From NCBI RefSeq assembly GCF_000384295.1, contig NZ_KB913037.1:8879508-8943507 (forward strand): DNA of 64,000 nt, written 5' to 3'. A model generated the notes under the pieces. The model did not search any database and was not told the DNA's origin. It saw only the letters and a list, made by a program, of their open reading frames with translations. Of this stretch, positions 1 through 64,000 are shown piece after piece. Position 1 is the first letter of the stretch, and every line of letters begins with the position of its first letter. This DNA comes from Amycolatopsis balhimycina FH 1894. GTDB lineage: Bacteria > Actinomycetota > Actinomycetes > Mycobacteriales > Pseudonocardiaceae. Both the position numbers and the translations under genes were made by a program.

Positions 1-822
1 GACGTCGACGAACGTGGACGGCAGGCCAGCGAGGTCTGCGGCGCGGGAAGGCGCAGCGTACGGAGACACGTCCGGTCCTCCGCGAACGCCGTCGCCGAGG
101 AGCGCGTTCCATCCGGTCTCGTTCGAGGAGCTGTCCCAGATGCCGATGCCGCGCATCTGCTGAGCAGAGGGCGAGTCGTTGCGGTCGTCAAGCATCGGCG
201 ACAGGAGCAGCTGGGCCAGGATGGCCGGGCCGTTGCGGTCGCGTGCCATCAAGGTGACACCTGCCGCGAGGCCGCCGCCGGCGCTCGCACCGCCGATGAC
301 GATGCGCTCAGGGTCGATGTCGAGCTCGTGGGCGTGATCCGACACCCACACCAGGCCCGCGTAGCAATCCTCGACGGGACCTGGGTGGGGTGTCTCGGGT
401 GCAAGCCGGTACTCGACCGAGACCACGGCCATGCCCATCGGTTCGGCCAGGTTCACCATCTCGGCCAGGCCGAACCGGTTGTCTCCGACGATCATGTCGC
501 CGCCATGGATGTGGTAGATCACCGGAGTCGGGGTCGCCGCGTGCTTCGGGAGACAGATCAGCAGCGAGATATCCGGTTCCCCGGCCGGCCCGGGCACCGC
601 CCGCTCCTCCACGCTGTAGGCGCCACCGCGCGAGAGGATCTCGTCGGTCGGGGTCTCCACACCAGGGACGGGCTTGCGCATCTCGACGATGTTGTCCGAA
701 CGGTACGCGTCGGGAGGGCGCAGGCTGGTCAGCATCTCGACGACGGGAGCGAGCTCCGGATCGAAGGGTGGTGGCGGTCCGACCGGCTGGGCGGTGGACC
801 GGTCCGTGACTTGCGTAGTCAT
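1..822 (-). CDS. alpha/beta hydrolase fold-3 esterase, C-terminus cut by window
   Basis: Esterase/lipase of the hormone-sensitive-lipase (alpha/beta hydrolase fold-3) family. From the ATG at 822 the translation shows the oxyanion-hole motif HGGD after YHI, then EYRLAPE, and the nucleophile elbow GASAGG; the frame is still open at base 1, so the Asp and His of the triad lie outside the window. GAGGAG sits seven bases before the ATG and supports this start. It is the last visible gene of a leftward trio (SnoaL-like protein, SDR, hydrolase) that starts next to a divergent MerR gene, so MerR control is likely. The substrate is unknown; a small ester or lactone is a reasonable guess. Confidence 0.85.
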   Translation of the reverse strand, partial: MTTQVTDRSTAQPVGPPPPFDPELAPVVEMLTSLRPPDAYRSDNIVEMRKPVPGVETPTDEILSRGGAYSVEERAVPGPAGEPDISLLICLPKHAATPTPVIYHIHGGDMIVGDNRFGLAEMVNLAEPMGMAVVSVEYRLAPETPHPGPVEDCYAGLVWVSDHAHELDIDPERIVIGGASAGGGLAAGVTLMARDRNGPAILAQLLLSPMLDDRNDSPSAQQMRGIGIWDSSSNETGWNALLGDGVRGGPDVSPYAAPSRAADLAGLPSTFVDV

Positions 823-835
823 ATGTTCTCCTCGC

Positions 836-1624
836 TCAGACAGTCGGAACGGTGCCGCCGTCGATCACGTACTCGGCGCCCACGATGGCCGAGGCGCGGT
901 CCGAGACCAGAAAACCGACCAGGTCCGCGATCTCCCCGGTGTTCGCGAATCGTCCCAGGGGCACTCCTCCGAGGGAGTCGTAGATGGTCTGCTTGGCTGC
1001 TTCACGGGTGAGTCCGTTGCCCTCGGCGATGCGGTCCACGAATCTTTCGTAGGCTTCGGTCTCGATCCCGCCGGGGCTGATTGCGTTGACCCGTACGCCG
1101 CGCGGGGCGAGCTCGTTGGCCAGTCCCTTGCTGTACGTGCGCAGAGCGGCCTTCGCTGCCGCATACGCCAGGGACGCGTCGTACTGGGGTAGTTCGCGCT
1201 GGATCGAGGTGAAGTGCAGCACCACGCCCGCCCCGGACTCGATCATCGCCGGGAGAAGAGCTCGATCGAGCCGCACCGCTCCCAGGAAGTTGAGGTTCAG
1301 TTCAGTGAGCCACTGATCATCGGTGATGACGGCGAATCCGCCGGCCGGCGTCGACGCACCTCCGACGACGTGCACCAGGATGTCGAGTGCGCCGCCGGCC
1401 TCGGCGATTCGAGCGGCCACCGCGTTGGTGCCTTCGATCGTCATCAGATCGGCTTCGATGAACCGGTCGGGGTGCTCGTACCCGTCGGGCATTGTTCGCG
1501 CCGTCACGTACACGTCGGCACCCATCTCTCGCAGCCTCTCCACGACGGCCTTGCCCGAGCCCTTCGAACCGCCCGTGACCAGCGCCCGGCGACCGTCAAG
1601 ACGATCACGATCTGAACTGGACAT
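836..1624 (-). CDS. SDR family NAD(P)-dependent oxidoreductase
   Basis: Short-chain dehydrogenase/reductase of about 262 residues, normal for the classical family. It has the nucleotide-binding glycine motif TGGSKGSG near the N-terminus, a catalytic YAAAK (YxxxK) and the following [11 protein letters not shown] segment typical of FabG-like enzymes. I chose the ATG at 1624 because GGAGAG lies just upstream; an ATG at 1636 would start upstream of that Shine-Dalgarno site. It sits 24 bases after the SnoaL-like gene and 13 before the esterase, so the three are probably one transcript. Substrate unknown. Confidence 0.88.
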
Positions 1625-1648
1625 TTCTCTCTCCATTGAAGAGTTCGG

Positions 1649-2011
1649 TCAGGCTGCGTGGTTGGCGATGACGAGTTCGGCGATGAGGTCATCCCGCAAC
1701 GTGAACCGGTAGTCGAGCTCGGCGACACCACCCGGGAAAGTGCCCTCGAGCCGCACGGTCACCACCCAGTGGGCGTCATCGACGCGGCGAGCGCCGATCT
1801 GCTCGGTCGTGTATTCGAACTCGGACCCGGCGTCCCGCAGGAACGCGTGGGCCTCCTCTTTGCCGCGGAAGGTCTCGCCCTGGTCGACGAGCACCGCATC
1901 TTCGGTGAGGAACGACGAGGCGGTGTCGGCGTCGCGGACGACGTGGGCGGCGAAGAACTCGCGCACGGTGGCCGGGAGCAGATCGGACGGGAGATCGGTG
2001 TGCTGTGTCAT
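1649..2011 (-). CDS. SnoaL/NTF2-like small protein
   Basis: A 120-residue protein of the SnoaL-like/NTF2 cone fold: helix-rich start (TVREFFAAHVVRDADTASSFL), then EDAVLVDQGETFRGKEEAHAFL, then beta strands ending VAELDYRFTLRDDLIAELVI. Such proteins act as small cyclases, isomerases or ligand binders, and many have unknown function. It is the first gene of the leftward trio and starts about 30 bases from a promoter with a 19-bp spacer, facing the MerR gene. No catalytic residues can be assigned with confidence. Confidence 0.8.
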   Translation of the reverse strand: MTQHTDLPSDLLPATVREFFAAHVVRDADTASSFLTEDAVLVDQGETFRGKEEAHAFLRDAGSEFEYTTEQIGARRVDDAHWVVTVRLEGTFPGGVAELDYRFTLRDDLIAELVIANHAA

Positions 2012-2017
2012 GAGCCC

Positions 2018-2048
2018 ATCGTGTGAGCTCGCGGCGTGGGAGGGTCAA
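2018..2048 (-). promoter_or_regulatory. candidate MerR-type promoter of the leftward trio
   Basis: On the minus strand TTGACC (2048-2043) is followed after 19 bases by CACGAT (2023-2018). A 19-bp spacer is the over-long spacing typical of promoters activated by MerR-family proteins. It lies directly upstream of the SnoaL-like gene and beside the MerR operator. Hexamer assignment is by eye. Confidence 0.45.
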
Positions 2049-2051
2049 GCC

Positions 2052-2083
2052 TTGGACTCTCCCCCGGGGAGAGAGTCCAGAAT
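2052..2083 (+). promoter_or_regulatory. MerR autoregulatory promoter and operator dyad
   Basis: TTGGAC (2052-2057) and CAGAAT (2078-2083) form a -35/-10 pair with a 20-base gap. A perfect inverted repeat GGACTCTC (2054-2061) / GAGAGTCC (2071-2078) sits between and over them, the classical place for MerR-family binding. The -10 ends six bases before the GTG start of the regulator. Confidence 0.6.
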
Positions 2084-2089
2084 GGAGAG

Positions 2090-2884
2090 GTGCTGAGCAT
2101 CGGAGAGTTCTCGCGGCTGACCCACTTGAGCGTGCGGACCCTGCGTCGGTATCACGAGGCGGCCCTGCTGGAACCCGCCGTGGTGGACGAGACCACCGGT
2201 TACCGCTACTACGGCATCGACCAGATCCCGGCCGCGCAGGTCATCCACCGGCTCCGCGAACTCGACGTCCCCCTGAGCGACGTGCAGCGAATCCTGCGGA
2301 CCCCCGACCCCGGTGTCCGGGCGGCCCTGGTCGCGGACCACCTGCAACGCCTCGAGGACGTGCTCGACCGCACCCGGGCCGCGGTCGTGTCGCTGCGGCG
2401 CCTGCTCCGGCCCGACCCCGCGCCGATCGACGTCGAGCTGCGTGCGGAGCCCGCCAGGACGGTCGCGGCGGTGGAGGCCATAGTCGGGCATCGCGACGTC
2501 GAGACCTGGTACGCCGGCGCGATGGCCGAACTGGAGGCGGCTGTCGGCGCCGCCGTGACCGGACCGCCGGGCGGCTGCTACGACAACGCCCTTTTCGAAC
2601 AGGAACGCGGTCACCTGCTCGTCTACCTGCCCACCGCTGCGCCACCTCGCACCGGACGCGTGCACCCCGCGGTTCTTCCGGCCGCGGAACTGGCCGTCAC
2701 CACCCACGTCGGCGAGCACGACGGCATCGAGGTCACGTACGGCGAACTCGGGACCTGGGTGGTGGAGAACGCGATGTCGGTGGCCGGGCCGGTGCGGGAG
2801 GTCTACGTTGCCGGCCCTCGTGACGTAAGCGATCCCGCTGCGTGGCGCACCGAGATCGGCTGGCCGGTCTTTCGCGTCACCTGA
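2090..2884 (+). CDS. MerR family regulator with GyrI-like effector domain
   Basis: Transcription regulator of 264 residues. The N-terminus (LSIGEFSRLTHLSVRTLRRYHEAALLEPA, then YRYYGIDQI) is a MerR winged helix; a coiled-coil dimer helix spans about residues 75-110; the C-terminal 150 residues look like a GyrI/BmrR-like ligand-binding domain. It therefore resembles BmrR/TipA-type sensors of small organic molecules. I chose the GTG at 2090: it is the first codon before the HTH, and the -10 lies so close that the mRNA would be nearly or fully leaderless. It is divergent from the SDR/esterase trio, its probable target. Confidence 0.88.
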   Translation: MLSIGEFSRLTHLSVRTLRRYHEAALLEPAVVDETTGYRYYGIDQIPAAQVIHRLRELDVPLSDVQRILRTPDPGVRAALVADHLQRLEDVLDRTRAAVVSLRRLLRPDPAPIDVELRAEPARTVAAVEAIVGHRDVETWYAGAMAELEAAVGAAVTGPPGGCYDNALFEQERGHLLVYLPTAAPPRTGRVHPAVLPAAELAVTTHVGEHDGIEVTYGELGTWVVENAMSVAGPVREVYVAGPRDVSDPAAWRTEIGWPVFRVT

Positions 2885-3188
2885 AGCGGTCCGTGCGGAG
2901 CGGGGTCTTGGAACAGCGAGGCGGACGCCTTGATCGCGGGCTCACCGCCGAGGTGAGCCTGGAACACGTTCGCGTCGGCCGGGGCTGTCGCCGTCGCGGA
3001 CGAGATCGACCAGCCAGGCGACCCGATACGACAAGCACACCCTGGCCCGGACTGGCTCACATGCGAGGACATCTTCGCCCCGGCCGGGCGGTGACGGCGG
3101 CTCTGTCGACGGATTGTCGGCGGATTGTCGACGGCCGGTGTCACGGTGGTCCCGTCACCAGAGGCGGGAACCAGGGGGAGTGGGTCCG
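2885..3188. other. intergenic gap with a 45-codon open remnant
   Basis: No complete gene is visible. One plus-strand stretch (2957-3094) is open for 45 codons and ends in TGA, reading protein-like at its end (ADEIDQPGDP, then WLTCEDIFAPAGR), but has no start codon in frame, so it may be the tail of a decayed gene. The promoter of the following secreted peptidase must lie at the right end. Confidence 0.25.
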
Positions 3189-3908
3189 ATGTCCGGCAAA
3201 GTCCTACGTGCTTTCGCGGTCGTGGCGGTCGCCGCGGCCGGTGTCGCGTTCGCCGCGGCTCCGGCCGCCGGCGGTGTCGCGAACGCCGCCTTCGCGCACG
3301 CCCACAACGCGTCCACGTCCACGAACTGGTCCGGGTACGCGCTCACCGGGACCTACACCGCCGTGACCGGGCACTGGACCGTGCCGACGGTCTCCGGTTC
3401 CGGAAACCACTACTCGTCGCAGTGGGTCGGCATCGACGGGTTCGCCAATTCGAACCTGATACAAACCGGTACCGCGGCCTACGTCGAGAACGGCAGGGCG
3501 ACCTACCACGCGTGGTGGGAGATCCTCCCGGCCGCCGAATCCCCGCTTCCGCTGACGATCCACGGCGGCGACGCGATGACCGCCACGCTGACCAAGAGCC
3601 CCACCAGCACCGCCTGGCGCATCACGCTCACCGACGACACCACCGGTGAAGCCTTCCGCGGCGCCCTCGCCTACGCCGGCCCGGACGCGTCGGTGGAGTG
3701 GATCGAGGAAACGCCCACGGTCAACGGTGCCGTGGGCCCGCCGCCGCGGTTCACGACGTTCAGCTTCACCGGCGCCACGGCCAACGGCGCCAATGCCGGC
3801 CTCACCGCGAACAACAAGATCACGCTGGTGCAGAACGGCGTCACCTACTCGACGCCCTCCGATCCCTCCGGCGGCAACTCGTTCTCGGTCTCCTACACCG
3901 GGCCGTGA
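3189..3908 (+). CDS. secreted G1 family (eqolisin-type) glutamic peptidase
   Basis: A 239-residue exported protein. Residues 1 to about 36 form a signal peptide (basic start, Ala/Val-rich core, AHA-like cleavage area). The mature part is the beta-sandwich of peptidase family G1: NWSGYAL near residue 46, SSQWVGIDG with the candidate catalytic Gln78, and VEWIEE (about 169-174) carrying the candidate catalytic Glu. Family members cleave proteins at acid pH outside the cell; bacterial homologues are little studied. GGGAG lies about nine bases before the ATG at 3189. It is a single gene, convergent with the hydroxylase operon. Confidence 0.8.
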   Translation: MSGKVLRAFAVVAVAAAGVAFAAAPAAGGVANAAFAHAHNASTSTNWSGYALTGTYTAVTGHWTVPTVSGSGNHYSSQWVGIDGFANSNLIQTGTAAYVENGRATYHAWWEILPAAESPLPLTIHGGDAMTATLTKSPTSTAWRITLTDDTTGEAFRGALAYAGPDASVEWIEETPTVNGAVGPPPRFTTFSFTGATANGANAGLTANNKITLVQNGVTYSTPSDPSGGNSFSVSYTGP

Positions 3909-4033
3909 CACCCGGCCCCGTGGGTGTCCCCGCCCCGCACGGATTGAGCCGAAACCTACTGATCAACAACGCCGGAAATACCGATCACGGGATAGACCCC
4001 CGCCCGCCGGCTTCCCAGCGGCGGTGTGCTTCG

Positions 4034-4156
4034 TCAGTTCAGCGGGACGGGCGCTTCGATGCCCGGTTCGATCCGGGTGCCGGCACTGTTGAGCACCCCG
4101 GCCAGTATCGCGTAGTGACCCGGCCGCGCTGTCGCGGCCACGCGTGTGGTCCCGTT
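4034..4156 (-). other. in-frame open tail after the hydroxylase stop
   Basis: After the TGA at 4159-4157 the same frame stays open for 40 codons to a TGA at 4036-4034. Its codons are mostly G/C-ending and it reads protein-like (GHYAILAGVLNSAG, then RIEPGIEAPVPLN). It may be the original C-terminus cut off by a nonsense change, a read-through extension, or the end of a lost gene. The rest of the gap 3909-4033 shows nothing recognisable. Confidence 0.3.
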
Positions 4157-5662
4157 TCACGGGGTTGCGCGGTAAGGAGGTATCGCCGTGCAGAGGGCGG
4201 CCAAGTCGCGCCCGGCGCTGTGGACCGTCGCGTCGGGACGGACGACGGCAGCGTGGGCGAAGCCGCGGCGCAGCCAGTCGTGCAGGACTCTGCCCGGCCG
4301 GGCGACCACGAGCACGGCACCGCGTTGTTCGATGTCCGCGCGCTGCGAGGGCGACGGCTCGGCGGCGCTGACGACGGCGAACCGCCCGGCTGTCACGTCG
4401 TCGAGGCGCCGGTCGCCGTCGATCGGTGCGTTGGGGCATTGCCGGCCGGCCAGGGAATGCCGCAGCGGCGGGCGCACCACCAGGGCGGACCGGTGCAGGG
4501 CCGGGGTTTCGGTTTGGAGCACGCGCTTGAGCAGGCCGGGCACGAGGTGCAGGCGGGGGGCGGCGACGCGGCGGAGGAGGTTGCCGAGTTCGCCGCCTTC
4601 GGTCATGGCGGTGCCCATCAGCTTGGCGAGCCTGATCATGGTGGTGGCGTGGGGTTTGCGTTCGGTCTCGTAGCTGGCGAGGACGGTTTCGGCGAGTGTC
4701 CCGTCGAGCACGCCGGCGAGCTTCCAGGCGAGGTTCATCGCGTCGCGCATTCCGGCGCCCATGCCCTGGCCGATGAACGGCGGGGTGAGGTGGGCGGCGT
4801 CGCCGAGGAGGAAGACCCGCCGATCGCGCCAGCGGTCGGCGACCTGGGCGCGGAAGGTGTATTCGGCGACACGGAGGATGTCCAGGCGATCGGCCGGTGC
4901 CTCCCCGGTCCACGGCTTGATGAGGGGGAGCAGCGCGTCCGGTGCGCGGTAGTCGTCGGCCGTTTCGCCGTCGGCCAGCTGGAATTCCCAGCGGTAGCGG
5001 TTCTCGCCGATGCGCATGTACGTGGCGGCGCGGCCCGGGTCGGAGACCTGGTGCACCCCTTCCCAGGCGCCGAGGTCGACGTCGGCGCGGATGTCGACGA
5101 CGAGCCAGCGCTGGGTGAACCCGAGGTCGCGCAGGACGGCACCGATCGAGGTACGGGTCAGGCTGTTCGCTCCGTCGCAGCCGAGGACGTACTTCGCGAG
5201 CACGGAGTCCGGTCGGCCGGACTCGGTGAACGTGACACGCACACCACCGGCCTCCGGGGCGAGAGAGGTGACCTCGGCACCGCCGCGCAGCGTGACCACG
5301 CTGTGCCGCTTCAGTCCCGAGCGCAGGAGCGCTTCCAGCTCGGGCTGGTCGAACATGCTGGCCTCGGGATAACCGTGCCTGCCGTGCGCCGCGTCGCGCC
5401 GGAACTCCGCGAGCACGTGCATGTCCCGGTCCACGAGCCGCAACCCGTTGCAGCGCCAGGAAATCGCCGCGAACTCCTCGAAGAGACCGAGCCGGCCGAG
5501 GATGCGGCAGACCTCGTCGTCGAGGTGGACGGCGCGGGGCTGGGGGTAGATCGTTTCCCAGCGGTCGAGGACGAGGGACTCGATGCCGTACTGGGCCAGC
5601 AGGGTGGCGGCGGTGAGGCCGGTCGGGCCCGCACCGATGATCACCACGGGTACGTCGGTCAC
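4157..5662 (-). CDS. FAD-dependent aromatic hydroxylase, MhpA-like
   Basis: Class A flavoprotein monooxygenase of about 501 residues. It has the FAD-binding GAGPTGLTAATLLA at the N-terminus, the VLGCDGANS (DG) motif near residue 160, and FLLGDAAHLTPPFIGQGMGAGMRDA (GD motif) near 285. The closest named family is MhpA, 3-(3-hydroxyphenyl)propionate/3-hydroxycinnamate hydroxylase, which makes the catechol for ring cleavage. The GTG at 5662 overlaps the ligase stop in a GTGA junction, so the two are translationally coupled. It ends the operon dioxygenase-FAH-ligase-hydroxylase. The true substrate is not visible from sequence. Confidence 0.85.
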   Translation of the reverse strand: MTDVPVVIIGAGPTGLTAATLLAQYGIESLVLDRWETIYPQPRAVHLDDEVCRILGRLGLFEEFAAISWRCNGLRLVDRDMHVLAEFRRDAAHGRHGYPEASMFDQPELEALLRSGLKRHSVVTLRGGAEVTSLAPEAGGVRVTFTESGRPDSVLAKYVLGCDGANSLTRTSIGAVLRDLGFTQRWLVVDIRADVDLGAWEGVHQVSDPGRAATYMRIGENRYRWEFQLADGETADDYRAPDALLPLIKPWTGEAPADRLDILRVAEYTFRAQVADRWRDRRVFLLGDAAHLTPPFIGQGMGAGMRDAMNLAWKLAGVLDGTLAETVLASYETERKPHATTMIRLAKLMGTAMTEGGELGNLLRRVAAPRLHLVPGLLKRVLQTETPALHRSALVVRPPLRHSLAGRQCPNAPIDGDRRLDDVTAGRFAVVSAAEPSPSQRADIEQRGAVLVVARPGRVLHDWLRRGFAHAAVVRPDATVHSAGRDLAALCTAIPPYRATP

Positions 5663-7542
5663 GAGGCACCTGCCAGGCGCCAGCCGATCGCGTAGCGACC
5701 GAGGACGGCCTTGATCGCGGAGTCTTCGCCTGTGGTCCGTACTACCGCGACGACCGCGCCGTCGTCGATCTCGGCCTCGACGTCCAGCACCCCGGGGACG
5801 CCGGCCAGGGCTTCGGTGAGTTCGCGGCGGGTGGCGTCGGCACGCAGGGCGGGCTTGTACGGCTTGCCGAGGTCGGTCAGCGGCAGGGCATCGAGCACCG
5901 TGACGGTCTTCGGCGCCGCCGCGGACTCGGGGACCTGGTCGCGGGCCCAGTCGCCCAGTTCCTGCTCGGTGACCGCGGAACCGGCAGCGAGCGTCACGTA
6001 GGCGACGGGGACCTCGCCGGAGTGGGCGTCGGGCCGGCCCACCGCGCCGGCGGCGGTGACCGCGGGGTGGGCGAGCAGGGCGTCCTCGATGAGCGCGGGG
6101 TCGATGTTGTGGCCACCGCGGATGATGAGGTCCTTGGCACGGCCGGCGAGATACACGAACCCGCCGGAGTCGAGGCGGGCGAGGTCGCCGGTGTCCAGCC
6201 AGCCGTCGACGAGCTTGCCGAGGCCGTCGAGGACGTGGCCGTGCTCGTCGCGGCCGGTGACATAGCCGGGGAACACCGTGGGGCCGCTGATCGCGAGCAC
6301 GCCGGTGTGTGCGGGTGGGAGGTCTTCCCAGGTGCCGTCCTCGCGGACGCGCACGGCCTTCATCCGCTGGTAGGGCAGCCGCTGTCCGACCGAGCCGGGC
6401 CGGGGCGCGTCGGGGAAGCTGCGCGCGCTGGCACAGGTCGCTTCGGTCAGGCCGTAGCCTTCGACGAGCGTGATGCCGGTGTGGGCCTGGAAGCTTTCGC
6501 GGACGGCGGCCGGCAGGGGAGAGGCGCCGACCATGGCGAAGCGCAAGCTGCTGATGTCCGCGTTGACCGGGCACTGCGCGAGCACCGCGTAAACGGTGGG
6601 GACCGCGCTCATCGAGAAGATCCGGTGGTGCTCGACGATCTTCCAGAACTCGCCGTAGAGCTGGACGTCACGGTAGCCCAGCGGCCCGGCCCAGACCGTG
6701 GCCTGTCCCTTGAACAGCGGCGCGAGCAGGGTCACGACCAGGGCGTTGACGTGGAACAGCGGCAGCGCGGCGAAGAGCCTGGCGTCGTCGTCGAGCAGCG
6801 AGTTGGCGGCCAGCATCCAGGCGTCGGCGATCTCGCCGGCGTGGGTGTGCGCGGCCAGTTTCGGTGCGCCGGTGGTGCCGCCGGTCGGGAAGAACGCGGC
6901 CAGGTCGTCCGGACTCGGTGGTGCACCGAGGAACACCGGCGAGTCCTGCCCGGCCGCCAGCTCACCGAGGTAGCCGACGCGAACCCCGGGCAGGCTCGGC
7001 AGGTCCGGGACCGGCTCGGCGGCCCCCGTGGGCCGGAGGACCAGGAGAGAGTCGACATGCCCGTCCTGGGCGAGGGCTTGCGCGGTCTCCCAGACGGCCG
7101 ACGACAGCTCGGGCCCGGCGGTGACGAGCACCCGCGCGCCGGAACGGCGGAGGAGCTGGGCGAGGTGCTTGCGCGAGAGGCCGCCGTTGAGGGGTGCCGC
7201 GATCCCGGCGAGCTGCGCGGCCAGGGTGACGGGCACCAGCTCGGCGGTGTTGGGCGACATCAGCGCGACCGCGTCCCGCCGGCGGACGCCGAGTTCGTGC
7301 AGCAGATTCGCGTAGCGGTGGACGTCGCCGAGCAGTTCGGCGAAGGTGCGCTGCCGGGATTCGCGCCAGCGCGCGGCTTCCGGCAGCACGGTGATCGCGG
7401 TGCGGTCCGGCCAGGTGGTGGCGGCGCGGACCAGCAGGGCGTAGGTGGACGCGGGAAGGCCGCGTGCCGCCAGCGGCACGGCCTCGATCGCGGCGACGTC
7501 GGTGGGGGCCGAGTACTCCGGCCACAGCAGGTTCCCGTTCAT
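5659..7542 (-). CDS. acyl-CoA ligase (AMP-forming)
   Basis: ANL-superfamily adenylate-forming ligase of 627 residues. The P-loop-like motif FFPTGGTTGAPKLAAHTH is present, then GYGLTEAT, YLDTGD-type DTGDLARLDSGGFVYLAGRAKDLIIRGGHNIDP, and near the end TDLGKPYKP, whose Lys is the usual C-terminal catalytic lysine. It should activate an aryl-propionate, aryl-acrylate or fatty acid as its CoA thioester. Its ATG at 7542 overlaps the previous stop (ATGA) and its TGA overlaps the hydroxylase GTG. Context suggests that it activates an aromatic acid or a ring-cleavage product. Confidence 0.87.
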   Translation of the reverse strand: MNGNLLWPEYSAPTDVAAIEAVPLAARGLPASTYALLVRAATTWPDRTAITVLPEAARWRESRQRTFAELLGDVHRYANLLHELGVRRRDAVALMSPNTAELVPVTLAAQLAGIAAPLNGGLSRKHLAQLLRRSGARVLVTAGPELSSAVWETAQALAQDGHVDSLLVLRPTGAAEPVPDLPSLPGVRVGYLGELAAGQDSPVFLGAPPSPDDLAAFFPTGGTTGAPKLAAHTHAGEIADAWMLAANSLLDDDARLFAALPLFHVNALVVTLLAPLFKGQATVWAGPLGYRDVQLYGEFWKIVEHHRIFSMSAVPTVYAVLAQCPVNADISSLRFAMVGASPLPAAVRESFQAHTGITLVEGYGLTEATCASARSFPDAPRPGSVGQRLPYQRMKAVRVREDGTWEDLPPAHTGVLAISGPTVFPGYVTGRDEHGHVLDGLGKLVDGWLDTGDLARLDSGGFVYLAGRAKDLIIRGGHNIDPALIEDALLAHPAVTAAGAVGRPDAHSGEVPVAYVTLAAGSAVTEQELGDWARDQVPESAAAPKTVTVLDALPLTDLGKPYKPALRADATRRELTEALAGVPGVLDVEAEIDDGAVVAVVRTTGEDSAIKAVLGRYAIGWRLAGAS

Positions 7543-8474
7543 CGGGCGTGCCTCACCACCGTGCGCTGGGTGCCCAGGTCGATCGTGCCGTCGTCGGTGG
7601 CCACTCCTGCCTCGATGACGTCGCCGTCCTGGAGGTAGCGGGGATTCCTTGCCTGGCCCCGGAAGAACAGCTTCCACTTGAGCGCCGGTGGCAGGAGCGA
7701 GCCGATGATCTCCACTGGCTTCGGCGGTGCGGACAACGCCGTGCCGACCGGGGTTCCGGTCAGGACGAGATCACCCGGGTCGAGCCGTTGGAAGCGGGTG
7801 AGAGCCCGAAGGGCCTCGGCGGGCCGGTAAATCATGTCGGCGACGGTCTGGTCTTGGCGGGTTTCGCCGTTGACGCTCAGTTTCAGCCGCAGATCGGTGA
7901 ACCGCTTGAGCTCGTCGGCGTCGAGCAGGACCAGCGCGGGCCCGGTGGGGGTGAACGTCGGGTAGGACTTGGCCTCGTAGAACTGGGTCTGGGGCAGCTG
8001 GATGTCGCGCGCGGAGACGTCGTTGGTCACCACGAGGCCCGCGACGTACCCGGCGACGTCGTCACCGATCTCCGTGCCGACCGGGATCTCCGTGCCGATG
8101 ACGAGGCCGATCTCGACTTCGTAGTCCAGGAGCCGCACGTGGGCGGGGCGCACCACGTCGTCGTGCGGGCCGCTGATCGAGCCGGACGACTTGCGGAAGA
8201 ACGTCAGCGGCACCGTGTCCGGGTTCCCGCCGGTGTCCTCGACGTGCGAGGCGAAGTTGGTCATCTGCGCGACCACCCGGCACGGGGCGGTGACCGGCGA
8301 GACGAGTTCGAGGGTCTCCACGCCGACCGTGCGGCCGCCGGCAGTAGCCGCTTCGAGGGCTTTGCGGTCGGCGAGCAGCTGGGCGGTGGTCGTGGCGCGG
8401 GTGGCGACCTTGGCCACCCCGGCCGGGGTGGCCACCCACCAGGCGTCGGCGGTACGCAGGACGGAAATGCTCAT
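7539..8474 (-). CDS. fumarylacetoacetate hydrolase family protein
   Basis: FAH-family enzyme of 311 residues. The core is complete: NFASHVED near residue 75, FFRKSSGSISGPHDDVV, then the metal-binding YEVEIGLVIG, LVVTNDVSARDIQ, KSYPTFTPTGPAL and GDLVLTGTPVGTA. Members hydrolyse or isomerise dicarbonyl ring-cleavage products with Mg2+ or Mn2+. It lies between the dioxygenase and ligase genes with ATGA overlaps on both sides, which suggests that it acts on the extradiol cleavage product. Confidence 0.87.
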   Translation of the reverse strand: MSISVLRTADAWWVATPAGVAKVATRATTTAQLLADRKALEAATAGGRTVGVETLELVSPVTAPCRVVAQMTNFASHVEDTGGNPDTVPLTFFRKSSGSISGPHDDVVRPAHVRLLDYEVEIGLVIGTEIPVGTEIGDDVAGYVAGLVVTNDVSARDIQLPQTQFYEAKSYPTFTPTGPALVLLDADELKRFTDLRLKLSVNGETRQDQTVADMIYRPAEALRALTRFQRLDPGDLVLTGTPVGTALSAPPKPVEIIGSLLPPALKWKLFFRGQARNPRYLQDGDVIEAGVATDDGTIDLGTQRTVVRHAR

Positions 8475-9604
8475 GACACAGCTACTTTCAGCAGGCCGCG
8501 CAGGCGGTCGAAGTCGAATTCGTTTTCCTCGCGCAGCGCGCCGATGATGGCGCGCAGCTCGCCGAACGCTTCCCGGCCGGGTTTGACGCCGAGGAAGTCC
8601 TTGGTGGCGGGCGGGCCCCACTGGGCCAGTCCCGACGCCGTCATCGGCGCCCAGCCGGGCTCGAGCGAGCGGTCGAACATGTCGCCGTCGCTGAAGTGCT
8701 CGACGAGGAATCCGTCGGGGTCGCGCCAGTAGTCGAACAGCTGGCTGCCCTGGATGTGCCTGCCGATGCCCCACGACCGGCGGTAGCCCCGCTCGAGCAG
8801 GTACTCGCCGCCGGCGGCGAGCGAATCGAGGTCGGGCACCTGGTAGGCCGAGTGCACGTACCGGTTCGCCGGGCCGAGCACCATCGCGAGGGTGTGGTGG
8901 TCGGTCGGGGTGCCGCCGCGGTCGCAGCGGATGAAGCTCATCACCGGACCCCGGCCGCGCTGCCCGGGGTAGTAGAGGAAGTCGCTCACGATCAGGCCCA
9001 GGTGGCTGAGGTACCAGTCGAGCGTTTCGCGGTACTTCCTGGTCTGCAGCACGACGTGGCCGAGCCGCTGCACCTTGGCCGGCTCCCGCCGCGGCCGCTG
9101 GGTGGCGTTCACCCGCGTGACCTCGTGCCCGAAGTTGAGGGGCAGCGGCTTCTGCCCCGGCAGCGCGGGGAGCTCGTGCGTGCCGGATACGACTCGCACC
9201 CGGGCGCCGCTCGGGTCGTGCAGGTCCACTGTGGCGCCGCCGAGGCTCTCCGGCAGGCGGGTGACCTGGTGCCCGGTCGCCTCCGCCAGGCGAAGCACGT
9301 CCGTCGGGTCGGCGGCCCGGAACGCCGGTCCGGTGAACCGTGAGCGCGGGCCGCGGCGGATCAGGACGCAGGGCGCGCCGGGTTCGGTACCGCGCAGCTG
9401 CAGCTCGTCCGCGGTGCGTAGCGACGTGGTGAAACCGAAGGCGTGGGCGAACAGTTCGGCCTTGGCCAGGTCCGGCTTCTCGAACTCCAGCCACGCCAGG
9501 TCGTGCACCTTGATGACCGGATTGGGCGCCCTTCCCGGGTGCTCCCCGGGCAACGCGCCCTGCTCGCTGTGCAGGTCGGCGTGGGGATCGTCGTGGTCGA
9601 TCAT
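8471..9604 (-). CDS. VOC-fold extradiol dioxygenase
   Basis: Two-module vicinal-oxygen-chelate protein of 377 residues. The C-terminal module keeps the full Fe(II) facial triad: His in LGHVVLQTRKY, His in RYVHSAYQVPDL and Glu in DGFLVEHFSDGD. It should open a catechol ring by meta cleavage. The ATG at 9604 has GGGAGGGG a few bases upstream and fits better than an upstream start at 9658. It is first in the four-gene operon and is preceded by a perfect 14-bp palindrome facing a TetR gene. Confidence 0.87.
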   Translation of the reverse strand: MIDHDDPHADLHSEQGALPGEHPGRAPNPVIKVHDLAWLEFEKPDLAKAELFAHAFGFTTSLRTADELQLRGTEPGAPCVLIRRGPRSRFTGPAFRAADPTDVLRLAEATGHQVTRLPESLGGATVDLHDPSGARVRVVSGTHELPALPGQKPLPLNFGHEVTRVNATQRPRREPAKVQRLGHVVLQTRKYRETLDWYLSHLGLIVSDFLYYPGQRGRGPVMSFIRCDRGGTPTDHHTLAMVLGPANRYVHSAYQVPDLDSLAAGGEYLLERGYRRSWGIGRHIQGSQLFDYWRDPDGFLVEHFSDGDMFDRSLEPGWAPMTASGLAQWGPPATKDFLGVKPGREAFGELRAIIGALREENEFDFDRLRGLLKVAVS

Positions 9605-9621
9605 CGCCCCTCCCAAGTTGT

Positions 9622-9635
9622 TGACGATATCGTCA
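9622..9635. promoter_or_regulatory. palindromic operator, probable TetR site
   Basis: TGACGATATCGTCA is a perfect 14-bp palindrome 18 bases upstream of the dioxygenase start. A related imperfect copy, TGACGATTTCCTCA, lies at 9666-9679, nearer to the TetR gene. The pair in the divergent spacer fits repression of both transcripts by the adjacent TetR. Confidence 0.6.
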
Positions 9636-9722
9636 CTCCCGAGGGTACCGTCAGTCAAGCGATTCTGACGATTTCCTCATTTCTGAGGTGATCAGCTAAG
9701 GTGGCTCCCGGGAGGTGCGGGT

Positions 9723-10379
9723 ATGACCGAGCAAGCGACCGGTGACCGGTCGGCGCGGCGCAAGGCGCGAACTCGTGCCGCGCTGCTCCGGGCGGCTCAG
9801 GCCTTCATCGCGGCCGGGAACACGAACGTCCCGATCCTGGAGATCACGCAGGCCGCCGACGTCGGGATGGGTTCGTTCTACAACCACTTCGAGAGCAAGG
9901 AACAGCTCTACCAGGCGGCGGTGGAAGACGCGCTGGACCGCTACGGCGCCTTGCTCGACGAACTGACCGCGGATCTGGACGACCCGGCGCTGGCGTTCGC
10001 GCAGAGCTTCCGGCTGAGCGGCCGCCTGCACCGGCTGCAGCCCGAGTTGAGCCGGGTGCTGCTGAACAACGGGCTGGCCCTGGCAACGTCCGAGTACGGG
10101 CTGGCGCCCCGGGCCCGCCGGGACATCGAGGCCGCGGTCGAAGCCGGTCGGTTCACCGTGCGCGACCCCGAACTCGCCATGGTCACGGTGGCCGGCGCGA
10201 TGCTGTGTCTCGGCCAGCTGCTGCACGACCGGCCCGGCCGTGACGCCGCGGAGGCGACCGACCAGGTCGCCGAGGATCTCCTGCGCATGCTCGGCCTGTC
10301 CGCCGACGAAGCACACGAACTCTGCCGGCGCCCTTTGCCTGACGTCGGCGCGGCCGGTTCCCGCGACTCCGCCGCGTAG
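9723..10379 (+). CDS. TetR family regulator of the aromatic operon
   Basis: A 218-residue TetR protein. The N-terminal HTH is clear (TRAALLRAAQAFI, then ITQAADVGMGSFYNHFESKEQLYQAAV), and the helical ligand domain follows. GGGAGG lies upstream of the ATG at 9723. It is divergent from the dioxygenase operon with 118 bases between starts that contain two copies of a TGACGAT dyad, so it is the likely local repressor, released by an aromatic substrate or CoA ester. Confidence 0.9.
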   Translation: MTEQATGDRSARRKARTRAALLRAAQAFIAAGNTNVPILEITQAADVGMGSFYNHFESKEQLYQAAVEDALDRYGALLDELTADLDDPALAFAQSFRLSGRLHRLQPELSRVLLNNGLALATSEYGLAPRARRDIEAAVEAGRFTVRDPELAMVTVAGAMLCLGQLLHDRPGRDAAEATDQVAEDLLRMLGLSADEAHELCRRPLPDVGAAGSRDSAA

Positions 10380-10655
10380 CTCAAGTCACTCGTCCGTCCG
10401 GCCGGCGCTCTGTCGTGCCCACTGGTCGGCGTGCCCAGTTGTCCACCCGGCTGTGGGGTGAGATACATCGTGCATCGGACGCACTGCGATGAACTCACTC
10501 CCACCACGGCGTTTGCTGAAGGTTTCGGCGACCGCCGCGCTCCTCGCGAAGGCGGGCGTCCGGAGGCGGCGTTCGCGCTTTGGGCTCGTGCGGTCGAATG
10601 CCGGCGCGGACCCGCCGCGGCCGACGTCGCCGACTGCGTCCGGCTGCATCCGACG

Positions 10656-10986
10656 GTGAGCGCACTCGGGCACGCGCGCATCGCCGCCGTGCTCGCCCTG
10701 TCCGACACCGCCTTCACGGTGAGCGCCGCCGGCGGGCAGCGGCAGGTCGCGCGCGTCGCACGCCGCCTCACGCGCACCGAGCGCAAGCTCGACGCGATCA
10801 TGGCCCACCTCGGTATCGCCGAGCCCGAGTCCGACTGCACGAGGTGCTGCGGCTTCTGCGTGAGGGCAAGAAGATCGAGGCCATCAAGGTCTACCGCGAG
10901 CGCACCGGCGCCGGCCTCGGGCGCAACTCGTCGACAAGACGGGCCACGGTCGCTCAACCGCGCGGCTTGAGCATCGGCTTCGGTGA
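10656..10986 (+). pseudogene. decayed ribosomal L7/L12 C-terminal-domain-like gene
   Basis: The sequence reads RLTRTERKLDAIMAHLGIAEPES in one frame, HEVLRLLREGKKIEAIKVYRERTGAGL in the next, and AQLVDKTG in the third. Together these match a small actinobacterial protein with an N-terminal helix and an L12-type C-terminal domain. The changes near 10840 and 10922 are two frameshifts, so no intact product is made unless the sequence contains errors there. The part upstream of about 10656 (from 10380) is not recognisable. Confidence 0.65.
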
Positions 10987-11083
10987 TGATGCTGGGTTTC
11001 ACGCCTCGGCGTCAGGTTCTTGGCGCGGTGCGCGGGGCCTGTTGCCCTCCGTGTTTTGGTCTGCGGCCGATAGGGTGGCGATC

Positions 11084-11698
11084 ATGGCGATTCGTGCGGC
11101 GGTGTTCGACATCGGCAACGTACTGGAGATCGCGCCCGACCTGGGGGTCGGCAGACGGTGGGAGGCCAGGCTCGGTCTCGCGGAGGGCGAGGTCGGCGGA
11201 CGACTGGCTGACGTCTGGGCAGCCGGGGCCATTGGCGTGGTCACCGAGGATGAGGTGCGTCAGGCGATCAGCGATCGACTCGGCGTTGCCGATGAACAGG
11301 CCGACGCGATCATGGCGGATCTCTGGGAGCAGTACCTGGGCACCGGCAACACCGAGTTGATCGAGTATTGCCGGGGGCTGCGCCCGCGCTATCGGACCGG
11401 CATCCTGAGCAACAGCTTCGTCGGTGCCCGGGAACGGGAGCAGGCCGCATACGGGTTCGAGGACCTCGTAGATGACATCGTCTACTCGCACGAGGTCGGC
11501 ATGAGCAAGCCAGATCCACGGATCTACGAGCTCAGCTGTGCGCGGCTCGAGGTCCGCCCCGAGGAAATGATTCTCCTCGACGATATCGAGCCCAACATCG
11601 CCGCCGCCCGTGCGATCGGGATCCGCGGAATCCACTACCGCGACAACGCTCAGGCAATCGCCGAGATCGAGGAGCTGCTGACGCCAGACGGTGATTGA
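11084..11698 (+). CDS. HAD family hydrolase (subfamily IA-like)
   Basis: Haloacid-dehalogenase-like hydrolase of 204 residues. Motif I is VFDIGNVLE, motif II is GILSNSF (Ser), motif III has Lys in GMSKPDPRIYEL and motif IV is ILLDDIEPNIAAA, so the four HAD motifs are in order with an alpha-helical cap after motif I. Like YihX-type enzymes the second motif-I Asp is replaced (D-I-G), yet this variant is common in active sugar-phosphate phosphatases. It is a single gene. Its substrate cannot be told. Confidence 0.85.
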   Translation: MAIRAAVFDIGNVLEIAPDLGVGRRWEARLGLAEGEVGGRLADVWAAGAIGVVTEDEVRQAISDRLGVADEQADAIMADLWEQYLGTGNTELIEYCRGLRPRYRTGILSNSFVGAREREQAAYGFEDLVDDIVYSHEVGMSKPDPRIYELSCARLEVRPEEMILLDDIEPNIAAARAIGIRGIHYRDNAQAIAEIEELLTPDGD

Positions 11699-11872
11699 GC
11701 CGGCCTGGGGCTCAGCCGCTGGGCGTAGAGCAGGAGCTGCAACCCGGCGACGCGAGAAGGCGATCACGAACCAGATCGGTGCGGTGGGCCGCGCTGGGAG
11801 TGTCTTGCCGCAGCGTGGCTTCGTGCGGTCTCGGATTGTGGACGAAGCATCCTCGGCTCCACCACCCTCGCG

Positions 11873-12889
11873 CTACCGCGGCGCCGCCGATGCCCATGGG
11901 TCGATGGGGACCACGTCGGTGATCCGGCCGGCTTCGTCGAGCAGGCAGCCCATTCGCTTGGCGGCGTGCAGCGTGACGGCGCGGTCGGTCAGGGTGAGGG
12001 CGGGGAGTTTTCCGGCGAGTTCCGCTTCCAGGCGTTGGACGTCGCCGAGGGAGCGCAGCCACAGGGTCATCACCAGGTTGTCCGCTCCGGTGGTGGCCGC
12101 GCACAGGCGGACTTCCGGCAGTTCGGTCAAGGTGGCGGCGGTCCGGTGCAGTTCGTCGGGGGGTACCCGGGCCCAGAACGTTGCGGCGACCGGCCATCCG
12201 GTGATGGGCTGGGCGACCTCGCAGCGCAGGGACAGCAGGCCGCCGTCGATCATCTCGTTGAGGCGGCGGCGGACGGTGGATCCGCTTTTCGCCGTGCGGG
12301 CCGCGATGTCGGCCGCGGGGGTGCGGCCGTCGTCGAGGGCGCTGAGCACTTCCCGGTAGTGATCGTTCCAGACGGGCCGGTTGCCGGTTTTCGGCGGGGT
12401 GTAGACGCGCCGCTTCGGCGACAGCGCGTCGAGCCGCCAGTGGTTGCCCTCGCCGTAGACGGTGGTGACCACGTGGGTCCGCGTTCCGCGCAGTCCGGGA
12501 AGCTGCTGGAGCTTCTGGAGAACGAGCCGGGACAGCGTCGCCAGATCGGGCGTCAGCACGGTCAGGAACAGGTCCCGGCCGCTGCTGACGATCGAGATCG
12601 AGGCGATCTGCGGGACACGGGACAGCACCTCCACCGCATGCGCGCGAGCGGTCGGCTGGAGGTCCAGTTCGATGAACGCGTTGCAGTGGTCCTGCGCCCA
12701 CAGCCGGACGTCGGGATAGGCGGTGACCCGGGCGGATCCGGCCTCGACCAGTCCCTGCCAGCGCCGCGTGGCGGTAGCGGGGTCGACGCCGAGTGACCGG
12801 CCGATCTCGTGCCAGGTCGCGCGGGGTGCCGCCTGCAGCGTGTGCACGAGCTGCAGATCCATCTCGTCAGGTGTGAGCACATCCCGCAC
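11873..12889 (-). CDS. tandem Lrp/AsnC family regulator
   Basis: A 338-residue protein made of two Lrp/AsnC units. Unit one has an HTH (DLQLVHTLQAAPRATWHEIGRSLGVDPATATRRW) and a RAM-like domain; unit two repeats this from about residue 185 (ALDDGRTPAADIAARTAKSGSTVRRRL). Such double-length Lrp proteins usually control amino-acid or amide use. It starts with GTG at 12889 and is divergent from an M20 amidohydrolase gene 100 bases away, its likely target. The 174 bases on its other side (11699-11872) show nothing. Confidence 0.85.
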   Translation of the reverse strand: MRDVLTPDEMDLQLVHTLQAAPRATWHEIGRSLGVDPATATRRWQGLVEAGSARVTAYPDVRLWAQDHCNAFIELDLQPTARAHAVEVLSRVPQIASISIVSSGRDLFLTVLTPDLATLSRLVLQKLQQLPGLRGTRTHVVTTVYGEGNHWRLDALSPKRRVYTPPKTGNRPVWNDHYREVLSALDDGRTPAADIAARTAKSGSTVRRRLNEMIDGGLLSLRCEVAQPITGWPVAATFWARVPPDELHRTAATLTELPEVRLCAATTGADNLVMTLWLRSLGDVQRLEAELAGKLPALTLTDRAVTLHAAKRMGCLLDEAGRITDVVPIDPWASAAPR

Positions 12890-12989
12890 TTAGGGCCATC
12901 CAAGTGAGCGAAATCGTGGATCTGGACCCTCAGGGTGACATCGGCCGCGATTCTCGGCAAGAAGCCCAGCGACACCGAGGAGACCGCCG

Positions 12990-14171
12990 ATGTCCGTGCA
13001 CGACGACGCCACCGCGATACGCGACGATCTGGTCCGGCTACGCCGCCGGCTGCACGCCGAACCCGAGATCGGCCTGGACCTGCCGCGTACGCAGGAGAAA
13101 GTGCTCGCCGCACTCGACGGGCTGCCGCTGGAGGTGTCGCGCGGGGTAGCGCTGAGCTCTGTGACCGCGGTGCTGCGGGCGAACCGGCCCGGGCCGGTCG
13201 TGTTGCTGCGCGCGGACATGGACGCCCTGCCCGTGCACGAGCGCACCGGACTCGGCTATGCGTCCCGTGCCGACGGAGTCATGCACGCGTGCGGACACGA
13301 CCTGCACACCGCCATGCTGGTCGGCGCCGCGCACGTGCTCGCGGCGAGGCGAGACGCGTTGCCCGGGGACGTGATCTTCATGTTCCAGCCCGGCGAGGAA
13401 GGCTGGGACGGCTCGGCCGCGATGATCGCCGAAGGCGTGCTCGATGCCGCGGGAAAGCCACCGGACGCGGCTTATGCGCTGCACGTGTTCAGCGCCGCCG
13501 TGCCGCACGGGATGTTCACGGCCCGCCCCGGCACGACCATGGCGGCCTCCGACGGGCTCGAAGTCACCGTTGTCGGCTCCGGCGGGCACGGCGCCAGGCC
13601 GCATCGCGCACACGACCCGATCCCGGTGGTGTGCGAGATCGTCACGGCACTGCAGACCCTGGTGACCCGCCAGTCCGACATCTTCGACCCGGTGGTCCTG
13701 ACCGTGGGGTCCCTGCACGCCGGAACGCGACGCAACGTCATACCCGACACGGCGAAGTTCGAAGCGACCCTGCGTACGTTCTCCGCACCCGCCAAAGCCC
13801 GGCTCAAGGACGCCGTCATCACCTTGGCGGAGTCCATCGCCCGGGCACACGGCCTGCGTGCCGAGGTGACCTACATCGACGGATATCCCCTGACCGTCAA
13901 CGACCCCCAGGAGACGGCGTTCGTCGCCGGCACCGTCGGCGAGGTCCTCGGCGGACACCGGTTCCGCCACCTGGCCGACCCCTTGCCGGGCGGCGAGGAC
14001 TTCTCCCGGGTCCTGCAACGGATCCCCGGAGCCTTCGTCCTGCTCGGTGCGGGCGACGGCACCACGGACAACCATTCCCCGCTGGCCGTGTTCGACGACT
14101 CGGTCCTGCCGGACGGCACCGCCGTTCTCGCCGGACTGGCCCTCCGCAGAGGACGGAGCACGCTGTCGTGA
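12990..14171 (+). CDS. M20 family metallo-amidohydrolase
   Basis: Peptidase M20/amidohydrolase (hippurate hydrolase and N-acyl-amino-acid hydrolase group), 393 residues. Metal-site motifs are visible: RADMDALPV, HACGHDLHTAMLVGAA with the usual Cys/His, FQPGEEG, ALHVF, and NHSPLAVFDD near the end. The lid domain has GGHGARPHRAHDPI. It probably removes an acyl group from an N-acyl amino acid. GAGGAG precedes the ATG at 12990. Divergent from the tandem Lrp gene and coupled to a small membrane protein by a GTGA overlap. Confidence 0.9.
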   Translation: MSVHDDATAIRDDLVRLRRRLHAEPEIGLDLPRTQEKVLAALDGLPLEVSRGVALSSVTAVLRANRPGPVVLLRADMDALPVHERTGLGYASRADGVMHACGHDLHTAMLVGAAHVLAARRDALPGDVIFMFQPGEEGWDGSAAMIAEGVLDAAGKPPDAAYALHVFSAAVPHGMFTARPGTTMAASDGLEVTVVGSGGHGARPHRAHDPIPVVCEIVTALQTLVTRQSDIFDPVVLTVGSLHAGTRRNVIPDTAKFEATLRTFSAPAKARLKDAVITLAESIARAHGLRAEVTYIDGYPLTVNDPQETAFVAGTVGEVLGGHRFRHLADPLPGGEDFSRVLQRIPGAFVLLGAGDGTTDNHSPLAVFDDSVLPDGTAVLAGLALRRGRSTLS

Positions 14172-14350
14172 TCGTCCTCTTCCTGATGGTGGCCGGTGGT
14201 ATCGCGTTGGTGATCGCCGGCATCGTCCAAGGCCACCCCGCCACCGCGATCTTCGGTGGCGTACTGCTCGCCTTCCTCTTGTGGGGCATGACCGGCGGCC
14301 GGTCCGGCGGCGACGCCGACAGCGGCGACGCCGGCGACGGGGACGCCTGA
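14168..14350 (+). CDS. small membrane protein coupled to the amidohydrolase
   Basis: A 60-residue protein. Two hydrophobic segments (about residues 1-20 and 26-43) form a short hairpin, followed by a glycine/aspartate-rich tail rich in GDADSGDAGDGDA-like sequence. Its GTG overlaps the amidohydrolase stop by four bases. No family recognised; it may anchor or assist the upstream enzyme, but this is only positional. Confidence 0.6.
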   Translation: MIVLFLMVAGGIALVIAGIVQGHPATAIFGGVLLAFLLWGMTGGRSGGDADSGDAGDGDA

Positions 14351-14467
14351 CCAGGCGCTGAGGCTGCCGACGCGGAGTCCGGAGTGGACTTTGCCGAGTA
14401 CGCCAGGGCAATGGGCGCACGGGGTTGACAGGGCTGTGCCGGCCACGAACACTGAGCGCCGGAAGAA

Positions 14468-14481
14468 TGTTATCGCTAACA
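14468..14481. promoter_or_regulatory. LacI-type operator
   Basis: TGTTATCGCTAACA is a near-perfect palindrome (one mismatched pair) with the central CG that marks LacI/GalR-family operators. It lies 22 bases upstream of the GTG of the secreted beta-helix protein. A sister site occurs at 23793-23806. Confidence 0.6.
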
Positions 14482-14503
14482 TCATGGAGTAGAGGTCGTT
14501 CGC

Positions 14504-16750
14504 GTGCGGCGTGGCGGTTGCTGGTTTTCGGTGGTGGTGACCGCGGTCCTCCTCGCGGCCCTGGGGGCGCCGAGCGCGTTCGCCCAGTCCGGGGGCAGGG
14601 ACGTCACCGCCGACATCCTCGCGAACCGGGACGTGACGCTGAGCGGGGACACTGTCGTGCGGCTCACCGGTGGCGTCACGACCTACACGGGCGTGATGAG
14701 CGGTGAAGGGGTCTTCACCGTCGGTGGAACGGGCACCTTGGTGCTGGTGAAAAACAGTGACTTCTCCCTGCCGAGTGAGCGCCGCCGGCAGAAGATCGTC
14801 ACGGTGGGCGGCAACCATCCGGTGAGCACGATCGAGAACCCCGACCCGCCCGCCGTGATCGTGCAACGCGGTGCGACTCTCCAGTACGGGGCCGGAACCG
14901 GCGAGGATGGCATCATCGGGCATTTCGCCCAGGCGCCCGGAATGTCGCTGAACACGCTCAACCACCAGATCGACGGGACCCTCGACCTTGCCGTGCACCG
15001 GCAGGTGGACCTGGGCGTGATCAGCGGCTCCGGACTCGTCAAGCAACGGCGGAGCACCTGGCCCGGCATCGAGCTGCCGGGAACGCACCCGTTCTCGGGC
15101 ACGCTGTACGTCGGGACCGGCGCGGACTACGGCAGCGTGAACTACCTCACCGCCATGCCGCACGTGCGCAAGGTGGTCAACCAGGGGTCGTTCATCCACA
15201 ATGCTCCGGACGGCGAGGTGGTCACCGACGCCGCCGACATCTACTCGCAGTACTACGGCAACGACATCAACTTCCACACCTGGGGTTCCGGTGTGGTGCG
15301 GATGTCGGGCGTGTACAGCTGGTCGGACAACGGGTCGGACACCGATCCCGCGCTCAGCGACCCGTCCCGGAACTTCGCCACCGTGCCGCACCGCGACAAC
15401 AAGCGCGGTATCAACATCGAAGGCGCCACGGTGACCTGGGGCGACGGCACGAACAACCGCTTCTTCCTGCCGGGCAACGAGAACACCGTCTACCTCAACA
15501 TGCACGCGGACCCGAGCGGCGCCCGCAGCGTGCTGAAGTTCGACTACGACGGCCCGGTCACCCTGGACGCGCCCATCTCCGGCGGCAAGTACCACGACAC
15601 GATGGCGGACGTCGGCCGCGGCGACGTCGTCATCGCGGCGACTCGCGGTAACGCGGTCACCTTCACCGCGCCGCAGAACTACGACGGCGACACGACGATC
15701 GGTGAGGGCGCGTCGCTGCGGCTGGGTGACGGAAGCCCGCGGGGTGACAGTTCGCTGCTGCGGACCGGCAAGATCGTCGACAACGGCGAGCTGATCGTGC
15801 AGAACGCCACCGGCGGTGCCGAACTGGCCCGGATCGGTGGCAAGGGTTCGGTGACCCAGGCCGGCCCGGCCACCACCACCCTGACCGGCGAGCTCAGCTA
15901 CACGGGCCGGACCACGGTGAAGGCGGGCACGCTCGCGGTCACCGGCGGTTCCCTCACCGCGAGCACCGCGGTCGACCTGCCGGCGGCCGGGGCGACGCTG
16001 GACCTCGCCCGGGCCGGCGACCAGACGGTCAACAACCTCTCCGGCGCCGAGGGCAGCACTGTGGTGGCCGGACGCAAGCTGACCGTCCGTGCCACGGCCG
16101 CGACGACGTTCGGCGGCGCCCTGAACGCCGCCGACGGTGTCACCAAGACCGGCGCCGAAACGCTCACCTTGACCGGCAAGCACACAACCCCGGACGGCAC
16201 CTGGACCGTCCGGGAGGGAGCGCTCGCGCTGGGCGGGTCGGTCCAGGCGCGGCAGCTCGCCGTGGAGCCCGCCGGTACGGTGCGGGCCACCGGCACGGTC
16301 CAGGGAGCGGTGGACAACGCCGGGACGGTCGAGGCGACCGGCATGACCGTGCGTGGTGCCTACACCCAGCGGCCTGGCGCCCGCCTGACCGCCACCCGGA
16401 TGAGCGTCACCGGCGCGGTGAAGCTCGCGGGCACCTTCGCACCGGCCCCGGCGCAAAGCCCCGGTGTGATCATCGACAACCAGGGAACCGACCAGGTCAG
16501 TGGCACCTTCGACGGGCTGCCCGAGGGAGCGGCGGTCGGCGCATTGCGGCTCTCCTACCACGGCGGCGACGGCAATGACGTCGTCCTGACGGGCAGTTCC
16601 GGCGCGATCAGTTCTGACACAACGACATCGCAAGCCGCGGCCGTGTCGAGCTTCGGGCCGTCGTCGTGGTGGTTCTGGGCGGCGGGTGCGCTCGTGCTGC
16701 TGATCGCCGTCGTGTTGCTGGTGCGTCGGCGGTCACGGGACCGGAACTGA
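14504..16750 (+). CDS. secreted beta-helix surface protein with C-terminal anchor
   Basis: A 748-residue exported protein. Residues 1 to about 27 are a signal peptide ending AFA-QS. The body is rich in short Gly/Thr/Val strands such as SGTLYVGTG, FTAPQNYDGDTTIGEGASLRLGDGS and GTLAVTGGSLTASTAVDL, the passenger-like repeats that autotransporter proteins use to build a parallel beta-helix. The C-terminus has one membrane helix (about 722-740) followed by RRRSRDRN, so it stays fixed in the membrane, facing out. There is no autotransporter barrel, as expected for a Gram-positive cell. A LacI-type box upstream suggests sugar control. Its ligand or enzymatic role is unknown. Confidence 0.75.
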   Translation: MRRGGCWFSVVVTAVLLAALGAPSAFAQSGGRDVTADILANRDVTLSGDTVVRLTGGVTTYTGVMSGEGVFTVGGTGTLVLVKNSDFSLPSERRRQKIVTVGGNHPVSTIENPDPPAVIVQRGATLQYGAGTGEDGIIGHFAQAPGMSLNTLNHQIDGTLDLAVHRQVDLGVISGSGLVKQRRSTWPGIELPGTHPFSGTLYVGTGADYGSVNYLTAMPHVRKVVNQGSFIHNAPDGEVVTDAADIYSQYYGNDINFHTWGSGVVRMSGVYSWSDNGSDTDPALSDPSRNFATVPHRDNKRGINIEGATVTWGDGTNNRFFLPGNENTVYLNMHADPSGARSVLKFDYDGPVTLDAPISGGKYHDTMADVGRGDVVIAATRGNAVTFTAPQNYDGDTTIGEGASLRLGDGSPRGDSSLLRTGKIVDNGELIVQNATGGAELARIGGKGSVTQAGPATTTLTGELSYTGRTTVKAGTLAVTGGSLTASTAVDLPAAGATLDLARAGDQTVNNLSGAEGSTVVAGRKLTVRATAATTFGGALNAADGVTKTGAETLTLTGKHTTPDGTWTVREGALALGGSVQARQLAVEPAGTVRATGTVQGAVDNAGTVEATGMTVRGAYTQRPGARLTATRMSVTGAVKLAGTFAPAPAQSPGVIIDNQGTDQVSGTFDGLPEGAAVGALRLSYHGGDGNDVVLTGSSGAISSDTTTSQAAAVSSFGPSSWWFWAAGALVLLIAVVLLVRRRSRDRN

Positions 16751-16783
16751 GTCCCTGGTCAGGTCGGCTTCGGAAGCCGGCCT

Positions 16784-16815
16784 GACGCAGGGGCCTGCCG
16801 GCCGGCCCCTGCGTC
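16784..16815. terminator. bidirectional terminator hairpin
   Basis: GACGCAGGGGCC (16784-16795) and GGCCCCTGCGTC (16804-16815) are perfect 12-bp arms with an 8-base loop, placed between two convergent genes. A second weaker hairpin (16761-16783) precedes it. No T-run follows, as is usual in actinomycetes. Confidence 0.75.
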
Positions 16816-16830
16816 GCGGTGGTGCGAGTG

Positions 16831-17406
16831 TTACGAGAGCCCCAGTTGCCGGTAGAGCAGAGGGCCGAGGTAGATGTTCAGGCCGTACCAGACGGCAACG
16901 GACCCGCCCGCGCAGACCAGTGCCGCCAGTAGTGCGGCAGCCATGTTCCAGCCGGCGTCGCACAGCGACTGCTGCAGCGAGTAGAAGTAAAACGCGGCGA
17001 GGAGCAAAGGGCCGAGGAACGGCAGAACCGAGGCCACGAGCCCCACCGCGATCTCCACGCCGCTGAGGTTGCCGAACTTCGACAGGTAGTTGGCGAGCAC
17101 GGACGAGAAGGTGAAGATGATCGCTGCGGCCAGGGTCACGACCGCGGCTGTCGCCAGGATCCGCGCCGTGCCCGAGGCGCCCGGTGCGGGTGCCGTCCGG
17201 GCCCTGAGCGCCTTCACCGCCTTTCCGAGACTGCTCATGTAGAACCCGGTGCAGGCAAGACCCAGGCTGTAGGTGAACAGTTTTTCGTCCCCGCCGCGCA
17301 GGTGCAGCTTGAAGGCGAAAACCCCGGCCGCGACGCCGAGTACCGCCAATGCCAGCGCCACCAGTGCGTTCCGGTCCGGTGACGCGCTCGCCTCATCGGC
17401 GGCCAT
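16831..17406 (-). CDS. multi-span membrane protein of unknown function
   Basis: A 191-residue integral membrane protein with about five hydrophobic segments (LVALALAVLGVAAGVFAF, LFTYSLGLACTGFYM, ILATAAVVTLAAAIIF, a central pair, and a segment near AAALLAALVCAGGSVAVWYG). No family recognised. Its start overlaps the DUF4429-like gene by 14 bases, so both are co-translated. It may be a membrane partner of that protein and a target of the nearby two-component system. Confidence 0.7.
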   Translation of the reverse strand: MAADEASASPDRNALVALALAVLGVAAGVFAFKLHLRGGDEKLFTYSLGLACTGFYMSSLGKAVKALRARTAPAPGASGTARILATAAVVTLAAAIIFTFSSVLANYLSKFGNLSGVEIAVGLVASVLPFLGPLLLAAFYFYSLQQSLCDAGWNMAAALLAALVCAGGSVAVWYGLNIYLGPLLYRQLGLS

Positions 17407-17731
17407 TGTCGAGCGCTTCCTCGATCGCGTTCTTCAGCTGCACGAACTGGTCCGCTTCCCGGCCGGTGAAGATGATGGAGTGCGCGTCCTTGATGGCCTC
17501 CATGAACGCCGGCCGGATCGGCGTACCGGTCAGGGGCGGCTGGCCGGTGTTGATGCGGAAGTAGCCGTTCTTCAACGCCACCGCCGGGCTGAATTCGATG
17601 TACCGGATCGCCCGCAGCGGCACCGACATCTCGGACTTGCCGGCGAGAACGCTGCCCAAACCCCGCGGGGGCCTGATGGTGACCGTGGTGCCGTCGAATT
17701 CGACACTGCCACGTCTCGTGGTGACCTGCAT
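17393..17731 (-). CDS. DUF4429-like PH-fold protein
   Basis: A 112-residue protein resembling DUF4429/bacterial PH-like domains: GSVEFDGTTVTIRPPRGL, then IRYIEFSPAVALKNGYFRIN and the closing helix READQFVQLKNAIEEAL. Such domains turn up in actinomycete membrane or phage-linked proteins; the biochemical role is unknown. AAAGGAAA lies before the ATG at 17731. About 82 bases upstream of the start is the GGACAACTGTCC element also found before the kinase gene. Confidence 0.7.
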   Translation of the reverse strand: MQVTTRRGSVEFDGTTVTIRPPRGLGSVLAGKSEMSVPLRAIRYIEFSPAVALKNGYFRINTGQPPLTGTPIRPAFMEAIKDAHSIIFTGREADQFVQLKNAIEEALDNGRR

Positions 17732-17812
17732 TTGCGTTTCCTTTGCGTGGGTCGAGGTTGTGCACCCGATCGGGTACTCCCCGAATCTAATAAACCGTCG
17801 ACCCTGCAGCCA

Positions 17813-17824
17813 GGACAACTGTCC
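17813..17824. promoter_or_regulatory. repeated dyad GGACAACTGTCC, copy 1
   Basis: GGACA-AC-TGTCC has perfect 5-bp arms. It is about 80 bases upstream of the DUF4429-like gene and just after the response-regulator stop. An identical 12-mer lies at 19868-19879, upstream of the kinase. The pair is a candidate binding site for the response regulator encoded between them. Confidence 0.55.
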
Positions 17825-17831
17825 CCGGCGG

Positions 17832-18587
17832 TCAGGGAAAACGAGCACGCACGGCGTCGTCGAGGAAGAACTCCCAGTTCCGGTTGGCGTACCGGACGAT
17901 CTCGTTGAGCGGCTTTCCGGCTTGGATCCCGGGGTCCAGGGTGAGGAGCTGGACGAGCAGGTCGGGCATCAGGTTGCCGATCGTCCGGCGGGGGTGGCCG
18001 GTCAGTTCGGCGATCTCTTCCCGTGAATGGGCGCCCAGAGCGATGGCCCGCCAAATCGCCCGGTGCTTTTCGTCGCGGAAAATCGTTTGCGAAATCGGGT
18101 GGCTGTGGCTGCTCGGCAGATACGCGCTGAGCACCGGGTCGACGTAGGGCCGGCCCGCCGCGGCGGCGAGGATCGCCGCGTTGAGCACATCGGCCTTCCC
18201 CGTTCCGGAACTCTTGGAGCAGTACGCGCGGATCTTCAGCTCCTCTTCGGCGTACAACAGGTGCAGCCTGCGGTTCGCCTCGCCGGAGGTCCAGAGGACG
18301 ATGCCGCCGGGATCCGGGCGGGCACGGAAGTCGTTCACCGCCGTCAGGCCGGTGATCAGCATCCGGTCCCGGGTCGGCCGTACCTCACGGCGGAGCCGGC
18401 GCCGGTCGAACTCCTGGCTGAGGTGCTCGAACAACAGGTCCACCACCACGACGTCGAACGGGCCCGCCAAGCTCCGCGCCTCGAGTGGATCCCGGGCCAG
18501 TTCGACTTCGTGCCCGTGTTCGTCGCGCAGCAGCTGGGCGACCGGGCCGGCGAGCTGGATGGTGTCCTCGATGAGCAGTACTCGCAT
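17832..18587 (-). CDS. response regulator with C-terminal HTH
   Basis: A 251-residue protein. The N-terminal receiver keeps the acidic pair (IED at 6-8), the phospho-acceptor Asp50 in DVVVVD and a Lys in AYCSKSSG; the middle LWTSGEA supplies the Thr/Ser switch. The C-terminal half has an HTH-like part (KHRAIWRAIALGAHSREEIAELTGHPRRTIGNLMPDLL). The receiver has an unusual insert (about residues 55-80). It is 32 bases downstream of the kinase gene in the same direction. Confidence 0.8.
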   Translation of the reverse strand: MRVLLIEDTIQLAGPVAQLLRDEHGHEVELARDPLEARSLAGPFDVVVVDLLFEHLSQEFDRRRLRREVRPTRDRMLITGLTAVNDFRARPDPGGIVLWTSGEANRRLHLLYAEEELKIRAYCSKSSGTGKADVLNAAILAAAAGRPYVDPVLSAYLPSSHSHPISQTIFRDEKHRAIWRAIALGAHSREEIAELTGHPRRTIGNLMPDLLVQLLTLDPGIQAGKPLNEIVRYANRNWEFFLDDAVRARFP

Positions 18588-18619
18588 CGTCGTCTCCGTC
18601 GTTCACCTGAATGGCCGGC

Positions 18620-19795
18620 TCACCGCAGCGGCAGGCTGAGCCGCATCCCGGTTTCCCCGTCGTCCGTGTACCGCTCGAGGTCGCCACCGAGCCGGCGAGC
18701 GTCGGCGCGAAGCCGGTGCAGGCTCTTGGCCGGGTCGTCGAGCACGGCGGCGGCGAAGCCCGGCCCGTTGTCGACGACTTCGACGGTCACGCTCGTGAAA
18801 TCGTGCACCGAGCACCGGATGCGCACCGTGTCGCCACCGTGCACGACGACGTTCTTCAGCAGGTCGCCCAGGGCCCTGCTGATCAGTGCCCCGATCGGCC
18901 GCACGACGGTGAGCGCTCCGACCCGCGGGCTCTCGACGATCTTCAGCCGCCCGGTGAAGGTCCGGGTCCGCTCGCTGATCACGACCGCGAGGGGAATCTG
19001 GTCCCGGATGAACAGCATGTCGATCCGCCGGTCGCTGACCGCCTGCTCCAGCTCCTCCAGCTTCTCCAGCATCGCCGGGATGGCGGGCTGTTCCGCGCGC
19101 ACCGCGGCCAGCCCCGCCTTGACGTGCGAATGCAGGAAGTTGAAGAACTCGTCGTAGCTTCGTTGCAGGGTCTCCGTCTGACCGCCGACGGCCACCCGGC
19201 AGACCGCCACCGCGGCCCGGCCGATCACGTACCCGACCACCAGCTGCAGCTGCCCGGCGCCGACCGCGATGAGGTTTTCGGCCGTCGGGTGGTCCGTCAT
19301 GAGCAGCAGCAGGACCAGCGGCTGGGCGACCGGCACGACCACGATCAGCGTCTCGACGACGACACGGGCCGCGAGCGCGAGCGGGATCACCTGCACGTAC
19401 ATGGTCAAGAACGTGATGGTCGGCGCGGCGTAGTTGCACAGGGGAGTGCAGGCGCCCACCCCGTAGCGATCGGTCGCCGTGAGGAAAGCCGCGACGGCGG
19501 GGAGCAGCAGGCTCTGCAGGCACGGCAGCCACAGCCAGCGGCGGCCCAGCGCGAACGGACTGGGCCGCTTCAGGAACAACGCGGCGAGGGGCAGGTGAGC
19601 GAGGGAGAGGCCCAGGACGATGTTCCGGGCCACCGGGCCGGCGTAGGGATCGACCATCGCGCTGATGAACGACCCGAGGAACTGGAAGAGGACGCCGGCC
19701 GGCTGGAGCTTGGCGACGATCGCGAGCGTGGTCTTGCGGGTTGCTTCCTCGTGCCACCGATCGGCGTCGAGCACGCCCTTCGGTGAAGCTTCCAC
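18620..19795 (-). CDS. membrane sensor histidine kinase
   Basis: A 391-residue kinase. Several hydrophobic segments cover about residues 30-200. FFNFLHSHVKAGLAAV holds the likely phospho-His, in the manner of HisKA_3-type kinases. The ATP-binding end has LGDLLKNVVVHGG (N box) and VEVVDNGPGF (G1). I prefer the GTG at 19795 because AGGAG sits seven bases before it; longer readings up to a TTG at 19873 lack a good site and would run over a GGACAACTGTCC dyad. It pairs with the response regulator downstream. Signal unknown. Confidence 0.8.
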   Translation of the reverse strand: MEASPKGVLDADRWHEEATRKTTLAIVAKLQPAGVLFQFLGSFISAMVDPYAGPVARNIVLGLSLAHLPLAALFLKRPSPFALGRRWLWLPCLQSLLLPAVAAFLTATDRYGVGACTPLCNYAAPTITFLTMYVQVIPLALAARVVVETLIVVVPVAQPLVLLLLMTDHPTAENLIAVGAGQLQLVVGYVIGRAAVAVCRVAVGGQTETLQRSYDEFFNFLHSHVKAGLAAVRAEQPAIPAMLEKLEELEQAVSDRRIDMLFIRDQIPLAVVISERTRTFTGRLKIVESPRVGALTVVRPIGALISRALGDLLKNVVVHGGDTVRIRCSVHDFTSVTVEVVDNGPGFAAAVLDDPAKSLHRLRADARRLGGDLERYTDDGETGMRLSLPLR

Positions 19796-19867
19796 GAGAC
19801 GGCTCCTGGGGCGATTCGGTGGACGTCGGACCACAACGATCATGCGGCGTGCGGGCTCGTTCGTCAC

Positions 19868-19879
19868 GGACAACTGTCC
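19868..19879. promoter_or_regulatory. repeated dyad GGACAACTGTCC, copy 2
   Basis: Identical to the dyad at 17813-17824 and placed 73 bases upstream of the chosen kinase start, about the same distance as copy 1 has to the DUF4429-like gene. This suggests that the response regulator controls both its own operon and the two downstream genes. Confidence 0.55.
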
Positions 19880-19972
19880 CGAACTGCCCGCGCACCCGCA
19901 GGTAACGTGTCGAACCCCGGAGTGCCTCCGTTACCCGGCGGCCGGCCGCTGCGGCGTTGGATCGGTTCCGGC

Positions 19973-20533
19973 TCAGCCGCGTGGTCCCGCACCGTGCAGG
20001 AGGGTGTCGATCACCAGCGTGGCCAGGTCGTCGGGGTCCTGGGTGTCCGGCTTGTCGATCGCCTCGCTGAGCAAGGCGTAGTACACCTGGCGCGCCCAGT
20101 CCAGGTCGGCGTCGGGCCCGAGGAGTCCTTCGCGCTGGGCGCGGACCATGAGGTCGACGGTGTGGCCGTCGATCTCCGCCCACAGCGCGGCCGCCGCGCT
20201 GGTGTGCGCAGTGGCGTGGCTGAGGGTGAACCGCCACGTGCTCTTGACCCGCAGGACGTTCGCGGTCACCCGGTGCAGCGCGACGAGCGCGGGCGCGGCC
20301 GCCGGGCGGGCGTCTTCGATCGCGTCGATGAGCTGCTGCTTCGCGGAGACGGCGAGTGCCTCCAGGAGCGCCTGCCGGTTGGCGAAGCGGCGGTGCACGG
20401 TGATCCTCGTCAGGCCGGCCGCCTCGGCGATCTGTTCCATCGACGCCGAAGGGTCCTCGGCGAGGACCCGCTCGGCCGCCTCCAGGATCGCGCGCACACT
20501 GCGCTCGGCATCTGCCCGCAGTGCTCGGCCCAT
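19973..20533 (-). CDS. TetR family regulator
   Basis: A 186-residue TetR protein. Its HTH is ILEAAERVLAEDPSASMEQIAEAAGLTRITVHRRFANRQALLEAL; the rest is helical. The ATG at 20533 has AGGAGA upstream; a start at 20569 is less likely. It is divergent from the hydrolase/SDR/hydrolase operon, with 209 bases between the starts, and is its likely regulator. The spacer holds two TGATAC repeats but no convincing palindrome. Confidence 0.88.
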   Translation of the reverse strand: MGRALRADAERSVRAILEAAERVLAEDPSASMEQIAEAAGLTRITVHRRFANRQALLEALAVSAKQQLIDAIEDARPAAAPALVALHRVTANVLRVKSTWRFTLSHATAHTSAAAALWAEIDGHTVDLMVRAQREGLLGPDADLDWARQVYYALLSEAIDKPDTQDPDDLATLVIDTLLHGAGPRG

Positions 20534-20742
20534 GTCTGTCTCCTGTCTCGGTGCACGACTCGTCCCCACGGAGAGGATACGTGAACGCTACGTGTACCTG
20601 ACTAGTTGATACTTCACTGTTGCAGCTATGGCGGCTAGGTGATACGTTCGTGAAACGGATAGCGGCTCTGTCGACGCAACGCCGACGGGGTTCGACGGTC
20701 CCTCACGCCGGGGAAGTCACCGGCCAGACCCAAGGAATTGCC

Positions 20743-21735
20743 ATGCCCTCAACGAAACTCCGCGCCCGTGTCTCCCGGCGCACCGCCGTGGCGGTGGCCG
20801 CGGTGTCGATCGCCGCCGCCGTCGCCGGAGCGGCACCGAGCGCGGCGACCGCCGCCGGCGCCGGGCCGGCCGGCGCGGTCGCCCGGACGCAGAGCGCCGG
20901 CACCGCGCCCAACCTGCGCGTCACGGCCGCCAACGGCGTCACCTACCAGTACCGCCGCTTCGGCAACCCCGGCGCCGGCCGCGTGCCCCTGGTCTTCTTC
21001 CAGCACTACCGCGGCACCCTCGACAACTGGGACCCCCTGCTCGTCGACACCATCGCCGCCAAGCGCGAAGTCATCCTCGTGGACAACGTCGGCGTCGGCG
21101 GCTCCACCGGCACGACCCCCGGCACCGTCCAGCAGATGAGCCTGGACGCCCTCGCGTTCATCGACGCGCTCAAGCTGCCCCGCTACGACCTGTTCGGCTT
21201 CTCCCTCGGCGGCGAGGTCGCCCAGGAGGTCGCCCTGCGCCGCCCCTGGCAGGTCCGTCGTGTCGTCCTGGCCGGTACCGGCCCCCAGGGTGGCGTGGAT
21301 CAGCGCGCCACCGACCCCAAGGTGCTGGCCGGCGCCCTGAAGGACGACCCCGGTCCCGCGGACTTCCTTTTCCTGTTCTTCAAGAACACCGCCACCAGCC
21401 AGGCCGCGGGAACCGAGTTCCTGCACCGCCTCGGGCAGCGCGCCGCCGAACCCGACGCCCCCGCGAGTCTCGCCACCCGCGACGAACAGCTCACCGCGTG
21501 GTCCGACTGGGGCATCCCCGACAAGTCCAAGCTGGTGCGTCTCGAAGCGCTGTTCCAGCCGGTCCTGGTCGCCGACGGCGACAGCGACATCCTGATGCCG
21601 CCGGCCAACTCCCGCCTGCTGGCCAAGGGCCTGCCCGACGCCCAGCTGCACATCTACCCGAACGCCGGTCACGGGTTCCTCTTCCAGTACGCCGTCCAGT
21701 TCGGCACCGAGGTCACCACCTTCCTCGACCGCTAA
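20743..21735 (+). CDS. exported alpha/beta hydrolase
   Basis: A 330-residue alpha/beta hydrolase with an N-terminal export signal containing a twin-arginine-like RVSRRTAVAV and an Ala-rich core to about residue 40. The catalytic set is complete: GFSLGG with Ser154, DGDSDILMP supplying the acid and NAGHGFLF supplying the His. The closest families are haloperoxidase-like and ester/lactone hydrolases. It is first of an operon facing a TetR gene. A paralogue two genes on lacks the signal peptide and the nucleophile Ser. Confidence 0.85.
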   Translation: MPSTKLRARVSRRTAVAVAAVSIAAAVAGAAPSAATAAGAGPAGAVARTQSAGTAPNLRVTAANGVTYQYRRFGNPGAGRVPLVFFQHYRGTLDNWDPLLVDTIAAKREVILVDNVGVGGSTGTTPGTVQQMSLDALAFIDALKLPRYDLFGFSLGGEVAQEVALRRPWQVRRVVLAGTGPQGGVDQRATDPKVLAGALKDDPGPADFLFLFFKNTATSQAAGTEFLHRLGQRAAEPDAPASLATRDEQLTAWSDWGIPDKSKLVRLEALFQPVLVADGDSDILMPPANSRLLAKGLPDAQLHIYPNAGHGFLFQYAVQFGTEVTTFLDR

Positions 21736-21764
21736 CCCCCCCCGCGACAATCAGGAGACCCGCA

Positions 21765-22577
21765 ATGACAACGAACAAACCGGTAGCGCTGGTGACGGGC
21801 GCGTCCTCCGGCATCGGCAAAGCCGCCGCCCTCGCGCTGGTCGAAGCCGGCTACGACGTGGTCGGCACCAGCCGTGACGCCGCCAAAGCCGGTCCACTGC
21901 CGGGCGTCACGTTCATCGACCTCGACGTCGCCGACGACGACTCGGTCACCGCCGCGGTCGGGGAGGTGATCGAGCGGTTCGGCCGGATCGACGTCCTGGT
22001 CAACAACGCCGGCTTCGGCTCCGGCGGCGCCGCCGAGGAAAGCTCGCTCGCGCAGGACCGGAAAGTGTTCGACATCAACGTCTTCGGCGTCCTGCGGATG
22101 ACGAAGGCCGTCCTGTCGCACATGCGGTCCCGGCGCAGCGGCCGGATCGTCAACATCTCATCCATCGTCGGGTTCATCCCGATGCCCTACATGGCCGTCT
22201 ACGCCGCGTCCAAGCACGCGATCGAGGGCTACTCGGAGTCCCTGGACCACGAGGTCCGCGAGCACGGCGTGCGGGTCCTGCTGGTCGAGCCCGCCTGGAC
22301 GAACACCTCCTTCGAAGCCAACGCCACCCAGCCCGACCACCCGCTGCCGATCTACGCCCGGCAGCGGCGCGCTTTCGAGCAGCAGATGGCGGAAGCGGTG
22401 AAGAACGGCGACGACCCCGCCATCGTCGCCAAGGCCATCGTCGCGGCCGCCACCGACGTCAAGCCGAAGCTGCGTTACGCCGCCGGGCAAAGCGGACGCG
22501 TCCACACCCTGCGCCGCCTCGCTCCCGCCGGGATCTTCGACCGGCAGATCCGCAAGCTCAACGGGCTGCCCGCATGA
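21765..22577 (+). CDS. SDR family oxidoreductase
   Basis: Classical SDR of 270 residues: TGASSGIGKAAA, then DVLVNNAGFGSGG, NISSIVGFIPMPYMAVYAASKHA with catalytic Ser, Tyr and Lys, and VEPAWTNTSF. AGGAGA precedes the ATG at 21765. It lies between two alpha/beta hydrolase genes and overlaps the second by an ATGA. A short poly-C run just before it may be a site of slippage. Substrate unknown. Confidence 0.9.
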   Translation: MTTNKPVALVTGASSGIGKAAALALVEAGYDVVGTSRDAAKAGPLPGVTFIDLDVADDDSVTAAVGEVIERFGRIDVLVNNAGFGSGGAAEESSLAQDRKVFDINVFGVLRMTKAVLSHMRSRRSGRIVNISSIVGFIPMPYMAVYAASKHAIEGYSESLDHEVREHGVRVLLVEPAWTNTSFEANATQPDHPLPIYARQRRAFEQQMAEAVKNGDDPAIVAKAIVAAATDVKPKLRYAAGQSGRVHTLRRLAPAGIFDRQIRKLNGLPA

Positions 22578-23425
22578 GCACCACGACGGCGGACACGGCC
22601 GAAAACCTCTACGTACAAGGTCCTTCCGCGACCTTCGCCTACCGGCGCCTCGGCCCCCGCGGCGGTGTCCCGCTGATCCTGCTGAACCGGCTCCGGGGCA
22701 CCATCGACTGGTGGGACCCGGAGTTCCTGGACCACCTGGCCGCCGAGCACGACGTCATCGTGTTCGACGACATCGGAGTCGGCTACAGCACCGGCACCCC
22801 GCGCGACTCCGTCGAAGGCTTCGCCGACGGCGCCATCGAGTTCATCGAGGCCCTGGGCCTGACGCGGGTGGACCTGCTCGGCTGGACCCTCGGCGGCATC
22901 GTCGCCCAGTACGTGACGCGCCGCCGGCCCGAACTGGTCCGCAAGCTGGTCCTCGCGGCCAGCAACCTGGACGGTCGGGTGCCGGGCGCACCGGCCCCGG
23001 ACCCGAAGGTCCGAGCCATCCTGGGACAGCCCGAGGTCAGCGGGGACGACCTGGTGTACCTCTTCTTCCCCGACACCGATACGGGACGCGCCGCCGGGCA
23101 CGCCTACCTCGCCAGGGTGGCAGGCCGGCTGGCCACCGGGCGCCCCGAGATCTCCGAGGCGGCGGCCACGAGCCAGTTCAGCGCGATCGGCAAGAGCGCG
23201 GGAATCTCGTTCGACCGGACCCGAGCGGACCTGGAAACCATCACCCACCCCGTCCTCTACGCCACCGGCATGCGGGACGCGATGATCCCCGCCCTCAGCG
23301 CTTACGTTGCCGTCCAGCACCTGGCCGACGCCACCCTCGTGATCTACGGCGACGCCGGTCACGCGTTCCTTTTCCAGCACGCCAAGGACTTCGCCACCCA
23401 GGTGGCCACTTTCCTCGCCGCCTGA
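22574..23425 (+). CDS. alpha/beta hydrolase paralogue with Thr at the nucleophile site
   Basis: A 283-residue cytosolic alpha/beta hydrolase, alignable along its length with the exported hydrolase at 20743 (RRLGPRGGVPLILLNRLRG; DDIGVGYSTGT; DAGHAFLFQ). The nucleophile elbow reads GWTLGG, with Thr105 where the paralogue has Ser154. The His (GDAGHAF) and an Asp-containing TGMRDAMIP are kept. It may be a Thr-nucleophile enzyme, a slow enzyme or a non-enzymatic ligand binder. It overlaps the SDR stop by four bases. Confidence 0.85.
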   Translation: MSTTTADTAENLYVQGPSATFAYRRLGPRGGVPLILLNRLRGTIDWWDPEFLDHLAAEHDVIVFDDIGVGYSTGTPRDSVEGFADGAIEFIEALGLTRVDLLGWTLGGIVAQYVTRRRPELVRKLVLAASNLDGRVPGAPAPDPKVRAILGQPEVSGDDLVYLFFPDTDTGRAAGHAYLARVAGRLATGRPEISEAAATSQFSAIGKSAGISFDRTRADLETITHPVLYATGMRDAMIPALSAYVAVQHLADATLVIYGDAGHAFLFQHAKDFATQVATFLAA

Positions 23426-23453
23426 ACCCGTCCGCGCCGGCAAAGGGAACACC

Positions 23454-23651
23454 ATGACGCAGTTCGCCATCGAAACCGTGACACCGAAGGTCCGCAAGGT
23501 CACCTTCACGAACCTGCCCGTGAACGTCGTCGCCCTGTGGGCGCTGGTCGTCGCAAGCACGACAACGATGGCGGCGCCGGCGTACCTGGCGGCCGCGAGC
23601 GTGGTCAGCTCCATCCGTGCCGCGTCGCCGGAGACACGCGCGCAAATGTAA
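23454..23651 (+). CDS. short ORF, possible crotonase N-terminal stub
   Basis: A 65-residue reading frame with a good AAAGGGA site before the ATG. Its start (VTPKVRKVTFTNLPVNVV) resembles the N-terminus of enoyl-CoA hydratases; the rest (VASTTTMAAPAYLAAASVV) does not continue that fold. It may be a remnant of a lost hydratase at the operon end or a real small protein. Nothing else between 23652 and 23792 is recognised. Confidence 0.4.
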   Translation: MTQFAIETVTPKVRKVTFTNLPVNVVALWALVVASTTTMAAPAYLAAASVVSSIRAASPETRAQM

Positions 23652-23792
23652 CTTACACAGCCTATTCGTCCTTTGTGGACTGACGATCGTGGCCTTGAAC
23701 TGCGAGGTCGCCCGGCCTGCGCCTAGGTCTCCGGGCGCGCCGGCGCGTGGATTGACAACTCTTCTCCGGGAAGTTCAGGCTGGCGCGACGCG

Positions 23793-23806
23793 TGTTAACG
23801 GTAACA
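23793..23806. promoter_or_regulatory. LacI-type operator before the GH62 gene
   Basis: TGTTAACGGTAACA has the same TGTTA/TAACA arms and central CG-type core as the site at 14468-14481. It lies 88 bases upstream of the arabinofuranosidase ATG. Both sites precede exported proteins, so one sugar-responsive LacI regulator outside this window may control both. Confidence 0.6.
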
Positions 23807-23819
23807 GTCGGCTCACTGA

Positions 23820-25352
<1,533 letters not shown>

Positions 25353-25360
25353 CCCGCGCC

Positions 25361-25392
25361 ACCCCTTCGGCAGGGATCCCTGCCGAAGGGGT
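25361..25392 (+). terminator. perfect 32-bp palindromic terminator
   Basis: Two exact 16-bp arms meet at GGGA/TCCC with no fixed loop, nine bases after the GH62 stop. Such a stable GC hairpin without a T-run is the usual actinomycete terminator. Confidence 0.85.
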
Positions 25393-25495
25393 GGGCAGTG
25401 CTCGCTTGCACGCTTGGCGGGCCCGTGGGGTTGCCTTCGTCCGGTGTCTGATTGATCGCAGGTCACGGCCTGTTTCCCGGGTCTACGCTGAGGCG

Positions 25496-26824
25496 ATGAC
25501 GCTGGGGATGGACCGGGATGCGACGAAGCACCGCCGGTGGCAGAACACCTTTCTGGCCGGAGCGATCGTCTTCGGCATGGCCGCGCTCGGTGACGCGGCA
25601 GGGACGAGCTACGCGCTGAGCGCTCCCGGGTACGTCTTCGCCGACGGCGAGCTCACGGGCGAGATTCTGGTCCTCGCCCTGGCCGTCGCGCTGATGCTCG
25701 GCTGCGTCGCCCTCGGGCGGCGCCACGACCGGCAGCGCGCCTCGCTGGTCGCCGAGCACGAGCACTGGCTGCCGCCGCTGACCGAACGCGACGGCCAGGG
25801 GCAGGTCGACCTCGACGTCGAGACCGCCCGGTTGCGGCCGCTGGTGGTGCGCTCGGTGGGGCTCGTGCTCGGCTGGCTGGCTGTGCTCGCGGGGGTGGTC
25901 GCGGGATTCGTCGCGATGAGCGCGTCGGCCGACCACCTGCTGAAGACCGGGACGCGCGTGACCGGCGAGGTGCTGGGCGTCTACAAGCACAGCCGTGGCG
26001 AGGACACGATCCACGTGGAGTATCCGGTGGGGTACGGCGACGTGGCGTACCCCACCGGGTACGGCGACCTCCGGTTCGCCGACATCGTCTGGGACTCCGG
26101 CCGGTCGTACCGCAAGGGGCAGCGGATCACGGTCATCTACGACAAGGCCGACCCCGCCCGGGTGCGCACGCTGGAGGAGACCAACGACGACCCGGCCTGG
26201 ACCTGGGTGCTGACGGTGGGGACGGCCGCCGGCGGGATCGGGCTCGTGCTCTCGGTCATCGCCGCGGTGAACTGGCGGCGCCGCTCCCGCGCGGTCCGCG
26301 CCACCGGCTGGCGGATCGCGTCGGTGACCGTCGTGCCGGACAAGCCGATGCGCTCGAACAGGCACCTGCCGGACATCAACGTCCGATACCGCGACGGCAC
26401 GACGATCACGCTGCGCGCGGCCACGTCGTCACACGGCGCGGCGCCGTTGAAGCACGAGCCGAACCGGCGGGCCTGGATCGGCGGCACCGACCGCGACATG
26501 GTGGTGCTCTTCCCGCACGGCCGCTGGCGCGAGCCGCCCTACGCCGTGCCAGCCTACGCGCTGAACCTGCGGGTCGCGGCTCAGCCCGCGGCGGCGCCCG
26601 TCCCCGAGGACCCGGAGCAGGTGGCGTTCGTCAAACGCAAGGTCCGCTGGTTCGTGATCGCCCTCTTCGGCTGGTTCGCCGCGCTGGTCGCGGTCAGTGT
26701 CCTGTTGATGGTGCTGAACCTGTTGTGGCCCATGTTCTTCGTCGTGGTGGTGGGTTCGCTCGTGCCCCTCCCGCTCACGCAGCTCTACTTCAGCCGGATG
26801 CGGACCGCGCCGGAGAAGAAATGA
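25496..26824 (+). CDS. DUF3592-like membrane protein
   Basis: A 442-residue membrane protein with about five membrane segments: two near the N-terminus, one around residues 128-145, one near 245-260 and two near the C-terminus. The outside loop after the third segment (GTRVTGEVLGV, then KGQRITVIYDKADPARVRTL) resembles DUF3592, a domain of unknown function. The loop contains a doubled YPxGYGD unit (YPVGYGDVAYPTGYGD). ATG at 25496 is chosen; one at 25508 is possible. Convergent with the nuclease gene, one base apart. Confidence 0.7.
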   Translation: MTLGMDRDATKHRRWQNTFLAGAIVFGMAALGDAAGTSYALSAPGYVFADGELTGEILVLALAVALMLGCVALGRRHDRQRASLVAEHEHWLPPLTERDGQGQVDLDVETARLRPLVVRSVGLVLGWLAVLAGVVAGFVAMSASADHLLKTGTRVTGEVLGVYKHSRGEDTIHVEYPVGYGDVAYPTGYGDLRFADIVWDSGRSYRKGQRITVIYDKADPARVRTLEETNDDPAWTWVLTVGTAAGGIGLVLSVIAAVNWRRRSRAVRATGWRIASVTVVPDKPMRSNRHLPDINVRYRDGTTITLRAATSSHGAAPLKHEPNRRAWIGGTDRDMVVLFPHGRWREPPYAVPAYALNLRVAAQPAAAPVPEDPEQVAFVKRKVRWFVIALFGWFAALVAVSVLLMVLNLLWPMFFVVVVGSLVPLPLTQLYFSRMRTAPEKK

Positions 26825-26825
26825 C

Positions 26826-27776
26826 CTAGCCGGCCAGGGGGAAGGAAGCGAAGACCGGGGCGTGGTCGGAGCCCGGCTTGCTCACGTGCGCGGACGGCTC
26901 TTCGGTGACCGAGGGCAGGTCGTGGTCGTGGCGGACGTGGACTTCGGGCAGCGGCGCGACGAGCGCGTGGCTGGCGAAGATGTGGTCGATCAGTTCGCGG
27001 CGGCCGTGGTTGACGCGGGAGTAGCGCTCGGCGTCGGGGATCAGCGGGGCGAGGTTCCACAGGCGGAGACGGTCGCCGGTGTCGTCACGCTCGAAGCCGC
27101 CGGTGCCGATCTCCGAGCCCGGTGGGCCGCTCAGGATCTGGGTGGTGGCCGCGGTGGCTTCGTCGTTGAGGTCGCCGAGCACGATGACGCGTTTCCCGTC
27201 GCCCTGCTCGAGGGCGGTGGTGGCCAGTTCGCGGACGGCGGCGGCTTCGGCGGTCCGGCGGTAGAGGGCGTAGGCGCCATAGCGGGCGCGTTCGCCTTCG
27301 TCGTGCGGGAAGAACCGGTTTCCCGGGTAGGACAGCAGCTTGGACTTCAGGTGGCAGGTGATCAGGGTGAGGCTGCCGCCGGCGGCGAGTTCCACGCTGA
27401 CGGTCAGCACGCCGCGGCCGAGCCCGCCGCTGAGCTGGGCGGGCGGGTCGGCGACCTGGATCGGCGCCAGCTTCGCCGGCAGCGCCACGGTGTCGGAGAC
27501 GACGGTCAGCGGCAGGCGGGAGAGGAAGCCGACCCGGATCTCGCGTGAGTCCGGGTGCTGCGAGCACACCGTGTGCCATTCTCCGGGCAGCCGCTCGGCG
27601 AGTTCCTTCAGCGCCTCCGGGTCGCCGACTTCCTGCACGGCCAGCACGTCCGGGCCGATCGTCGTGATGGTGCTCCGCAGGGCCTCCAGCTTGGCGTCGT
27701 AGACCGGCGGAGCCGGATGGCCGGCTCCGCCGGGCCGGAACAGGTTTTCCAGGTTCCACGTGCCGATGACGACCAT
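26826..27776 (-). CDS. endonuclease/exonuclease/phosphatase family protein
   Basis: A 316-residue EEP-fold metal enzyme. It shows TWNLENLF at the N-terminus, LAVQEVGD with the metal-binding Glu, LITCHLKSK, VLGDLNDEA and the closing GSDHAPVFASF. These motifs make it a predicted DNase- or sphingomyelinase-like phosphodiesterase. There is no signal peptide, so it acts inside the cell. It is a single gene; the nucleic acid or phosphodiester substrate is unknown. Confidence 0.88.
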   Translation of the reverse strand: MVVIGTWNLENLFRPGGAGHPAPPVYDAKLEALRSTITTIGPDVLAVQEVGDPEALKELAERLPGEWHTVCSQHPDSREIRVGFLSRLPLTVVSDTVALPAKLAPIQVADPPAQLSGGLGRGVLTVSVELAAGGSLTLITCHLKSKLLSYPGNRFFPHDEGERARYGAYALYRRTAEAAAVRELATTALEQGDGKRVIVLGDLNDEATAATTQILSGPPGSEIGTGGFERDDTGDRLRLWNLAPLIPDAERYSRVNHGRRELIDHIFASHALVAPLPEVHVRHDHDLPSVTEEPSAHVSKPGSDHAPVFASFPLAG

Positions 27777-27950
27777 GACGCCTCCCCGGGTCTTGCGTGC
27801 CGGCCGCCAGGGACGCTGGTGTTCCGCGCACGGATACCAGAAGACTCGTCGCGCACTGACGCACAGTTACAAGTCTCACCCGAATGCCGCAGTGCGCGAC
27901 CCCTTTTGGCTGGTGATTCCGTACCGATTCGCGCGGCTGGTTGGGGAAAA

Positions 27951-28001
27951 TCGTGAACGACTCTTTCCTGACCTCGCAGGCCAGGAAAGAGTCGTTCACG
28001 A
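27951..28001. repeat. long hairpin repeat with GAACGACTC arms
   Basis: Twenty-base perfect arms, TCGTGAACGACTCTTTCCTG at the left, with an 11-base loop. It lies between the EEP nuclease and the LPMO gene and ends 17 bases from the LPMO stop. The arms resemble those of the hairpin at 46029-46082 (TGAATGACTC), so both may belong to one dispersed intergenic family. It may also end LPMO transcription. The rest of the gap 27777-27950 shows nothing. Confidence 0.65.
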
Positions 28002-28018
28002 CGTACCCGGTCAGCGTG

Positions 28019-28678
28019 CTAGCCGAAGTTCACGTCACTGCACCACATGTAGGTCTGGTCCTGGTGCGAAGCCTGCCAGATCGTGAAGATGACGTGGTGT
28101 CCGCGGTAACCGCCGGAGGTCTGGACGTCGAACGTGATGTCCTTCGCCGGCGCGTACTTGCCCGTCTGCGTGATGAGGTCGAGGTTGCCCCAGCCGAGGC
28201 GCTGCGTGGCGGGGTCGTACCCGTTCTTGCTGACGTACACGCGGATGTAGTCGGCGCCGTGGCTGGCCTGGTCGTACAGGTGCATCGAGAAGCTGCTGCC
28301 GATGCTGGTGGTCCGCCACTGGCCGGTGGTGTTGAGGGAGTTGTTGCGCGCGAGGGCGTTGCTGCACAGCTGGCCGTCGGGGGTCGATCCCTGGAAGTTC
28401 CCGTGGAGGCCGTCCCGCAGGGCGCTCATCCAGTTCCACATGGTGTCGGCGTTGGCCTGGAAAGCCTGCCAGCACATGGGGTCCTGCTGCTGCATCGCGG
28501 GGTTCGTGTGCTGGTTGCCCCAGTCCTTCCAGCACTGGTAGGCGCGGGTGGCGGGGCTGACGATGGTGCCGTGCGCGGAGGCCGGCGGGGCCCAGAGGAA
28601 CAGGCCGGCCAGGACGCCGGTGATCACTGCGATGACGCTCCGCCGTGTGGGGACGGACCGGGAGGTGGGCGTGCGCAT
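28019..28678 (-). CDS. secreted AA10 lytic polysaccharide monooxygenase
   Basis: A 219-residue secreted copper enzyme. The signal peptide ends PPASA at residue 35, which leaves His36 as the mature N-terminus, required for the copper histidine brace; the second brace His is His140 in ASHGADYIRVY. Four Cys (49, 69, 105, 213) can form two disulfides, and the end has YMWCSDVNFG as in AA10 enzymes. It should cut cellulose or chitin by oxidation. It is a single-domain enzyme without a binding module. A CebR-like box lies 40 bases upstream of the ATG at 28678. Confidence 0.92.
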   Translation of the reverse strand: MRTPTSRSVPTRRSVIAVITGVLAGLFLWAPPASAHGTIVSPATRAYQCWKDWGNQHTNPAMQQQDPMCWQAFQANADTMWNWMSALRDGLHGNFQGSTPDGQLCSNALARNNSLNTTGQWRTTSIGSSFSMHLYDQASHGADYIRVYVSKNGYDPATQRLGWGNLDLITQTGKYAPAKDITFDVQTSGGYRGHHVIFTIWQASHQDQTYMWCSDVNFG

Positions 28679-28717
28679 GGATGAGCCTCCATTCTCGGAT
28701 GATCGAGCGGTGGCTTA

Positions 28718-28731
28718 TGGGAGCGCTCCCG
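28718..28731. promoter_or_regulatory. CebR-like operator before the LPMO gene
   Basis: TGGGAGCGCTCCCG matches 13 of 14 bases of the known CebR box TGGGAGCGCTCCCA, the cellobiose-responsive site of cellulase genes in streptomycetes. Its position upstream of the LPMO fits repression that cello-oligosaccharides relieve. Confidence 0.75.
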
Positions 28732-28780
28732 GAGCAACAGGCTATACCGTCACCTGGTGAAACTTCAACCGGACATCGCG

Positions 28781-29467
28781 TCAGTTTTCGACCGGGTCCA
28801 GGCGCGGGGTTTCGCCGGGGCCGACGGGGAAGTGGGCGAGGAACGTGACCCCGTCGCCCTGGGCGTCGAACCGTGCGATGCGGGTCGCTTCCGGCTCGTA
28901 GAAGACGTCTCCGGGCGTCAGGACCGTCTCGGGTTCGCCCTCGATCTGGTAGACGGCGGAGCCGGCCTCGATGCTGCCGAAGACCGGGCCGTTGTGGGTG
29001 TGCGGGCCGGGGCTGTGGTGGGGGGCGATGGTGATGCGGCGGACCTCGACGTGGCCGACCACGCGGGGTTCGGGCAGCTGCTGGTCCAGCACGATCGTGC
29101 GCGTGACAGCGGGAGCGGCGGCCGGTTCGCCGATCTCGGCCGGGGTGCCGTCGCCCGGGATCTCCTCGATCGCCAGGTGGGTCATCGACGTCGTGTCCGT
29201 CGCGCCGTGCCAGTGCCATTCGCCGGCCGCGACGCGGACCGTTTCGCCCGCCCTGATCAGCGTCGCCGGGCCGCCCCGGCGTTGCACGTAACCGGTGCCT
29301 TCGGTGACGACGAGGACCTGACCGAGCGGGTGCCGGTGCCAGTGCGTGCGGGCGCCGGGTGCGAACTGCACGCGGTCGACCCGGGTGCGCGAAACGCCTT
29401 CGGGAGCGGCGAGCGGGGTGATCCACGCGCTGCCGGTGACCACATCGGCGGTGGCTGGGAAGTTCAC
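28781..29467 (-). CDS. double cupin protein
   Basis: A 228-residue bicupin. Cupin one has HWHRHPLGQVLVVTEGTGYVQ and the second motif GEWHWHG; cupin two has PHHSPGPHTHNGPVFGSIEAG. Metal-binding His residues are kept in both, so it is likely a metal-dependent enzyme or sensor of the quercetinase-like type. Its start is 18 bases after the TetR stop in the same direction, so they share an operon and the TetR probably controls it. Substrate unknown. Confidence 0.85.
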   Translation of the reverse strand: MNFPATADVVTGSAWITPLAAPEGVSRTRVDRVQFAPGARTHWHRHPLGQVLVVTEGTGYVQRRGGPATLIRAGETVRVAAGEWHWHGATDTTSMTHLAIEEIPGDGTPAEIGEPAAAPAVTRTIVLDQQLPEPRVVGHVEVRRITIAPHHSPGPHTHNGPVFGSIEAGSAVYQIEGEPETVLTPGDVFYEPEATRIARFDAQGDGVTFLAHFPVGPGETPRLDPVEN

Positions 29468-29485
29468 GGAGTACTCCTGAAAGCG

Positions 29486-30043
29486 TCAGAGGGCGGCGAG
29501 CAGTGAGAGCACGCCGGAAACGGCTTGGTCGAACGGTTCGGGCGCGTTCGCGGCGCGGGCCAGCACGTACCCGCCTTGCAGCACGGCGACGATCGTGGCG
29601 GCCAGCGCGGCGGCGTCCGTCGTGCCGGGCAGTTCCCCCGCGGCCCGGCCTTCGTCGAGCACCTCGGCCAGCCGCGCGCGCAGGCCGGTCAGCGTCTCGT
29701 CCACCGGGGCGCGCAGGAGGGGATCGGCCACGATGTCGGGATCCTGGGTGAGCCTCCCGATCGGGCAGCCCTTGAGCACTTCGCGCTCGCGCCGCAGGTA
29801 CGCGGTGATCCGGTCGACGGCGGTGCCGGGCCCGTGCAGCTGCTCGTCGGCGGCGGCCAGCAGGACGTCGGCGCTGCGTCGCACGGCGGCCAGCGCCAGC
29901 TCCTTCTTGCCGGCGAAGTGGTGGTACATGCTGCCCTGGCCGGCGCCGGCCCGCTGCTGGATGGCCTTCGGGCTCGTGCCGACGTAACCCCGTTCCCACA
30001 ACAGCTCGCGGGTGCTGTCGATCAGCTGGTCCCTGGTGCCCAT
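29486..30043 (-). CDS. TetR family regulator, LmrA/YxaF-like
   Basis: A 185-residue TetR protein: HTH LIDSTRELLWERGYVGTSPKAIQQRAGAGQGSMYHHFAGKKELALAA, then the GCPIGRLTQD motif seen in LmrA/YxaF-type regulators. The ATG at 30043 lies 11 bases from a 20-bp palindrome. It leads a two-gene operon with the cupin and is divergent from the ECF sigma gene. Confidence 0.88.
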   Translation of the reverse strand: MGTRDQLIDSTRELLWERGYVGTSPKAIQQRAGAGQGSMYHHFAGKKELALAAVRRSADVLLAAADEQLHGPGTAVDRITAYLRREREVLKGCPIGRLTQDPDIVADPLLRAPVDETLTGLRARLAEVLDEGRAAGELPGTTDAAALAATIVAVLQGGYVLARAANAPEPFDQAVSGVLSLLAAL

Positions 30044-30053
30044 GGCGACTGAA

Positions 30054-30073
30054 TGTACATACTAGTAGGTACA
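30054..30073. promoter_or_regulatory. TetR operator palindrome
   Basis: TGTACATACTAGTAGGTACA is a 20-bp inverted repeat with one mismatched pair, centred on CTAG, immediately upstream of the TetR start and within the spacer to the ECF sigma gene. Confidence 0.7.
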
Positions 30074-30149
30074 GAATCAAGTGACCCAGGTCATGTCACA
30101 GCGTCCCGGCGGGCGGTGTCTTGAGGCCGAACCGAAAAGGAGAATCACG

Positions 30150-31079
30150 ATGGACCGCCACCCGCGTGACCGGCGACCGCGAAAGGAGCGGCTCTTGAGC
30201 GACCACGCCACGGAAACCTTCGTCGCCCACCGGAACCTGCTCTTCACCGTCGCCTACGAAATGCTCGGTTCGGCGGCCGACGCCGAGGACGTGCTCCAGG
30301 AAACCTGGCTGCGCTGGGTGAAGGTCGACCAGGCCGACGTGCGCGACGAGCGCGCCTACCTGGTCCGGATCACGACCCGGCTGGCGCTCAACCGGCTGCG
30401 CACGATGAAGCGCCGCAAGGAGGCCTACGTCGGCCCGTGGCTGCCCGAGCCGCTGCTCACCACGCCGGACGTGGCCGAGGACGTCGAGCTGGCCGAGAGC
30501 GTCTCGATGGCACTGATGCTCGTCCTCGAGACGCTCGCGCCGACCGAGCGGGCCGTGTTCGTGCTGCGCGAGGTCTTCGACGTCGGCTACGACGAAATCG
30601 CCGACGCCGTCGGCAAGACGCCCGCGGCCGTCCGGCAGATAGCGCACCGCGCGCGGCGGCACGTCGACGCGCGCCGCCCGCGCGAGACGGTCTCCGCGCG
30701 CGAAACCCGGGCAGTGCTGGATTCGTTCCGGCGCGCGCTGGAAGGCCGGGACCTGCAGGGCTTGCTCGACGTCCTCGCGCCCGACGTGGTCGTCGTCGGT
30801 GACGGCGGCGGGATCAAGCAGGCCGCGCTGCGCCCGGTTTCCGGTGCCGGCAAGGTGGTCCGCTTCATCCTCGGCGGCCTCGGCAAGACGACCGAGCGGA
30901 TCACCGTCGACCCCACGACGGTCAACGGCAACCCGGGCTTCGTCGTGCGCCTGGACGGAGAGCTCGACGGCGTGATGGCGGTCCGGTTCGACGACGGCCG
31001 CATCTCCGGCCTCTACTACGTCCGCAACCCGGCGAAACTGACCCGCCTCGCGGCCGAAACCCCGCTCACCTTGCGCTGA
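30150..31079 (+). CDS. ECF sigma factor, ECF41 (SigJ-like) with SnoaL-like domain
   Basis: A 309-residue ECF sigma factor. Region 2 is FVAHRNLLFTVAYEMLGSAADAEDVLQETWLRW; region 4 is LAPTERAVFVLREVFDVGYDEIADAVGKTPAAVRQIAHRAR. A C-terminal SnoaL-like domain follows (from about residue 195) with DGGG and the terminal NPAKL that define ECF41, plus WLPEPLL between regions 2 and 4. The fused domain controls sigma activity in this group, replacing an anti-sigma factor. The ATG at 30150 has AAGGAG; a TTG at 30195 also has AAAGGAG, so two forms are possible. No typical carboxymuconolactone-decarboxylase partner gene is beside it. Confidence 0.88.
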   Translation: MDRHPRDRRPRKERLLSDHATETFVAHRNLLFTVAYEMLGSAADAEDVLQETWLRWVKVDQADVRDERAYLVRITTRLALNRLRTMKRRKEAYVGPWLPEPLLTTPDVAEDVELAESVSMALMLVLETLAPTERAVFVLREVFDVGYDEIADAVGKTPAAVRQIAHRARRHVDARRPRETVSARETRAVLDSFRRALEGRDLQGLLDVLAPDVVVVGDGGGIKQAALRPVSGAGKVVRFILGGLGKTTERITVDPTTVNGNPGFVVRLDGELDGVMAVRFDDGRISGLYYVRNPAKLTRLAAETPLTLR

Positions 31080-31369
31080 AAGTAGCCCGCCGGGTGCGGT
31101 GAGTGACGATGAAACAGGTATGGAGTGAGGTACTTGTACGGGTGCGGCGCGGAGCCGCCGGGAGCACGCTCGGACGGGCCGTCGAAGACCGCGGGAGGTC
31201 CAAGCAGATGGTGCCCGGCCGGTCGCGTCCCCTCCTCCGGGTCGTCTCCCCCTCGGACGACCCGCTGCCGCGACCGGCCACTTCCGCCCGGTGAGGCCTG
31301 GGGGTTGCTTCCTCCGAGGGACTCCCGCCCGGTCGCATTGACCGCTCGTGACGTCCTCCCTACGGTTCA
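31080..31369. other. intergenic gap before the LuxR gene
   Basis: About 290 bases without a convincing gene. A short plus-strand frame from 31103 encodes an Arg-rich 63-mer with no family look and is not called. No clear operator or terminator was seen. Confidence 0.4.
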
Positions 31370-33715
31370 GTGGTGGGCAAGGCCGGTGCGGCGTGCGGGA
31401 GGGGAAACCTGCCTGCGGACACCACGAGTTTCGTGGGACGCAAGCGCGAAGTCGGCGAGGTGAAACACCTGCTGGCCGAGGCCCGGCTGGTGACCCTGAC
31501 CGGCGTGGGCGGAGTCGGCAAGACGCGGCTGGCCGTGCAGACCGCGGCCGGGCTGTCCCGCGCGTTCCCCGACGGCGTCTGGCTGGCCGAGCTCGCCGGG
31601 CTCGAGGACCCGGCGCTCGTGGCGCACACCGTCCTGGAAGCGCTGGGCGTGCCCGACGAAACCGGCCGGCCGGCCGCGGTCCGGCTCGCCGGGCACGTGC
31701 GGGACCGGCGGCTGCTGGTGATCCTGGACAACTGCGAGCACCTCCTGGACGGCTGTGCGACGCTCGCGCACGACCTGCTGCGGGCCGCCCCCGGCCTCCG
31801 GCTGCTCGCGACCAGCCGGGAACGGCTCGCGCTGGCCGGCGAGCACCTCTGGCCGGTTTCCCCGTTGCCGCTGCCGGAACCCGGGTGCCCGCTGCCCGGC
31901 GGCGGCTGGCTGCGCTACCCGGCCCTGACGTTGTTCGCCGAACGCGCGGCCGCGGTCGTGCCGGGTTTCGCCGTCACGGCGGAGAATCAGGATCGCGTCG
32001 CCGAGGTGTGCCGCCTGCTGGCCGGCATCCCGCTGGCCATCGAGCTCGCGGCCGTGCGGCTGCGGGTCCTCACGCTGGCGGAGCTGGAAGCCGGGCTGGG
32101 CGACTGCTTCCGGCTGCCTGGAACGGTGAAACGCGGCGGAGAACCCCGCCACCAGACGCTGCTGGCCGCCATCGACTGGAGTTTCGCCTTGTGCGGCCCG
32201 GCCGAACGGCACCTGTGGGCCCGGGCGTCGGTGTTCGCCGGCGGCTTCGACCTGGCGGCGGCCGAGCGCGTCTGCGCCGGCGACGGGCTGCCCGTCGGCG
32301 AGCTGCCGGACCGGCTCGCCGGGCTGGTGGAGAAGTCCGTGCTGGTCCGGGAAACGGACGGCGACCGGCAACGGTTCCGGCTGCTGGAGCCGTTGCGGCA
32401 GTTCGGCCGCGACAAGCTGGCGGGGTCCGGGGAGACGGCGGCGGTCCGGCGGCGGATGCGGGACCACTACCTCGCCCTCGCCGTGCGGAGTGAACGCGCG
32501 TGGTTCGGCCCGGAGCAGGCGGGCATCTTCCGGCGCATGCGCCGGGAACACGCGAACCTGCGCGCGGCGCTGGACTACAGCCTGACGGTGCCGGGCGAGG
32601 TCGAGACCGGCCTCCGGCTCGCCTCGGCCCTGTGGTTCTACTGGGCGGGCTGCGGGGTGTTCGGCGAAGGCCGCCACTGGCTCGACCGCGCCCTCGCGCT
32701 CGCCGTCGAACCCGGCGAAGCACGAGCGAAAGCGTTGTGGGTCAACGGGTACGTCGCCACCGTGCAGGGCGACAAGGACGTGGCGGTCGCGATGCTGGAG
32801 GAATGCCGTGCCTACGCGCGGCGAGCCGGCGACGACGTCGCGCTGGCGTACGCGACCCACCGCCTCGGCTGCAACCTGCTGGTCGGAGACGACGTCGCCG
32901 ACGCGAAGACCCTGCTCGAGGAAGCGCAGGCCCGCTACCGGCGGCTCGGCGAGCTCAACAGCACCGTGCTGCTGGCCGGCATCGAACTCGCCGTCGTGTC
33001 GGTCTTCCTCGGCGACCTCGACCGCGCCGCCGAACTGTGCGAAGAGGCGTGCGCGATCGGCGCGGCCCACGGCGAACAGTGGGCGCGCGCCTACGCGGCC
33101 TACGTCCAGGCCATGGTCGCGCTGGCACGCGGCGACCTCGACCGGGCGGCCGCGCACGGGCGCCACTGCCTGCGCGTCAAGAGCACGTTCCACGACCTGC
33201 TGGGCATCGTGCTCGCGATCGAGGTGCTGGCGTGGACCGAAGCCGCGCGCGAACACTGGGAACCGGCCGCGACGATGCTCGGGTCCGCCCGGCCGATCTG
33301 GGACGCGGTCGGCTTCCCGATGTTCGGCTCCCGGCACTTCGGCGCCCCGCACGGCGAATGCGTGACGCGGACCCGCCGCGCGCTGGGGGACGGCCCGTAC
33401 GAAGCCGCCTTCCGGCGCGGCGCCGAACTCGGCTTGAAGGAGGCGATCGCCTACGCGCTCGGGGACGGCTGCGCGTCGCCGTCCCCGTCGCCGTCGCCGT
33501 CCCTGGAACGGCCGACACCGCTGACGGACCGGGAAGCGCAGGTCGCCGCCCTGATCGCGGACGGCCGGTCGAACCAGGAGATCGCCGACCGCCTGGTCAT
33601 CTCCCGCCGCACCGCCGAGGGGCACGTGAACCGGATCCTGCGGAAGCTGGGTTTCGACTCGCGTGCGCAGGTGGCCGCGTGGGCGGCCAGGGCGTCGCGG
33701 GTGCCGTCGCCCTAG
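31370..33715 (+). CDS. LuxR family regulator with NB-ARC ATPase and TPR region
   Basis: A 781-residue large ATP-binding regulator. After FVGRKREV it has a Walker A GVGGVGKTRLA and Walker B LLVILDNCEHLL, then a winged-helix area; about residues 400-670 are TPR-like helices; a low-complexity linker of alternating Ser-Pro (near 703-711) leads to the LuxR HTH (LTDREAQVAALIADGRSNQEIADRLVISRRTAEGHVNRILRKLGF). Such proteins are transcription factors that switch on nucleotide and ligand binding. It is a single gene and starts with GTG. The target is unknown; no metabolic operon is beside it. Confidence 0.87.
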   Translation: MVGKAGAACGRGNLPADTTSFVGRKREVGEVKHLLAEARLVTLTGVGGVGKTRLAVQTAAGLSRAFPDGVWLAELAGLEDPALVAHTVLEALGVPDETGRPAAVRLAGHVRDRRLLVILDNCEHLLDGCATLAHDLLRAAPGLRLLATSRERLALAGEHLWPVSPLPLPEPGCPLPGGGWLRYPALTLFAERAAAVVPGFAVTAENQDRVAEVCRLLAGIPLAIELAAVRLRVLTLAELEAGLGDCFRLPGTVKRGGEPRHQTLLAAIDWSFALCGPAERHLWARASVFAGGFDLAAAERVCAGDGLPVGELPDRLAGLVEKSVLVRETDGDRQRFRLLEPLRQFGRDKLAGSGETAAVRRRMRDHYLALAVRSERAWFGPEQAGIFRRMRREHANLRAALDYSLTVPGEVETGLRLASALWFYWAGCGVFGEGRHWLDRALALAVEPGEARAKALWVNGYVATVQGDKDVAVAMLEECRAYARRAGDDVALAYATHRLGCNLLVGDDVADAKTLLEEAQARYRRLGELNSTVLLAGIELAVVSVFLGDLDRAAELCEEACAIGAAHGEQWARAYAAYVQAMVALARGDLDRAAAHGRHCLRVKSTFHDLLGIVLAIEVLAWTEAAREHWEPAATMLGSARPIWDAVGFPMFGSRHFGAPHGECVTRTRRALGDGPYEAAFRRGAELGLKEAIAYALGDGCASPSPSPSPSLERPTPLTDREAQVAALIADGRSNQEIADRLVISRRTAEGHVNRILRKLGFDSRAQVAAWAARASRVPSP

Positions 33716-33800
33716 GCGTCCGGCCCGGTCTCGGCCCGCCTGCGCTTGTGGACTTGCTCATGATGATCGTGGTTGGGTTTCAAAATGCGGCTTCGCCGTG

Positions 33801-33865
33801 GCGTGGGAAATCGGCGCTCCTCGGGTTGCTTTCTCGTTGTGGTCGGCAGCGCCGATTCCCCACGC
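33801..33865. repeat. 18-bp inverted repeat upstream of the HNH gene
   Basis: GCGTGGGAAATCGGCGCT (33801-33818) pairs with AGCGCCGATTCCCCACGC (33848-33865) with one mismatch and a 29-base loop. It lies between the LuxR stop and the DUF222/HNH gene. It could be a terminator or the border of a mobile 13E12-type unit. The rest of the gap 33716-33974 holds nothing else recognisable. Confidence 0.6.
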
Positions 33866-33974
33866 ACCGAGCCTCGTCTGCCTTTCTCGTAGGTGTTCTG
33901 CTGCTGTGACAGGTTGGCTTTGGTGGTACCTGATCGTGTGATGACAGGTGTTCGATTGTCGGTATTCTTGAGTT

Positions 33975-35204
33975 ATGGCCGAACATGCGATCTGGCAAGC
34001 TGATGCGGTGGCACTCGCCGACCGTCTCGGTGAGCTGTTCGCGTCGATACGGTCTGCTGAGGCTGAAGTTGGTGCGTTGGTGGTGGAGATCGAGCGGCGG
34101 GGTGTGCTGGAGCTGTTCGGCTACCGGTCCGTTCCCCGGCTCCTCGAGCATCTGGCGGATGTCCCGAAATCCTCGGCTGAGCGGATCGTGAAACGCGCCC
34201 GGGCCATCAACCCCAGCGTGAATCTCGATGGCACCCCGATTCCCGCCCTCGCCGTCGCCACGGGGGTTACGGCCCGGTCGGGGCGGTTGAGTAATCCGAT
34301 GATCGACGTGATCGTCGGGGTGTTGCAGGACATCCCGCCCGAGCATCGTGAGGGCGCCGAGCAGCATCTGCTCACCTTTGCTGAGGAGGCCGGGCATCGG
34401 CAGGTCGCCGCCCTCGGCGCCCGGATCCTGGCCCACCTGGATCCCGACGGCGCCGAGCCGGACGACACCGAACCCGCCATCCCGACCCGGGAACTGTCGT
34501 TGCGGCGCAGGAGAACCGGGATGTGGGAGTTCAGCGGCAAACTGGATGACGAGACCGGTGCCCGCGCCAGTGCCCTGCTGGACTCTCTCGCGCAGCGTCG
34601 CACCACCGACGAGGGCCCCGACTTACGCTCGCCGCAGGAACGTTACGGTGATGCGTTCTCCGACGCGATCGACCTGGCGTTGAATTCTCCGGAGTTGCCG
34701 AGGCAGGCCGGTGAACGAGCGCACGTCATGGTTACGGTCTCGCTGGAGGACTTGAAGTCCGGGGTGGGCACCGCGCTCCTCGGTGATGTCGGGACGATTT
34801 CGGCGGCGGAGGCGCGGTTGCATGCCTGTGACTGCAACATCATCCCCGCGGTGCTCGGTGCGAAGAGCGAACCGCTCGACCTGGGGCGCTTGCGTCGCCT
34901 GGTCAACCCGGGACTCCGCCACGCTCTGTATCTGCGTGACCGGGGCTGTGCGTTTCCTGGGTGTCATCGGCCGCCGCGACACTGTCAGGGGCATCATCTT
35001 CGTCATTGGGCGGATGGTGGTCCGACAGAGCTGGGGAATCTGGTGCTGACGTGCGCTCACCACCACAGGCTGTTGCATCGCTCCGGGTGGGAAGTCCGCA
35101 TGGCCGCCGACGGTCTCCCGGAGTTCCTGCCCCCGGTGTTTCTGGACAAGCGGCGAAAACCCAGGCGCAACAACCTCCACCAACCGCTGCCCGTCGCGGC
35201 ATAA
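33975..35204 (+). CDS. DUF222 / HNH endonuclease, 13E12-repeat family
   Basis: A 409-residue protein. The N-terminal two-thirds is DUF222 (LELFGYRSVPRLLEHLADVPKSSAERIVKRARAI), the C-terminal end an HNH nuclease: CAFPGCHRPPRHCQGHHLRHWADGGPTELGNLVLTCAHHHRLLH, with zinc-type Cys and the catalytic His-Asn-His order. This family is repeated in many actinomycete genomes (mycobacterial 13E12 repeats) and may act in homing or phage-related processes. Codon use looks less extreme in G/C at third positions than neighbouring genes, a hint of transfer. No good Shine-Dalgarno site precedes the ATG. Confidence 0.88.
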   Translation: MAEHAIWQADAVALADRLGELFASIRSAEAEVGALVVEIERRGVLELFGYRSVPRLLEHLADVPKSSAERIVKRARAINPSVNLDGTPIPALAVATGVTARSGRLSNPMIDVIVGVLQDIPPEHREGAEQHLLTFAEEAGHRQVAALGARILAHLDPDGAEPDDTEPAIPTRELSLRRRRTGMWEFSGKLDDETGARASALLDSLAQRRTTDEGPDLRSPQERYGDAFSDAIDLALNSPELPRQAGERAHVMVTVSLEDLKSGVGTALLGDVGTISAAEARLHACDCNIIPAVLGAKSEPLDLGRLRRLVNPGLRHALYLRDRGCAFPGCHRPPRHCQGHHLRHWADGGPTELGNLVLTCAHHHRLLHRSGWEVRMAADGLPEFLPPVFLDKRRKPRRNNLHQPLPVAA

Positions 35205-35218
35205 CCGAACAGGGGACC

Positions 35219-35244
35219 GGCCCGCAGCCACACGGCTACGGGCC
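35219..35244. terminator. hairpin after the HNH gene
   Basis: GGCCCG (35219-35224) and CGGGCC (35239-35244) pair, with inner GCC/GGC pairing possible, 15 bases after the HNH stop. It may be the terminator. The rest of the gap 35245-35401 shows nothing. Confidence 0.45.
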
Positions 35245-35401
35245 TACACCCACGTGCGCGAGGCATCATATGGACGACGCTGACCATAACCTTTGCCCGC
35301 CGGCGTGCTACTCGGCCTGAAAGGGTTGCCGCTAATGGCATGGCCCATCCGAGCGTCAATTCCAAAGGTGCCGCCGCAAAGCCCGCAGCACCCCGCGAGC
35401 G

Positions 35402-36223
35402 TCACCCCAAGCGTTCGCTCCAGTCCGTCAACGCGGCGACAAGATCCCCTGGACCGCCAACGTCCCGCAACCGACGGACCTCAGCCTCGATGTAGTACCG
35501 GTACAACGGAACCAAACCGGCAGCCAGTTCGGGACCGGCTTCGTCCGCATCCAACGGCTGTCCCTCCCGGACCCGCGCCCCCAACCGAACGAGAGACTTC
35601 GATGGTGCCTCCGGCTGGGCCAGATACCACTCCAGCGCTTCGTCGTTCGTCGCCGCGCGCCCGGTCGTCGTCGTTCCCGAATACAGGAACCGGACCGGGA
35701 AGAACACCGCTTTCGTGAACCACACCTTGTCAGCGAGGAGACGGCGGGGGGTGCGGAACTCCGCCGTCACCTCGTCGGTCGCCAAGATCGCTACCGCGAA
35801 CCGGGCGCTCTCCAGCAGCAGCTCTTCCGCCGCTGGGCGGACGATCTCCGCCGTCACGTCCTCGCCGAGCAGGACGCGGCCGTGCTCGGCCAGCTGCAGG
35901 CGGTCCAGGGCCGGGAAACGGCCGTCGTCCTCTCCCGCTCGCAAGGCCGGCAGGGATGCCCAGAACACCGATAGCTTGCGGTGCAACGGGCTTCGCTCCT
36001 GCAGCGCCTCCGTCGCCGCCGCCACCGCCGCGTGGTCGCCCTCCTGGACGTCGGTCAGGACCAGGGCCAGGTCGATGTCGCTGACTGCTGCCGAATAGCC
36101 GCCGTACGACAGGCTGCCCAGCACGTACGCGCCGATCAGGCGCGAACCGAGCGCTTCCCGGTAGGACTCGGCCGCTTCGGCGGCTATCGCCCGGGCCTCG
36201 GTTGCCGGTTCGGTCGTCGTCAC
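35402..36223 (-). CDS. nucleotidyltransferase domain protein
   Basis: A 273-residue protein with a Pol-beta-like nucleotidyltransferase start: AYVLGSLSYGGYSAAVSDIDLALVL, the GS plus DxD metal motif, then a helical C-terminal part of the type seen in aminoglycoside adenylyltransferases (YYIEAEVRRLRDVGGPGDLV near the end). It could adenylylate a small molecule or be a resistance enzyme. Its GTG at 36223 overlaps the diiron-protein stop as GTGA. It is the last gene of the prenyltransferase operon. Confidence 0.78.
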   Translation of the reverse strand: MTTTEPATEARAIAAEAAESYREALGSRLIGAYVLGSLSYGGYSAAVSDIDLALVLTDVQEGDHAAVAAATEALQERSPLHRKLSVFWASLPALRAGEDDGRFPALDRLQLAEHGRVLLGEDVTAEIVRPAAEELLLESARFAVAILATDEVTAEFRTPRRLLADKVWFTKAVFFPVRFLYSGTTTTGRAATNDEALEWYLAQPEAPSKSLVRLGARVREGQPLDADEAGPELAAGLVPLYRYYIEAEVRRLRDVGGPGDLVAALTDWSERLG

Positions 36224-36849
36224 GGTGCCACCGTATCGCGGCGGGCGCACTCCGCGATGCGGTCCGAGACCACTCCGATCACCTGCCATGCCCGGTCCAG
36301 CACCGTGATCACCGCGTCCGCGGTCCAGTCCTCGCGCCGCCGCAGGAGTTCGTAGCCCATCTCCAGGTGCTCGACGTCGGCTTCGTCGTGCAGGTCGAAG
36401 TATTCGTCTTCCGGGAACGCCTTCGTGCCCGCCTGGCTGAACACCAGGCTGCCCGCTTCGAGGGCCAGGTGCGCCAGGACCGCCCGCTGCACGCCGGGCA
36501 GGATCGCGAACTGGTCGACGAACCACGACGCGCCCATCTCGATGACCGGATCCCAGATCAGCTCCCGGTCGTCCGCGCGGCTGCGCGCCAGGATCCGGTC
36601 GTGGCCCACCTCTTCCTGCTGGTGCTCGCACGCGAGCGCCCGCAGCTCCGGGTCGCTCTCGAACGTGACGCGCGCGCTGATCATCCGCTGGAAGGCGTTC
36701 GACCACGGCTGCAGGTACGTCAGCACCGCCTTCTTCGTCTCCTCGGAAGTGTCCTCGCCGGTCAGCAGCCGGATCAGGTCCGACGACTCGTACTCGCGTT
36801 GCCGCTGCTCGTTGTGGCGGGCGACGCGCTCGACGTCCTGCTGGGTCAC
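36220..36849 (-). CDS. heme-oxygenase-like diiron oxidase/oxygenase family protein
   Basis: A 209-residue all-helical protein of the iron-containing redox/TENA-like fold. Candidate metal-binding residues lie in LACEHQQEEVGHD, HLALEAGSLVF and DLHDEADVEHLEMGYELL, the spacing of heme-oxygenase-like diiron enzymes (HDO), which perform N-oxygenation, desaturation or C-C cleavage on natural products. The GTG at 36849 with AAGGAG upstream is chosen over an ATG at 36903. It lies between a prenyltransferase and a nucleotidyltransferase gene. The reaction is unknown. Confidence 0.75.
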   Translation of the reverse strand: MTQQDVERVARHNEQRQREYESSDLIRLLTGEDTSEETKKAVLTYLQPWSNAFQRMISARVTFESDPELRALACEHQQEEVGHDRILARSRADDRELIWDPVIEMGASWFVDQFAILPGVQRAVLAHLALEAGSLVFSQAGTKAFPEDEYFDLHDEADVEHLEMGYELLRRREDWTADAVITVLDRAWQVIGVVSDRIAECARRDTVAP

Positions 36850-36902
36850 GATCGGCTCCTTACCGTGGTGCTGCGGGAGATCAACACTCTGCAAGATCAA
36901 CA

Positions 36903-38003
36903 CTAGGCAAGATCGACAGGGGAGAGCGGAGCGGGACCGGGCCGGTCGTAGACGGGGAACCTGAAGTACGTGGTGACGTCGCCGCGCCGGCCCGCCGCGC
37001 GGTAGCTGACCAGCTCCAGCACGCCCCGGCTTTCGGACAGCGGTCCGGGCGCCAGCGCCGCGGCGAGCGTGCGGAAGCGGCCGGGGTCCACGCCTTCGTC
37101 GCGCAGCAGCTCGGCGGTGCGCTCCACGGCTTCCTGGTCGTCCGGCACCAGAGCGGGCAACCGCAGGTACGTCGTGGACTCGGCGGCGCGGTCCACGCCG
37201 GACCGGAACGCCAAGCAGCTCAAGGCCGCCTCGCCGGCGTCGCCGCGTTCGCCGGTCAGCACCCGGTAGGCGGCTCGCGCCTCCTCCGGGTCGTGGCGCA
37301 ACGCCACCGCCGCGACCCGGTCGACCTCCGCGAGGCCTGCCGTGTGGTTGCGGTAGTAGATCTTCACCCTGGCCCGGGTTTCGCCCGCCAGGTCGACCGC
37401 GAAGAACTCGATCTCCCGGTCACCTTCGACAGTTTCGATCCGACGGTGGGCGTCTTCCCAGGCGGCCGCCAGGCCGAGCTGGGCCATGGCTTCGGCCACG
37501 GCCGCCACGCGTTGCGTGTGGGGCCACGAGTACAGCCCGAAGTAGGTCTTGTGCACTACGCCGGACGGCGGGCGCCAGGCGATCGAATGCCACAGCGGCG
37601 CGGGCGACGGCCGGCCCGCCCGCGGCGTGAACGTCTCGTGGACGCGCTCGAGCCGTCGGGCGGCGAAACCGCTTTCACCAGGGAAAACCAGGTCGTGGCC
37701 GAGGCTGTCGAACAGCACGCGCAGCTCCGGTCGCCCGCCGGACCAGTTCACCGACATCTCGGCCGGGAAGCCGTCGTCCGCCACATAGGACGGCTGGGCG
37801 GGCGCGTGCCCGATCCGCTCGTGCGCCCACGGCGGCAGCAGGGCGCGCAGCATCCGGGTCGTCCGGACGGACTGCTCGACCGGGACCTCGAGCGCGTCAC
37901 ACGCCGTCGACCAAAGTCCACACAGAAAGTCACCGAAGAGCCGACCCTGTGCCGGATAGTTTTCCCTTATATATTCGGGAATTTCCGGTACATGACTCGT
38001 CAC
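36903..38003 (-). CDS. ABBA-fold aromatic (tryptophan/indole-type) prenyltransferase
   Basis: A 366-residue protein resembling the DMATS-type ABBA prenyltransferases: ELRVLFDSLGHDLVF with the substrate-activating region, KTYFGLYS, RVKIYYRNHTAG, STTYLRLPALVP and TTYFRFPVYD, the repeated Lys/Tyr-x-Arg pattern that binds the diphosphate. There is no DDxxD motif, as expected for ABBA enzymes. It should transfer a dimethylallyl or longer group to an indole or another aromatic ring. First gene of a three-gene operon, preceded by a cluster of GGACA half-sites. Confidence 0.78.
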   Translation of the reverse strand: MTSHVPEIPEYIRENYPAQGRLFGDFLCGLWSTACDALEVPVEQSVRTTRMLRALLPPWAHERIGHAPAQPSYVADDGFPAEMSVNWSGGRPELRVLFDSLGHDLVFPGESGFAARRLERVHETFTPRAGRPSPAPLWHSIAWRPPSGVVHKTYFGLYSWPHTQRVAAVAEAMAQLGLAAAWEDAHRRIETVEGDREIEFFAVDLAGETRARVKIYYRNHTAGLAEVDRVAAVALRHDPEEARAAYRVLTGERGDAGEAALSCLAFRSGVDRAAESTTYLRLPALVPDDQEAVERTAELLRDEGVDPGRFRTLAAALAPGPLSESRGVLELVSYRAAGRRGDVTTYFRFPVYDRPGPAPLSPVDLA

Positions 38004-38087
38004 GATCGGATGTTATCAGTTGGATGCTTGCTCAACTAAAAGTCTGCACCCGGGTGGTCCAGTCAATTGCGCCATGTGGGTACGCCG

Positions 38088-38165
38088 GTGTCCGGGGTGG
38101 ACACGGAGGGGCACATCGGACACCGGCGTTGTCCAGTCCGGACACGACCGGACATCGAGTGGACA
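38088..38165. promoter_or_regulatory. cluster of TGTCC/GGACA half-sites
   Basis: Seven half-sites fall within 78 bases: TGTCC at 38089 and 38130, and GGACA at 38099, 38118, 38140, 38150 and 38161. The first pair makes a perfect dyad, GTGTCCGGGGTGGACAC. The cluster lies in the 163-bp gap between the conservon end and the prenyltransferase start, about 85-160 bases upstream of it. It is a likely operator array. Confidence 0.5.
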
Positions 38166-38166
38166 A

Positions 38167-38757
38167 TCAGACTCGCGCCGGCACCACCGTCATCGCGTGC
38201 TTGACCAGGCGGATCAGCGCGAGCTTGCTCGAGTCACGGTCGCGGGCGTCACACATGACGATCGGCACGCGGTCCGGGATGACCAGGGCCTCGCGGATCT
38301 CGTCCGTCGTGTAGCGCGGCGCGTTGTCGAAGCAGTTGACCGCGACGACGAACGGGATCTTCCGGCGTTCGAAAAAGTCGATCGCGGCGAAGCTGGTCTC
38401 CAGCCGCCGCGTGTCGACCAGCACGATCGTCCCGATGGCCCCGCGCGCCAGGTCGTCCCACATGAACCAGAAGCGCGCCTGTCCCGGCGTCCCGAACAGG
38501 TACAGCACGTGCCGCGGCGAGATCGTGATCCGGCCGAAGTCCAGCGCGACCGTCGTGGTCGTCTTCCGCTCGACGCCGGACAGGTCGTCCACCCCGGCAC
38601 TCGCCTCGGTCAGCACCTCTTCGGTCGTCAGCGGCGGGATCTCGCTGACCGAACCGACCATCGTGGTCTTCCCGGCACCGAAGCCGCCCGCGATGATGAT
38701 CTTGACCGGCGTGGGGACCATGTCCGCCCCCGTGGGGTCAGTACTTGATGAGGCCAT
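38167..38757 (-). CDS. cvnD: conservon GTPase-like ATP/GTP-binding protein
   Basis: A 196-residue small-GTPase-like protein with the conservon CvnD pattern: Walker A GGFGAGKTT, TTTTVALDFGRI, YLFGTPGQARF (G3-like) and VVAVNCFDN (NKxD-like). It is thought to work with the roadblock protein at the membrane in signal coupling. It overlaps the DUF742 gene by 20 bases if the ATG at 38757 is used; an ATG at 38721 is also possible. It ends the cvnABCD operon. Confidence 0.9.
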   Translation of the reverse strand: MASSSTDPTGADMVPTPVKIIIAGGFGAGKTTMVGSVSEIPPLTTEEVLTEASAGVDDLSGVERKTTTTVALDFGRITISPRHVLYLFGTPGQARFWFMWDDLARGAIGTIVLVDTRRLETSFAAIDFFERRKIPFVVAVNCFDNAPRYTTDEIREALVIPDRVPIVMCDARDRDSSKLALIRLVKHAMTVVPARV

Positions 38758-39109
38758 CGAGAACCGCCTGGAGTGTTTCGAGGTCCGGCGCCTGCGCCGG
38801 GTTATGGGTGGGCGACCGCGTGATGACGAGGCCGCGTTCGATCAGGTCGCCGACGAGCACGCGCACGACCCCGAGCGGGATCTTCACGTAGACCGCGATC
38901 TCGGCGATGGACACCGGGTGGCGGCACAGCTGCACGATCGCCTGGTGCTCCGGGCCGAGCCCGGCCGGCTCCTGCTCCGACCGCAGGGTCATCACCTGCG
39001 TCGACAGGTCGAGCCGCGCGTTCTCGGCCGGTGTCCGGCCGCTCGTGATCGTGTACGGCCGGACCAGCGGCCCGGCGGCCTCGTCGTACCAGCCGTCGTC
39101 GGCACTCAT
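38738..39109 (-). CDS. cvnC: conservon DUF742 protein
   Basis: A 123-residue DUF742 protein: LVRPYTITSGRT, then EHQAIVQLCRHPVSIAEIAVYVKIPLGVVRVLVGDLIERG, a winged-helix-like core. It is the fixed third member of conservons, between roadblock and GTPase genes. It may connect the sensor to the GTPase or bind DNA; this is not settled. ATGA overlap with the preceding gene. Confidence 0.92.
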   Translation of the reverse strand: MSADDGWYDEAAGPLVRPYTITSGRTPAENARLDLSTQVMTLRSEQEPAGLGPEHQAIVQLCRHPVSIAEIAVYVKIPLGVVRVLVGDLIERGLVITRSPTHNPAQAPDLETLQAVLDGLIKY

Positions 39110-39531
39110 GTGGCCTCCCGCAGGACGGACGCCGCTTCTCGCGGCGCGGACGCCATGTAGTCGCCGACGCGCTTGACCAGCCGGCTCATCTCGTAGGCGA
39201 TCATCTCGACGTCGACGTTGTCCGCGGCCAGCACGGCGAGGCAGGCGCCCTGGCCCGCCGCCGAGACGAACAGGTAGCCGCGCTCCATCTCGATCATGTT
39301 CTGCAGCACCGGGCCGCGGTTGAACTGCTTGCTCACCCCCTTGGCGAGGCTTTGCAGGCTGGAGGCGATGGCCGACAGCTGGTCCGAGTCGTCCTTGCCC
39401 ATTCCCGCCGACTTGCCGATCAGCAGCCCGTCGGCGGACAGCACGATGGCGTTCTGCGCGCCGACCACGCGGTTCACCATGTCATCGAGCAACCAGTTGA
39501 GATCGGGTTTGGGGTTCCCGTACTCGTTCAT
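39106..39531 (-). CDS. cvnB: conservon roadblock/LC7 protein
   Basis: A 141-residue Roadblock/LC7 protein: LNWLLDDMVNRVVGAQNAIVLSADGLLIGKS and LVKRVGDYMASAP. Bacterial members bind small GTPases and act as GAP or regulator; here the partner is the CvnD-like protein. It lies 54 bases downstream of the sensor kinase gene. Confidence 0.93.
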   Translation of the reverse strand: MNEYGNPKPDLNWLLDDMVNRVVGAQNAIVLSADGLLIGKSAGMGKDDSDQLSAIASSLQSLAKGVSKQFNRGPVLQNMIEMERGYLFVSAAGQGACLAVLAADNVDVEMIAYEMSRLVKRVGDYMASAPREAASVLREAT

Positions 39532-39585
39532 TCGACGTCAGACCCTGACTTTCGGTGTGTGGACTTTCCTGTGTGCTGTCGCGGA

Positions 39586-42006
39586 TTACGAGTCGTCGTC
39601 CGGCCCGCGGCGCCCGCGGCGGGTGCCCTTGTGGAACGCCGCGAGCGTGCGCGCGGTGCCTTCGCCCGGCGCCACGACCTCGTCGGCGCTTTCGTCGGGT
39701 TCGGTCTCGAGCTGGGCGACGAGGTTCTGCTGGGGCTCACGCCGGGGCAGCCGGGGCCGGTCGTCGGTCGGCTGGTTCTTTGCGGCGTTCGCGGCGTCGG
39801 CCGGGTCGGCGGCGAGAGCCGGCTCCGGCGTCGCCGCCGGCACGGAGGGCAGCGCGTCGGGCGGCGTGAGGGCGCGTGCCGGGTACGGCCGGGGCTTGGT
39901 GTCTCGTTTCATCGGGATCTGGCCGCTGAACGAGCTGGGGGTGTCCATCGTGCGGAGCGAGCTTTCTGCTGCCTGCGGCGCGGGGCCGCCTACCGGGGCG
40001 AGGACCGCGGTGTCCTCCGCGGGCGTGGAACCGGTGTCGTCGGCCTGGTCGCCGTCCTGGCCGGCCAGGTGCTGAGTCGGGATGAGGACGGTGGCGCGGA
40101 GGCCGCCGTAGCGGGACGGGTCGAAGGTGACGGTGATGCCGAGCCGGGCCGCCAGGCGCGCGACCACGAACAGGCCGAGGCTGGAGTCGGCCCGCAGGGC
40201 CATCGCGTCGAACTCGGGCGCCTCGGCCATCATCGCGTTGGCCCAGTCGCGGACGCCGTCCTTCATGCCGAGCCCCTGGTCCGACACGTCGACGACGACG
40301 CCGCGCGCGACCCGGCGGCTGGTCACCTCGACCGGCGAGCCGGGCGGCGAGAACGACGTCGCGTTGTCGACCAGCTCGGCGACGAGGTGGATCGTGTCGG
40401 CCACCGCGGCGCCGAGGATCGCGACGTCGGGCACCTGCTCGACCTGGACCCGCGCGTACTGCTCGGTCTCGGAGACGGCCGCGCGCAGCACCTCCATCAG
40501 CGGCACCGGCTTGCGCCAGCGACGGCCGGGCTGCTTGCCGCCGAGGATGATCAGGTTTTCGGTGGTGCGGCGAGCACGGGCCGCGAGGTGGTCGAGCTGG
40601 AACAGCGACGCCAGCTGCGTCGAGTCGTCCTCGCGGGCTTCCATCTCGTCGAGGATCTGCAGCTGCTGGTGGACCAGGACCTGGTTGCGGTGCGCGATGC
40701 CGAGGAAGACGTTGTGCACGCCGCTGCGGGCCTTGGCCTCGCTCGCCGCGGCGTTGACGGCGGTCAGCTGGGCGACGTTGAACGCCTCGGCCACCTGGCC
40801 GATCTCGTCCCGGCCGTGGTCCAGCTGCGGCAGCTCTTCCTTGAGGTCGACGGCTTCGCCGCTCTTCAGCCGCTCCACGATGTTCGGCAGCCGGTTGCGG
40901 GCGAGGTCGAGCGAGTCGTTGCGCAGCCGGGCGAGGCGCGTCATCAGCGCGCGGTCGACGAGCGAGCGGGACACCCGCACCGCCACGATGATCGCCGCCA
41001 GCGACGCGAGCAGCGCCACGATGCTGCCGATGATCACGTTGCGCAGCTGGGCGTCGCCGGAGTCGATCGCGGCCGCGGAAACCTTGTCCGCCTGGGTGAT
41101 GGCGAGATCGTTGAGGCCCTGGGCGACCTGGGTCGTCGCGTTCTCCCAGTCCGTTTCGGACACCGGCACGGTGTTCTGCTCGCCGGAGGACCACGGGCCG
41201 CGCTTCACCAGCGCCTGTTCGGCGGTCGCCAGCTGCCGCCAAGCCGTGCCGCCGGTCAGCGCCCGGTACTTGTCGCGGACCCCCGGGTCGAGGAACGGCG
41301 CGATCTGCCCCAGCTGGGTCCGGTAGAGCCCGGACAGCTGCGCGAACTGCGCGAAGTCGTCGGGCGCGAACGTCCCGGACGAGAACGCCGTCGAGGCGAG
41401 CGACGTTTCGCGCGACATCATGTCACCGGCGCGGAACACCGAGGTCGCCGTGATGCCACCGGTCGCCGCTTCGGCGTCGGGCACGACGCGAGCCTGGGTG
41501 TCGAACAGGTTGGACGCCGTGTCCATCACGCCGTTGTAGTAGCTGTTGACCTGCGCGCGGTCGATGCTGCGGAAGCTGATCTGCGAGCGCAGCACGGGCA
41601 GCTGGTCGAACTGCGACTTCAGCGCGTTGACCTTGGACGCGATCTCGTCGGGCGCGGTGGAGATGGTCGCGGCGAAGGCGTCCTTCAGCGCGGCGAGCTT
41701 TTCGTCGGTCGCCCGTTGCTGCTGCTGGAGCCGCGCCGGGCCCTGCGCCGGGTCGTCCAGGTACTGCAGCGCGGTCTGGCGTTCCTTCTGGAACTCGGCC
41801 AGCGCGGTGGCGGCGGGGATCGACACCTCGCGCACGGAAGCGGCTACCAACCGGACGTAAACGCCATTGAAGAGGAAGTAAGAGGAGACCGCGATCCACA
41901 GCACCAGCAGCGTCACGCTGGGAATGAGAACGGTCCTGGTCAGCCTTTTGCGGATCGACTTGTCGTACGGCTTGTCCGACTCGTCCCTGGGGTCTTTGTT
42001 CAGCAC
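39586..42006 (-). CDS. cvnA: conservon sensor ATPase with nitrate-sensor-like ectodomain
   Basis: An 806-residue membrane sensor. One membrane helix lies near residues 27-49; an outside helical domain (about 50-335, similar to NIT nitrate/nitrite sensors) follows; a second helix (about 337-359) leads to a HAMP-like coil, then the histidine-kinase-like ATPase: ELVDNATSFSPPGSPVEV (N box), VSDQGLGMKDG (G1) and SSLGLFVVARLA (G2). The C-terminal 150 residues are disordered and Pro/Ala-rich. It is the receptor of the cvnABCD operon. In Streptomyces such operons affect development and secondary metabolism. Confidence 0.92.
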   Translation of the reverse strand: MLNKDPRDESDKPYDKSIRKRLTRTVLIPSVTLLVLWIAVSSYFLFNGVYVRLVAASVREVSIPAATALAEFQKERQTALQYLDDPAQGPARLQQQQRATDEKLAALKDAFAATISTAPDEIASKVNALKSQFDQLPVLRSQISFRSIDRAQVNSYYNGVMDTASNLFDTQARVVPDAEAATGGITATSVFRAGDMMSRETSLASTAFSSGTFAPDDFAQFAQLSGLYRTQLGQIAPFLDPGVRDKYRALTGGTAWRQLATAEQALVKRGPWSSGEQNTVPVSETDWENATTQVAQGLNDLAITQADKVSAAAIDSGDAQLRNVIIGSIVALLASLAAIIVAVRVSRSLVDRALMTRLARLRNDSLDLARNRLPNIVERLKSGEAVDLKEELPQLDHGRDEIGQVAEAFNVAQLTAVNAAASEAKARSGVHNVFLGIAHRNQVLVHQQLQILDEMEAREDDSTQLASLFQLDHLAARARRTTENLIILGGKQPGRRWRKPVPLMEVLRAAVSETEQYARVQVEQVPDVAILGAAVADTIHLVAELVDNATSFSPPGSPVEVTSRRVARGVVVDVSDQGLGMKDGVRDWANAMMAEAPEFDAMALRADSSLGLFVVARLAARLGITVTFDPSRYGGLRATVLIPTQHLAGQDGDQADDTGSTPAEDTAVLAPVGGPAPQAAESSLRTMDTPSSFSGQIPMKRDTKPRPYPARALTPPDALPSVPAATPEPALAADPADAANAAKNQPTDDRPRLPRREPQQNLVAQLETEPDESADEVVAPGEGTARTLAAFHKGTRRGRRGPDDDS

Positions 42007-42354
42007 GGCGGTTCACGAACTCCTGAGTGACGGTCGGCGAGAAAAGGGGACCCGGACGAGGAGGTTGACACGATGATGGGATGCAGCGGCCGCCGTCACC
42101 CGTCTTCGCCTCACCCTCCGTGTTGCCGCGGAATCGATCAGGGTGCGTTTTTTACCACGAACCCGTGGAGGGCTGTGGCTTTGACCCGGTTGGCGGACAG
42201 TCGTCCGGCGCGCGGCGAACGGCGTTTACTCAGTGCACCGGGGTGATCACCGGCATTTCCTCTGGTAGCAGGCCCAGGACACATTTCGACATCATGCACG
42301 CTGGTCCGAATGGGTGAAAATGAAATGGCACTCGCCGCGCGTTGGCGGTGGCGA
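42007..42354. other. intergenic gap between kynureninase and conservon
   Basis: A 348-bp stretch holding the cvnA promoter region; no obvious -35/-10 was fixed. On the minus strand a 21-codon frame (42295-42230) begins with ATGATG and could encode a peptide ending EEMPVITPVH. It has no Shine-Dalgarno site and is only noted. Confidence 0.35.
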
Positions 42355-43572
42355 TCAGCCCGCGAGTTCCCGCACTCGCGCCATGGCCTGCCGGACTTCG
42401 GCGAAGCCGGTGGTGAGCGGGCTCAGCCCGATCCGGATGCCGTCGGGACGGCGGAAGTCGATGAGCACGCCGTTCTCGATGAGCACGCGCGAGAGCCGTT
42501 CGGCGTCCGGGTGCCGCAGGGTGACGTGGCCGCCGCGCCGGTCGTCGTCGCGGGGTGAGGCGATCGTGAACCCGAGCGGGACGAGCCACGCGTCGGCGAG
42601 GGCGAGCACCCACCGGCCCAGTGCGACGGCCTTGGCCCGCACGCGGTCGATCCCCGCTTCGGCCAGCAGCGCGACCCCCTCCTGGACGCCCACCATGCCG
42701 AGCACCGGCGGGGTGCCCGACAGCGCCCGCCGGATCCCCGGCGCGGGCTCGTAGCGCGGCGCCATGGCGAAGGTGTCGGCCGCGCCCATCCAGCCGGTGA
42801 TGGGCTGGCCGAACGCCTCGTGGTGCCGCGCGTTCACGTAGAGGAAGGCCGGCGCGCCGGGCCCGGCGTTGAGGAACTTGTACGTGCAGCCGACGGCGAA
42901 GTCGGCGCCCGCCGCGTCCAGTTCGACCGGGAGCACGCCGGCGCTGTGGCAGAGGTCCCAGACGACGAGGCCGCCGCGATCGTGCGTCTCCCGCGTGATG
43001 GCGGCCAGGTCCGCGATCGCCGCCGACCGGTAGTCCACATGGGACAGAACGACCGCGGCGGTCCGCCGCCGGGTGGCCGCGGTGACGTCCTCGGGCCGGA
43101 CCCCGGTCAGCGGGTCGGTCTCGATCCACCGGAGGGTCAGGCCGAGTTCGGCGGCGACGCTCTCCACGAGGAACCGGTCGGTGGGGAAGTTCGCGGTGTC
43201 CGTGACGATCTCGTCGCGCCCCGGCCGGAGCGCGACGGCCGCCCGGAGCGTCTTGTACAGGCACACGGACGTCGAATCGGCGACGATCGTCTGCCCGGGC
43301 GCGGCCCCGAGCGCGACGCGCCCCAGCTCGTCCCCGATCTCCTCCGGCAGCGCGAGCCAGCGTTCTTCCCACGACCGGATGAGCCGGGAGCCCCACTCTT
43401 CGGCGACGAGGGCCTGAAGCCGCTCGGCGGTGGCCCGCAACGGGCGGCCCAGGGAGTTCCCGTCGAGGTAGGCGATCACGCTCGCGTCGGTGATCGGGAC
43501 GAACCGGTCGCGGAACGCGGCGAGCTCGTCGGTGGTGTCGAGCCGTTTCGCCGCTTCGGGCGAGAGGTCCAT
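42355..43572 (-). CDS. kynU: kynureninase
   Basis: PLP enzyme of 405 residues that hydrolyses L-kynurenine to anthranilate and alanine. Motifs: YLDGNSLGRPL, STSVCLYKT, SHVDYRSAAIADL, VWDLCHSAG with the PLP Asp, CTYKFLNAGPGAPAFLYV with the Schiff-base Lys, and GIRIGLSPLTTG. Length and order match bacterial KynU. Tryptophan dioxygenase and formamidase genes are not in the window. It ends 12 bases from the DUF5997 gene and may share its transcript. Confidence 0.92.
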   Translation of the reverse strand: MDLSPEAAKRLDTTDELAAFRDRFVPITDASVIAYLDGNSLGRPLRATAERLQALVAEEWGSRLIRSWEERWLALPEEIGDELGRVALGAAPGQTIVADSTSVCLYKTLRAAVALRPGRDEIVTDTANFPTDRFLVESVAAELGLTLRWIETDPLTGVRPEDVTAATRRRTAAVVLSHVDYRSAAIADLAAITRETHDRGGLVVWDLCHSAGVLPVELDAAGADFAVGCTYKFLNAGPGAPAFLYVNARHHEAFGQPITGWMGAADTFAMAPRYEPAPGIRRALSGTPPVLGMVGVQEGVALLAEAGIDRVRAKAVALGRWVLALADAWLVPLGFTIASPRDDDRRGGHVTLRHPDAERLSRVLIENGVLIDFRRPDGIRIGLSPLTTGFAEVRQAMARVRELAG

Positions 43573-43584
43573 GACCGGCCCGGC

Positions 43585-43956
43585 TCAGTCGTGCTTTTCC
43601 TTGACCCGCACCGTTTCCTTGCGCACCTCGGCCTGGGTGGCGCGTTCCCGCACCAGCCAGTCGGGGTTTTCCGCCTTCAGCGCGTCGATCTGCTCGGTGG
43701 TGAGCGGCTCGGAGATGCCGCCGCGGGTGAGGCCGCCGATGGAGACGCCCAGCTTCGCCGCGACCACCGGCCGCGGGTGCGGGCCCGTGCGGCGCAGCTC
43801 CCGCAGCCACTCCGGCGGGTCGGCCTGCAGCGCGTTCAGCTCGTCGCGCGTCACGACACCCTCCTGGAACTCCGCGGGGGTGGCTTCGAGGTACACACCC
43901 AGCTTCTTCGCCGCCGTCGCGGGCTTCATGGTCTGGGCGGTCTTGTGCGACGTCAT
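43585..43956 (-). CDS. DUF5997 protein with internal duplication
   Basis: A 123-residue protein of actinobacterial DUF5997. It contains two related units: KLGVYLEATP with ALQADPPEWL (about 18-50) and KLGVSIGGLT with ALKAENPDWL (about 67-100). Function unknown. It starts 42 bases from the divergent LysR-effector-like gene; I recall that such genes occur side by side in other actinomycetes (recollection, not checked). Confidence 0.8.
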   Translation of the reverse strand: MTSHKTAQTMKPATAAKKLGVYLEATPAEFQEGVVTRDELNALQADPPEWLRELRRTGPHPRPVVAAKLGVSIGGLTRGGISEPLTTEQIDALKAENPDWLVRERATQAEVRKETVRVKEKHD

Positions 43957-43998
43957 GCCGTCCAGGGTAGCCAGCGTCACTCCCGGTAACCTGACCCG

Positions 43999-44691
43999 GT
44001 GACCTCTTTCAAGCTCGCCTACGTCCCGGGCGCGACCCCCGCCAAGTGGGTGCGGACCTGGGGCGAGCGGGTGCCGGAGGTGCCGCTGGTGCTCGTCCCG
44101 GTCGCCGCCGCCGACGCGGCGGGCCTGCTGCGTGAGCGTGCCGCCGACGCGGCGCTGCTGCGCTCGCCGATCGACCGCGACGGCCTCCACGCGATCCCGC
44201 TCTACACCGAGACGTCGGTGGTCGTGGTGGCCAAGGACCACCTGATCGCGGCGGCGGACGAGGTGTCGGCAGCGGACCTCGCGGACGACGTGGTGCTGCA
44301 CCCCCTCGACGACACGCTGGAGTGGCCTCGGCTACCAGGCCGAGCGGCGGTTTCGCGGCCCGAGACGACGGCGGACGCCATCGAGCTGGTCGCGGCCGGG
44401 GCCGGCGTCCTCGTCGTCCCGCAGTCGCTCGCCCGGCTGCACCACCGCCGCGACCTCACCTACCGGCCGGTCGCGGACGCGCCGCAGTCGAGCGTCGCGC
44501 TGTCGTGGCTGGAGGAGGAGACGACGGACCTGATGGAGCAGTTCATCGGGATCGTCCGCGGCCGCACGGTCAACAGCACGCGCGGCCGCTCGCCGCAGCC
44601 CGCGGTGAAACGTCCCGAGCGGCAGCCGCGCAAGCCCGCGGCGCCGAAGCCGGCCCGCCAAGGCGGGGGCAAGCGGCGCCGCCGCGGCTGA
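43999..44691 (+). CDS. LysR substrate-binding-domain protein without HTH
   Basis: A 230-residue protein with a type-2 periplasmic-binding fold as in the LysR effector domain (TSFKLAYVPGATPAKWV; VLVPVAAADAAGLLRERAADAALLRSPIDRDGL; VVVVAKDHL; VAAGAGVLVVPQSLAR). The N-terminal DNA-binding helix-turn-helix is missing, so it cannot act as a normal LysR regulator. The C-terminus is a long Lys/Arg/Pro tail (PAAPKPARQGGGKRRRRG). It is divergent from DUF5997 and begins with GTG. Confidence 0.75.
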   Translation: MTSFKLAYVPGATPAKWVRTWGERVPEVPLVLVPVAAADAAGLLRERAADAALLRSPIDRDGLHAIPLYTETSVVVVAKDHLIAAADEVSAADLADDVVLHPLDDTLEWPRLPGRAAVSRPETTADAIELVAAGAGVLVVPQSLARLHHRRDLTYRPVADAPQSSVALSWLEEETTDLMEQFIGIVRGRTVNSTRGRSPQPAVKRPERQPRKPAAPKPARQGGGKRRRRG

Positions 44692-44694
44692 ACG

Positions 44695-44976
44695 TCAGCA
44701 GGTCGCGCAGACGCAGTTGCCGTCGGCGCGGTCGGGCAGGTCGGGGTCGTCGAACCAGAGGCCGTCCTCCCCGAGGTAGCGGAACTGGAGCACGGTGCCC
44801 GGGGCGACGTCGACCGACGCCGAGCGGCGGCCGTTGGACCGCGGGGTGAGGTGGTGGCGGCCGGGCGTCCAGTCGTTGAACGAACCCACGACGCTCACCC
44901 GTCCGGGCGGCGCTCCGGCCGGGAGGCTGAACGTGACGCGCGGGGTGCCGGCCCGGCTCTTGCTGATCTTGATCAC
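44695..44976 (-). CDS. small CBM48/isoamylase-N-like protein
   Basis: A 93-residue protein of the early-set beta-sandwich (CBM48) type: RVTFSLPAG, then VSVVGSFNDWTPGRH and QFRYLGEDGLWFDDPDLPDR. FNDW is the family mark of glycogen-binding domains. Unusually it ends in CVCATC, three cysteines in six residues that could bind metal or be redox-active. GTG at 44976 is the most likely start; longer readings have a low-complexity N-terminus. Confidence 0.72.
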   Translation of the reverse strand: MIKISKSRAGTPRVTFSLPAGAPPGRVSVVGSFNDWTPGRHHLTPRSNGRRSASVDVAPGTVLQFRYLGEDGLWFDDPDLPDRADGNCVCATC

Positions 44977-45183
44977 GGGGGTGCTGGCCTTTCGCGGAAC
45001 GGTCGGGGAGGGTGTGCTCGGCACTGAGCGCGGACATGATGACACAGCTGTGACGATTCGGTCACGTGCAGTGCCCGATGGGGGGACGGCGCCGCTCAAC
45101 GGTTCGCCACCGACCGGGTGGTCCTGCCGCGAACCATGATCATCTTGCTGCCGGACGTGCGCTCAGGTGCGAGACTGACAGCC

Positions 45184-45699
45184 GTGACTGTCACCGTTGA
45201 TCGTCATGTCGAGGATCCGTGTGCCTGGCTCGCCGCCGTCGCTCACGAGCTCGCCGGCCTCCACCCGGCGGACACGCGAGCGGTGCTCCTGACGGTGTGG
45301 GACGGGCTGGTCGCCGCCCGGCTGGGCGGCCTGCACGCCGCCGCGGTTTCGTCCCGGTGGTGCGCCCGGCAGCTGCACGCCGAAGCGGTGGAGTTCGACC
45401 TCGCCGCGCAGCTGGCCCGCAACTGCACCGTCGGCACCGGCCTGGCCATTCCGGCCCGGCTGCCCGGAGCTGCCGTCGCCTGGCCCGTCGAGCGGGCCGA
45501 CGCCGCGGTCGCCGCGATCGTTTCCTGCTGCGGCACGGCGGAAGCGGTGCTGCGCCGGGCGGGCGAGCTGACTCCGGTGTGGGAGGACAGCCTGCTCGGG
45601 CCGGTCGCGCTGACCCGGCGGCTCGCGGACAGCTGGACGGGCCGCCACCCCGGCCGCCCGCTGCGGCTCCCGGTGCCCCCGCCGGCGTGGTGGCGCTGA
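45184..45699 (+). CDS. hypothetical actinomycete protein
   Basis: A 171-residue Ala/Leu-rich, mostly helical protein with scattered Cys and Trp, ending PVPPPAWWR. No signal peptide, membrane segment or known motif. I chose the GTG at 45184; an ATG at 45118 is possible but has no better ribosome site. It lies 73 bases before a second small gene of similar composition. Confidence 0.5.
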   Translation: MTVTVDRHVEDPCAWLAAVAHELAGLHPADTRAVLLTVWDGLVAARLGGLHAAAVSSRWCARQLHAEAVEFDLAAQLARNCTVGTGLAIPARLPGAAVAWPVERADAAVAAIVSCCGTAEAVLRRAGELTPVWEDSLLGPVALTRRLADSWTGRHPGRPLRLPVPPPAWWR

Positions 45700-45772
45700 T
45701 CGTCGTGGGGCGGCGTGTCCGTCAGGTGAAGGCTGGGCCGGCGGACGCCGTCCCCGGGCGAGAGGAGGCCGG

Positions 45773-45982
45773 GTGACCGAACCAGCGGCCCCGCGCACGA
45801 GACTTCCGCACGCGACCCGCGCGGCGGTGCGCGCGCTCCTGCTGGCCGAGCTGGTGGCCGCGGGAATGCGCGCACGCGCCGCGGGCTGCCCGCCCGAGGT
45901 ACTGGCGGCGGTCTTCGACGCCCGCCGGAGGTCGGCGGCCGGCGACGGCCGCGCCGGGGAACCGGCGGGCGACCGCGGCTAG
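45773..45982 (+). CDS. small helical protein of unknown function
   Basis: A 69-residue protein with a strong AGAGGAGG site before the GTG at 45773. It is a helical, Arg/Ala-rich sequence (AAVRALLLAELVAAGMRARAAG). No family recognised. A hairpin repeat follows it. Confidence 0.5.
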   Translation: MTEPAAPRTRLPHATRAAVRALLLAELVAAGMRARAAGCPPEVLAAVFDARRRSAAGDGRAGEPAGDRG

Positions 45983-46028
45983 TGTTGCGCGTCCGAGGTT
46001 CGTCGATAGCGCGGCAGCGCGGGCGAGC

Positions 46029-46082
46029 GTCCTGAATGACTCACTCAGGTCTTCGGAGGTCCTGAATGAGTCATTCAAGACC
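46029..46082. repeat. hairpin repeat with GAATGACTC arms
   Basis: GTCCTGAATGACTCACTCAGG pairs with a downstream CCTGAATGAGTCATTCAAGAC with two mismatches and an 11-base loop. It shares the GAAtGACTC/GAGTCaTTC core with the hairpin at 27951-28001, and both lie in gene-free spacers. The rest of 45983-46179 shows nothing. Confidence 0.6.
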
Positions 46083-46179
46083 TTTGGTCCGGGCTGTCGA
46101 GCTCGCCGGGGCTGAGCGAGCGCCTTGACTCCAGCGGTCCGAGCGTCAAACAACCTGCGACGCGCGACACGCGGGCTGG

Positions 46180-47199
46180 TCAGCGGCCGAGGATGGCCAG
46201 GGCCGTGGCCACGATCTCCGCCAGCCGGGTCTCGTCGGCCAGTGCCGCGGCCAGCCAGTCGTCGTGGGGCGAGCCGTGGTCCGGCCGTCGTCCCGGCTCG
46301 TCCGCGCCGAAGACCAGCCGGACCACCGCCGTCACCGCGGCCAGGGGAGCTTCGCCGCGGTTCAGGCGGGCTTCGATCGCGTGCAGTGCCTGCTCGGCCA
46401 GCCCCGTCAGCCGGGTGTCCTCGGCTTCCTGCGGGCCGGCCAGGTCCAGTGCCGGGAGCTCGGCCGCGTTGTCCGCCGGCATCGGCGCGACCGGTGCCTG
46501 CTTGTGCCCCAGCGGGCGCTCGACGTGCTCGGCGTGCCACTTCGGCCGGGTGCGCATCGCGGCCAGGACCGTCCGCACCTCGCGGTCGAGGGTCTCCCGG
46601 CCGGCCACCGGCTCGCCGGTGACCTCCGCGCGCCGCGCCGCCCAGCCGTCCAGCGGCCACAGCTCGGCGCCCGCGGTCGAGGGCACCCCGGCCCAGACCA
46701 GGACCTGCACGGCCAGGTCGCCCAGCCACCGGTCGCCGCCGAGGGCGTCGGCCAGCCAGGCCGGCAGGCGCGGTCGTTGCAGGGCCCCGATTTCGCCGCG
46801 CCGCCGCCGGTGCGCGTCGACCGTCGCCGGGGTGAGGCGGGTCGCCAGCCAGCCCTCCAGGTTCTCGATCGGGTCGGTCGCGCGCCGCAGCGCGTGCTCC
46901 ACCACCGCTTCCACGTCGTCGTGGAAGCGGTCGAGGCAGTCGGGCCGCATCGACTCGAGGCGTCTCGTGCAGTCCGGGTGGCGGCGCTGCTGTTCCAGTG
47001 GTTTCGTGATCCGCGCGAAGACCAGGGGCCACGCCACGGTGTAGACCGCCCCGCGCAACCGGGCGAGCCGGCCGGGCGGAGCGGACGAGGCCGAGCTGGC
47101 GAGCAGGCCGTCGCGCGCCAGCCGGCGGAGCACCGCGACGTCGGCCTGCTCGTTCGGCGGGAGCGTGCTGGGGAGCAACTTTCCTCCGGATGCCGTCAT
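46180..47199 (-). CDS. hypothetical protein, divergent from a HTH protein
   Basis: A 339-residue, Arg/Ala-rich helical protein. A segment near residues 90-130 (DDVEAVVEHALRRATDPIENLEGWLATRL) recalls sigma-factor region 2 but lacks a region 4, so no function is given. It starts with ATG at 47199, 41 bases from a strong hairpin in its own leader, and faces the gene at 47366. No Shine-Dalgarno site of note. Confidence 0.55.
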   Translation of the reverse strand: MTASGGKLLPSTLPPNEQADVAVLRRLARDGLLASSASSAPPGRLARLRGAVYTVAWPLVFARITKPLEQQRRHPDCTRRLESMRPDCLDRFHDDVEAVVEHALRRATDPIENLEGWLATRLTPATVDAHRRRRGEIGALQRPRLPAWLADALGGDRWLGDLAVQVLVWAGVPSTAGAELWPLDGWAARRAEVTGEPVAGRETLDREVRTVLAAMRTRPKWHAEHVERPLGHKQAPVAPMPADNAAELPALDLAGPQEAEDTRLTGLAEQALHAIEARLNRGEAPLAAVTAVVRLVFGADEPGRRPDHGSPHDDWLAAALADETRLAEIVATALAILGR

Positions 47200-47237
47200 A
47201 ACTGCACCGACGGGGGAATGGTCGGTCAGCCGGGGAA

Positions 47238-47270
47238 GCGGAAAAGGCCCGTGGCGGGCCGATTTTCCGC
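47238..47270 (-). promoter_or_regulatory. strong stem-loop in the divergent leader
   Basis: GCGGAAAA-GGCCCG-TGG-CGGGCC-GA-TTTTCCGC forms a 14-bp stem with a 3-base loop and a 2-base bulge. It is in the leader of the 47199 gene and precedes a palindrome ACTGGCCAGT (47274-47283) with a half-copy at 47285. It may be a 5' UTR control element or a terminator-like structure. Confidence 0.45.
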
Positions 47271-47365
47271 GGAACTGGCCAGTCACTGGCCACCCCGGAA
47301 TCACCTGATCGGCCCAACCGCTTCCGCCGATCGCCCGGAAGTCCGCGTGTCACAATCGAAATCCC

Positions 47366-48325
47366 ATGGCAGAAGACGACGGACTGATCCGGGAACTGAC
47401 CACTTTGCGGCGGGGCTGGGGCTTGGAAACCGAAAAGCTACGCGGCCGGCTGGGGCCGCTCGTCTCCGGCTGGTGCGAGCTCCACCGCACGACCAGCGAC
47501 CGCGAAGCGAGACGGGTCCTGCGGGAAGCCATCGCGGCCGCGATGGCGGACTTCCCGGCCGACGACCGCCTGGCGGTCAACGTCGCGCTGGCCATCACCC
47601 CCGACGCGCGGCACGCCCGGCTCAGCGACCGGGTCGGGGTCCTCGCACACCAGCTGAGCATCTCGGAACGCACAGCGCGCCGCCGGATCGACCGGGCGTT
47701 CGCCCGGCTCGCCGCCGAGATCGAGGCGGGCACCCGGCCCGGCGAGGCGGTGCCCGACCCGGACAAGGGCTGGTTCGTCAAGCGGCTCAAGGCCCTCGTG
47801 CGGCTGGACACCGACGAACCGGAGCTGATCGAAGAGCGGGTGATCGTGGCGACCCGCGACGGCCTGAGCCGGATCTCCGCCCGGTTCACCGTGCCCCGCA
47901 CCGAAGACGGCGGGGAAGGCGAACGGGACGTGGTCGCGGACGCCCAGCACGGCGTCCGGATCGGCGCCTCGAAGCGGGAGGGCCAGCGGCACTTCCGCTG
48001 GCTGCTCGACCTGCCGCGGCCACTGGCCCGCGGCGACAGCCACACCTTCTCCCTGGTGTTCCGCGTCCGCGACGGCAGGCCGATCCGGACGTCGTACGCG
48101 TTCGTGCCGCTGGTGACGTGCGAGTCGTTCACGGTCCGGGTCCGCTTCCACCCGCACCGGCTGCCGCGGGCGGTGTGGCGGCTGGACCGGGTGCCGCAGT
48201 CGGTGCTCGCCGACCCGGCCCAGCCGGGCGCGACGCTGCCGCTGGACGGCGCCTGCGAAGTGGCCCAGGACTTCGTGGGCCCGCAGCTGGGCTTTGCCTA
48301 CGGCGTGCGGTGGCTGGCTTCGTGA
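47366..48325 (+). CDS. HTH-containing hypothetical protein
   Basis: A 319-residue protein. Residues about 85-125 contain a helix-turn-helix-like VLAHQLSISERTARRRIDRAFARLA; the C-terminal 180 residues are beta-rich (FRWLLDLPRPLARGDSHTFSLVFRVRDGRPIRTSYAFVPLV) and unrecognised. It may be a regulator with a ligand- or protein-binding domain. Divergent from the gene at 46180 and convergent with the CATRA operon, four bases apart. Confidence 0.6.
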   Translation: MAEDDGLIRELTTLRRGWGLETEKLRGRLGPLVSGWCELHRTTSDREARRVLREAIAAAMADFPADDRLAVNVALAITPDARHARLSDRVGVLAHQLSISERTARRRIDRAFARLAAEIEAGTRPGEAVPDPDKGWFVKRLKALVRLDTDEPELIEERVIVATRDGLSRISARFTVPRTEDGGEGERDVVADAQHGVRIGASKREGQRHFRWLLDLPRPLARGDSHTFSLVFRVRDGRPIRTSYAFVPLVTCESFTVRVRFHPHRLPRAVWRLDRVPQSVLADPAQPGATLPLDGACEVAQDFVGPQLGFAYGVRWLAS

Positions 48326-48329
48326 ACCG

Positions 48330-49931
48330 TCAGCCCGCGGTCCAGAGCCAGGCCTGCGCGGAGAAGGACTTCACCGTGACGTCGTGGCGGTGGAACTGCC
48401 CGGGGTCGAGCCCGGGGTAGCCGTCGCCGACGACGTAGCCGTAGAGCTGGTCGGAAACCAGGGCGGCGAGGCCGAGGTCGTCGCGCTCGGCCAGCGTCCC
48501 CCGCAGGAGCTCGCTGTCCAGCAGCCGGTTGACCTCGATGACCGTCTGGCCGCGGAAGCCGAGCGCGGCCAGGCCGAATGGGCCGATCGCGACGGCCAGC
48601 CGCAGCCGGAGACGTTCCGCGTGCCGGGCGTTGTCGGCCGCCAGCCGCGTGTGCCACGAGTTCAGCAGCCGCGGCAGTGCCTCGTGCACCGGGCAGCCGT
48701 CGGGCAGGAAGACGATCAGCCCGTCGCCGGTGCCCTGGTGGTCGGTTTCTTCGGGCGGGACACCCAGATCGGCGAGGACCTCTTCGGACAGCGCGGCCAG
48801 GCGCCGCTGCAGGGCTTCGCGGCGCGGCGCGGGGCGCTTGCTGAAGCCGACGATGTCGAGCGCGTACCCGAGCCGGACAGTCAGCGTCCCGGCCCGCTTC
48901 GCCGGCGCCGGGGAAGCGGCCGGAACCGCGGCCACCGCCTGGACGACCTGCTCGGCCCGGCGCAGCGCATTGTCCACATAGGACGCCGAATCGGCGAGGC
49001 GGTCGGCCAGCCACGTGGTCCGGCGCAGGTCCGCGGCCAGCGGTGAGCCGAGGACGGTGGTCAGGTTGGCCGCGCAGATCTCCACCGTGCGCGCCATGTC
49101 CCGCAGCCGCGTGGCGGCGATCGCCGCCTGCGCCCGGTCACGCGCGAGCTCGTCGAGGCCGGCTCGCTGCCCGGGATCGGCGCCGAGTGCCTCGACGGCC
49201 TCGTCGAGCCGGGTCCGCAGCTCTTCGACGCGGTCCTGGCCGGCCTGCCAGACCCGGCTCTGGTACCGGATCTTCGCGACCTGGGCGAGGTAACGCGGCA
49301 GGGGCGGCAGCACGACGTCGCCGCGGCTCCACGTCCAGGCGCTCAGTTCGGCGTCGCGCCCCGCCGGGGCGAGCACGACCAGCCGCTGCTCGATCGGCGC
49401 GTCGAAAGGTGGGGAAAAGTCCCAGACGGTGAAGCCGCCGGGCCGCCGTTCACCCGGTTCCGGGCACTCCGCCCAGCCGTCGAGCGCGGCCGCGAGTTCG
49501 GCGGGTGACGCGACTTCGTCTACGTGTTTCGCTTGGTGGAGCAGGCAGGTGCCGAGCAGGTCGCCGGTCGATCCGGCGGCCAGCGTCGCCCACCGGCGCC
49601 CGGCCTGGCGCCAGCCGGCGCCCGGCCCGGTGAACACCAGCGAGAAGACCAGCACGTCCTGCACCCGGCGCACGATCGCCTGCCGGTCACCGCCGGGGTT
49701 TTCCTGCCCCGCCACGGCGTTCTCCGCGTTGCCCGGCTCCGGCGGCCGTTCCGGCAGGCCGGTCGGCAGCCCGGGCACCGGCAGCGGTTCGGTGGTGCCG
49801 AGCAGGGACCGGCAGCGGGTCCAGACGCGGCCGAGCTGGTCGTAGGCGGCCGCCACCGACGGCCCGGTGAGCGGCGCGAACGCGTGGACGACGAGCTCCG
49901 GCTCAACGAGTTCCGGTGGCACGGCGGTCAC
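48330..49931 (-). CDS. CATRA-type conflict-system protein with cyclase-like C-terminus
   Basis: A 533-residue protein. The N-terminus (ELVVHAFAPLTGPSVAAAYDQLGRVW) matches my memory of the CATRA (caspase and TPR-repeat associated) family of actinobacterial conflict systems. A coiled-coil helical middle follows. Residues about 335-520 are class-III-nucleotide-cyclase-like: LDIVGFSKRP supplies the first metal Asp, TGDGLIVFLPDG the second and VIEVNRLLD aligns with VNxAxR; the transition-state Arg is missing. It may be a sensor or an altered cyclase. It is the last gene of the seven-gene leftward operon and starts inside the preceding gene. Confidence 0.7.
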   Translation of the reverse strand: MTAVPPELVEPELVVHAFAPLTGPSVAAAYDQLGRVWTRCRSLLGTTEPLPVPGLPTGLPERPPEPGNAENAVAGQENPGGDRQAIVRRVQDVLVFSLVFTGPGAGWRQAGRRWATLAAGSTGDLLGTCLLHQAKHVDEVASPAELAAALDGWAECPEPGERRPGGFTVWDFSPPFDAPIEQRLVVLAPAGRDAELSAWTWSRGDVVLPPLPRYLAQVAKIRYQSRVWQAGQDRVEELRTRLDEAVEALGADPGQRAGLDELARDRAQAAIAATRLRDMARTVEICAANLTTVLGSPLAADLRRTTWLADRLADSASYVDNALRRAEQVVQAVAAVPAASPAPAKRAGTLTVRLGYALDIVGFSKRPAPRREALQRRLAALSEEVLADLGVPPEETDHQGTGDGLIVFLPDGCPVHEALPRLLNSWHTRLAADNARHAERLRLRLAVAIGPFGLAALGFRGQTVIEVNRLLDSELLRGTLAERDDLGLAALVSDQLYGYVVGDGYPGLDPGQFHRHDVTVKSFSAQAWLWTAG

Positions 49932-50220
49932 CTCCGTCGCCGAGCAGGGCGTGCACGAGCAGCGCGATCCGCTCGCGCACCGGCGGCGGCGCCGGCACGG
50001 CGGGCTCCGCGCCGATGGGCGTCACCCGGGAGGGCTCGGCGAGCAGCAGCCGGTCGACGGCCGCGCGGGCGTCGCCGGTTTCCTTGTACCGCACCGCGTC
50101 GGTGAGTACGCCGAGGTCGCGCGTCACCGCGTCCCATTGGGCCGGTGCGAGTGTCCACAAAGGAATTTCGGCGAGCACGTCGAGCGCGTCGGCGGTGGTG
50201 GCCGGGTCGAGGACGGTCAC
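49903..50220 (-). CDS. CATRA system-associated small protein
   Basis: A 105-residue helical protein (DALDVLAEIPLWTLAPAQWDAVTRDLGVLTDAVRYKETGDARAAVDRLLL), the kind of short partner that accompanies CATRA proteins. The GTG at 50220 has AGGTG upstream. Its end overlaps the next gene by 29 bases, so the two proteins are made together and probably bind each other. Function is unknown; the role is inferred from position. Confidence 0.65.
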   Translation of the reverse strand: MTVLDPATTADALDVLAEIPLWTLAPAQWDAVTRDLGVLTDAVRYKETGDARAAVDRLLLAEPSRVTPIGAEPAVPAPPPVRERIALLVHALLGDGGDRRATGTR

Positions 50221-50234
50221 GGGAGCACCTCGCT

Positions 50235-50732
50235 TCACGCGAAGAGGAACACGACGAAGTCGAGCGAGTCGGCGCGCGAGCCCGCCTTCCAGTAGCCCTT
50301 GCCGGTCGCTCGCTGGAACGGCGCCGAACCGGCGCGCAGCAGGTCGATCACCGAGTTCGCGCGGCCGGTCGCGACGCCGATGGCGCTCTGCGGGCCCGCC
50401 GCGAACACCAGGACGACGCCGACCCGCGGCTGCGGGCCGGTGCCGGCGAGCACCGCCTCGACGTCGCGGCGCACCTGGTCGCCGTCCAGGTGGGCGAGGT
50501 CGGCGGGGACGGTGAACTCGACCGGGTCGGGCCGCAGCACCGGTGGCGCCTTCGGCGGCGTCGTCGTGGTCGGGGGCGTGGTGGTCGGCGTCGGCTTCGG
50601 CGGCGGGCTGGACGGCAGCGGCGCGGCCGCCGGCATCGTGCTCAGGCCGACGAGGAACAGCACCAGGAACAGGTCGGCCAGGAGCCAGCCCGCCAGCAGG
50701 GCCAGCCGCATCGGGTCGCGGCGGGCGGTCAC
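50235..50732 (-). CDS. single-span membrane protein with proline-rich linker
   Basis: A 165-residue membrane protein. Residues about 9-32 are one helix (LALLAGWLLADLFLVLFLVG), followed by an extracellular-type PSSPPPKPTPTTTPPTTTTPPKAPP linker and a small alpha/beta domain (EFTVPADLAHLDGDQVRRDVEAVLAG, then IGVATGRANSVIDLLRAG). The domain has a weak resemblance to OmpA-like modules, not secure. The GTG at 50732 overlaps the previous stop (GTGA). Confidence 0.65.
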   Translation of the reverse strand: MTARRDPMRLALLAGWLLADLFLVLFLVGLSTMPAAAPLPSSPPPKPTPTTTPPTTTTPPKAPPVLRPDPVEFTVPADLAHLDGDQVRRDVEAVLAGTGPQPRVGVVLVFAAGPQSAIGVATGRANSVIDLLRAGSAPFQRATGKGYWKAGSRADSLDFVVFLFA

Positions 50733-51823
50733 CGGTGCTCACCCGGCGGCCCGGCGTTGCCCAGCGGCAGCACGCTGTCGTAGACCGCGGGCGGGCTGTC
50801 CAGGCGGTCGAGTGCGTACCGCAGCCGTTCGACGAGCTCGCTGAGCGACTCGGTGCGCTCCCGGAACACCTCGAGCGTCTCGCCGAGCCGTTCGGCCGAG
50901 CGCGCCACCTCCTGCGCGATTTCCCGGTGGCTCTGGGCTTCGGCTTCCGACTTCTGCGTCGCGGCTTCCAGCTGTCCCACCAGGACGCCGATGCGCTCCT
51001 GCAGGCCCCGGCTGTCCGCGTGCATGGCCTTCTGCAGCTCCTCCAACGTCTTGACGGCTTCCGCGGGCGTGGCCAGCGCCTCGGTGGTGCGCCGCAGCTC
51101 CCGCGCGGTCGCCGTCCACTCGTCGATCGCCTCGTGCAGGCGGCTGCCGGGTCCGCTGTCGACCGCTTCGGTGATCTGCCGGGTCGTCTTCTCCAGCGCG
51201 GACGCGAGCGCGGTGCTCGCCGTGCCGAGCCGCGGGGCCAGCCGGGACAGGTCCTTCGCGGTCACCGGTGGCCCGGCCGAACCGGCGGAGGTCAGCAGGG
51301 TGGCCACGGCCAGCAGCCCGCCGAGCTCTTCGCGCTCGTTCTGCCGCGACAGCGACGACGGGACGCGGTGCGCGGCGTGGACGCCGAGCGTCAGGCCGAT
51401 CACGAAGAGCACCGTGAGCGCCACGACCCGCGCCGACTCGCCGAGTGGCGTGACGGCGCCGCCGAACCCGCGTTGCCAGCCGAGGAGGAACGATTCGCCG
51501 CCGCCCGCCGTCTGGTAGGCCTCGAGCGCCGAACGCAGCTGCCACCAGGTCACCGCGACGGGGACGAAGACGAGCACGTCGCGAAAGATCTCGGTGCCCC
51601 GCAGGATGCGCTGCCACCGCGGGGTTTCCCGACGGTGGTCGGGGAGCAGCACCTCGGGCGGGTACGCCCGGACCAGGTCGACGCCGGCGAGGTCGCCGGG
51701 GCTCGAAGCCAGCACCTGGGCCAGGCGGACCAGCGCGTCCTGCCCGGGGCCGGGCGCGGCGCGGTCGGCGAGCGCCGCCAGCCGATCGGCGACGTGCTCA
51801 CGGCTCGGGATGGCTGTGGTCAC
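50729..51823 (-). CDS. membrane coiled-coil protein of the conflict operon
   Basis: A 364-residue protein. Two hydrophobic segments (about residues 88-102 and 135-152) frame a short loop, and about residues 195-345 form long coiled coils (LHEAIDEWTATARELRRTTEAL; LEAATQKSEAEAQSHREIAQEVARSAERLGETLEVFRERTESLSELVERLRY). It resembles the signalling helices of chemoreceptor-like or scaffold proteins but has no known domain. GTGA overlaps on both sides tie it to the neighbouring genes. It may form the membrane platform of the system. Confidence 0.7.
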   Translation of the reverse strand: MTTAIPSREHVADRLAALADRAAPGPGQDALVRLAQVLASSPGDLAGVDLVRAYPPEVLLPDHRRETPRWQRILRGTEIFRDVLVFVPVAVTWWQLRSALEAYQTAGGGESFLLGWQRGFGGAVTPLGESARVVALTVLFVIGLTLGVHAAHRVPSSLSRQNEREELGGLLAVATLLTSAGSAGPPVTAKDLSRLAPRLGTASTALASALEKTTRQITEAVDSGPGSRLHEAIDEWTATARELRRTTEALATPAEAVKTLEELQKAMHADSRGLQERIGVLVGQLEAATQKSEAEAQSHREIAQEVARSAERLGETLEVFRERTESLSELVERLRYALDRLDSPPAVYDSVLPLGNAGPPGEHR

Positions 51824-53580
51824 CAGGTCCTCCTGCCCGCCGCGGAGCCTCGCGGACCGGCGACGTCGTTGCTCTGGAAGTACAGGGCGGCGATGCGCTG
51901 CTCGGCGAGGCGCCGCGCGCGGCCGCGGCCGGCGGCCAGCCAGAGCGCGCGCAGCAGGGCCGGGGCCGGGTCGGGGCCGAGGCGCTCCAGGACCTCCGCC
52001 ATCGTCCGGGCCCGCGTGGCCGACTTGCCGAGCACGATCTCCACCAGCGCGGCGAAGTGGCGGACGGCAGGCTCCTGGTCGACCGGGGCGAGCCGGGTCA
52101 CCGCCTGCACCAGCCCGTGCCGGTTCAGGAATACGTCGAGGGCGTCCCGCCGGTCGCGGGAGCTCTCCTTGCGCTCGGTGAGCACGGCCAGGACGTGCGT
52201 GGCGACCTCGGGTTCGATGTCGTCGGTGCGGTCCAGCCAGTGCAGCAGGTTCGCCGCCGGGATCTCCTCGACGCCGTGGGCGAGGGCGAGCCTGCCGCCG
52301 TGGCTCAGGCCGCCGAACCGGCCGACCGCGCGCAGGAACCCGGTGAGGCCCGCGGTGCCGGTCGGCAGCAGGCCCTCCTGCCCGAGCACGCTGACGATCA
52401 GCGGCTCGTCGAAGACGAGACCGGTCTCGTCCAGCCGGGTTTCCGGGGCGAGCCGGCCGGTGGCGACCCGGACGGCGAGCTCGCGGACCGCGCGGCGGGC
52501 CAGGTCCTCCGCCGTCTTCGTCCCCGCTTGTGCGCGCGCCGCCCGCACCAGGGTGCTGTCCGGCAGCCTGCCGACCGCGGCGACCAGGTGCTCGTCGATC
52601 CGGCCGGAGACGACCACCTGCTGCTCGGTGTCGCTGAGGCCGCCGTCGATCATGCGCCGGAGCAGATCCGCCGCGTCGGCGAGCACCCCCGGCGCGTACT
52701 GGACGCTCTTCGCCCACACCGCGACGCTTTTGGGACCCGACAGCGGTTCCGGCGGCCGCAGCCGCGCGACGCCGTCGACCCCGGACCGCAGGTACCGGGC
52801 CACGATCGCCGCGACCACCGGGCTCGCCGCGGCGGGCGCGGCTGCCGCCGTGTCCAGCCGGACCCGGCGGCGCGCCGAACCGCGCGTCGAGAACTGGTTG
52901 TGGGCCAGGAAGACGACGCGGGGCAGGCCCGCCGCGGTGTCCGCGGCCTCGTGCGTGGCGAAGGTCCACGGCCGGCCGGGCTCCTCGCCGAGGATATCGG
53001 CGAGGGCGCACACCAGCTCCAGCGGCGGCGCGGCGGCGGCGGTCACGGTGAGGTCGTCGACCGGGTTCTCCAGCACCGCGCCGAGCAGGCAGGTGAGCGC
53101 CTCCGGGGGCAGCTGTGCGACGCGCTCGCGGAGCTGGTACAGCCCGTATTCGGCCCACCGCCCCAGTTCCGGGCCGTCGAGCACCGGCAGCACGCCGTCC
53201 TCGGGCAGTTCCGCCGCGTCCCCGGCCCAGCCCTCCCAGTAGGTCAGGCCGAGCGCCTCCGGGGTCGTCAGCGCGCGGCAGGTCAGCACGTGCGCGAGCG
53301 TCGACCCGGCGCGGCCTTCGTCGTCGGCCACCGGGATCTTCCGCAGCAGGGCGTACTGCTCGCCCGCGGCGAAGAAGACGAACCCGTGCTGGGGTTCGGT
53401 TTCGCCGTCGTCGCCGGTGGCCCAGACCAGCTTGCCTAGGCGCCCGTCCCAGACCCGCAGCGCCTCGGCGTCCAGTGACGTCGCCACCGGCCCCACCCCG
53501 CGCTTGCCGGTCAGCGAGCGCGGGGACCAGCGGTAGACGATCTGGTCGATCGTCCCGTGCCGCGTCAGCTGTTCAGTCAT
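51820..53580 (-). CDS. GTPase-associated protein, GAP1-like
   Basis: A 586-residue protein resembling GTPase-associated protein 1: the N-terminus (IDQIVYRWSPRSLTGKRGVGPVATSL) matches the GAP1 N-terminal module and the middle and C-terminal parts are long helical repeats (about residues 220-580). No enzymatic motif is visible. It lies directly behind the GTPase gene, overlapping by eight bases at the chosen ATG (53580; an in-frame ATG lies at 53589). It probably binds or regulates that GTPase. Confidence 0.7.
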   Translation of the reverse strand: MTEQLTRHGTIDQIVYRWSPRSLTGKRGVGPVATSLDAEALRVWDGRLGKLVWATGDDGETEPQHGFVFFAAGEQYALLRKIPVADDEGRAGSTLAHVLTCRALTTPEALGLTYWEGWAGDAAELPEDGVLPVLDGPELGRWAEYGLYQLRERVAQLPPEALTCLLGAVLENPVDDLTVTAAAAPPLELVCALADILGEEPGRPWTFATHEAADTAAGLPRVVFLAHNQFSTRGSARRRVRLDTAAAAPAAASPVVAAIVARYLRSGVDGVARLRPPEPLSGPKSVAVWAKSVQYAPGVLADAADLLRRMIDGGLSDTEQQVVVSGRIDEHLVAAVGRLPDSTLVRAARAQAGTKTAEDLARRAVRELAVRVATGRLAPETRLDETGLVFDEPLIVSVLGQEGLLPTGTAGLTGFLRAVGRFGGLSHGGRLALAHGVEEIPAANLLHWLDRTDDIEPEVATHVLAVLTERKESSRDRRDALDVFLNRHGLVQAVTRLAPVDQEPAVRHFAALVEIVLGKSATRARTMAEVLERLGPDPAPALLRALWLAAGRGRARRLAEQRIAALYFQSNDVAGPRGSAAGRRTW

Positions 53581-54655
53581 CCCGGCCACCGTCCACTCCG
53601 GCCTCGGCGTGGCCGGCCACGCCCTTCATGGCGAGCAGGGCCAGCAGCGGCTTGAGCACCCGCCGCTGGCGGAAGGTCAGTGCCGGGAAGCGCCCGTCCT
53701 CGGCCTGGGTGCCGGTCGCCGACGCGAAGTGCAGCGTCGAGTCCAGGCACTGCTCGGCCGGGGCGAGCCAGCCCGTCGCGCCGCGGGCGGAGAGGTACGC
53801 GTAGACGTCCCGGCTTTCGGCTTCGAGCGTGCTCAGGTCGAACTCCTCGTCCCCGTCGTGGTCCAGCCAGCGGCGCACCAGCTCGGACCGGAACCGCAGC
53901 CGGTCGGCCTTGACCACGACCGACGCCGACGGGATCGGCAGGAACGGCCGGTGCCGCGGGTTGCGGATCCGCTGCAGCTTGCCGAGCGAGACGTCGAAGG
54001 CGTTGTCCCGGGTGGCGGCGGCGTCCGGGCGGACCAGCCGGGGCACGGCCTCGGGGTCGATGACGAACAGCAGCGCGTTCACCGCGCCGATGAACGAGAC
54101 GCCGGGGTCGACGTCCTCCAGGACCTCGCCGGCGACGTCGAAGAAGGTCAGCGCGCAGCGGCGGCCGGTCAGGTCGTTGGTGACGCGGAAGGCGTCGGTG
54201 AACTCGATCTGCTCCCGCGGCGTGGGCCGCAGCTCCCGGCCCGCCATGAACGGCTGCACGACGTCCCGCATGTACTGGTTGTGGACGCGCAGGTCCAGCG
54301 GGTCGACCCGGAGGCCGAGCCGCTTCAGCTGCGCGGACCCGGCCAGCAGCCGCCCGATCATGGCGGCGAGGAGGTGACTCTTGCCCGCGGCGCTCGCGCC
54401 GATCACCCCGACCACGATGCGGTCGTCGTACTCGCCGTAGTCATAGGGCAGGTAGTGCGTGGTGCCGTCACCGGTGCAGACGCGGTAGGCGGCGGTGAGC
54501 CGCATCCGCCGGGCCGATTCGCTTTCCCCGGGCCGGGGCAGGAACGGCGTCGCCTCCCCGGCGTCGTCCAGGGCGACCACCCTGGCCCGCGCCCAGTCGA
54601 GCCGGTGCAGGCAGATCGGGCATTCCACCCGGGCGGAGCGGCGGCGCCCGATCAC
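53573..54655 (-). CDS. P-loop GTPase of the conflict operon
   Basis: A 360-residue TRAFAC-like GTPase. The N-terminus has a CPIC zinc-type pair (12-15). Walker A is GASAAGKS (about 86-93), switch/Walker B is FFDVAGE (about 171-177) and the base-recognising part is VVVKADRL, the NKxD equivalent. It has no signal peptide. The GTG at 54655 overlaps the pseudokinase stop as GTGA, and the GAP1-like gene follows. In named systems such GTPases are the switch that controls effector assembly; that role is inference here. Confidence 0.75.
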   Translation of the reverse strand: MIGRRRSARVECPICLHRLDWARARVVALDDAGEATPFLPRPGESESARRMRLTAAYRVCTGDGTTHYLPYDYGEYDDRIVVGVIGASAAGKSHLLAAMIGRLLAGSAQLKRLGLRVDPLDLRVHNQYMRDVVQPFMAGRELRPTPREQIEFTDAFRVTNDLTGRRCALTFFDVAGEVLEDVDPGVSFIGAVNALLFVIDPEAVPRLVRPDAAATRDNAFDVSLGKLQRIRNPRHRPFLPIPSASVVVKADRLRFRSELVRRWLDHDGDEEFDLSTLEAESRDVYAYLSARGATGWLAPAEQCLDSTLHFASATGTQAEDGRFPALTFRQRRVLKPLLALLAMKGVAGHAEAGVDGGRDD

Positions 54656-55632
54656 AGGGCCGCCACCACGACCACGACGATCAGGGCGGCCACGAGCAGC
54701 AATCCGGTCAGCAGCGCCGGAAAAGACGACGGCGGCGCGGCGTCGGGCCGGCGCGGCAGGCTCTGCCGGAACGCGCGCTGCTCGTGCCGGAGCCGCTCGA
54801 AGTTCCGCCGTGCCTCGACTTCCCGCTCGGGCATCGGCGACGCGGAACCGGCGCGCGTCACCGGGTCGGGCAGCCGGCGGCGGCGCAGCAGCTCGCGGGC
54901 TTCCGGCACCTTGCGCGGGTCGGCGGAGAAGACGTTCTCCAGCAGCACCCGCAGCGGGGTGTCCTGCAGGTCAAGCCGCTCGGCGGCTTCGGCGGGCCCG
55001 GCCACGGCCTCCCCGGTGTAGAGCCGGTAGACCACCAGCCCCGCGGCGGCGACGTCGTCGGCCGGGTGGGCGGGCGTGGCGGGCCGCGGCGGGCAGCAGG
55101 AGCACGGCGGCCGGGGGCCGCCGGCCAGCGTGGCGTGCTCGAAGTCGGTGAGCTGCAGGCCCTTGCCGTCCCAGCGGAGCGTGTCGAAGCCGATGCGGCC
55201 GTGCACGATCCGGGTCATCGCCAGGTAGCGCAGGATGCGCAGCAGGTCGTCGACGACCGGGCCGGTCCGCGCCGGGTCCCAGGGCAGGTCGCTTTCCCAG
55301 TGGCGCAGCGGTTCCCCGCGGCAGGTGGCGACCAGGAACGGCGGCGCGTGGTCGGGGTTGTGCCCGACCAGCCGGGTCAGCTGCGCCGGATAACGGGTGT
55401 CGGTCAGCCGCCCGGTGAGCCGGTCGAGCATCGTGATCTCGCGCCGCAGCGCCTCGCCGGCCCCGGCGCGGTCGAGGGCCTCCTTGACGACGATCGGTTC
55501 GTTGAGCCGGTCGTGCGCGCGGCGCGCGCAGGCGAGCCCACCCAGCACGCGGTGCCCCTCGAACTCGACGTCATACGGTTGGTAACCCCGGCCGATGTGC
55601 CCGGCGATGATCAGCTGGAGCCGTTCGGTCAT
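54652..55632 (-). CDS. tail-anchored protein pseudokinase
   Basis: A 326-residue protein kinase fold that should not phosphorylate. The beta-3 Lys is present (VVKEAL, Lys50), but the catalytic loop reads IVHGRIGFDTLRW, so the HRD Asp, the following Lys and the Asn are replaced, and DFG has become DFE (163-165). A CSCC cluster (177-180) replaces the activation segment. A single helix at the C-terminus (LLTGLLLVAALIVVVVVAAL) is a tail anchor in the membrane. First gene of the leftward operon; its ATG at 55632 is 211 bases from the CHAT gene. Confidence 0.8.
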   Translation of the reverse strand: MTERLQLIIAGHIGRGYQPYDVEFEGHRVLGGLACARRAHDRLNEPIVVKEALDRAGAGEALRREITMLDRLTGRLTDTRYPAQLTRLVGHNPDHAPPFLVATCRGEPLRHWESDLPWDPARTGPVVDDLLRILRYLAMTRIVHGRIGFDTLRWDGKGLQLTDFEHATLAGGPRPPCSCCPPRPATPAHPADDVAAAGLVVYRLYTGEAVAGPAEAAERLDLQDTPLRVLLENVFSADPRKVPEARELLRRRRLPDPVTRAGSASPMPEREVEARRNFERLRHEQRAFRQSLPRRPDAAPPSSFPALLTGLLLVAALIVVVVVAAL

Positions 55633-55693
55633 CCATGCCCCTCGTGAATCGTGACTCGCGCACCGTAGGTCGGAATACCCGGCCCGACGATCC

Positions 55694-55707
55694 CTACTGC
55701 TCAGTAG
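55694..55707. promoter_or_regulatory. operator-like dyad in the shared divergent promoter
   Basis: CTACTG-CT-CAGTAG has perfect 6-bp arms. It is in the middle of the 211-bp spacer between the two head-to-head conflict operons and could bind one regulator for both. No regulator gene is beside them. Confidence 0.5.
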
Positions 55708-55843
55708 TCTCCGAACGGACGAGTGTTTCCTAACGTTCCGGTCGTCCTGTCCGTCAGTTGTAACGCGCATCCTCCGACGACCGATTGGACACCACGTCAA
55801 TGACCGTTTTCGCGTTCTGGCGCGCGCTGATTCGGGACGGGGA

Positions 55844-56692
55844 GTGGTCGGCCTGACCTACGACGAACTGCGGCGGGAAGGCGCTTTCTCGTTGCTCGGA
55901 AACCTCTTCCCGGACCAGGCGAAGGCGCGTGGCCTGCTGGAGGACGCCGGAGTCGGGATCGGGGCCGTGCCGCCGATGGCGCCGTCGGCCCCGGCCGAGT
56001 ACTGGCGCACGGTCTGTCGGGAAATTGCCGACGGACGGCATCCGACGACCCTGGAAAAACTGCTGGACGCGGCCATCGGCTGGTATCCGGCGAGCGCCGA
56101 ACTGAAAGCATTGCGCGGGCGCGGCCGGGCCACCTCCACGCTTCGCGTCCTCTGTTTGCTCGCCTCGCCCGCCGATACGTCGCGAATTCGGCTGGAAGTC
56201 GAACACCGCGTTCTCCAGGAGATCGCGCGCACGAGCCCGCGGCTCGAGGTGACCGTCCTCCCGGCCACCCGGACCCGCGACATCGTGCCCGGCCTGCTGC
56301 GCGCCAAGCCCGACATCCTGCACTTCGCCGGCCACGGCACCGCCGAGGGCGAACTGGTCTTCGAGGACGACCGCGGCTTCGCCCGCCCGGTGTCGGCGCA
56401 GGTGCTGGCCGAGGTGCTCGACGTCGTTCCGCCGCTGCTGTGCGTGGTGCTGAACTCCTGCTACACCGGGGCCTACGCCGACGTCCTGGCCGGCCGCGCG
56501 GAAGCCGTCACCGGCTCGCGGGTGCCGCTCGGCGACCGCTGCGCGATCGCGTTCACCGAAGGCTTCTACACCGGGCTCGCCGGCGGCGAGGAGCTCGACG
56601 TCGCCTACCGGGCCGGCCTGGCCCAGATGCGGCTTTCGCGGTGCGACACCGGCAAGATGTGCTTCCGGTCCGGCGCCGGGCGGGCCGTGTGA
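55844..56692 (+). CDS. EAD-CHAT caspase-like protease
   Basis: A 282-residue protein. Residues 1-90 form an effector-associated domain (LTYDELRREGAFSLLGNLFPDQAKARGLLED, ending IADGRHPTTLEKLLDAAIGWYP), the helical module that recruits effectors by homotypic binding. Residues about 98-280 are a CHAT (HetF-associated caspase-like) protease with the catalytic dyad His164 in FAGHG and Cys206 in LNSCYTG. Cleavage target unknown; in this family it may kill the host or cut a toxin. The GTG at 55844 has GGGGA upstream. First gene of the rightward operon. Confidence 0.85.
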   Translation: MVGLTYDELRREGAFSLLGNLFPDQAKARGLLEDAGVGIGAVPPMAPSAPAEYWRTVCREIADGRHPTTLEKLLDAAIGWYPASAELKALRGRGRATSTLRVLCLLASPADTSRIRLEVEHRVLQEIARTSPRLEVTVLPATRTRDIVPGLLRAKPDILHFAGHGTAEGELVFEDDRGFARPVSAQVLAEVLDVVPPLLCVVLNSCYTGAYADVLAGRAEAVTGSRVPLGDRCAIAFTEGFYTGLAGGEELDVAYRAGLAQMRLSRCDTGKMCFRSGAGRAV

Positions 56693-57318
56693 CCGAACCG
56701 CGTGTGACCGAAGCGCGTGTGAACGAACCGCGAGAGGACCTGGCGGGCCTCACCCCGGACGAGCTGTTCGACCGCGGCCGCCAGCACGGCATGGACCGGA
56801 CGAACAGCGGCGCCGACGGCCCGGCGGTCACCACGGCCGCGTCGTTCTGGGTCGCCGAAGGGGGCAGCCGGGTGTGCCCGGTGTGCCGGCACACCTTCCG
56901 CATCGGCGAGCGGGTGTGGGTGGACCACGCGGTGGCCGGGAAGCCGGCCCGCGTCGTGCACGCGAGCCGGGAACTGCCGTGTCACGGCGAAACCGTCGAA
57001 GGCGGCACGGACGACCCGGAACTGGCCGCGCGGTTCTTCGCCGCCGTCGACGCGAGCAACCCGCTCAAGGGCGGTGTCCGGCTGAAGGCGGACTCGCCGC
57101 AGGTGGCCAAGCTCGTCCACCGCGTGAAGTGCGCCGGCTGCGGGCATTCCCTGCGGCCGCTGGAGGTCATCGTGTTCTGCCCCTGTGACCCGGAGAAACC
57201 GCGCTGCCGGCTGGCCGTGCACAACGACCGGGCCCGCGGCGTCAGCTGTTTCGACGAGTGGCTGACCGGCCGTCCGCTCGAGCACTGCCCGATGAGCTAC
57301 CGCAAGAGGAAGCCGTGA
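56689..57318 (+). CDS. zinc-cluster protein with RING-like C-terminal half
   Basis: A 209-residue protein. One Cys pair lies in RVCPVCRHTFRIGERVWV, with later His/Cys (VVHASRELPCHGE). The C-terminal part has CAGCGHSL, FCPCDP, CRLAVHNDRARG, CFDEW and HCPMSY; the order C-x2-C, C-x-C, C-x4-H, C, C allows a cross-brace or treble-clef zinc domain like RING. That, and its place beside E1, E2 and JAMM genes, make a ubiquitin-ligase-like (E3) role plausible but unproven. GTGA overlaps at both ends. Confidence 0.6.
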   Translation: MTEPRVTEARVNEPREDLAGLTPDELFDRGRQHGMDRTNSGADGPAVTTAASFWVAEGGSRVCPVCRHTFRIGERVWVDHAVAGKPARVVHASRELPCHGETVEGGTDDPELAARFFAAVDASNPLKGGVRLKADSPQVAKLVHRVKCAGCGHSLRPLEVIVFCPCDPEKPRCRLAVHNDRARGVSCFDEWLTGRPLEHCPMSYRKRKP

Positions 57319-58319
57319 CGCGCTACCGACGGCACGCGGAGATTCCCGGCTGGCACCAGGACGCGCTCACCGAGGCGACGGCTGTCGTGATCGGCGTCGG
57401 CGCGCTCGGCACGGAGACCGCGCGGCTGCTGGCCCAGGCCGGTGTCGGCAGGCTCGTGCTGTGCGACCCGGACGACGTCGACGAGTCGAACCTCAGCCGG
57501 GGCGCGCTGTTCACGCCCGCCGACGTCGGCAGGCCCAAGGCCGAGGCCGCGGCGGCGGCGCTGACCGCGCTCGTGCCCGGCCTCCGGGCCGAGGCCCGGC
57601 ACGCCGAGCTGTCGGCCGGGGTCGGCCTCGCCGAACTGCGGTCCGCCGACCTCGTCCTGAGCTGCCTGGACAGCATCGCGGCCCGGGTGAGCCTGACCCG
57701 GCGGTGCACCCTCGTCGGTGCCGGGCTGCTCGACGCGGGCACGCACCCGTGGGGCGGCGAGGTCCGCCACTACGTCCCGGGCGGCGCCTGCTTCGGGTGC
57801 GGCCTCACCCCGGCCGAGCGGGAGACCGCGGACGACCCGTGGAGCTGCGCGCGGCCGGTGGCGGCGGCGAGCCACGGCGCGTCGGCCCCGGTGTCCGCGC
57901 TGACCGCGGCCTGGCTCACGACCACGGCGTTGAGAGTCCTTTTCGGACTCCCGGAACCGGCCGGGATCACCCGGGTCGAACCGGTGTCCGGCACGGCGTA
58001 CCGGCTGGCGGCCGAGCGCGACCCGGACTGCCCGCTGCACGAGCGGATCGCGCCGGGGTCGGTCAGCCGCACCCCGGTCGCCGCCGGCGGCCGGGTCGGC
58101 GAGCTGCTCGCCCTGGTGGCGGCCGACGAGATCGCGCTGGGCTGGAACCCGTTCGGCACTCCGCTGCCGACCACGATCCGCCTGCGGGACGCCGCCCCGG
58201 ACGCCACCCTCGCGAGCCTGCGGGTCGCCCCGCGGGAGCTGATCCCCGTCGTCGTCCCGGGTGACCCGGCCCGGACGCGTTATCTGGAGCTGGCCGCCGA
58301 AGGAGAAGGAAACCGATGA
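57315..58319 (+). CDS. E1-like (ThiF/MoeB family) activating enzyme
   Basis: A 334-residue ThiF-fold adenylating enzyme. Residues about 25-33 are VIGVGALGT (nucleotide-binding), Asp51 in LCDPDDVDESNLSRG positions the substrate and ATP, and LDSIAAR follows. Zinc ligands look like Cys159/Cys162 (CFGC) and Cys239/His242 (DCPLH); Cys178 in DPWSCARP is at the place of the ThiF-type catalytic Cys. It should adenylate the C-terminus of a ubiquitin-like protein and pass it to the E2. Overlaps its neighbours by four bases on each side. Confidence 0.85.
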   Translation: MTRYRRHAEIPGWHQDALTEATAVVIGVGALGTETARLLAQAGVGRLVLCDPDDVDESNLSRGALFTPADVGRPKAEAAAAALTALVPGLRAEARHAELSAGVGLAELRSADLVLSCLDSIAARVSLTRRCTLVGAGLLDAGTHPWGGEVRHYVPGGACFGCGLTPAERETADDPWSCARPVAAASHGASAPVSALTAAWLTTTALRVLFGLPEPAGITRVEPVSGTAYRLAAERDPDCPLHERIAPGSVSRTPVAAGGRVGELLALVAADEIALGWNPFGTPLPTTIRLRDAAPDATLASLRVAPRELIPVVVPGDPARTRYLELAAEGEGNR

Positions 58320-59758
58320 AAGAACTGGCGGCGGCACTGGCGCAGTGCTTCCGGGACGAGCAGGGCGCCCGCTCGTTCCTGACCGAGATGGGCTACCCCG
58401 TCGACCGGCTCCAGCCGTTCGGCAGCGCGCGGCAGTTCTGGGCGGAGGTCGTCTCCGAGCTGGAGCTGGGCATCCTGGCCGACGGCATCCCGACGATCGT
58501 GGTCGCCGCCGCCGAGTGGTATCCCGGCCACGCGGTGCTCCAGGAGCTGGCGGCGAAGCAGGCCGCGGTCGACGAAGCCCGGGACGCCCCGGCAGGCCGC
58601 TCGGCGGAACCGCCGGTGGAGGAGGACGGCGACTGCTTCGCGATCCTCGCGATCAACACGACCCAGCACGCGGAGTTCCTCGACGTCGTGCGGTCGGTCG
58701 CCGACCCGGACGCGGAGCTGCTGTACGCGACGCGCCAGATCTCCGCGGTCCGGATCCAGGACCCGGGCGCGAGCGCGGGCCAGGTGGCCGCCCGGATCGA
58801 GGAGGAGCTGGCCGCGCGGCAGATCAGCGCGGACGTGAGCTACGCCAACTACGCCTTCCGGCCGTACCTGCTGGCCAGCCTGGTGGTCTACGGCCCCGAC
58901 GGCGCGCCGTACGAGCTGCGCGGGGTGCCGGCCAGCACGCCGGTGCGGGACATCCCGTTCGCGGTGCTCAACCACTACGACGACGAGGCCGTGCGCAACC
59001 GGCGTGGCCAGTTCATGGAGACCACCGTCGACCTGGTCGACGAGGACGGCACGCCGCACCGGCTCGACCCGAACCGCAGCCTGCACGAGAACGGCGTCAC
59101 CGACGGCGCGTCCATGCGGGTCGGCGCCCGGGCGACGGCGGGCAGCGGCGTCGGCCAGACGATGGAGTGGTTCGACCGGGCCCGGGCGCAGATCGACCTG
59201 TTCGCCCAGCGGCACGAAGAGTTCACGGTCACCAAAACCGACGATCCCGACCTGCCGACGCTGTTCGAGATCGAGATCCGGTCGCCGGGGTTCGCCCCGC
59301 CGCCGGAGGCCGGGGCGGAACCGGTCCTGATCGACCGCCACCGGCTGCGGATCATGCTGACCCGGGAGTTCCCGCGGCGGGCGCCCGCGGTGCAGTGGCG
59401 GTCGGAGGTCTTCCACCCCAACATCGTCCCGGCCTGGCGGGGCGATGTGCCCAAGGGCGCGGTGTGCCTCGGCCCGCTGATGGACGCCTACCGCCCCGAC
59501 CTCGACTTCGCCGTGCTGTGCCAGCTGCTCGTGGACATGGCGGGCTACCGCAACTACGAAGCCCGGACGCTGGGCCGCTGGGAAGAGACCGAGGGGTACG
59601 TCAACATTCCCGCGGCCACCTGGGCCCGGTCCGAGCACGGGCAGGAACGGATCCTGGCCATCGGCGGCATCCCGTTGCCGCCGCCGGACGACGACCCCGG
59701 CGGTGCGGCCGGCCGGCCGATCCCGCTGTGGGTCGAACCGTGGGGAGCCGGCGAATGA
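58316..59758 (+). CDS. EAD-Ubl-E2 fusion
   Basis: A 480-residue fusion. Residues 1-80 are an EAD module like that of the CHAT protein (FWAEVVSELELGILADGIPTIVVAAAEWYPG); about 105-180 is a further small domain; 185-272 is a ubiquitin-like beta-grasp (SLVVYGPDGAPYELRGVPA, then LVDEDGTPHRLDPNRSL, ending SMRVGARA); 315-425 is an E2 (UBC) fold with RHRLRIMLTREFPRRAPAVQW, FHPNI and catalytic Cys384 in KGAVCLGPL. No free diGly tail follows the Ubl, so another Ubl or an internal use must be assumed. Preceded by AAGGAGAAGG-like SD. Confidence 0.85.
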   Translation: MKELAAALAQCFRDEQGARSFLTEMGYPVDRLQPFGSARQFWAEVVSELELGILADGIPTIVVAAAEWYPGHAVLQELAAKQAAVDEARDAPAGRSAEPPVEEDGDCFAILAINTTQHAEFLDVVRSVADPDAELLYATRQISAVRIQDPGASAGQVAARIEEELAARQISADVSYANYAFRPYLLASLVVYGPDGAPYELRGVPASTPVRDIPFAVLNHYDDEAVRNRRGQFMETTVDLVDEDGTPHRLDPNRSLHENGVTDGASMRVGARATAGSGVGQTMEWFDRARAQIDLFAQRHEEFTVTKTDDPDLPTLFEIEIRSPGFAPPPEAGAEPVLIDRHRLRIMLTREFPRRAPAVQWRSEVFHPNIVPAWRGDVPKGAVCLGPLMDAYRPDLDFAVLCQLLVDMAGYRNYEARTLGRWEETEGYVNIPAATWARSEHGQERILAIGGIPLPPPDDDPGGAAGRPIPLWVEPWGAGE

Positions 59759-60780
59759 CCGCGGAGATCGTGCTCTACAAGGGAACGAACCAGACGTACT
59801 TCGGCCGGCTGTCGATGGACCCGATCCTGCGGGAGCTGCTGAGCAGGCACGTGGACACGAGCGACCCGAAGATCCGGTTCGCGCTGGTGTTCCACCGGGC
59901 GGCGGAGGCGGTGGCCGACGGCTCGCAGCTGGTCAACCTGCTGCCGACGGTGACCGAGGTCGACGTCGTGATGCTGCGGGGCAGCAAGATGGTGGCGCGG
60001 ACCCGGGGTTCGGTCGCCGAGCTGTTCGGCCCGGTGATCCAGCGGCTGGTCGGGCGGATCGACCCCGACGAGGACAGCTGGGCGTTCCGGATCAGCCACC
60101 CGGTGCTCGACGGCTCGGGCGAGCAGCGGCGCCCGCCGAAGGTCGAGGGGGCGATCGACGTCGACCTCGACACCGCGCGGCCGCTGCCGTTCAGCGTGAG
60201 CAGGCTCGACGAACCGGGCATGGAGACCGTCGACCCGGCGGAGCTGGGCCTCGACCCGGCGGAGCTGAGCACGATCAACGTGCTGCTGCCGGCGCGGGCG
60301 CGGCGGATGCTGGTCGCCGACCTGCCGCTGTCGCGCCAGGTCGAGGAGGGCGGGTTCTTCCTCGGCCGGATCCGGACCGTCGACGGGGACGTCCCGCGCT
60401 ACCTCGTCGAGATCACCGACGTCACCCCGGCCGAGGGATCCGGGGCGGGCAGCGGGCACTTCACCTTCACCAGCGACTCGTTCAGCGCGGTGAACCGGCT
60501 GCTGGCCGAGCGCGGCAAGGACGAGGTGCTGGCCGGCTGGTACCACACGCACCTGTTCTCCGCGACGCGCCGGATGGGACTGTCCGATGTGGACGTCGAC
60601 ACGCACTTCTCCACCTTCCGGCGGCCGTGGCAGGTCGCGGGGCTGCTCAACCTGACCGACGACGAACGCGTCCTGCGCTGCTACGGCCGTGTGGCGGACG
60701 CGATGAAGGAATGCAAGCTATGGGTGTGCGATGACGGCGACCGATACCGCGGCGCGGGTACTCGGCTGGAGCGCGAGTGA
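59755..60780 (+). CDS. JAB/JAMM metallopeptidase (deubiquitinase-like)
   Basis: A 341-residue protein. The C-terminal half is a JAB1/MPN domain: VEEGGFFLGR with the catalytic Glu198, and GWYHTHLFSATRRMGLSDVDVDTHF with zinc ligands His264, His266 and Asp280 and Ser277. The gap between the second His and Ser is 10 instead of the usual 7. The N-terminal 180 residues (SRHVDTSDPKIRFALVFHRAAEAVADG) are unrecognised. It probably removes or processes the Ubl and may supply the mature C-terminus. It overlaps the next gene by 50 bases. Confidence 0.85.
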   Translation: MTAEIVLYKGTNQTYFGRLSMDPILRELLSRHVDTSDPKIRFALVFHRAAEAVADGSQLVNLLPTVTEVDVVMLRGSKMVARTRGSVAELFGPVIQRLVGRIDPDEDSWAFRISHPVLDGSGEQRRPPKVEGAIDVDLDTARPLPFSVSRLDEPGMETVDPAELGLDPAELSTINVLLPARARRMLVADLPLSRQVEEGGFFLGRIRTVDGDVPRYLVEITDVTPAEGSGAGSGHFTFTSDSFSAVNRLLAERGKDEVLAGWYHTHLFSATRRMGLSDVDVDTHFSTFRRPWQVAGLLNLTDDERVLRCYGRVADAMKECKLWVCDDGDRYRGAGTRLERE

Positions 60781-61579
60781 GCCGTCGGCGCCCCTGCCAC
60801 GGGGTGACTTGACCGGCGCCGCGGGGCTGGCCGATCCGGGCCGGGACGTCACCGCGGCGGCCGCGCGGCTGGCCGCGGTGACCGCGGCCCGGCTGCGGCT
60901 GCCGTCCCCGCCGCTGGGCGACCGCGGCCCGGTGGGGCCGGGACCGGTCCTGCTGGCGGCGGTGATCGGCGCGCGGACGCGGCCGCGTGAGGCCCTCGCC
61001 GTGGCGGCGGCGGTGCCGCGCGCGGGCTCGGCGTTCGACCGGCTGGCGCGCCACGGCGTGGTGGCCCCGGCGGTGGCGCGGCTGACCGGCCCGCTGCGCG
61101 CGGCCGTACTCGACGCCTCTCCGCTCACCGGCCTGTTCGGCACGCCGTCCCGTGCCGGCGAGCCCGCGGCGGAAGAGGAACTGGAACGCCTGCTCGCGCA
61201 CGCGGACGGGCGGACGCTCGCCGCGGTGGAGCTCGCCGGGGTCCCGGCCGACGCGGCCCAGGCCCGCTGGCGCGGTGACCTGCTGGACGGGTTCCGGCTC
61301 GCGGACCGCGCGTTCGTGCTCGACGTCTACGAGAAGGCGTTGCGGTTCCACGGCGCGGAACACCGCGAGCGGCTCGCCGAGGCGGTCCGCGACAACGGGG
61401 AGCTGGCCGAGGCGACGGCGGCGTGGTGGCGTCCCCTCGCCGCGCTGGAGCGCTCACACCGGCAGCTGCTGCGGGCCCGCCCGGGTCTCGTCGGCTATCC
61501 GGCCGGGATCGACTTCGCGCGTCGCCGGGCCCGGCTGGCCGCGATGGTCCGCGAAGCGTTCGAGAGGAGGCGGTCATGA
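60731..61579 (+). CDS. helical hypothetical protein of the conjugation locus
   Basis: A 282-residue Ala/Arg/Leu-rich protein, nearly all helix, with no motif I know. Residues about 148-172 (AEEELERLLAHADGRTLAAVELAG) and 180-260 form amphipathic helices. It begins inside the JAMM gene (50-bp overlap from the ATG at 60731) and ends in an ATGA overlap with the AAA+ gene, so it is made with them and may be an adaptor for the ATPase. Unrecognised. Confidence 0.6.
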   Translation: MTATDTAARVLGWSASEPSAPLPRGDLTGAAGLADPGRDVTAAAARLAAVTAARLRLPSPPLGDRGPVGPGPVLLAAVIGARTRPREALAVAAAVPRAGSAFDRLARHGVVAPAVARLTGPLRAAVLDASPLTGLFGTPSRAGEPAAEEELERLLAHADGRTLAAVELAGVPADAAQARWRGDLLDGFRLADRAFVLDVYEKALRFHGAEHRERLAEAVRDNGELAEATAAWWRPLAALERSHRQLLRARPGLVGYPAGIDFARRRARLAAMVREAFERRRS

Positions 61580-63375
61580 GCACGGGAATCCGGCTGCGGC
61601 TGGAGATCCGCGGTCCCACGGACCGGATCGAGTTCCTCGGGACGGCCCGGGACAAGCCGCTGGGCGAGGCGCTGCGGGACTCGCCGTGCCGTCCGCTCGA
61701 CCCCGTGCCCGGCACCTGGGCGGACCTGCCGATCGGGGACTTCGACTTCGAGTTCGTCCTCGCCGCACCACCCCCGGAGGGCACTCCGCTCGCCGGGCCG
61801 CGGACCCGGGAGCACCCGGAGACACTCACCGAGGAACAGGCGACCCGGCTCGCCTACGGCGCCGAAGTCGCCGATGCCGCGTCCTTGCTGCGGGCCGGGC
61901 AGTCGGTGCTCGTGGTGTGCGACAAGATCGTCGTCCCGTACCTGGCCGAGCACGTCGTGCTCCAGGCGGGGCGCGAGCCGCGGCTGCTCGAAGCGGGCGG
62001 GCCCGAGGACACCGACGGCGACGCCTCGCCGGGCGCGCTGGGCATGGGCGGCGGTGCGCAGCAGAGCCTGCGGCAGCGGCTGCTCAACCAGCTGCGCGGC
62101 ATCCTGCGCGAGCTGAAGGACGGCCAGGTGCTCGTCGTCCCGCACCTCGACCTTCTCGGCGGAGGCCAGGACGCGGCCCTGCCGAACGAGGCCCGCGAGC
62201 TCATCGAACTGCTCTACAGCGCCGGCGACGTCGTGCTGCTCGGATTCGTCGACCCGTCGCTGCCGCTGCCGGAGGTGCTGGCCGCGCGGTTCAGCACCCG
62301 GCTCGCGCTGGAAGGCACGCCGCGCCAGGTGCCGATCCCGGGCACCGGTGAGCATCAGCCGATCCAGAAGGCGCTGATCACCCGCGACGAGGCCGCGCAC
62401 TTCGCCGGGCTCGACGACACCGACATGTACAAGTTCCTCGCCGGGCTGAACCCGGTGCGGCTGCGGCACGCGCTGCGCTATGCGTTGCAGCGCTACGAAG
62501 GCCGCGTCGACGCGACCGTCAACGACCTGCGCGACACCATCCGCACCTTCAAGGCCCAGCAGTCGTCGAACTTCGAGATCCCCGACGTCCAGTGGGAGGA
62601 CATCGGCGGCTACGAAGAGGTGAAGGAGGCACTGGCCCGGACGCTGGACACGATGGACCGCAGCCGCACGCTCCCGCAGGAGGACGAGCACCTGCGCGGC
62701 GAGCTGACCCCGCGCGGGTTCATCTTCCACGGCGAACCGGGCACCGGGAAGACGTTGTTCGCCAAGGCGATCGCGAACAAGTTCAACGCCACCATCCAGA
62801 TCGTCTCCGGCCCGGAGGTCACCAACAAGTACGTCGGGGAAGGGGAACGCCGGATCCGCGAGCTGTTCGCGGAGGGCCGCCGCAACGCGCCGTCGGTGAT
62901 CGTGTTCGACGAGATCGACTCGATCGCCGCACGGCGCACCGGCGGCGACGACGGCGGCAGCCGGGCCGGCAACGCGATGGTCGCGCAGATCCTCACCGAG
63001 ATGGACGGCTTCCGCCCGGACGTCCAGCTGCTGGTGGTCGGCACGACCAACCGGCTGTCGCTGATCGACCCGGCGCTGCTGCGGCCCGCCCGGTTCGTGG
63101 GGTTCCACATCGGGCTCCCGGACGCCCAGGCCCGCCGCGGCATCATCCAGGTGCACGCGCGCCGGTACCGGGTCTCCGTCGACGGCGTCCTCGAAGCCCT
63201 GACGCACGCGACCGACGGCTGGAACGGCGACCAGATCCGCGCCCTGTTCCGCGATGCCTACGTCGGGGAGAAGTTCGACGACCGGCCAGCGGACGCCTAC
63301 CAGCTCGGCGAGCTCGTCGGGCAGCACCTCACGGCACGGCGGCAGCGGCTGGCCGCGGAACGGCGGGAAGCATGA
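61576..63375 (+). CDS. AAA+ ATPase, CDC48/FtsH-like, with degenerate N-terminal half
   Basis: A 599-residue AAA+ protein. The second half (from QWEDIGGYEEVKEAL at about 339) is a standard classical AAA module: Walker A GEPGTGKT (386-393), NKYVGEGE pore region, Walker B VIVFDEID (441-448) and DPALLRPARF with the Arg finger. The first half (SVLVVCDKIVVPYL; GQVLVVPHLDLLGGG) looks like a domain that lost its Walker A. It should unfold or extract tagged proteins. The MoxR ATPase follows by ATGA overlap. Confidence 0.85.
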   Translation: MSTGIRLRLEIRGPTDRIEFLGTARDKPLGEALRDSPCRPLDPVPGTWADLPIGDFDFEFVLAAPPPEGTPLAGPRTREHPETLTEEQATRLAYGAEVADAASLLRAGQSVLVVCDKIVVPYLAEHVVLQAGREPRLLEAGGPEDTDGDASPGALGMGGGAQQSLRQRLLNQLRGILRELKDGQVLVVPHLDLLGGGQDAALPNEARELIELLYSAGDVVLLGFVDPSLPLPEVLAARFSTRLALEGTPRQVPIPGTGEHQPIQKALITRDEAAHFAGLDDTDMYKFLAGLNPVRLRHALRYALQRYEGRVDATVNDLRDTIRTFKAQQSSNFEIPDVQWEDIGGYEEVKEALARTLDTMDRSRTLPQEDEHLRGELTPRGFIFHGEPGTGKTLFAKAIANKFNATIQIVSGPEVTNKYVGEGERRIRELFAEGRRNAPSVIVFDEIDSIAARRTGGDDGGSRAGNAMVAQILTEMDGFRPDVQLLVVGTTNRLSLIDPALLRPARFVGFHIGLPDAQARRGIIQVHARRYRVSVDGVLEALTHATDGWNGDQIRALFRDAYVGEKFDDRPADAYQLGELVGQHLTARRQRLAAERREA

Positions 63376-64000
63376 GCTGGCCGGAAGCCACCGAGAAGCT
63401 CGTCCACCGGCTCGACGCGATCCGGCAGACCCTCGAGGCGCGGTTCGTCGCCCGCACCGAGGCGGTCCGGCTGCTCCTGCTGGCCGCCGTGTGCCGCGAG
63501 CACCTGCTGCTGCTCGGCCCGCCGGGCACCGCCAAGACCGAGCTGATCACCCGGTTCGCCGAGCTGATCGACGCCCGCCACTTCCGCTACCTGCTGACGC
63601 GGTTCACCGAGCCCGCGGAGATCTTCGGGCCGCTGGACTTCCAGCGCTTCCGCGCGGGCGAGTACCACGTGCGCACCAGCGGGATGCTGCCCGAGGCGAA
63701 CGTGGTGTTCCTCGACGAGGTGTTCCACGGCAGCAGCGCGATCCTCAACACGCTGCTCACCGTGCTCAACGAACGGCGGTTCGACAACGGCTCGCAGACC
63801 ACGGTGACCCCGCTGGTCAGCCTGTTCGGCGCGGCCGCCGAACTGCCGGACGATCCGGCGCTCGCCGCGTTCGCCGACCGGTTCCTGCTGCGGCTGCGGG
63901 TGGCGCCGGTCGCGCGGCTGCGGCTGCCGGAGCTGCTGGACCGCGGCTGGACCCAGGAGCAGGAGGCGCTCGCCGGCCGGCACCGGGCGGAGCAGGCGGT
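63372..64000 (+). CDS. MoxR family AAA+ ATPase, C-terminus outside the window
   Basis: N-terminal 209 residues of a MoxR-type ATPase: Walker A GPPGTAKT (49-56), FTEPAEIFGPLDF, Walker B VVFLDEV (111-117) and NTLLTVLNERRFDNG. Such ATPases usually work with a von Willebrand factor A protein, which I expect just past 64000. ATG overlap with the AAA+ gene. It completes the visible Ubl-conflict operon; the end of the operon cannot be seen. Confidence 0.85.
   Translation, partial: MSWPEATEKLVHRLDAIRQTLEARFVARTEAVRLLLLAAVCREHLLLLGPPGTAKTELITRFAELIDARHFRYLLTRFTEPAEIFGPLDFQRFRAGEYHVRTSGMLPEANVVFLDEVFHGSSAILNTLLTVLNERRFDNGSQTTVTPLVSLFGAAAELPDDPALAAFADRFLLRLRVAPVARLRLPELLDRGWTQEQEALAGRHRAEQA

Follow-up and report, generated by a model that had tools for sequence, protein, structure and literature searches.

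Kaur et al. (2020, PMC7159879) predicted, in the sections consulted here, a Ubl-bearing FtsH ternary system, the complex type of which contains a JAB peptidase, an E1, a RING-type E3, an EAD1-Ubl-E2 fusion and an EAD1-caspase-like effector. In the same sections, the FtsH-type AAA+ component combines an active C-terminal AAA domain with a catalytically inactive one at the N-terminus, the MoxR partner often shows the P-loop GXXXTAKS, and a divergent vWA protein carries a beta-propeller at its N-terminus. According to these sections, a peptide-processing set, which includes a zincin-like metallopeptidase, is present in most systems of the Ubl type, and DO-GTPase systems show a kinase-bearing theme in actinobacteria, in which the kinase is active.

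The window (the whole 64,000-nt stretch of DNA analysed, part of an Amycolatopsis-type chromosome) carries eight co-directional genes at 55844..64000, joined by 4-nt overlaps at six of the seven junctions, as the preliminary description had it; the locus continues for about 8 kb past the end of the window. Judged by its sequence against the consulted sections of PMC7159879, the locus is a Ubl-bearing FtsH ternary system. In common with the complex type, it encodes an AAA+ ATPase, a MoxR ATPase, a propeller protein in the vWA position, JAB, E1, a zinc protein in the RING position, an EAD1-Ubl-E2 fusion, an EAD1-caspase-like effector, fvmX proteins, and a radical-SAM enzyme with a peptide, and it matches the family-specific Pfam models fvmX1, fvmX2, fvmX3, fvmX7, fvmJAB_N, fvmYukDl_N, bpMoxR and fvmRadSAM-pep. 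This composition was already predicted in the consulted part of that paper, and the locus is therefore not the undescribed system that it was at first taken for. The radical-SAM enzyme and peptide were considered as an oddity of the complex variant, an idea that was dropped because the same source treats them as typical of the Ubl type. As had been expected of a genuine system, these genes stand together in other genomes too. What sets the locus apart from the described FtsH ternary type is its neighbour to the left on the - strand, a dedicated operon for a DO-GTPase, a kinase-like protein and membrane-type proteins that runs divergently from it and that the preliminary description had not linked with it; the consulted sections of PMC7159879 do not report a linkage of the Ubl system with a GTPase operon.

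The combination of E1, E2, Ubl and JAB is shared with Bil/Bub operons, and the E1 matches BilD (5.3e-7) and the solved Citrobacter BubCD (1.5e-6). Here, by contrast, Ubl is fused to E2, and an EAD1 adaptor, a caspase-like effector, two AAA+ proteins and a putative propeller-vWA protein are added. Membership in Bil (BilA-D, with a separate ISG15-like Ubl) was ruled out, BilD being the only Bil model among the best 25 of 31 E1 matches. The E1 also matches PADLOC E1-E2 models (best 1.1e-21), a likeness to type II CBASS; in contrast to Cap2/Cap3, however, E1 and E2 are separate genes here and E2 bears the Ubl. Type II CBASS membership was ruled out as well, with no CD-NTase/nucleotidyltransferase family in the ten PADLOC-scanned proteins and no fused E1-E2.

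Components of the Ubl operon

The first gene (55844..56692, + strand) encodes the EAD1-CHAT (caspase-like) effector of 282 aa, with Pfam matches to EAD1 (1.4e-10) and CHAT (4.2e-11), a match to PDB 8tl0 (E 8e-12), and catalytic H164 and C206 invariant in three aligned sequences. The zinc protein (209 aa; 56689..57318, +) has eight Cys/His residues invariant in six aligned proteins. Prok-RING_1 was matched in four of the six (best E 0.0031) and Zn_ribbon_4 likewise in four (best E 0.00071), none above cut-off; its structure model (pLDDT 47) was unusable, and a search of the RING-like alignment against solved structures gave an oxidoreductase as the best match (E 0.19) and RING finger protein 24 at 0.24. 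By its cysteine pattern, this protein is a candidate RING-type E3. The E1-like ThiF-family enzyme (334 aa; 57315..58319, +; Pfam ThiF 3.2e-42) matches solved ThiF in the PDB (5.1e-26) and retains R62, K75, D119, C159/C162, C178 and C239 as invariant residues in six aligned sequences, with C178 as the putative thioester cysteine.

The EAD1-fvmYukDl_N-Ubl-E2 fusion (480 aa; 58316..59758, +) was delimited by Pfam, alignment and the predicted E2 fold, with Ubl at about residues 184-276 and E2 at 278-450. Pfam scored EAD1 at 6e-14 and fvmYukDl_N at 4e-8, with YukD (0.0057) below cut-off. E2 carries H367-P368-N369 and C384, the active-site residues being invariant in seven aligned sequences, and its fold was recovered by structure prediction and fold search. 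The JAB/JAMM metallopeptidase (59755..60780, +; fvmJAB_N domain, 1.5e-29) shows the motif E198, H264-T-H266, S277 and D280 in all eight aligned rows, and its nearest solved relatives are Rpn11 (E 0.0017). It is followed by the fvmX1 protein of FtsH ternary systems (60731..61579, +; Pfam fvmX1 3.5e-67).

The FtsH/CDC48-like AAA+ ATPase (599 aa; 61576..63375, +; Pfam AAA 8.3e-37) has its active domain at residues 383-507, with P-loop and Walker B intact, preceded by a conserved N-terminal region that has no P-loop and no Pfam AAA match. NCBIfam models for CDC48, PAN and FtsH scored 199, 190 and 164 bits, all below cut-off, and no M41 peptidase was matched in the protein. The HbYX-type C-terminus, a proteasome-docking motif, was absent by eye in five aligned AAA+ sequences. 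The MoxR AAA+ ATPase (63372..64000, continuing to window-equivalent 64520, +; bpMoxR 1.7e-77) has the P-loop GPPGTAKT, in which T replaces the final S of GXXXTAKS.

Genes beyond the window are given in L003 coordinates, to which 55493 is added to obtain the window position. These encode fvmX2 (9036-9830), fvmX3 (9832-10098), a TPR-like protein (10098-10790), fvmX7 (10787-12337) and the putative propeller-vWA protein (12334-15450), the three fvmX assignments coming from Pfam; on the - strand follow the peptide (15457-15666; Pfam fvmRadSAM-pep) and the radical-SAM enzyme (15663-16706; Pfam Radical_SAM). The propeller protein gave WD40-type propeller matches and no Pfam vWA match, and a degenerate DDT-type motif was seen by eye.

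Most of the identities first proposed for the eight genes have held: CHAT, E1, Ubl-E2, JAB, AAA+ and MoxR through Pfam, key residues and the E2 fold, with the zinc protein RING-like by its cysteine pattern only. Of the folds that were to be recovered by structure prediction, that of E2 was, while E1 and CHAT rest on sequence.

The divergent GTPase operon

A divergent intergenic region of 211 bp (55633..55843) separates the two operons; its length is 211 bp in G557, 203 bp in G469 and 205 bp in G614. A scan of 55500-55900 for sigma-70-like promoters gave no match, and neither did a plasmid search with Ubl-E2 as query. On the - strand, the operon encodes a kinase-like protein with a C-terminal hydrophobic segment (326 aa; 54652..55632), a DO-GTPase2-like GTPase (360 aa; 53573..54655), a protein in the GAP position (589 aa; 51820..53589), up4, with hydrophobic segments and a coiled coil (364 aa; 50729..51823), and the small up5, with an N-terminal hydrophobic segment (165 aa; 50235..50732). 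Further - strand genes for CATASP (49903 to 50220 or 50238; Pfam 4.6e-18) and a CATRA-N/CATRA-C protein (48330-49931; 1.2e-50 and 7.6e-28) were left out of the conserved block because, outside the window genome, they (48330..50238) adjoin it in G557 alone.

The GTPase scored 25.6 bits against DO-GTPase2, just under the cut-off of 27, and two orthologues scored 29.4 and 39.8. The kinase-like protein gave no Pfam match, with weak matches in two orthologues (Pkinase 0.02, Kinase-like 0.25); the HRD aspartate is replaced in three aligned sequences, and judged by eye the protein is a predicted pseudokinase. With the DO-GTPase GAP1-N2 systems of PMC7159879, as far as consulted, the operon shares a DO-GTPase2 homologue, a protein in the GAP position and membrane-type proteins. 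It differs from them in its kinase-like protein without the HRD aspartate, in a private GTPase clade tied to the Ubl locus, and in the lack of a GAP1-N2 match. No GAP1 family was found in the GAP-position protein by hmmscan, and GAP1-N2 (PF20013) had no match at the locus up to E 10 in G000, G557, G469 and G614, which rules out GAP1-N2 membership; the same search was positive elsewhere, over cut-off, in G481.

The operon flanks the Ubl locus in all four Ubl-locus genomes found in the family (three genera) by a single-protein contig scan that finds only close relatives. This association might be fortuitous, the GTPase operon being an independent defence system that became a neighbour by chance, since systems of this kind are often found close to one another; the consulted part of PMC7159879 notes such clustering as a generic trait of conflict operons. 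We regard this as a serious possibility, though not as our expectation. In its favour, kinase-like protein and GTPase occurred without Ubl-conjugation genes in 11 of 11 other loci read, seven of them with a GAP-like protein. Of the four genomes of family f92 with a Ubl locus, three gave no match to the GTPase at E 1e-10, and the remaining one had an ordinary copy on another contig, so the Ubl system in general can do without this GTPase; the G1006, G799 and G1062 loci lie on short contigs (16-29 kb) with partial neighbourhoods. Against chance, a tree of 20 proteins groups the GTPases that adjoin the Ubl locus in a single clade (support 100/100), and the 386 family genomes that lack the Ubl locus showed no copy comparable to them (at most five first-look candidates scored per genome). 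Gene order and orientation are kept across the three genera, whereas the flanking genes, called with a simple purpose-made caller, are not syntenic; up4 and up5 occurred in none of the 11 other loci. Strong up4 matches were found in three of 341 genomes, plus one weak match, with at most five first-look candidates scored per genome. The GTPase/membrane-protein operon appears to be inherited jointly with the Ubl locus, and the synteny may reflect a single ancestral joining.

Proposed release of the Ubl and proposed mechanism

The A273-x-A275-G276 motif between Ubl and E2 was invariant in seven aligned sequences and present in an N-containing eighth. Of the low-confidence stretches in the structure model, the one that contains the motif (273-278) has three invariant residues, the loop at the E2 active site (386-389) has two, and the remaining five have none. 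The motif probably sits in a flexible linker before E2, and its end at G276 is a candidate cleavage site between the two domains, although its invariance could be structural instead and the low pLDDT may come from the seven-sequence alignment. The strand and helix order predicted for the Ubl part fits a beta-grasp. A sequence-profile search of the Ubl alone against solved structures gave no significant ubiquitin fold (best E 0.35, a surface protein), and the fold search barely probed the Ubl and fvmYukDl_N parts, since E2 filled the matches of the 480-residue model. A redesigned ubiquitin aligned with the Ubl at E 1.6, too weak to count, the alignment ending at A275 against its residue 76. Given how ubiquitin ends, that alignment would place G276 at its last glycine.

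We lean slightly towards reading the locus as a ternary conflict system of the Ubl-bearing FtsH/MoxR-vWA kind, present here in an actinobacterial version that has a dedicated DO-GTPase membrane module as its partner and that works as follows. Keeping the system off and sensing a trigger would be the joint task of the AAA+ and MoxR-vWA-propeller chaperones and of the GTPase/kinase-like module at the membrane. JAB would free EAD1-Ubl from E2 by cutting after G276, a step suggested by the invariant AxAG in its probably flexible linker and the intact JAMM site. E1 would adenylate G276 and E2 would carry the Ubl glycine on C384; the catalytic residues of both are conserved, and the RING-like protein may help pass the Ubl to targets. 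The EAD1 adaptor on tagged targets would cluster EAD1-CHAT by like-with-like binding and so activate CHAT at or near the target, leading to local cleavage or a cell-death response, and the AAA+ unfoldase may remodel the conjugates or the complex. JAB release and EAD1-mediated CHAT recruitment follow Kaur et al. (2020, PMC7159879, as consulted); the role suggested for the GTPase half is an addition of the present analysis. In outline, tagging coupled to a protease and an unfoldase, probably in a conflict system, is what had been envisaged for these genes from the outset, and the evidence agrees with it.

EAD1 scored over cut-off in its own genome only in the EAD1-CHAT and EAD1-Ubl-E2 genes. The second EAD1 protein at the locus is not CHAT in two genomes of family f92, where it is EAD1-TIR (G980) or EAD1-EAD2 (G1006). 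The idea that effector and Ubl-E2 carry EAD1 copies matched in sequence in every genome was dropped: pairing was clear only in G1006 (59% identical), the two copies in the window share only 25% identity, and no clear cis pairing emerges from the EAD1 tree for the window genome's family. The low identity and the tree count against the proposed mechanism. As a tentative extension, the two operons may form one machine in these actinobacteria, in which a membrane GTPase/pseudokinase switch gates the covalent tagging of chosen proteins with EAD1-Ubl, a death-domain-like adaptor, and the conjugate is a platform for an interchangeable EAD1 effector (CHAT, TIR, EAD2 adaptor).

Alternatively, the Ubl is never released and acts as a docking or self-regulating domain, the E1-E2 relay conjugating something else (a protein C-terminus, in the manner of type II CBASS) or building a scaffold. 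Ubl was fused to E2 in all eight sequences read, its tail ends in A-G rather than G-G, and type II CBASS, as described in the source consulted, conjugates its own nucleotide cyclase; yet the tail is invariant within a low-confidence linker and the adjoining JAB has a complete JAMM motif, and we consider non-release rather doubtful. In another reading, tagging would chiefly send proteins for degradation by the CDC48/FtsH-like AAA+ and the host proteasome, with CHAT as a side branch. This option, raised in the consulted part of PMC7159879, is consistent with the CDC48 and proteasome-activating ATPase models scoring the AAA+ best and with the Rpn11 kinship of JAB. It is improbable in view of the EAD1 common to Ubl and effector, the variation of the effector (TIR, EAD2) across genomes and the missing HbYX-type C-terminus in the aligned AAA+ sequences.

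Implications

The literature searched yielded no experimental test of the 2020 prediction, in which, according to the consulted sections of PMC7159879, E1, E2, a RING-type protein and JAB are linked to a caspase-like effector via a shared adaptor domain. According to the same sections, no exchange takes place between the MoxR-vWA and DO-GTPase cores, which set systems apart; the GTPase/Ubl pairing bears on this statement. The present analysis adds the linkage with the divergent GTPase operon, the AxAG candidate site, and the alternative EAD1 partners (TIR, EAD1-EAD2) in f92. The invariant AxAG offers a precise candidate site for cleavage and charging, and the dedicated GTPase half is a candidate input to the Ubl system. 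The predicted arrangement resembles animal death signalling, which joins ubiquitin and caspases.

Gene content and identity of the Ubl locus

The eight plus-strand genes at 55844-64000 were initially described as encoding an EAD-CHAT protease, a RING-like zinc protein, an E1, an EAD-Ubl-E2 fusion, a JAMM peptidase, a helical protein, and AAA+ and MoxR ATPases, almost all joined by 4-nt overlaps. All eight genes are present in one direction, with EAD1 as the EAD domain, a JAB as the peptidase, and fvmX1 as the helical protein; the 4-nt overlap was found at six of the seven junctions, and Pfam backs seven of the eight gene descriptions, the RING-like protein being the one without such backing. 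The genome is a single contig of 10.86 Mb. Past the window end, its plus strand carries the remainder of the MoxR gene and the genes for fvmX2 (Pfam, 7.7e-70), fvmX3 (Pfam, 2.7e-19), a TPR-like protein, fvmX7 (Pfam, 5.5e-34), and a 1038-aa protein with matches to WD40-type propellers, labelled propeller-vWA below. A radical-SAM enzyme is encoded convergently to the locus, beside a 69-aa peptide on the minus strand (L003:15457-15666 of the locus record; fvmRadSAM-pep, 4.9e-28) that ends in QMLCG in four aligned sequences. The peptide's terminal Cys-Gly might itself be a target of modification or even of activation.

FtsH ternary systems were defined by Kaur, Burroughs, Iyer and Aravind in 2020 (PMC7159879). 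Passages of that paper describe a complex variant that combines helical proteins and a caspase-like effector fused to EAD1 with a Ubl-conjugation set, the latter made up of JAB, E1, an EAD1-Ubl-E2 protein, and a prokaryotic RING-type E3. They also report a peptide-processing set in most complex Ubl-type systems. The window locus matches this variant and is an intact example of the rare class predicted there, a system already known on paper. In the same passages the AAA+ component is named FtsH-type. The window AAA+ protein (61576-63375) scored higher against CDC48 (199 bits) and proteasome-activating ATPase (190 bits) models than against FtsH (164 bits), none over cut-off, and gave no match to the M41 peptidase; the higher CDC48 and proteasome-activating ATPase scores would suit a segregase working on conjugates. 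That JAB frees EAD1-Ubl and that EAD1 brings effectors to conjugates are proposals already made in passages of PMC7159879, which list linked systems of three kinds (peptide-processing, diversity-generating retroelements, and DUF397-related genes), a GTPase operon not being among them. The present analysis adds the pairing with a divergent GTPase operon and the Ubl tail. In the openly accessible literature searched, covering titles and abstract openings together with passages of PMC7159879, PMC8195603, and PMC11354881, we found neither a report of this pairing nor an experimental study of the Ubl-type class.

To examine prevalence, we searched for fvmJAB_N, which was found in one of 396 genomes sampled across the phylum (the own genome), in five of 394 across the class (the own genome and four of one other family, f92), in 4 of 390 own-family genomes from three genera, and in 4 of 35 f92 genomes, the same four as in the class sample; it was found in none of the 14 control genomes in any of these searches. 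These counts cover the phylum of the own genome; passages of PMC7159879 report the class in planctomycetes and myxobacteria as well. A scan of genome contigs with Ubl-E2 gave its closest match in Amycolatopsis vastitatis (95% identity), whose record L005 and genome G557 have equal match identities, appear to be one genome, and were counted once. The only other match of the scan, partial and 30% identical, lies in a spirochaete MAG (L006:4915-5088) and corresponds to the fvmYukDl_N region of Ubl-E2. A plasmid search with Ubl-E2 gave no match.

The Ubl tail and EAD1 partners

The Ubl ends in A273-x-A275-G276, which is invariant in seven aligned Ubl-E2 sequences, the other six being 30-95% identical to that of the window; A-x-A-G also occurs in an eighth sequence, one containing N-runs. 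The predicted model from the seven sequences (pLDDT 74.8, pTM 0.40) includes an E2 fold, preceded by a Ubl region in the order strand-strand-helix-strand, with the last strand at 266-272 and the first E2 helix beginning at 278. Residues 273-278 have pLDDT below 50. Five of the seven such stretches contain no invariant residues, and besides 273-278 the only one that does is the E2 active-site loop, 386-389. The low pLDDT may alternatively come from the shallow alignment; as modeled, an invariant, probably flexible linker ending in Gly is what one would expect of a site for processing and charging. With such a site at the tail, cleavage of Ubl-E2 would occur at G276. Conserved residues are E198, HTH, and SxxD of JAB in 8/8 aligned rows, HPN and C384 of E2 in 7/7 sequences, and the adenylation residues, C159, C162, C178, and C239 of E1 in 6/6. 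The locus is predicted to carry out conjugation.

EAD1 was over cut-off in the own genome in CHAT and Ubl-E2 only; seven more matches were below cut-off, as were matches in 5 of 14 control genomes. Ubl-E2 retains EAD1 while the EAD1 partner changes, since the f92 genome G980 encodes an EAD1-TIR protein (TIR, 2.5e-28) some 2.2 kb beyond fvmX7, from which a called minus-strand ORF separates it; G1006, also of f92, has an EAD1 and EAD2 protein between E1 and Ubl-E2 (EAD2, 24.5 bits; cut-off, 23.8); and a search of the four f92 loci, two of which end at a contig edge on one or other side, yielded no CHAT orthologue. The EAD1 copies of the window CHAT and Ubl-E2 are 25% identical, CHAT proteins of different genera being 51% identical, and the EAD1 tree is mostly without resolution, which argues against a simple sequence pairing of the two copies. 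Recruitment would proceed through EAD1-EAD1 contact, with activation of the protease.

The divergent GTPase operon

Left of the Ubl locus, on the minus strand, lie genes for a kinase-like protein (54652-55632), which lacks the HRD aspartate in three aligned sequences, a DO-GTPase2 relative, a GAP-position protein, and two proteins with hydrophobic segments, up4 and up5. By tblastn, these five genes have the same order and orientation in the four own-family Ubl-locus genomes found (the window genome, G557, G469, and G614), separated from CHAT by 203-211 bp. CATASP and CATRA genes (48330-50238, minus strand) lie beyond the five and neighbour the block in just two genomes, that of the window and G557. 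The C-terminal region of the CATRA-N/CATRA-C protein is akin to the middle of the G980 EAD1-TIR protein (28% over 145 aa).

Compared with their window counterparts, the proteins of G469 and G614 had identities, respectively, of 65 and 45% for the GTPase, 54 and 32% for the kinase-like protein, 39 and 33% for the GAP-position protein, 49 and 39% for up4, and 40 and 38% for up5. For the Ubl locus they were 60 and 56% (E1), 63 and 58% (AAA+), 61 and 52% (MoxR), 52 and 40% (Ubl-E2), 53 and 37% (JAB), 53 and 39% (CHAT), 46 and 32% (fvmX7), and 47 and 34% (propeller-vWA), so the ranges overlap, the mean of the GTPase half being slightly lower. Of 34 genes called in the flanks of G469 and G614, five matched the 90-kb window region, namely the system's own radical-SAM gene and four weak matches (33-50%) at non-flanking places. 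When the flanks of these two genomes were compared with each other, a single G469 gene had matches, to two genes of G614 (33% over 683 aa and 42% over 105 aa), of which one is located on the opposite side of the block. The block has therefore been kept and its surroundings largely have not.

GTPase matches at E 1e-15 or better occurred in 47 of 390 own-family genomes (at most five first-look candidates scored per genome). The top scores, 804, 769, 476, and 276 bits, belong to the four Ubl-locus genomes, the next being 174, and in a tree of the best 20 of 50 matches a branch supported at 100/100 sets these four GTPases apart from the others. Strong up4 matches were present in 3 of 341 sampled own-family genomes, each with a Ubl locus, besides one weak 31-bit match (G454); the up4 of G557, 92% identical to the window's, is missing from these matches, the genome presumably not being in the sample. 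At 11 other GTPase loci chosen from the best matches (nine own-family, two f92), a kinase-like gene was near the GTPase in all 11 and a GAP-like gene in seven, and none had up4 or up5, or CHAT, RING-like, E1, E2, or JAB genes. One of these loci (L068) has a weak MoxR match, and another (L069) has vWA and CATRA-protein matches.

A GTPase match at 1e-10 is present in 16 of the 35 f92 genomes. Of the four with a Ubl locus, G799 is the sole one among these 16, and its copy is an ordinary one of 157 bits that lies on a different contig. A second, independent pairing of a Ubl locus with a GTPase is hinted at by sequence matches in G980 (L030:4193-8445, minus strand), where a P-loop protein with a DO-GTPase2 match (E 0.042) and a protein of 1069 aa with a GAP1-M match (E 0.028), both matches being sub-threshold, are encoded to the left of vWA; neither protein was usefully matched by profiles built from GTPase and GAP-position proteins of the window type. 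The next protein resembles a membrane vWA protein by eye. The distribution of the GTPase in f92 and the own family therefore makes the pairing a feature of one lineage, perhaps reflecting one ancestral joining retained since. The GTPase half would have a role in the system, whose purpose would be defence.
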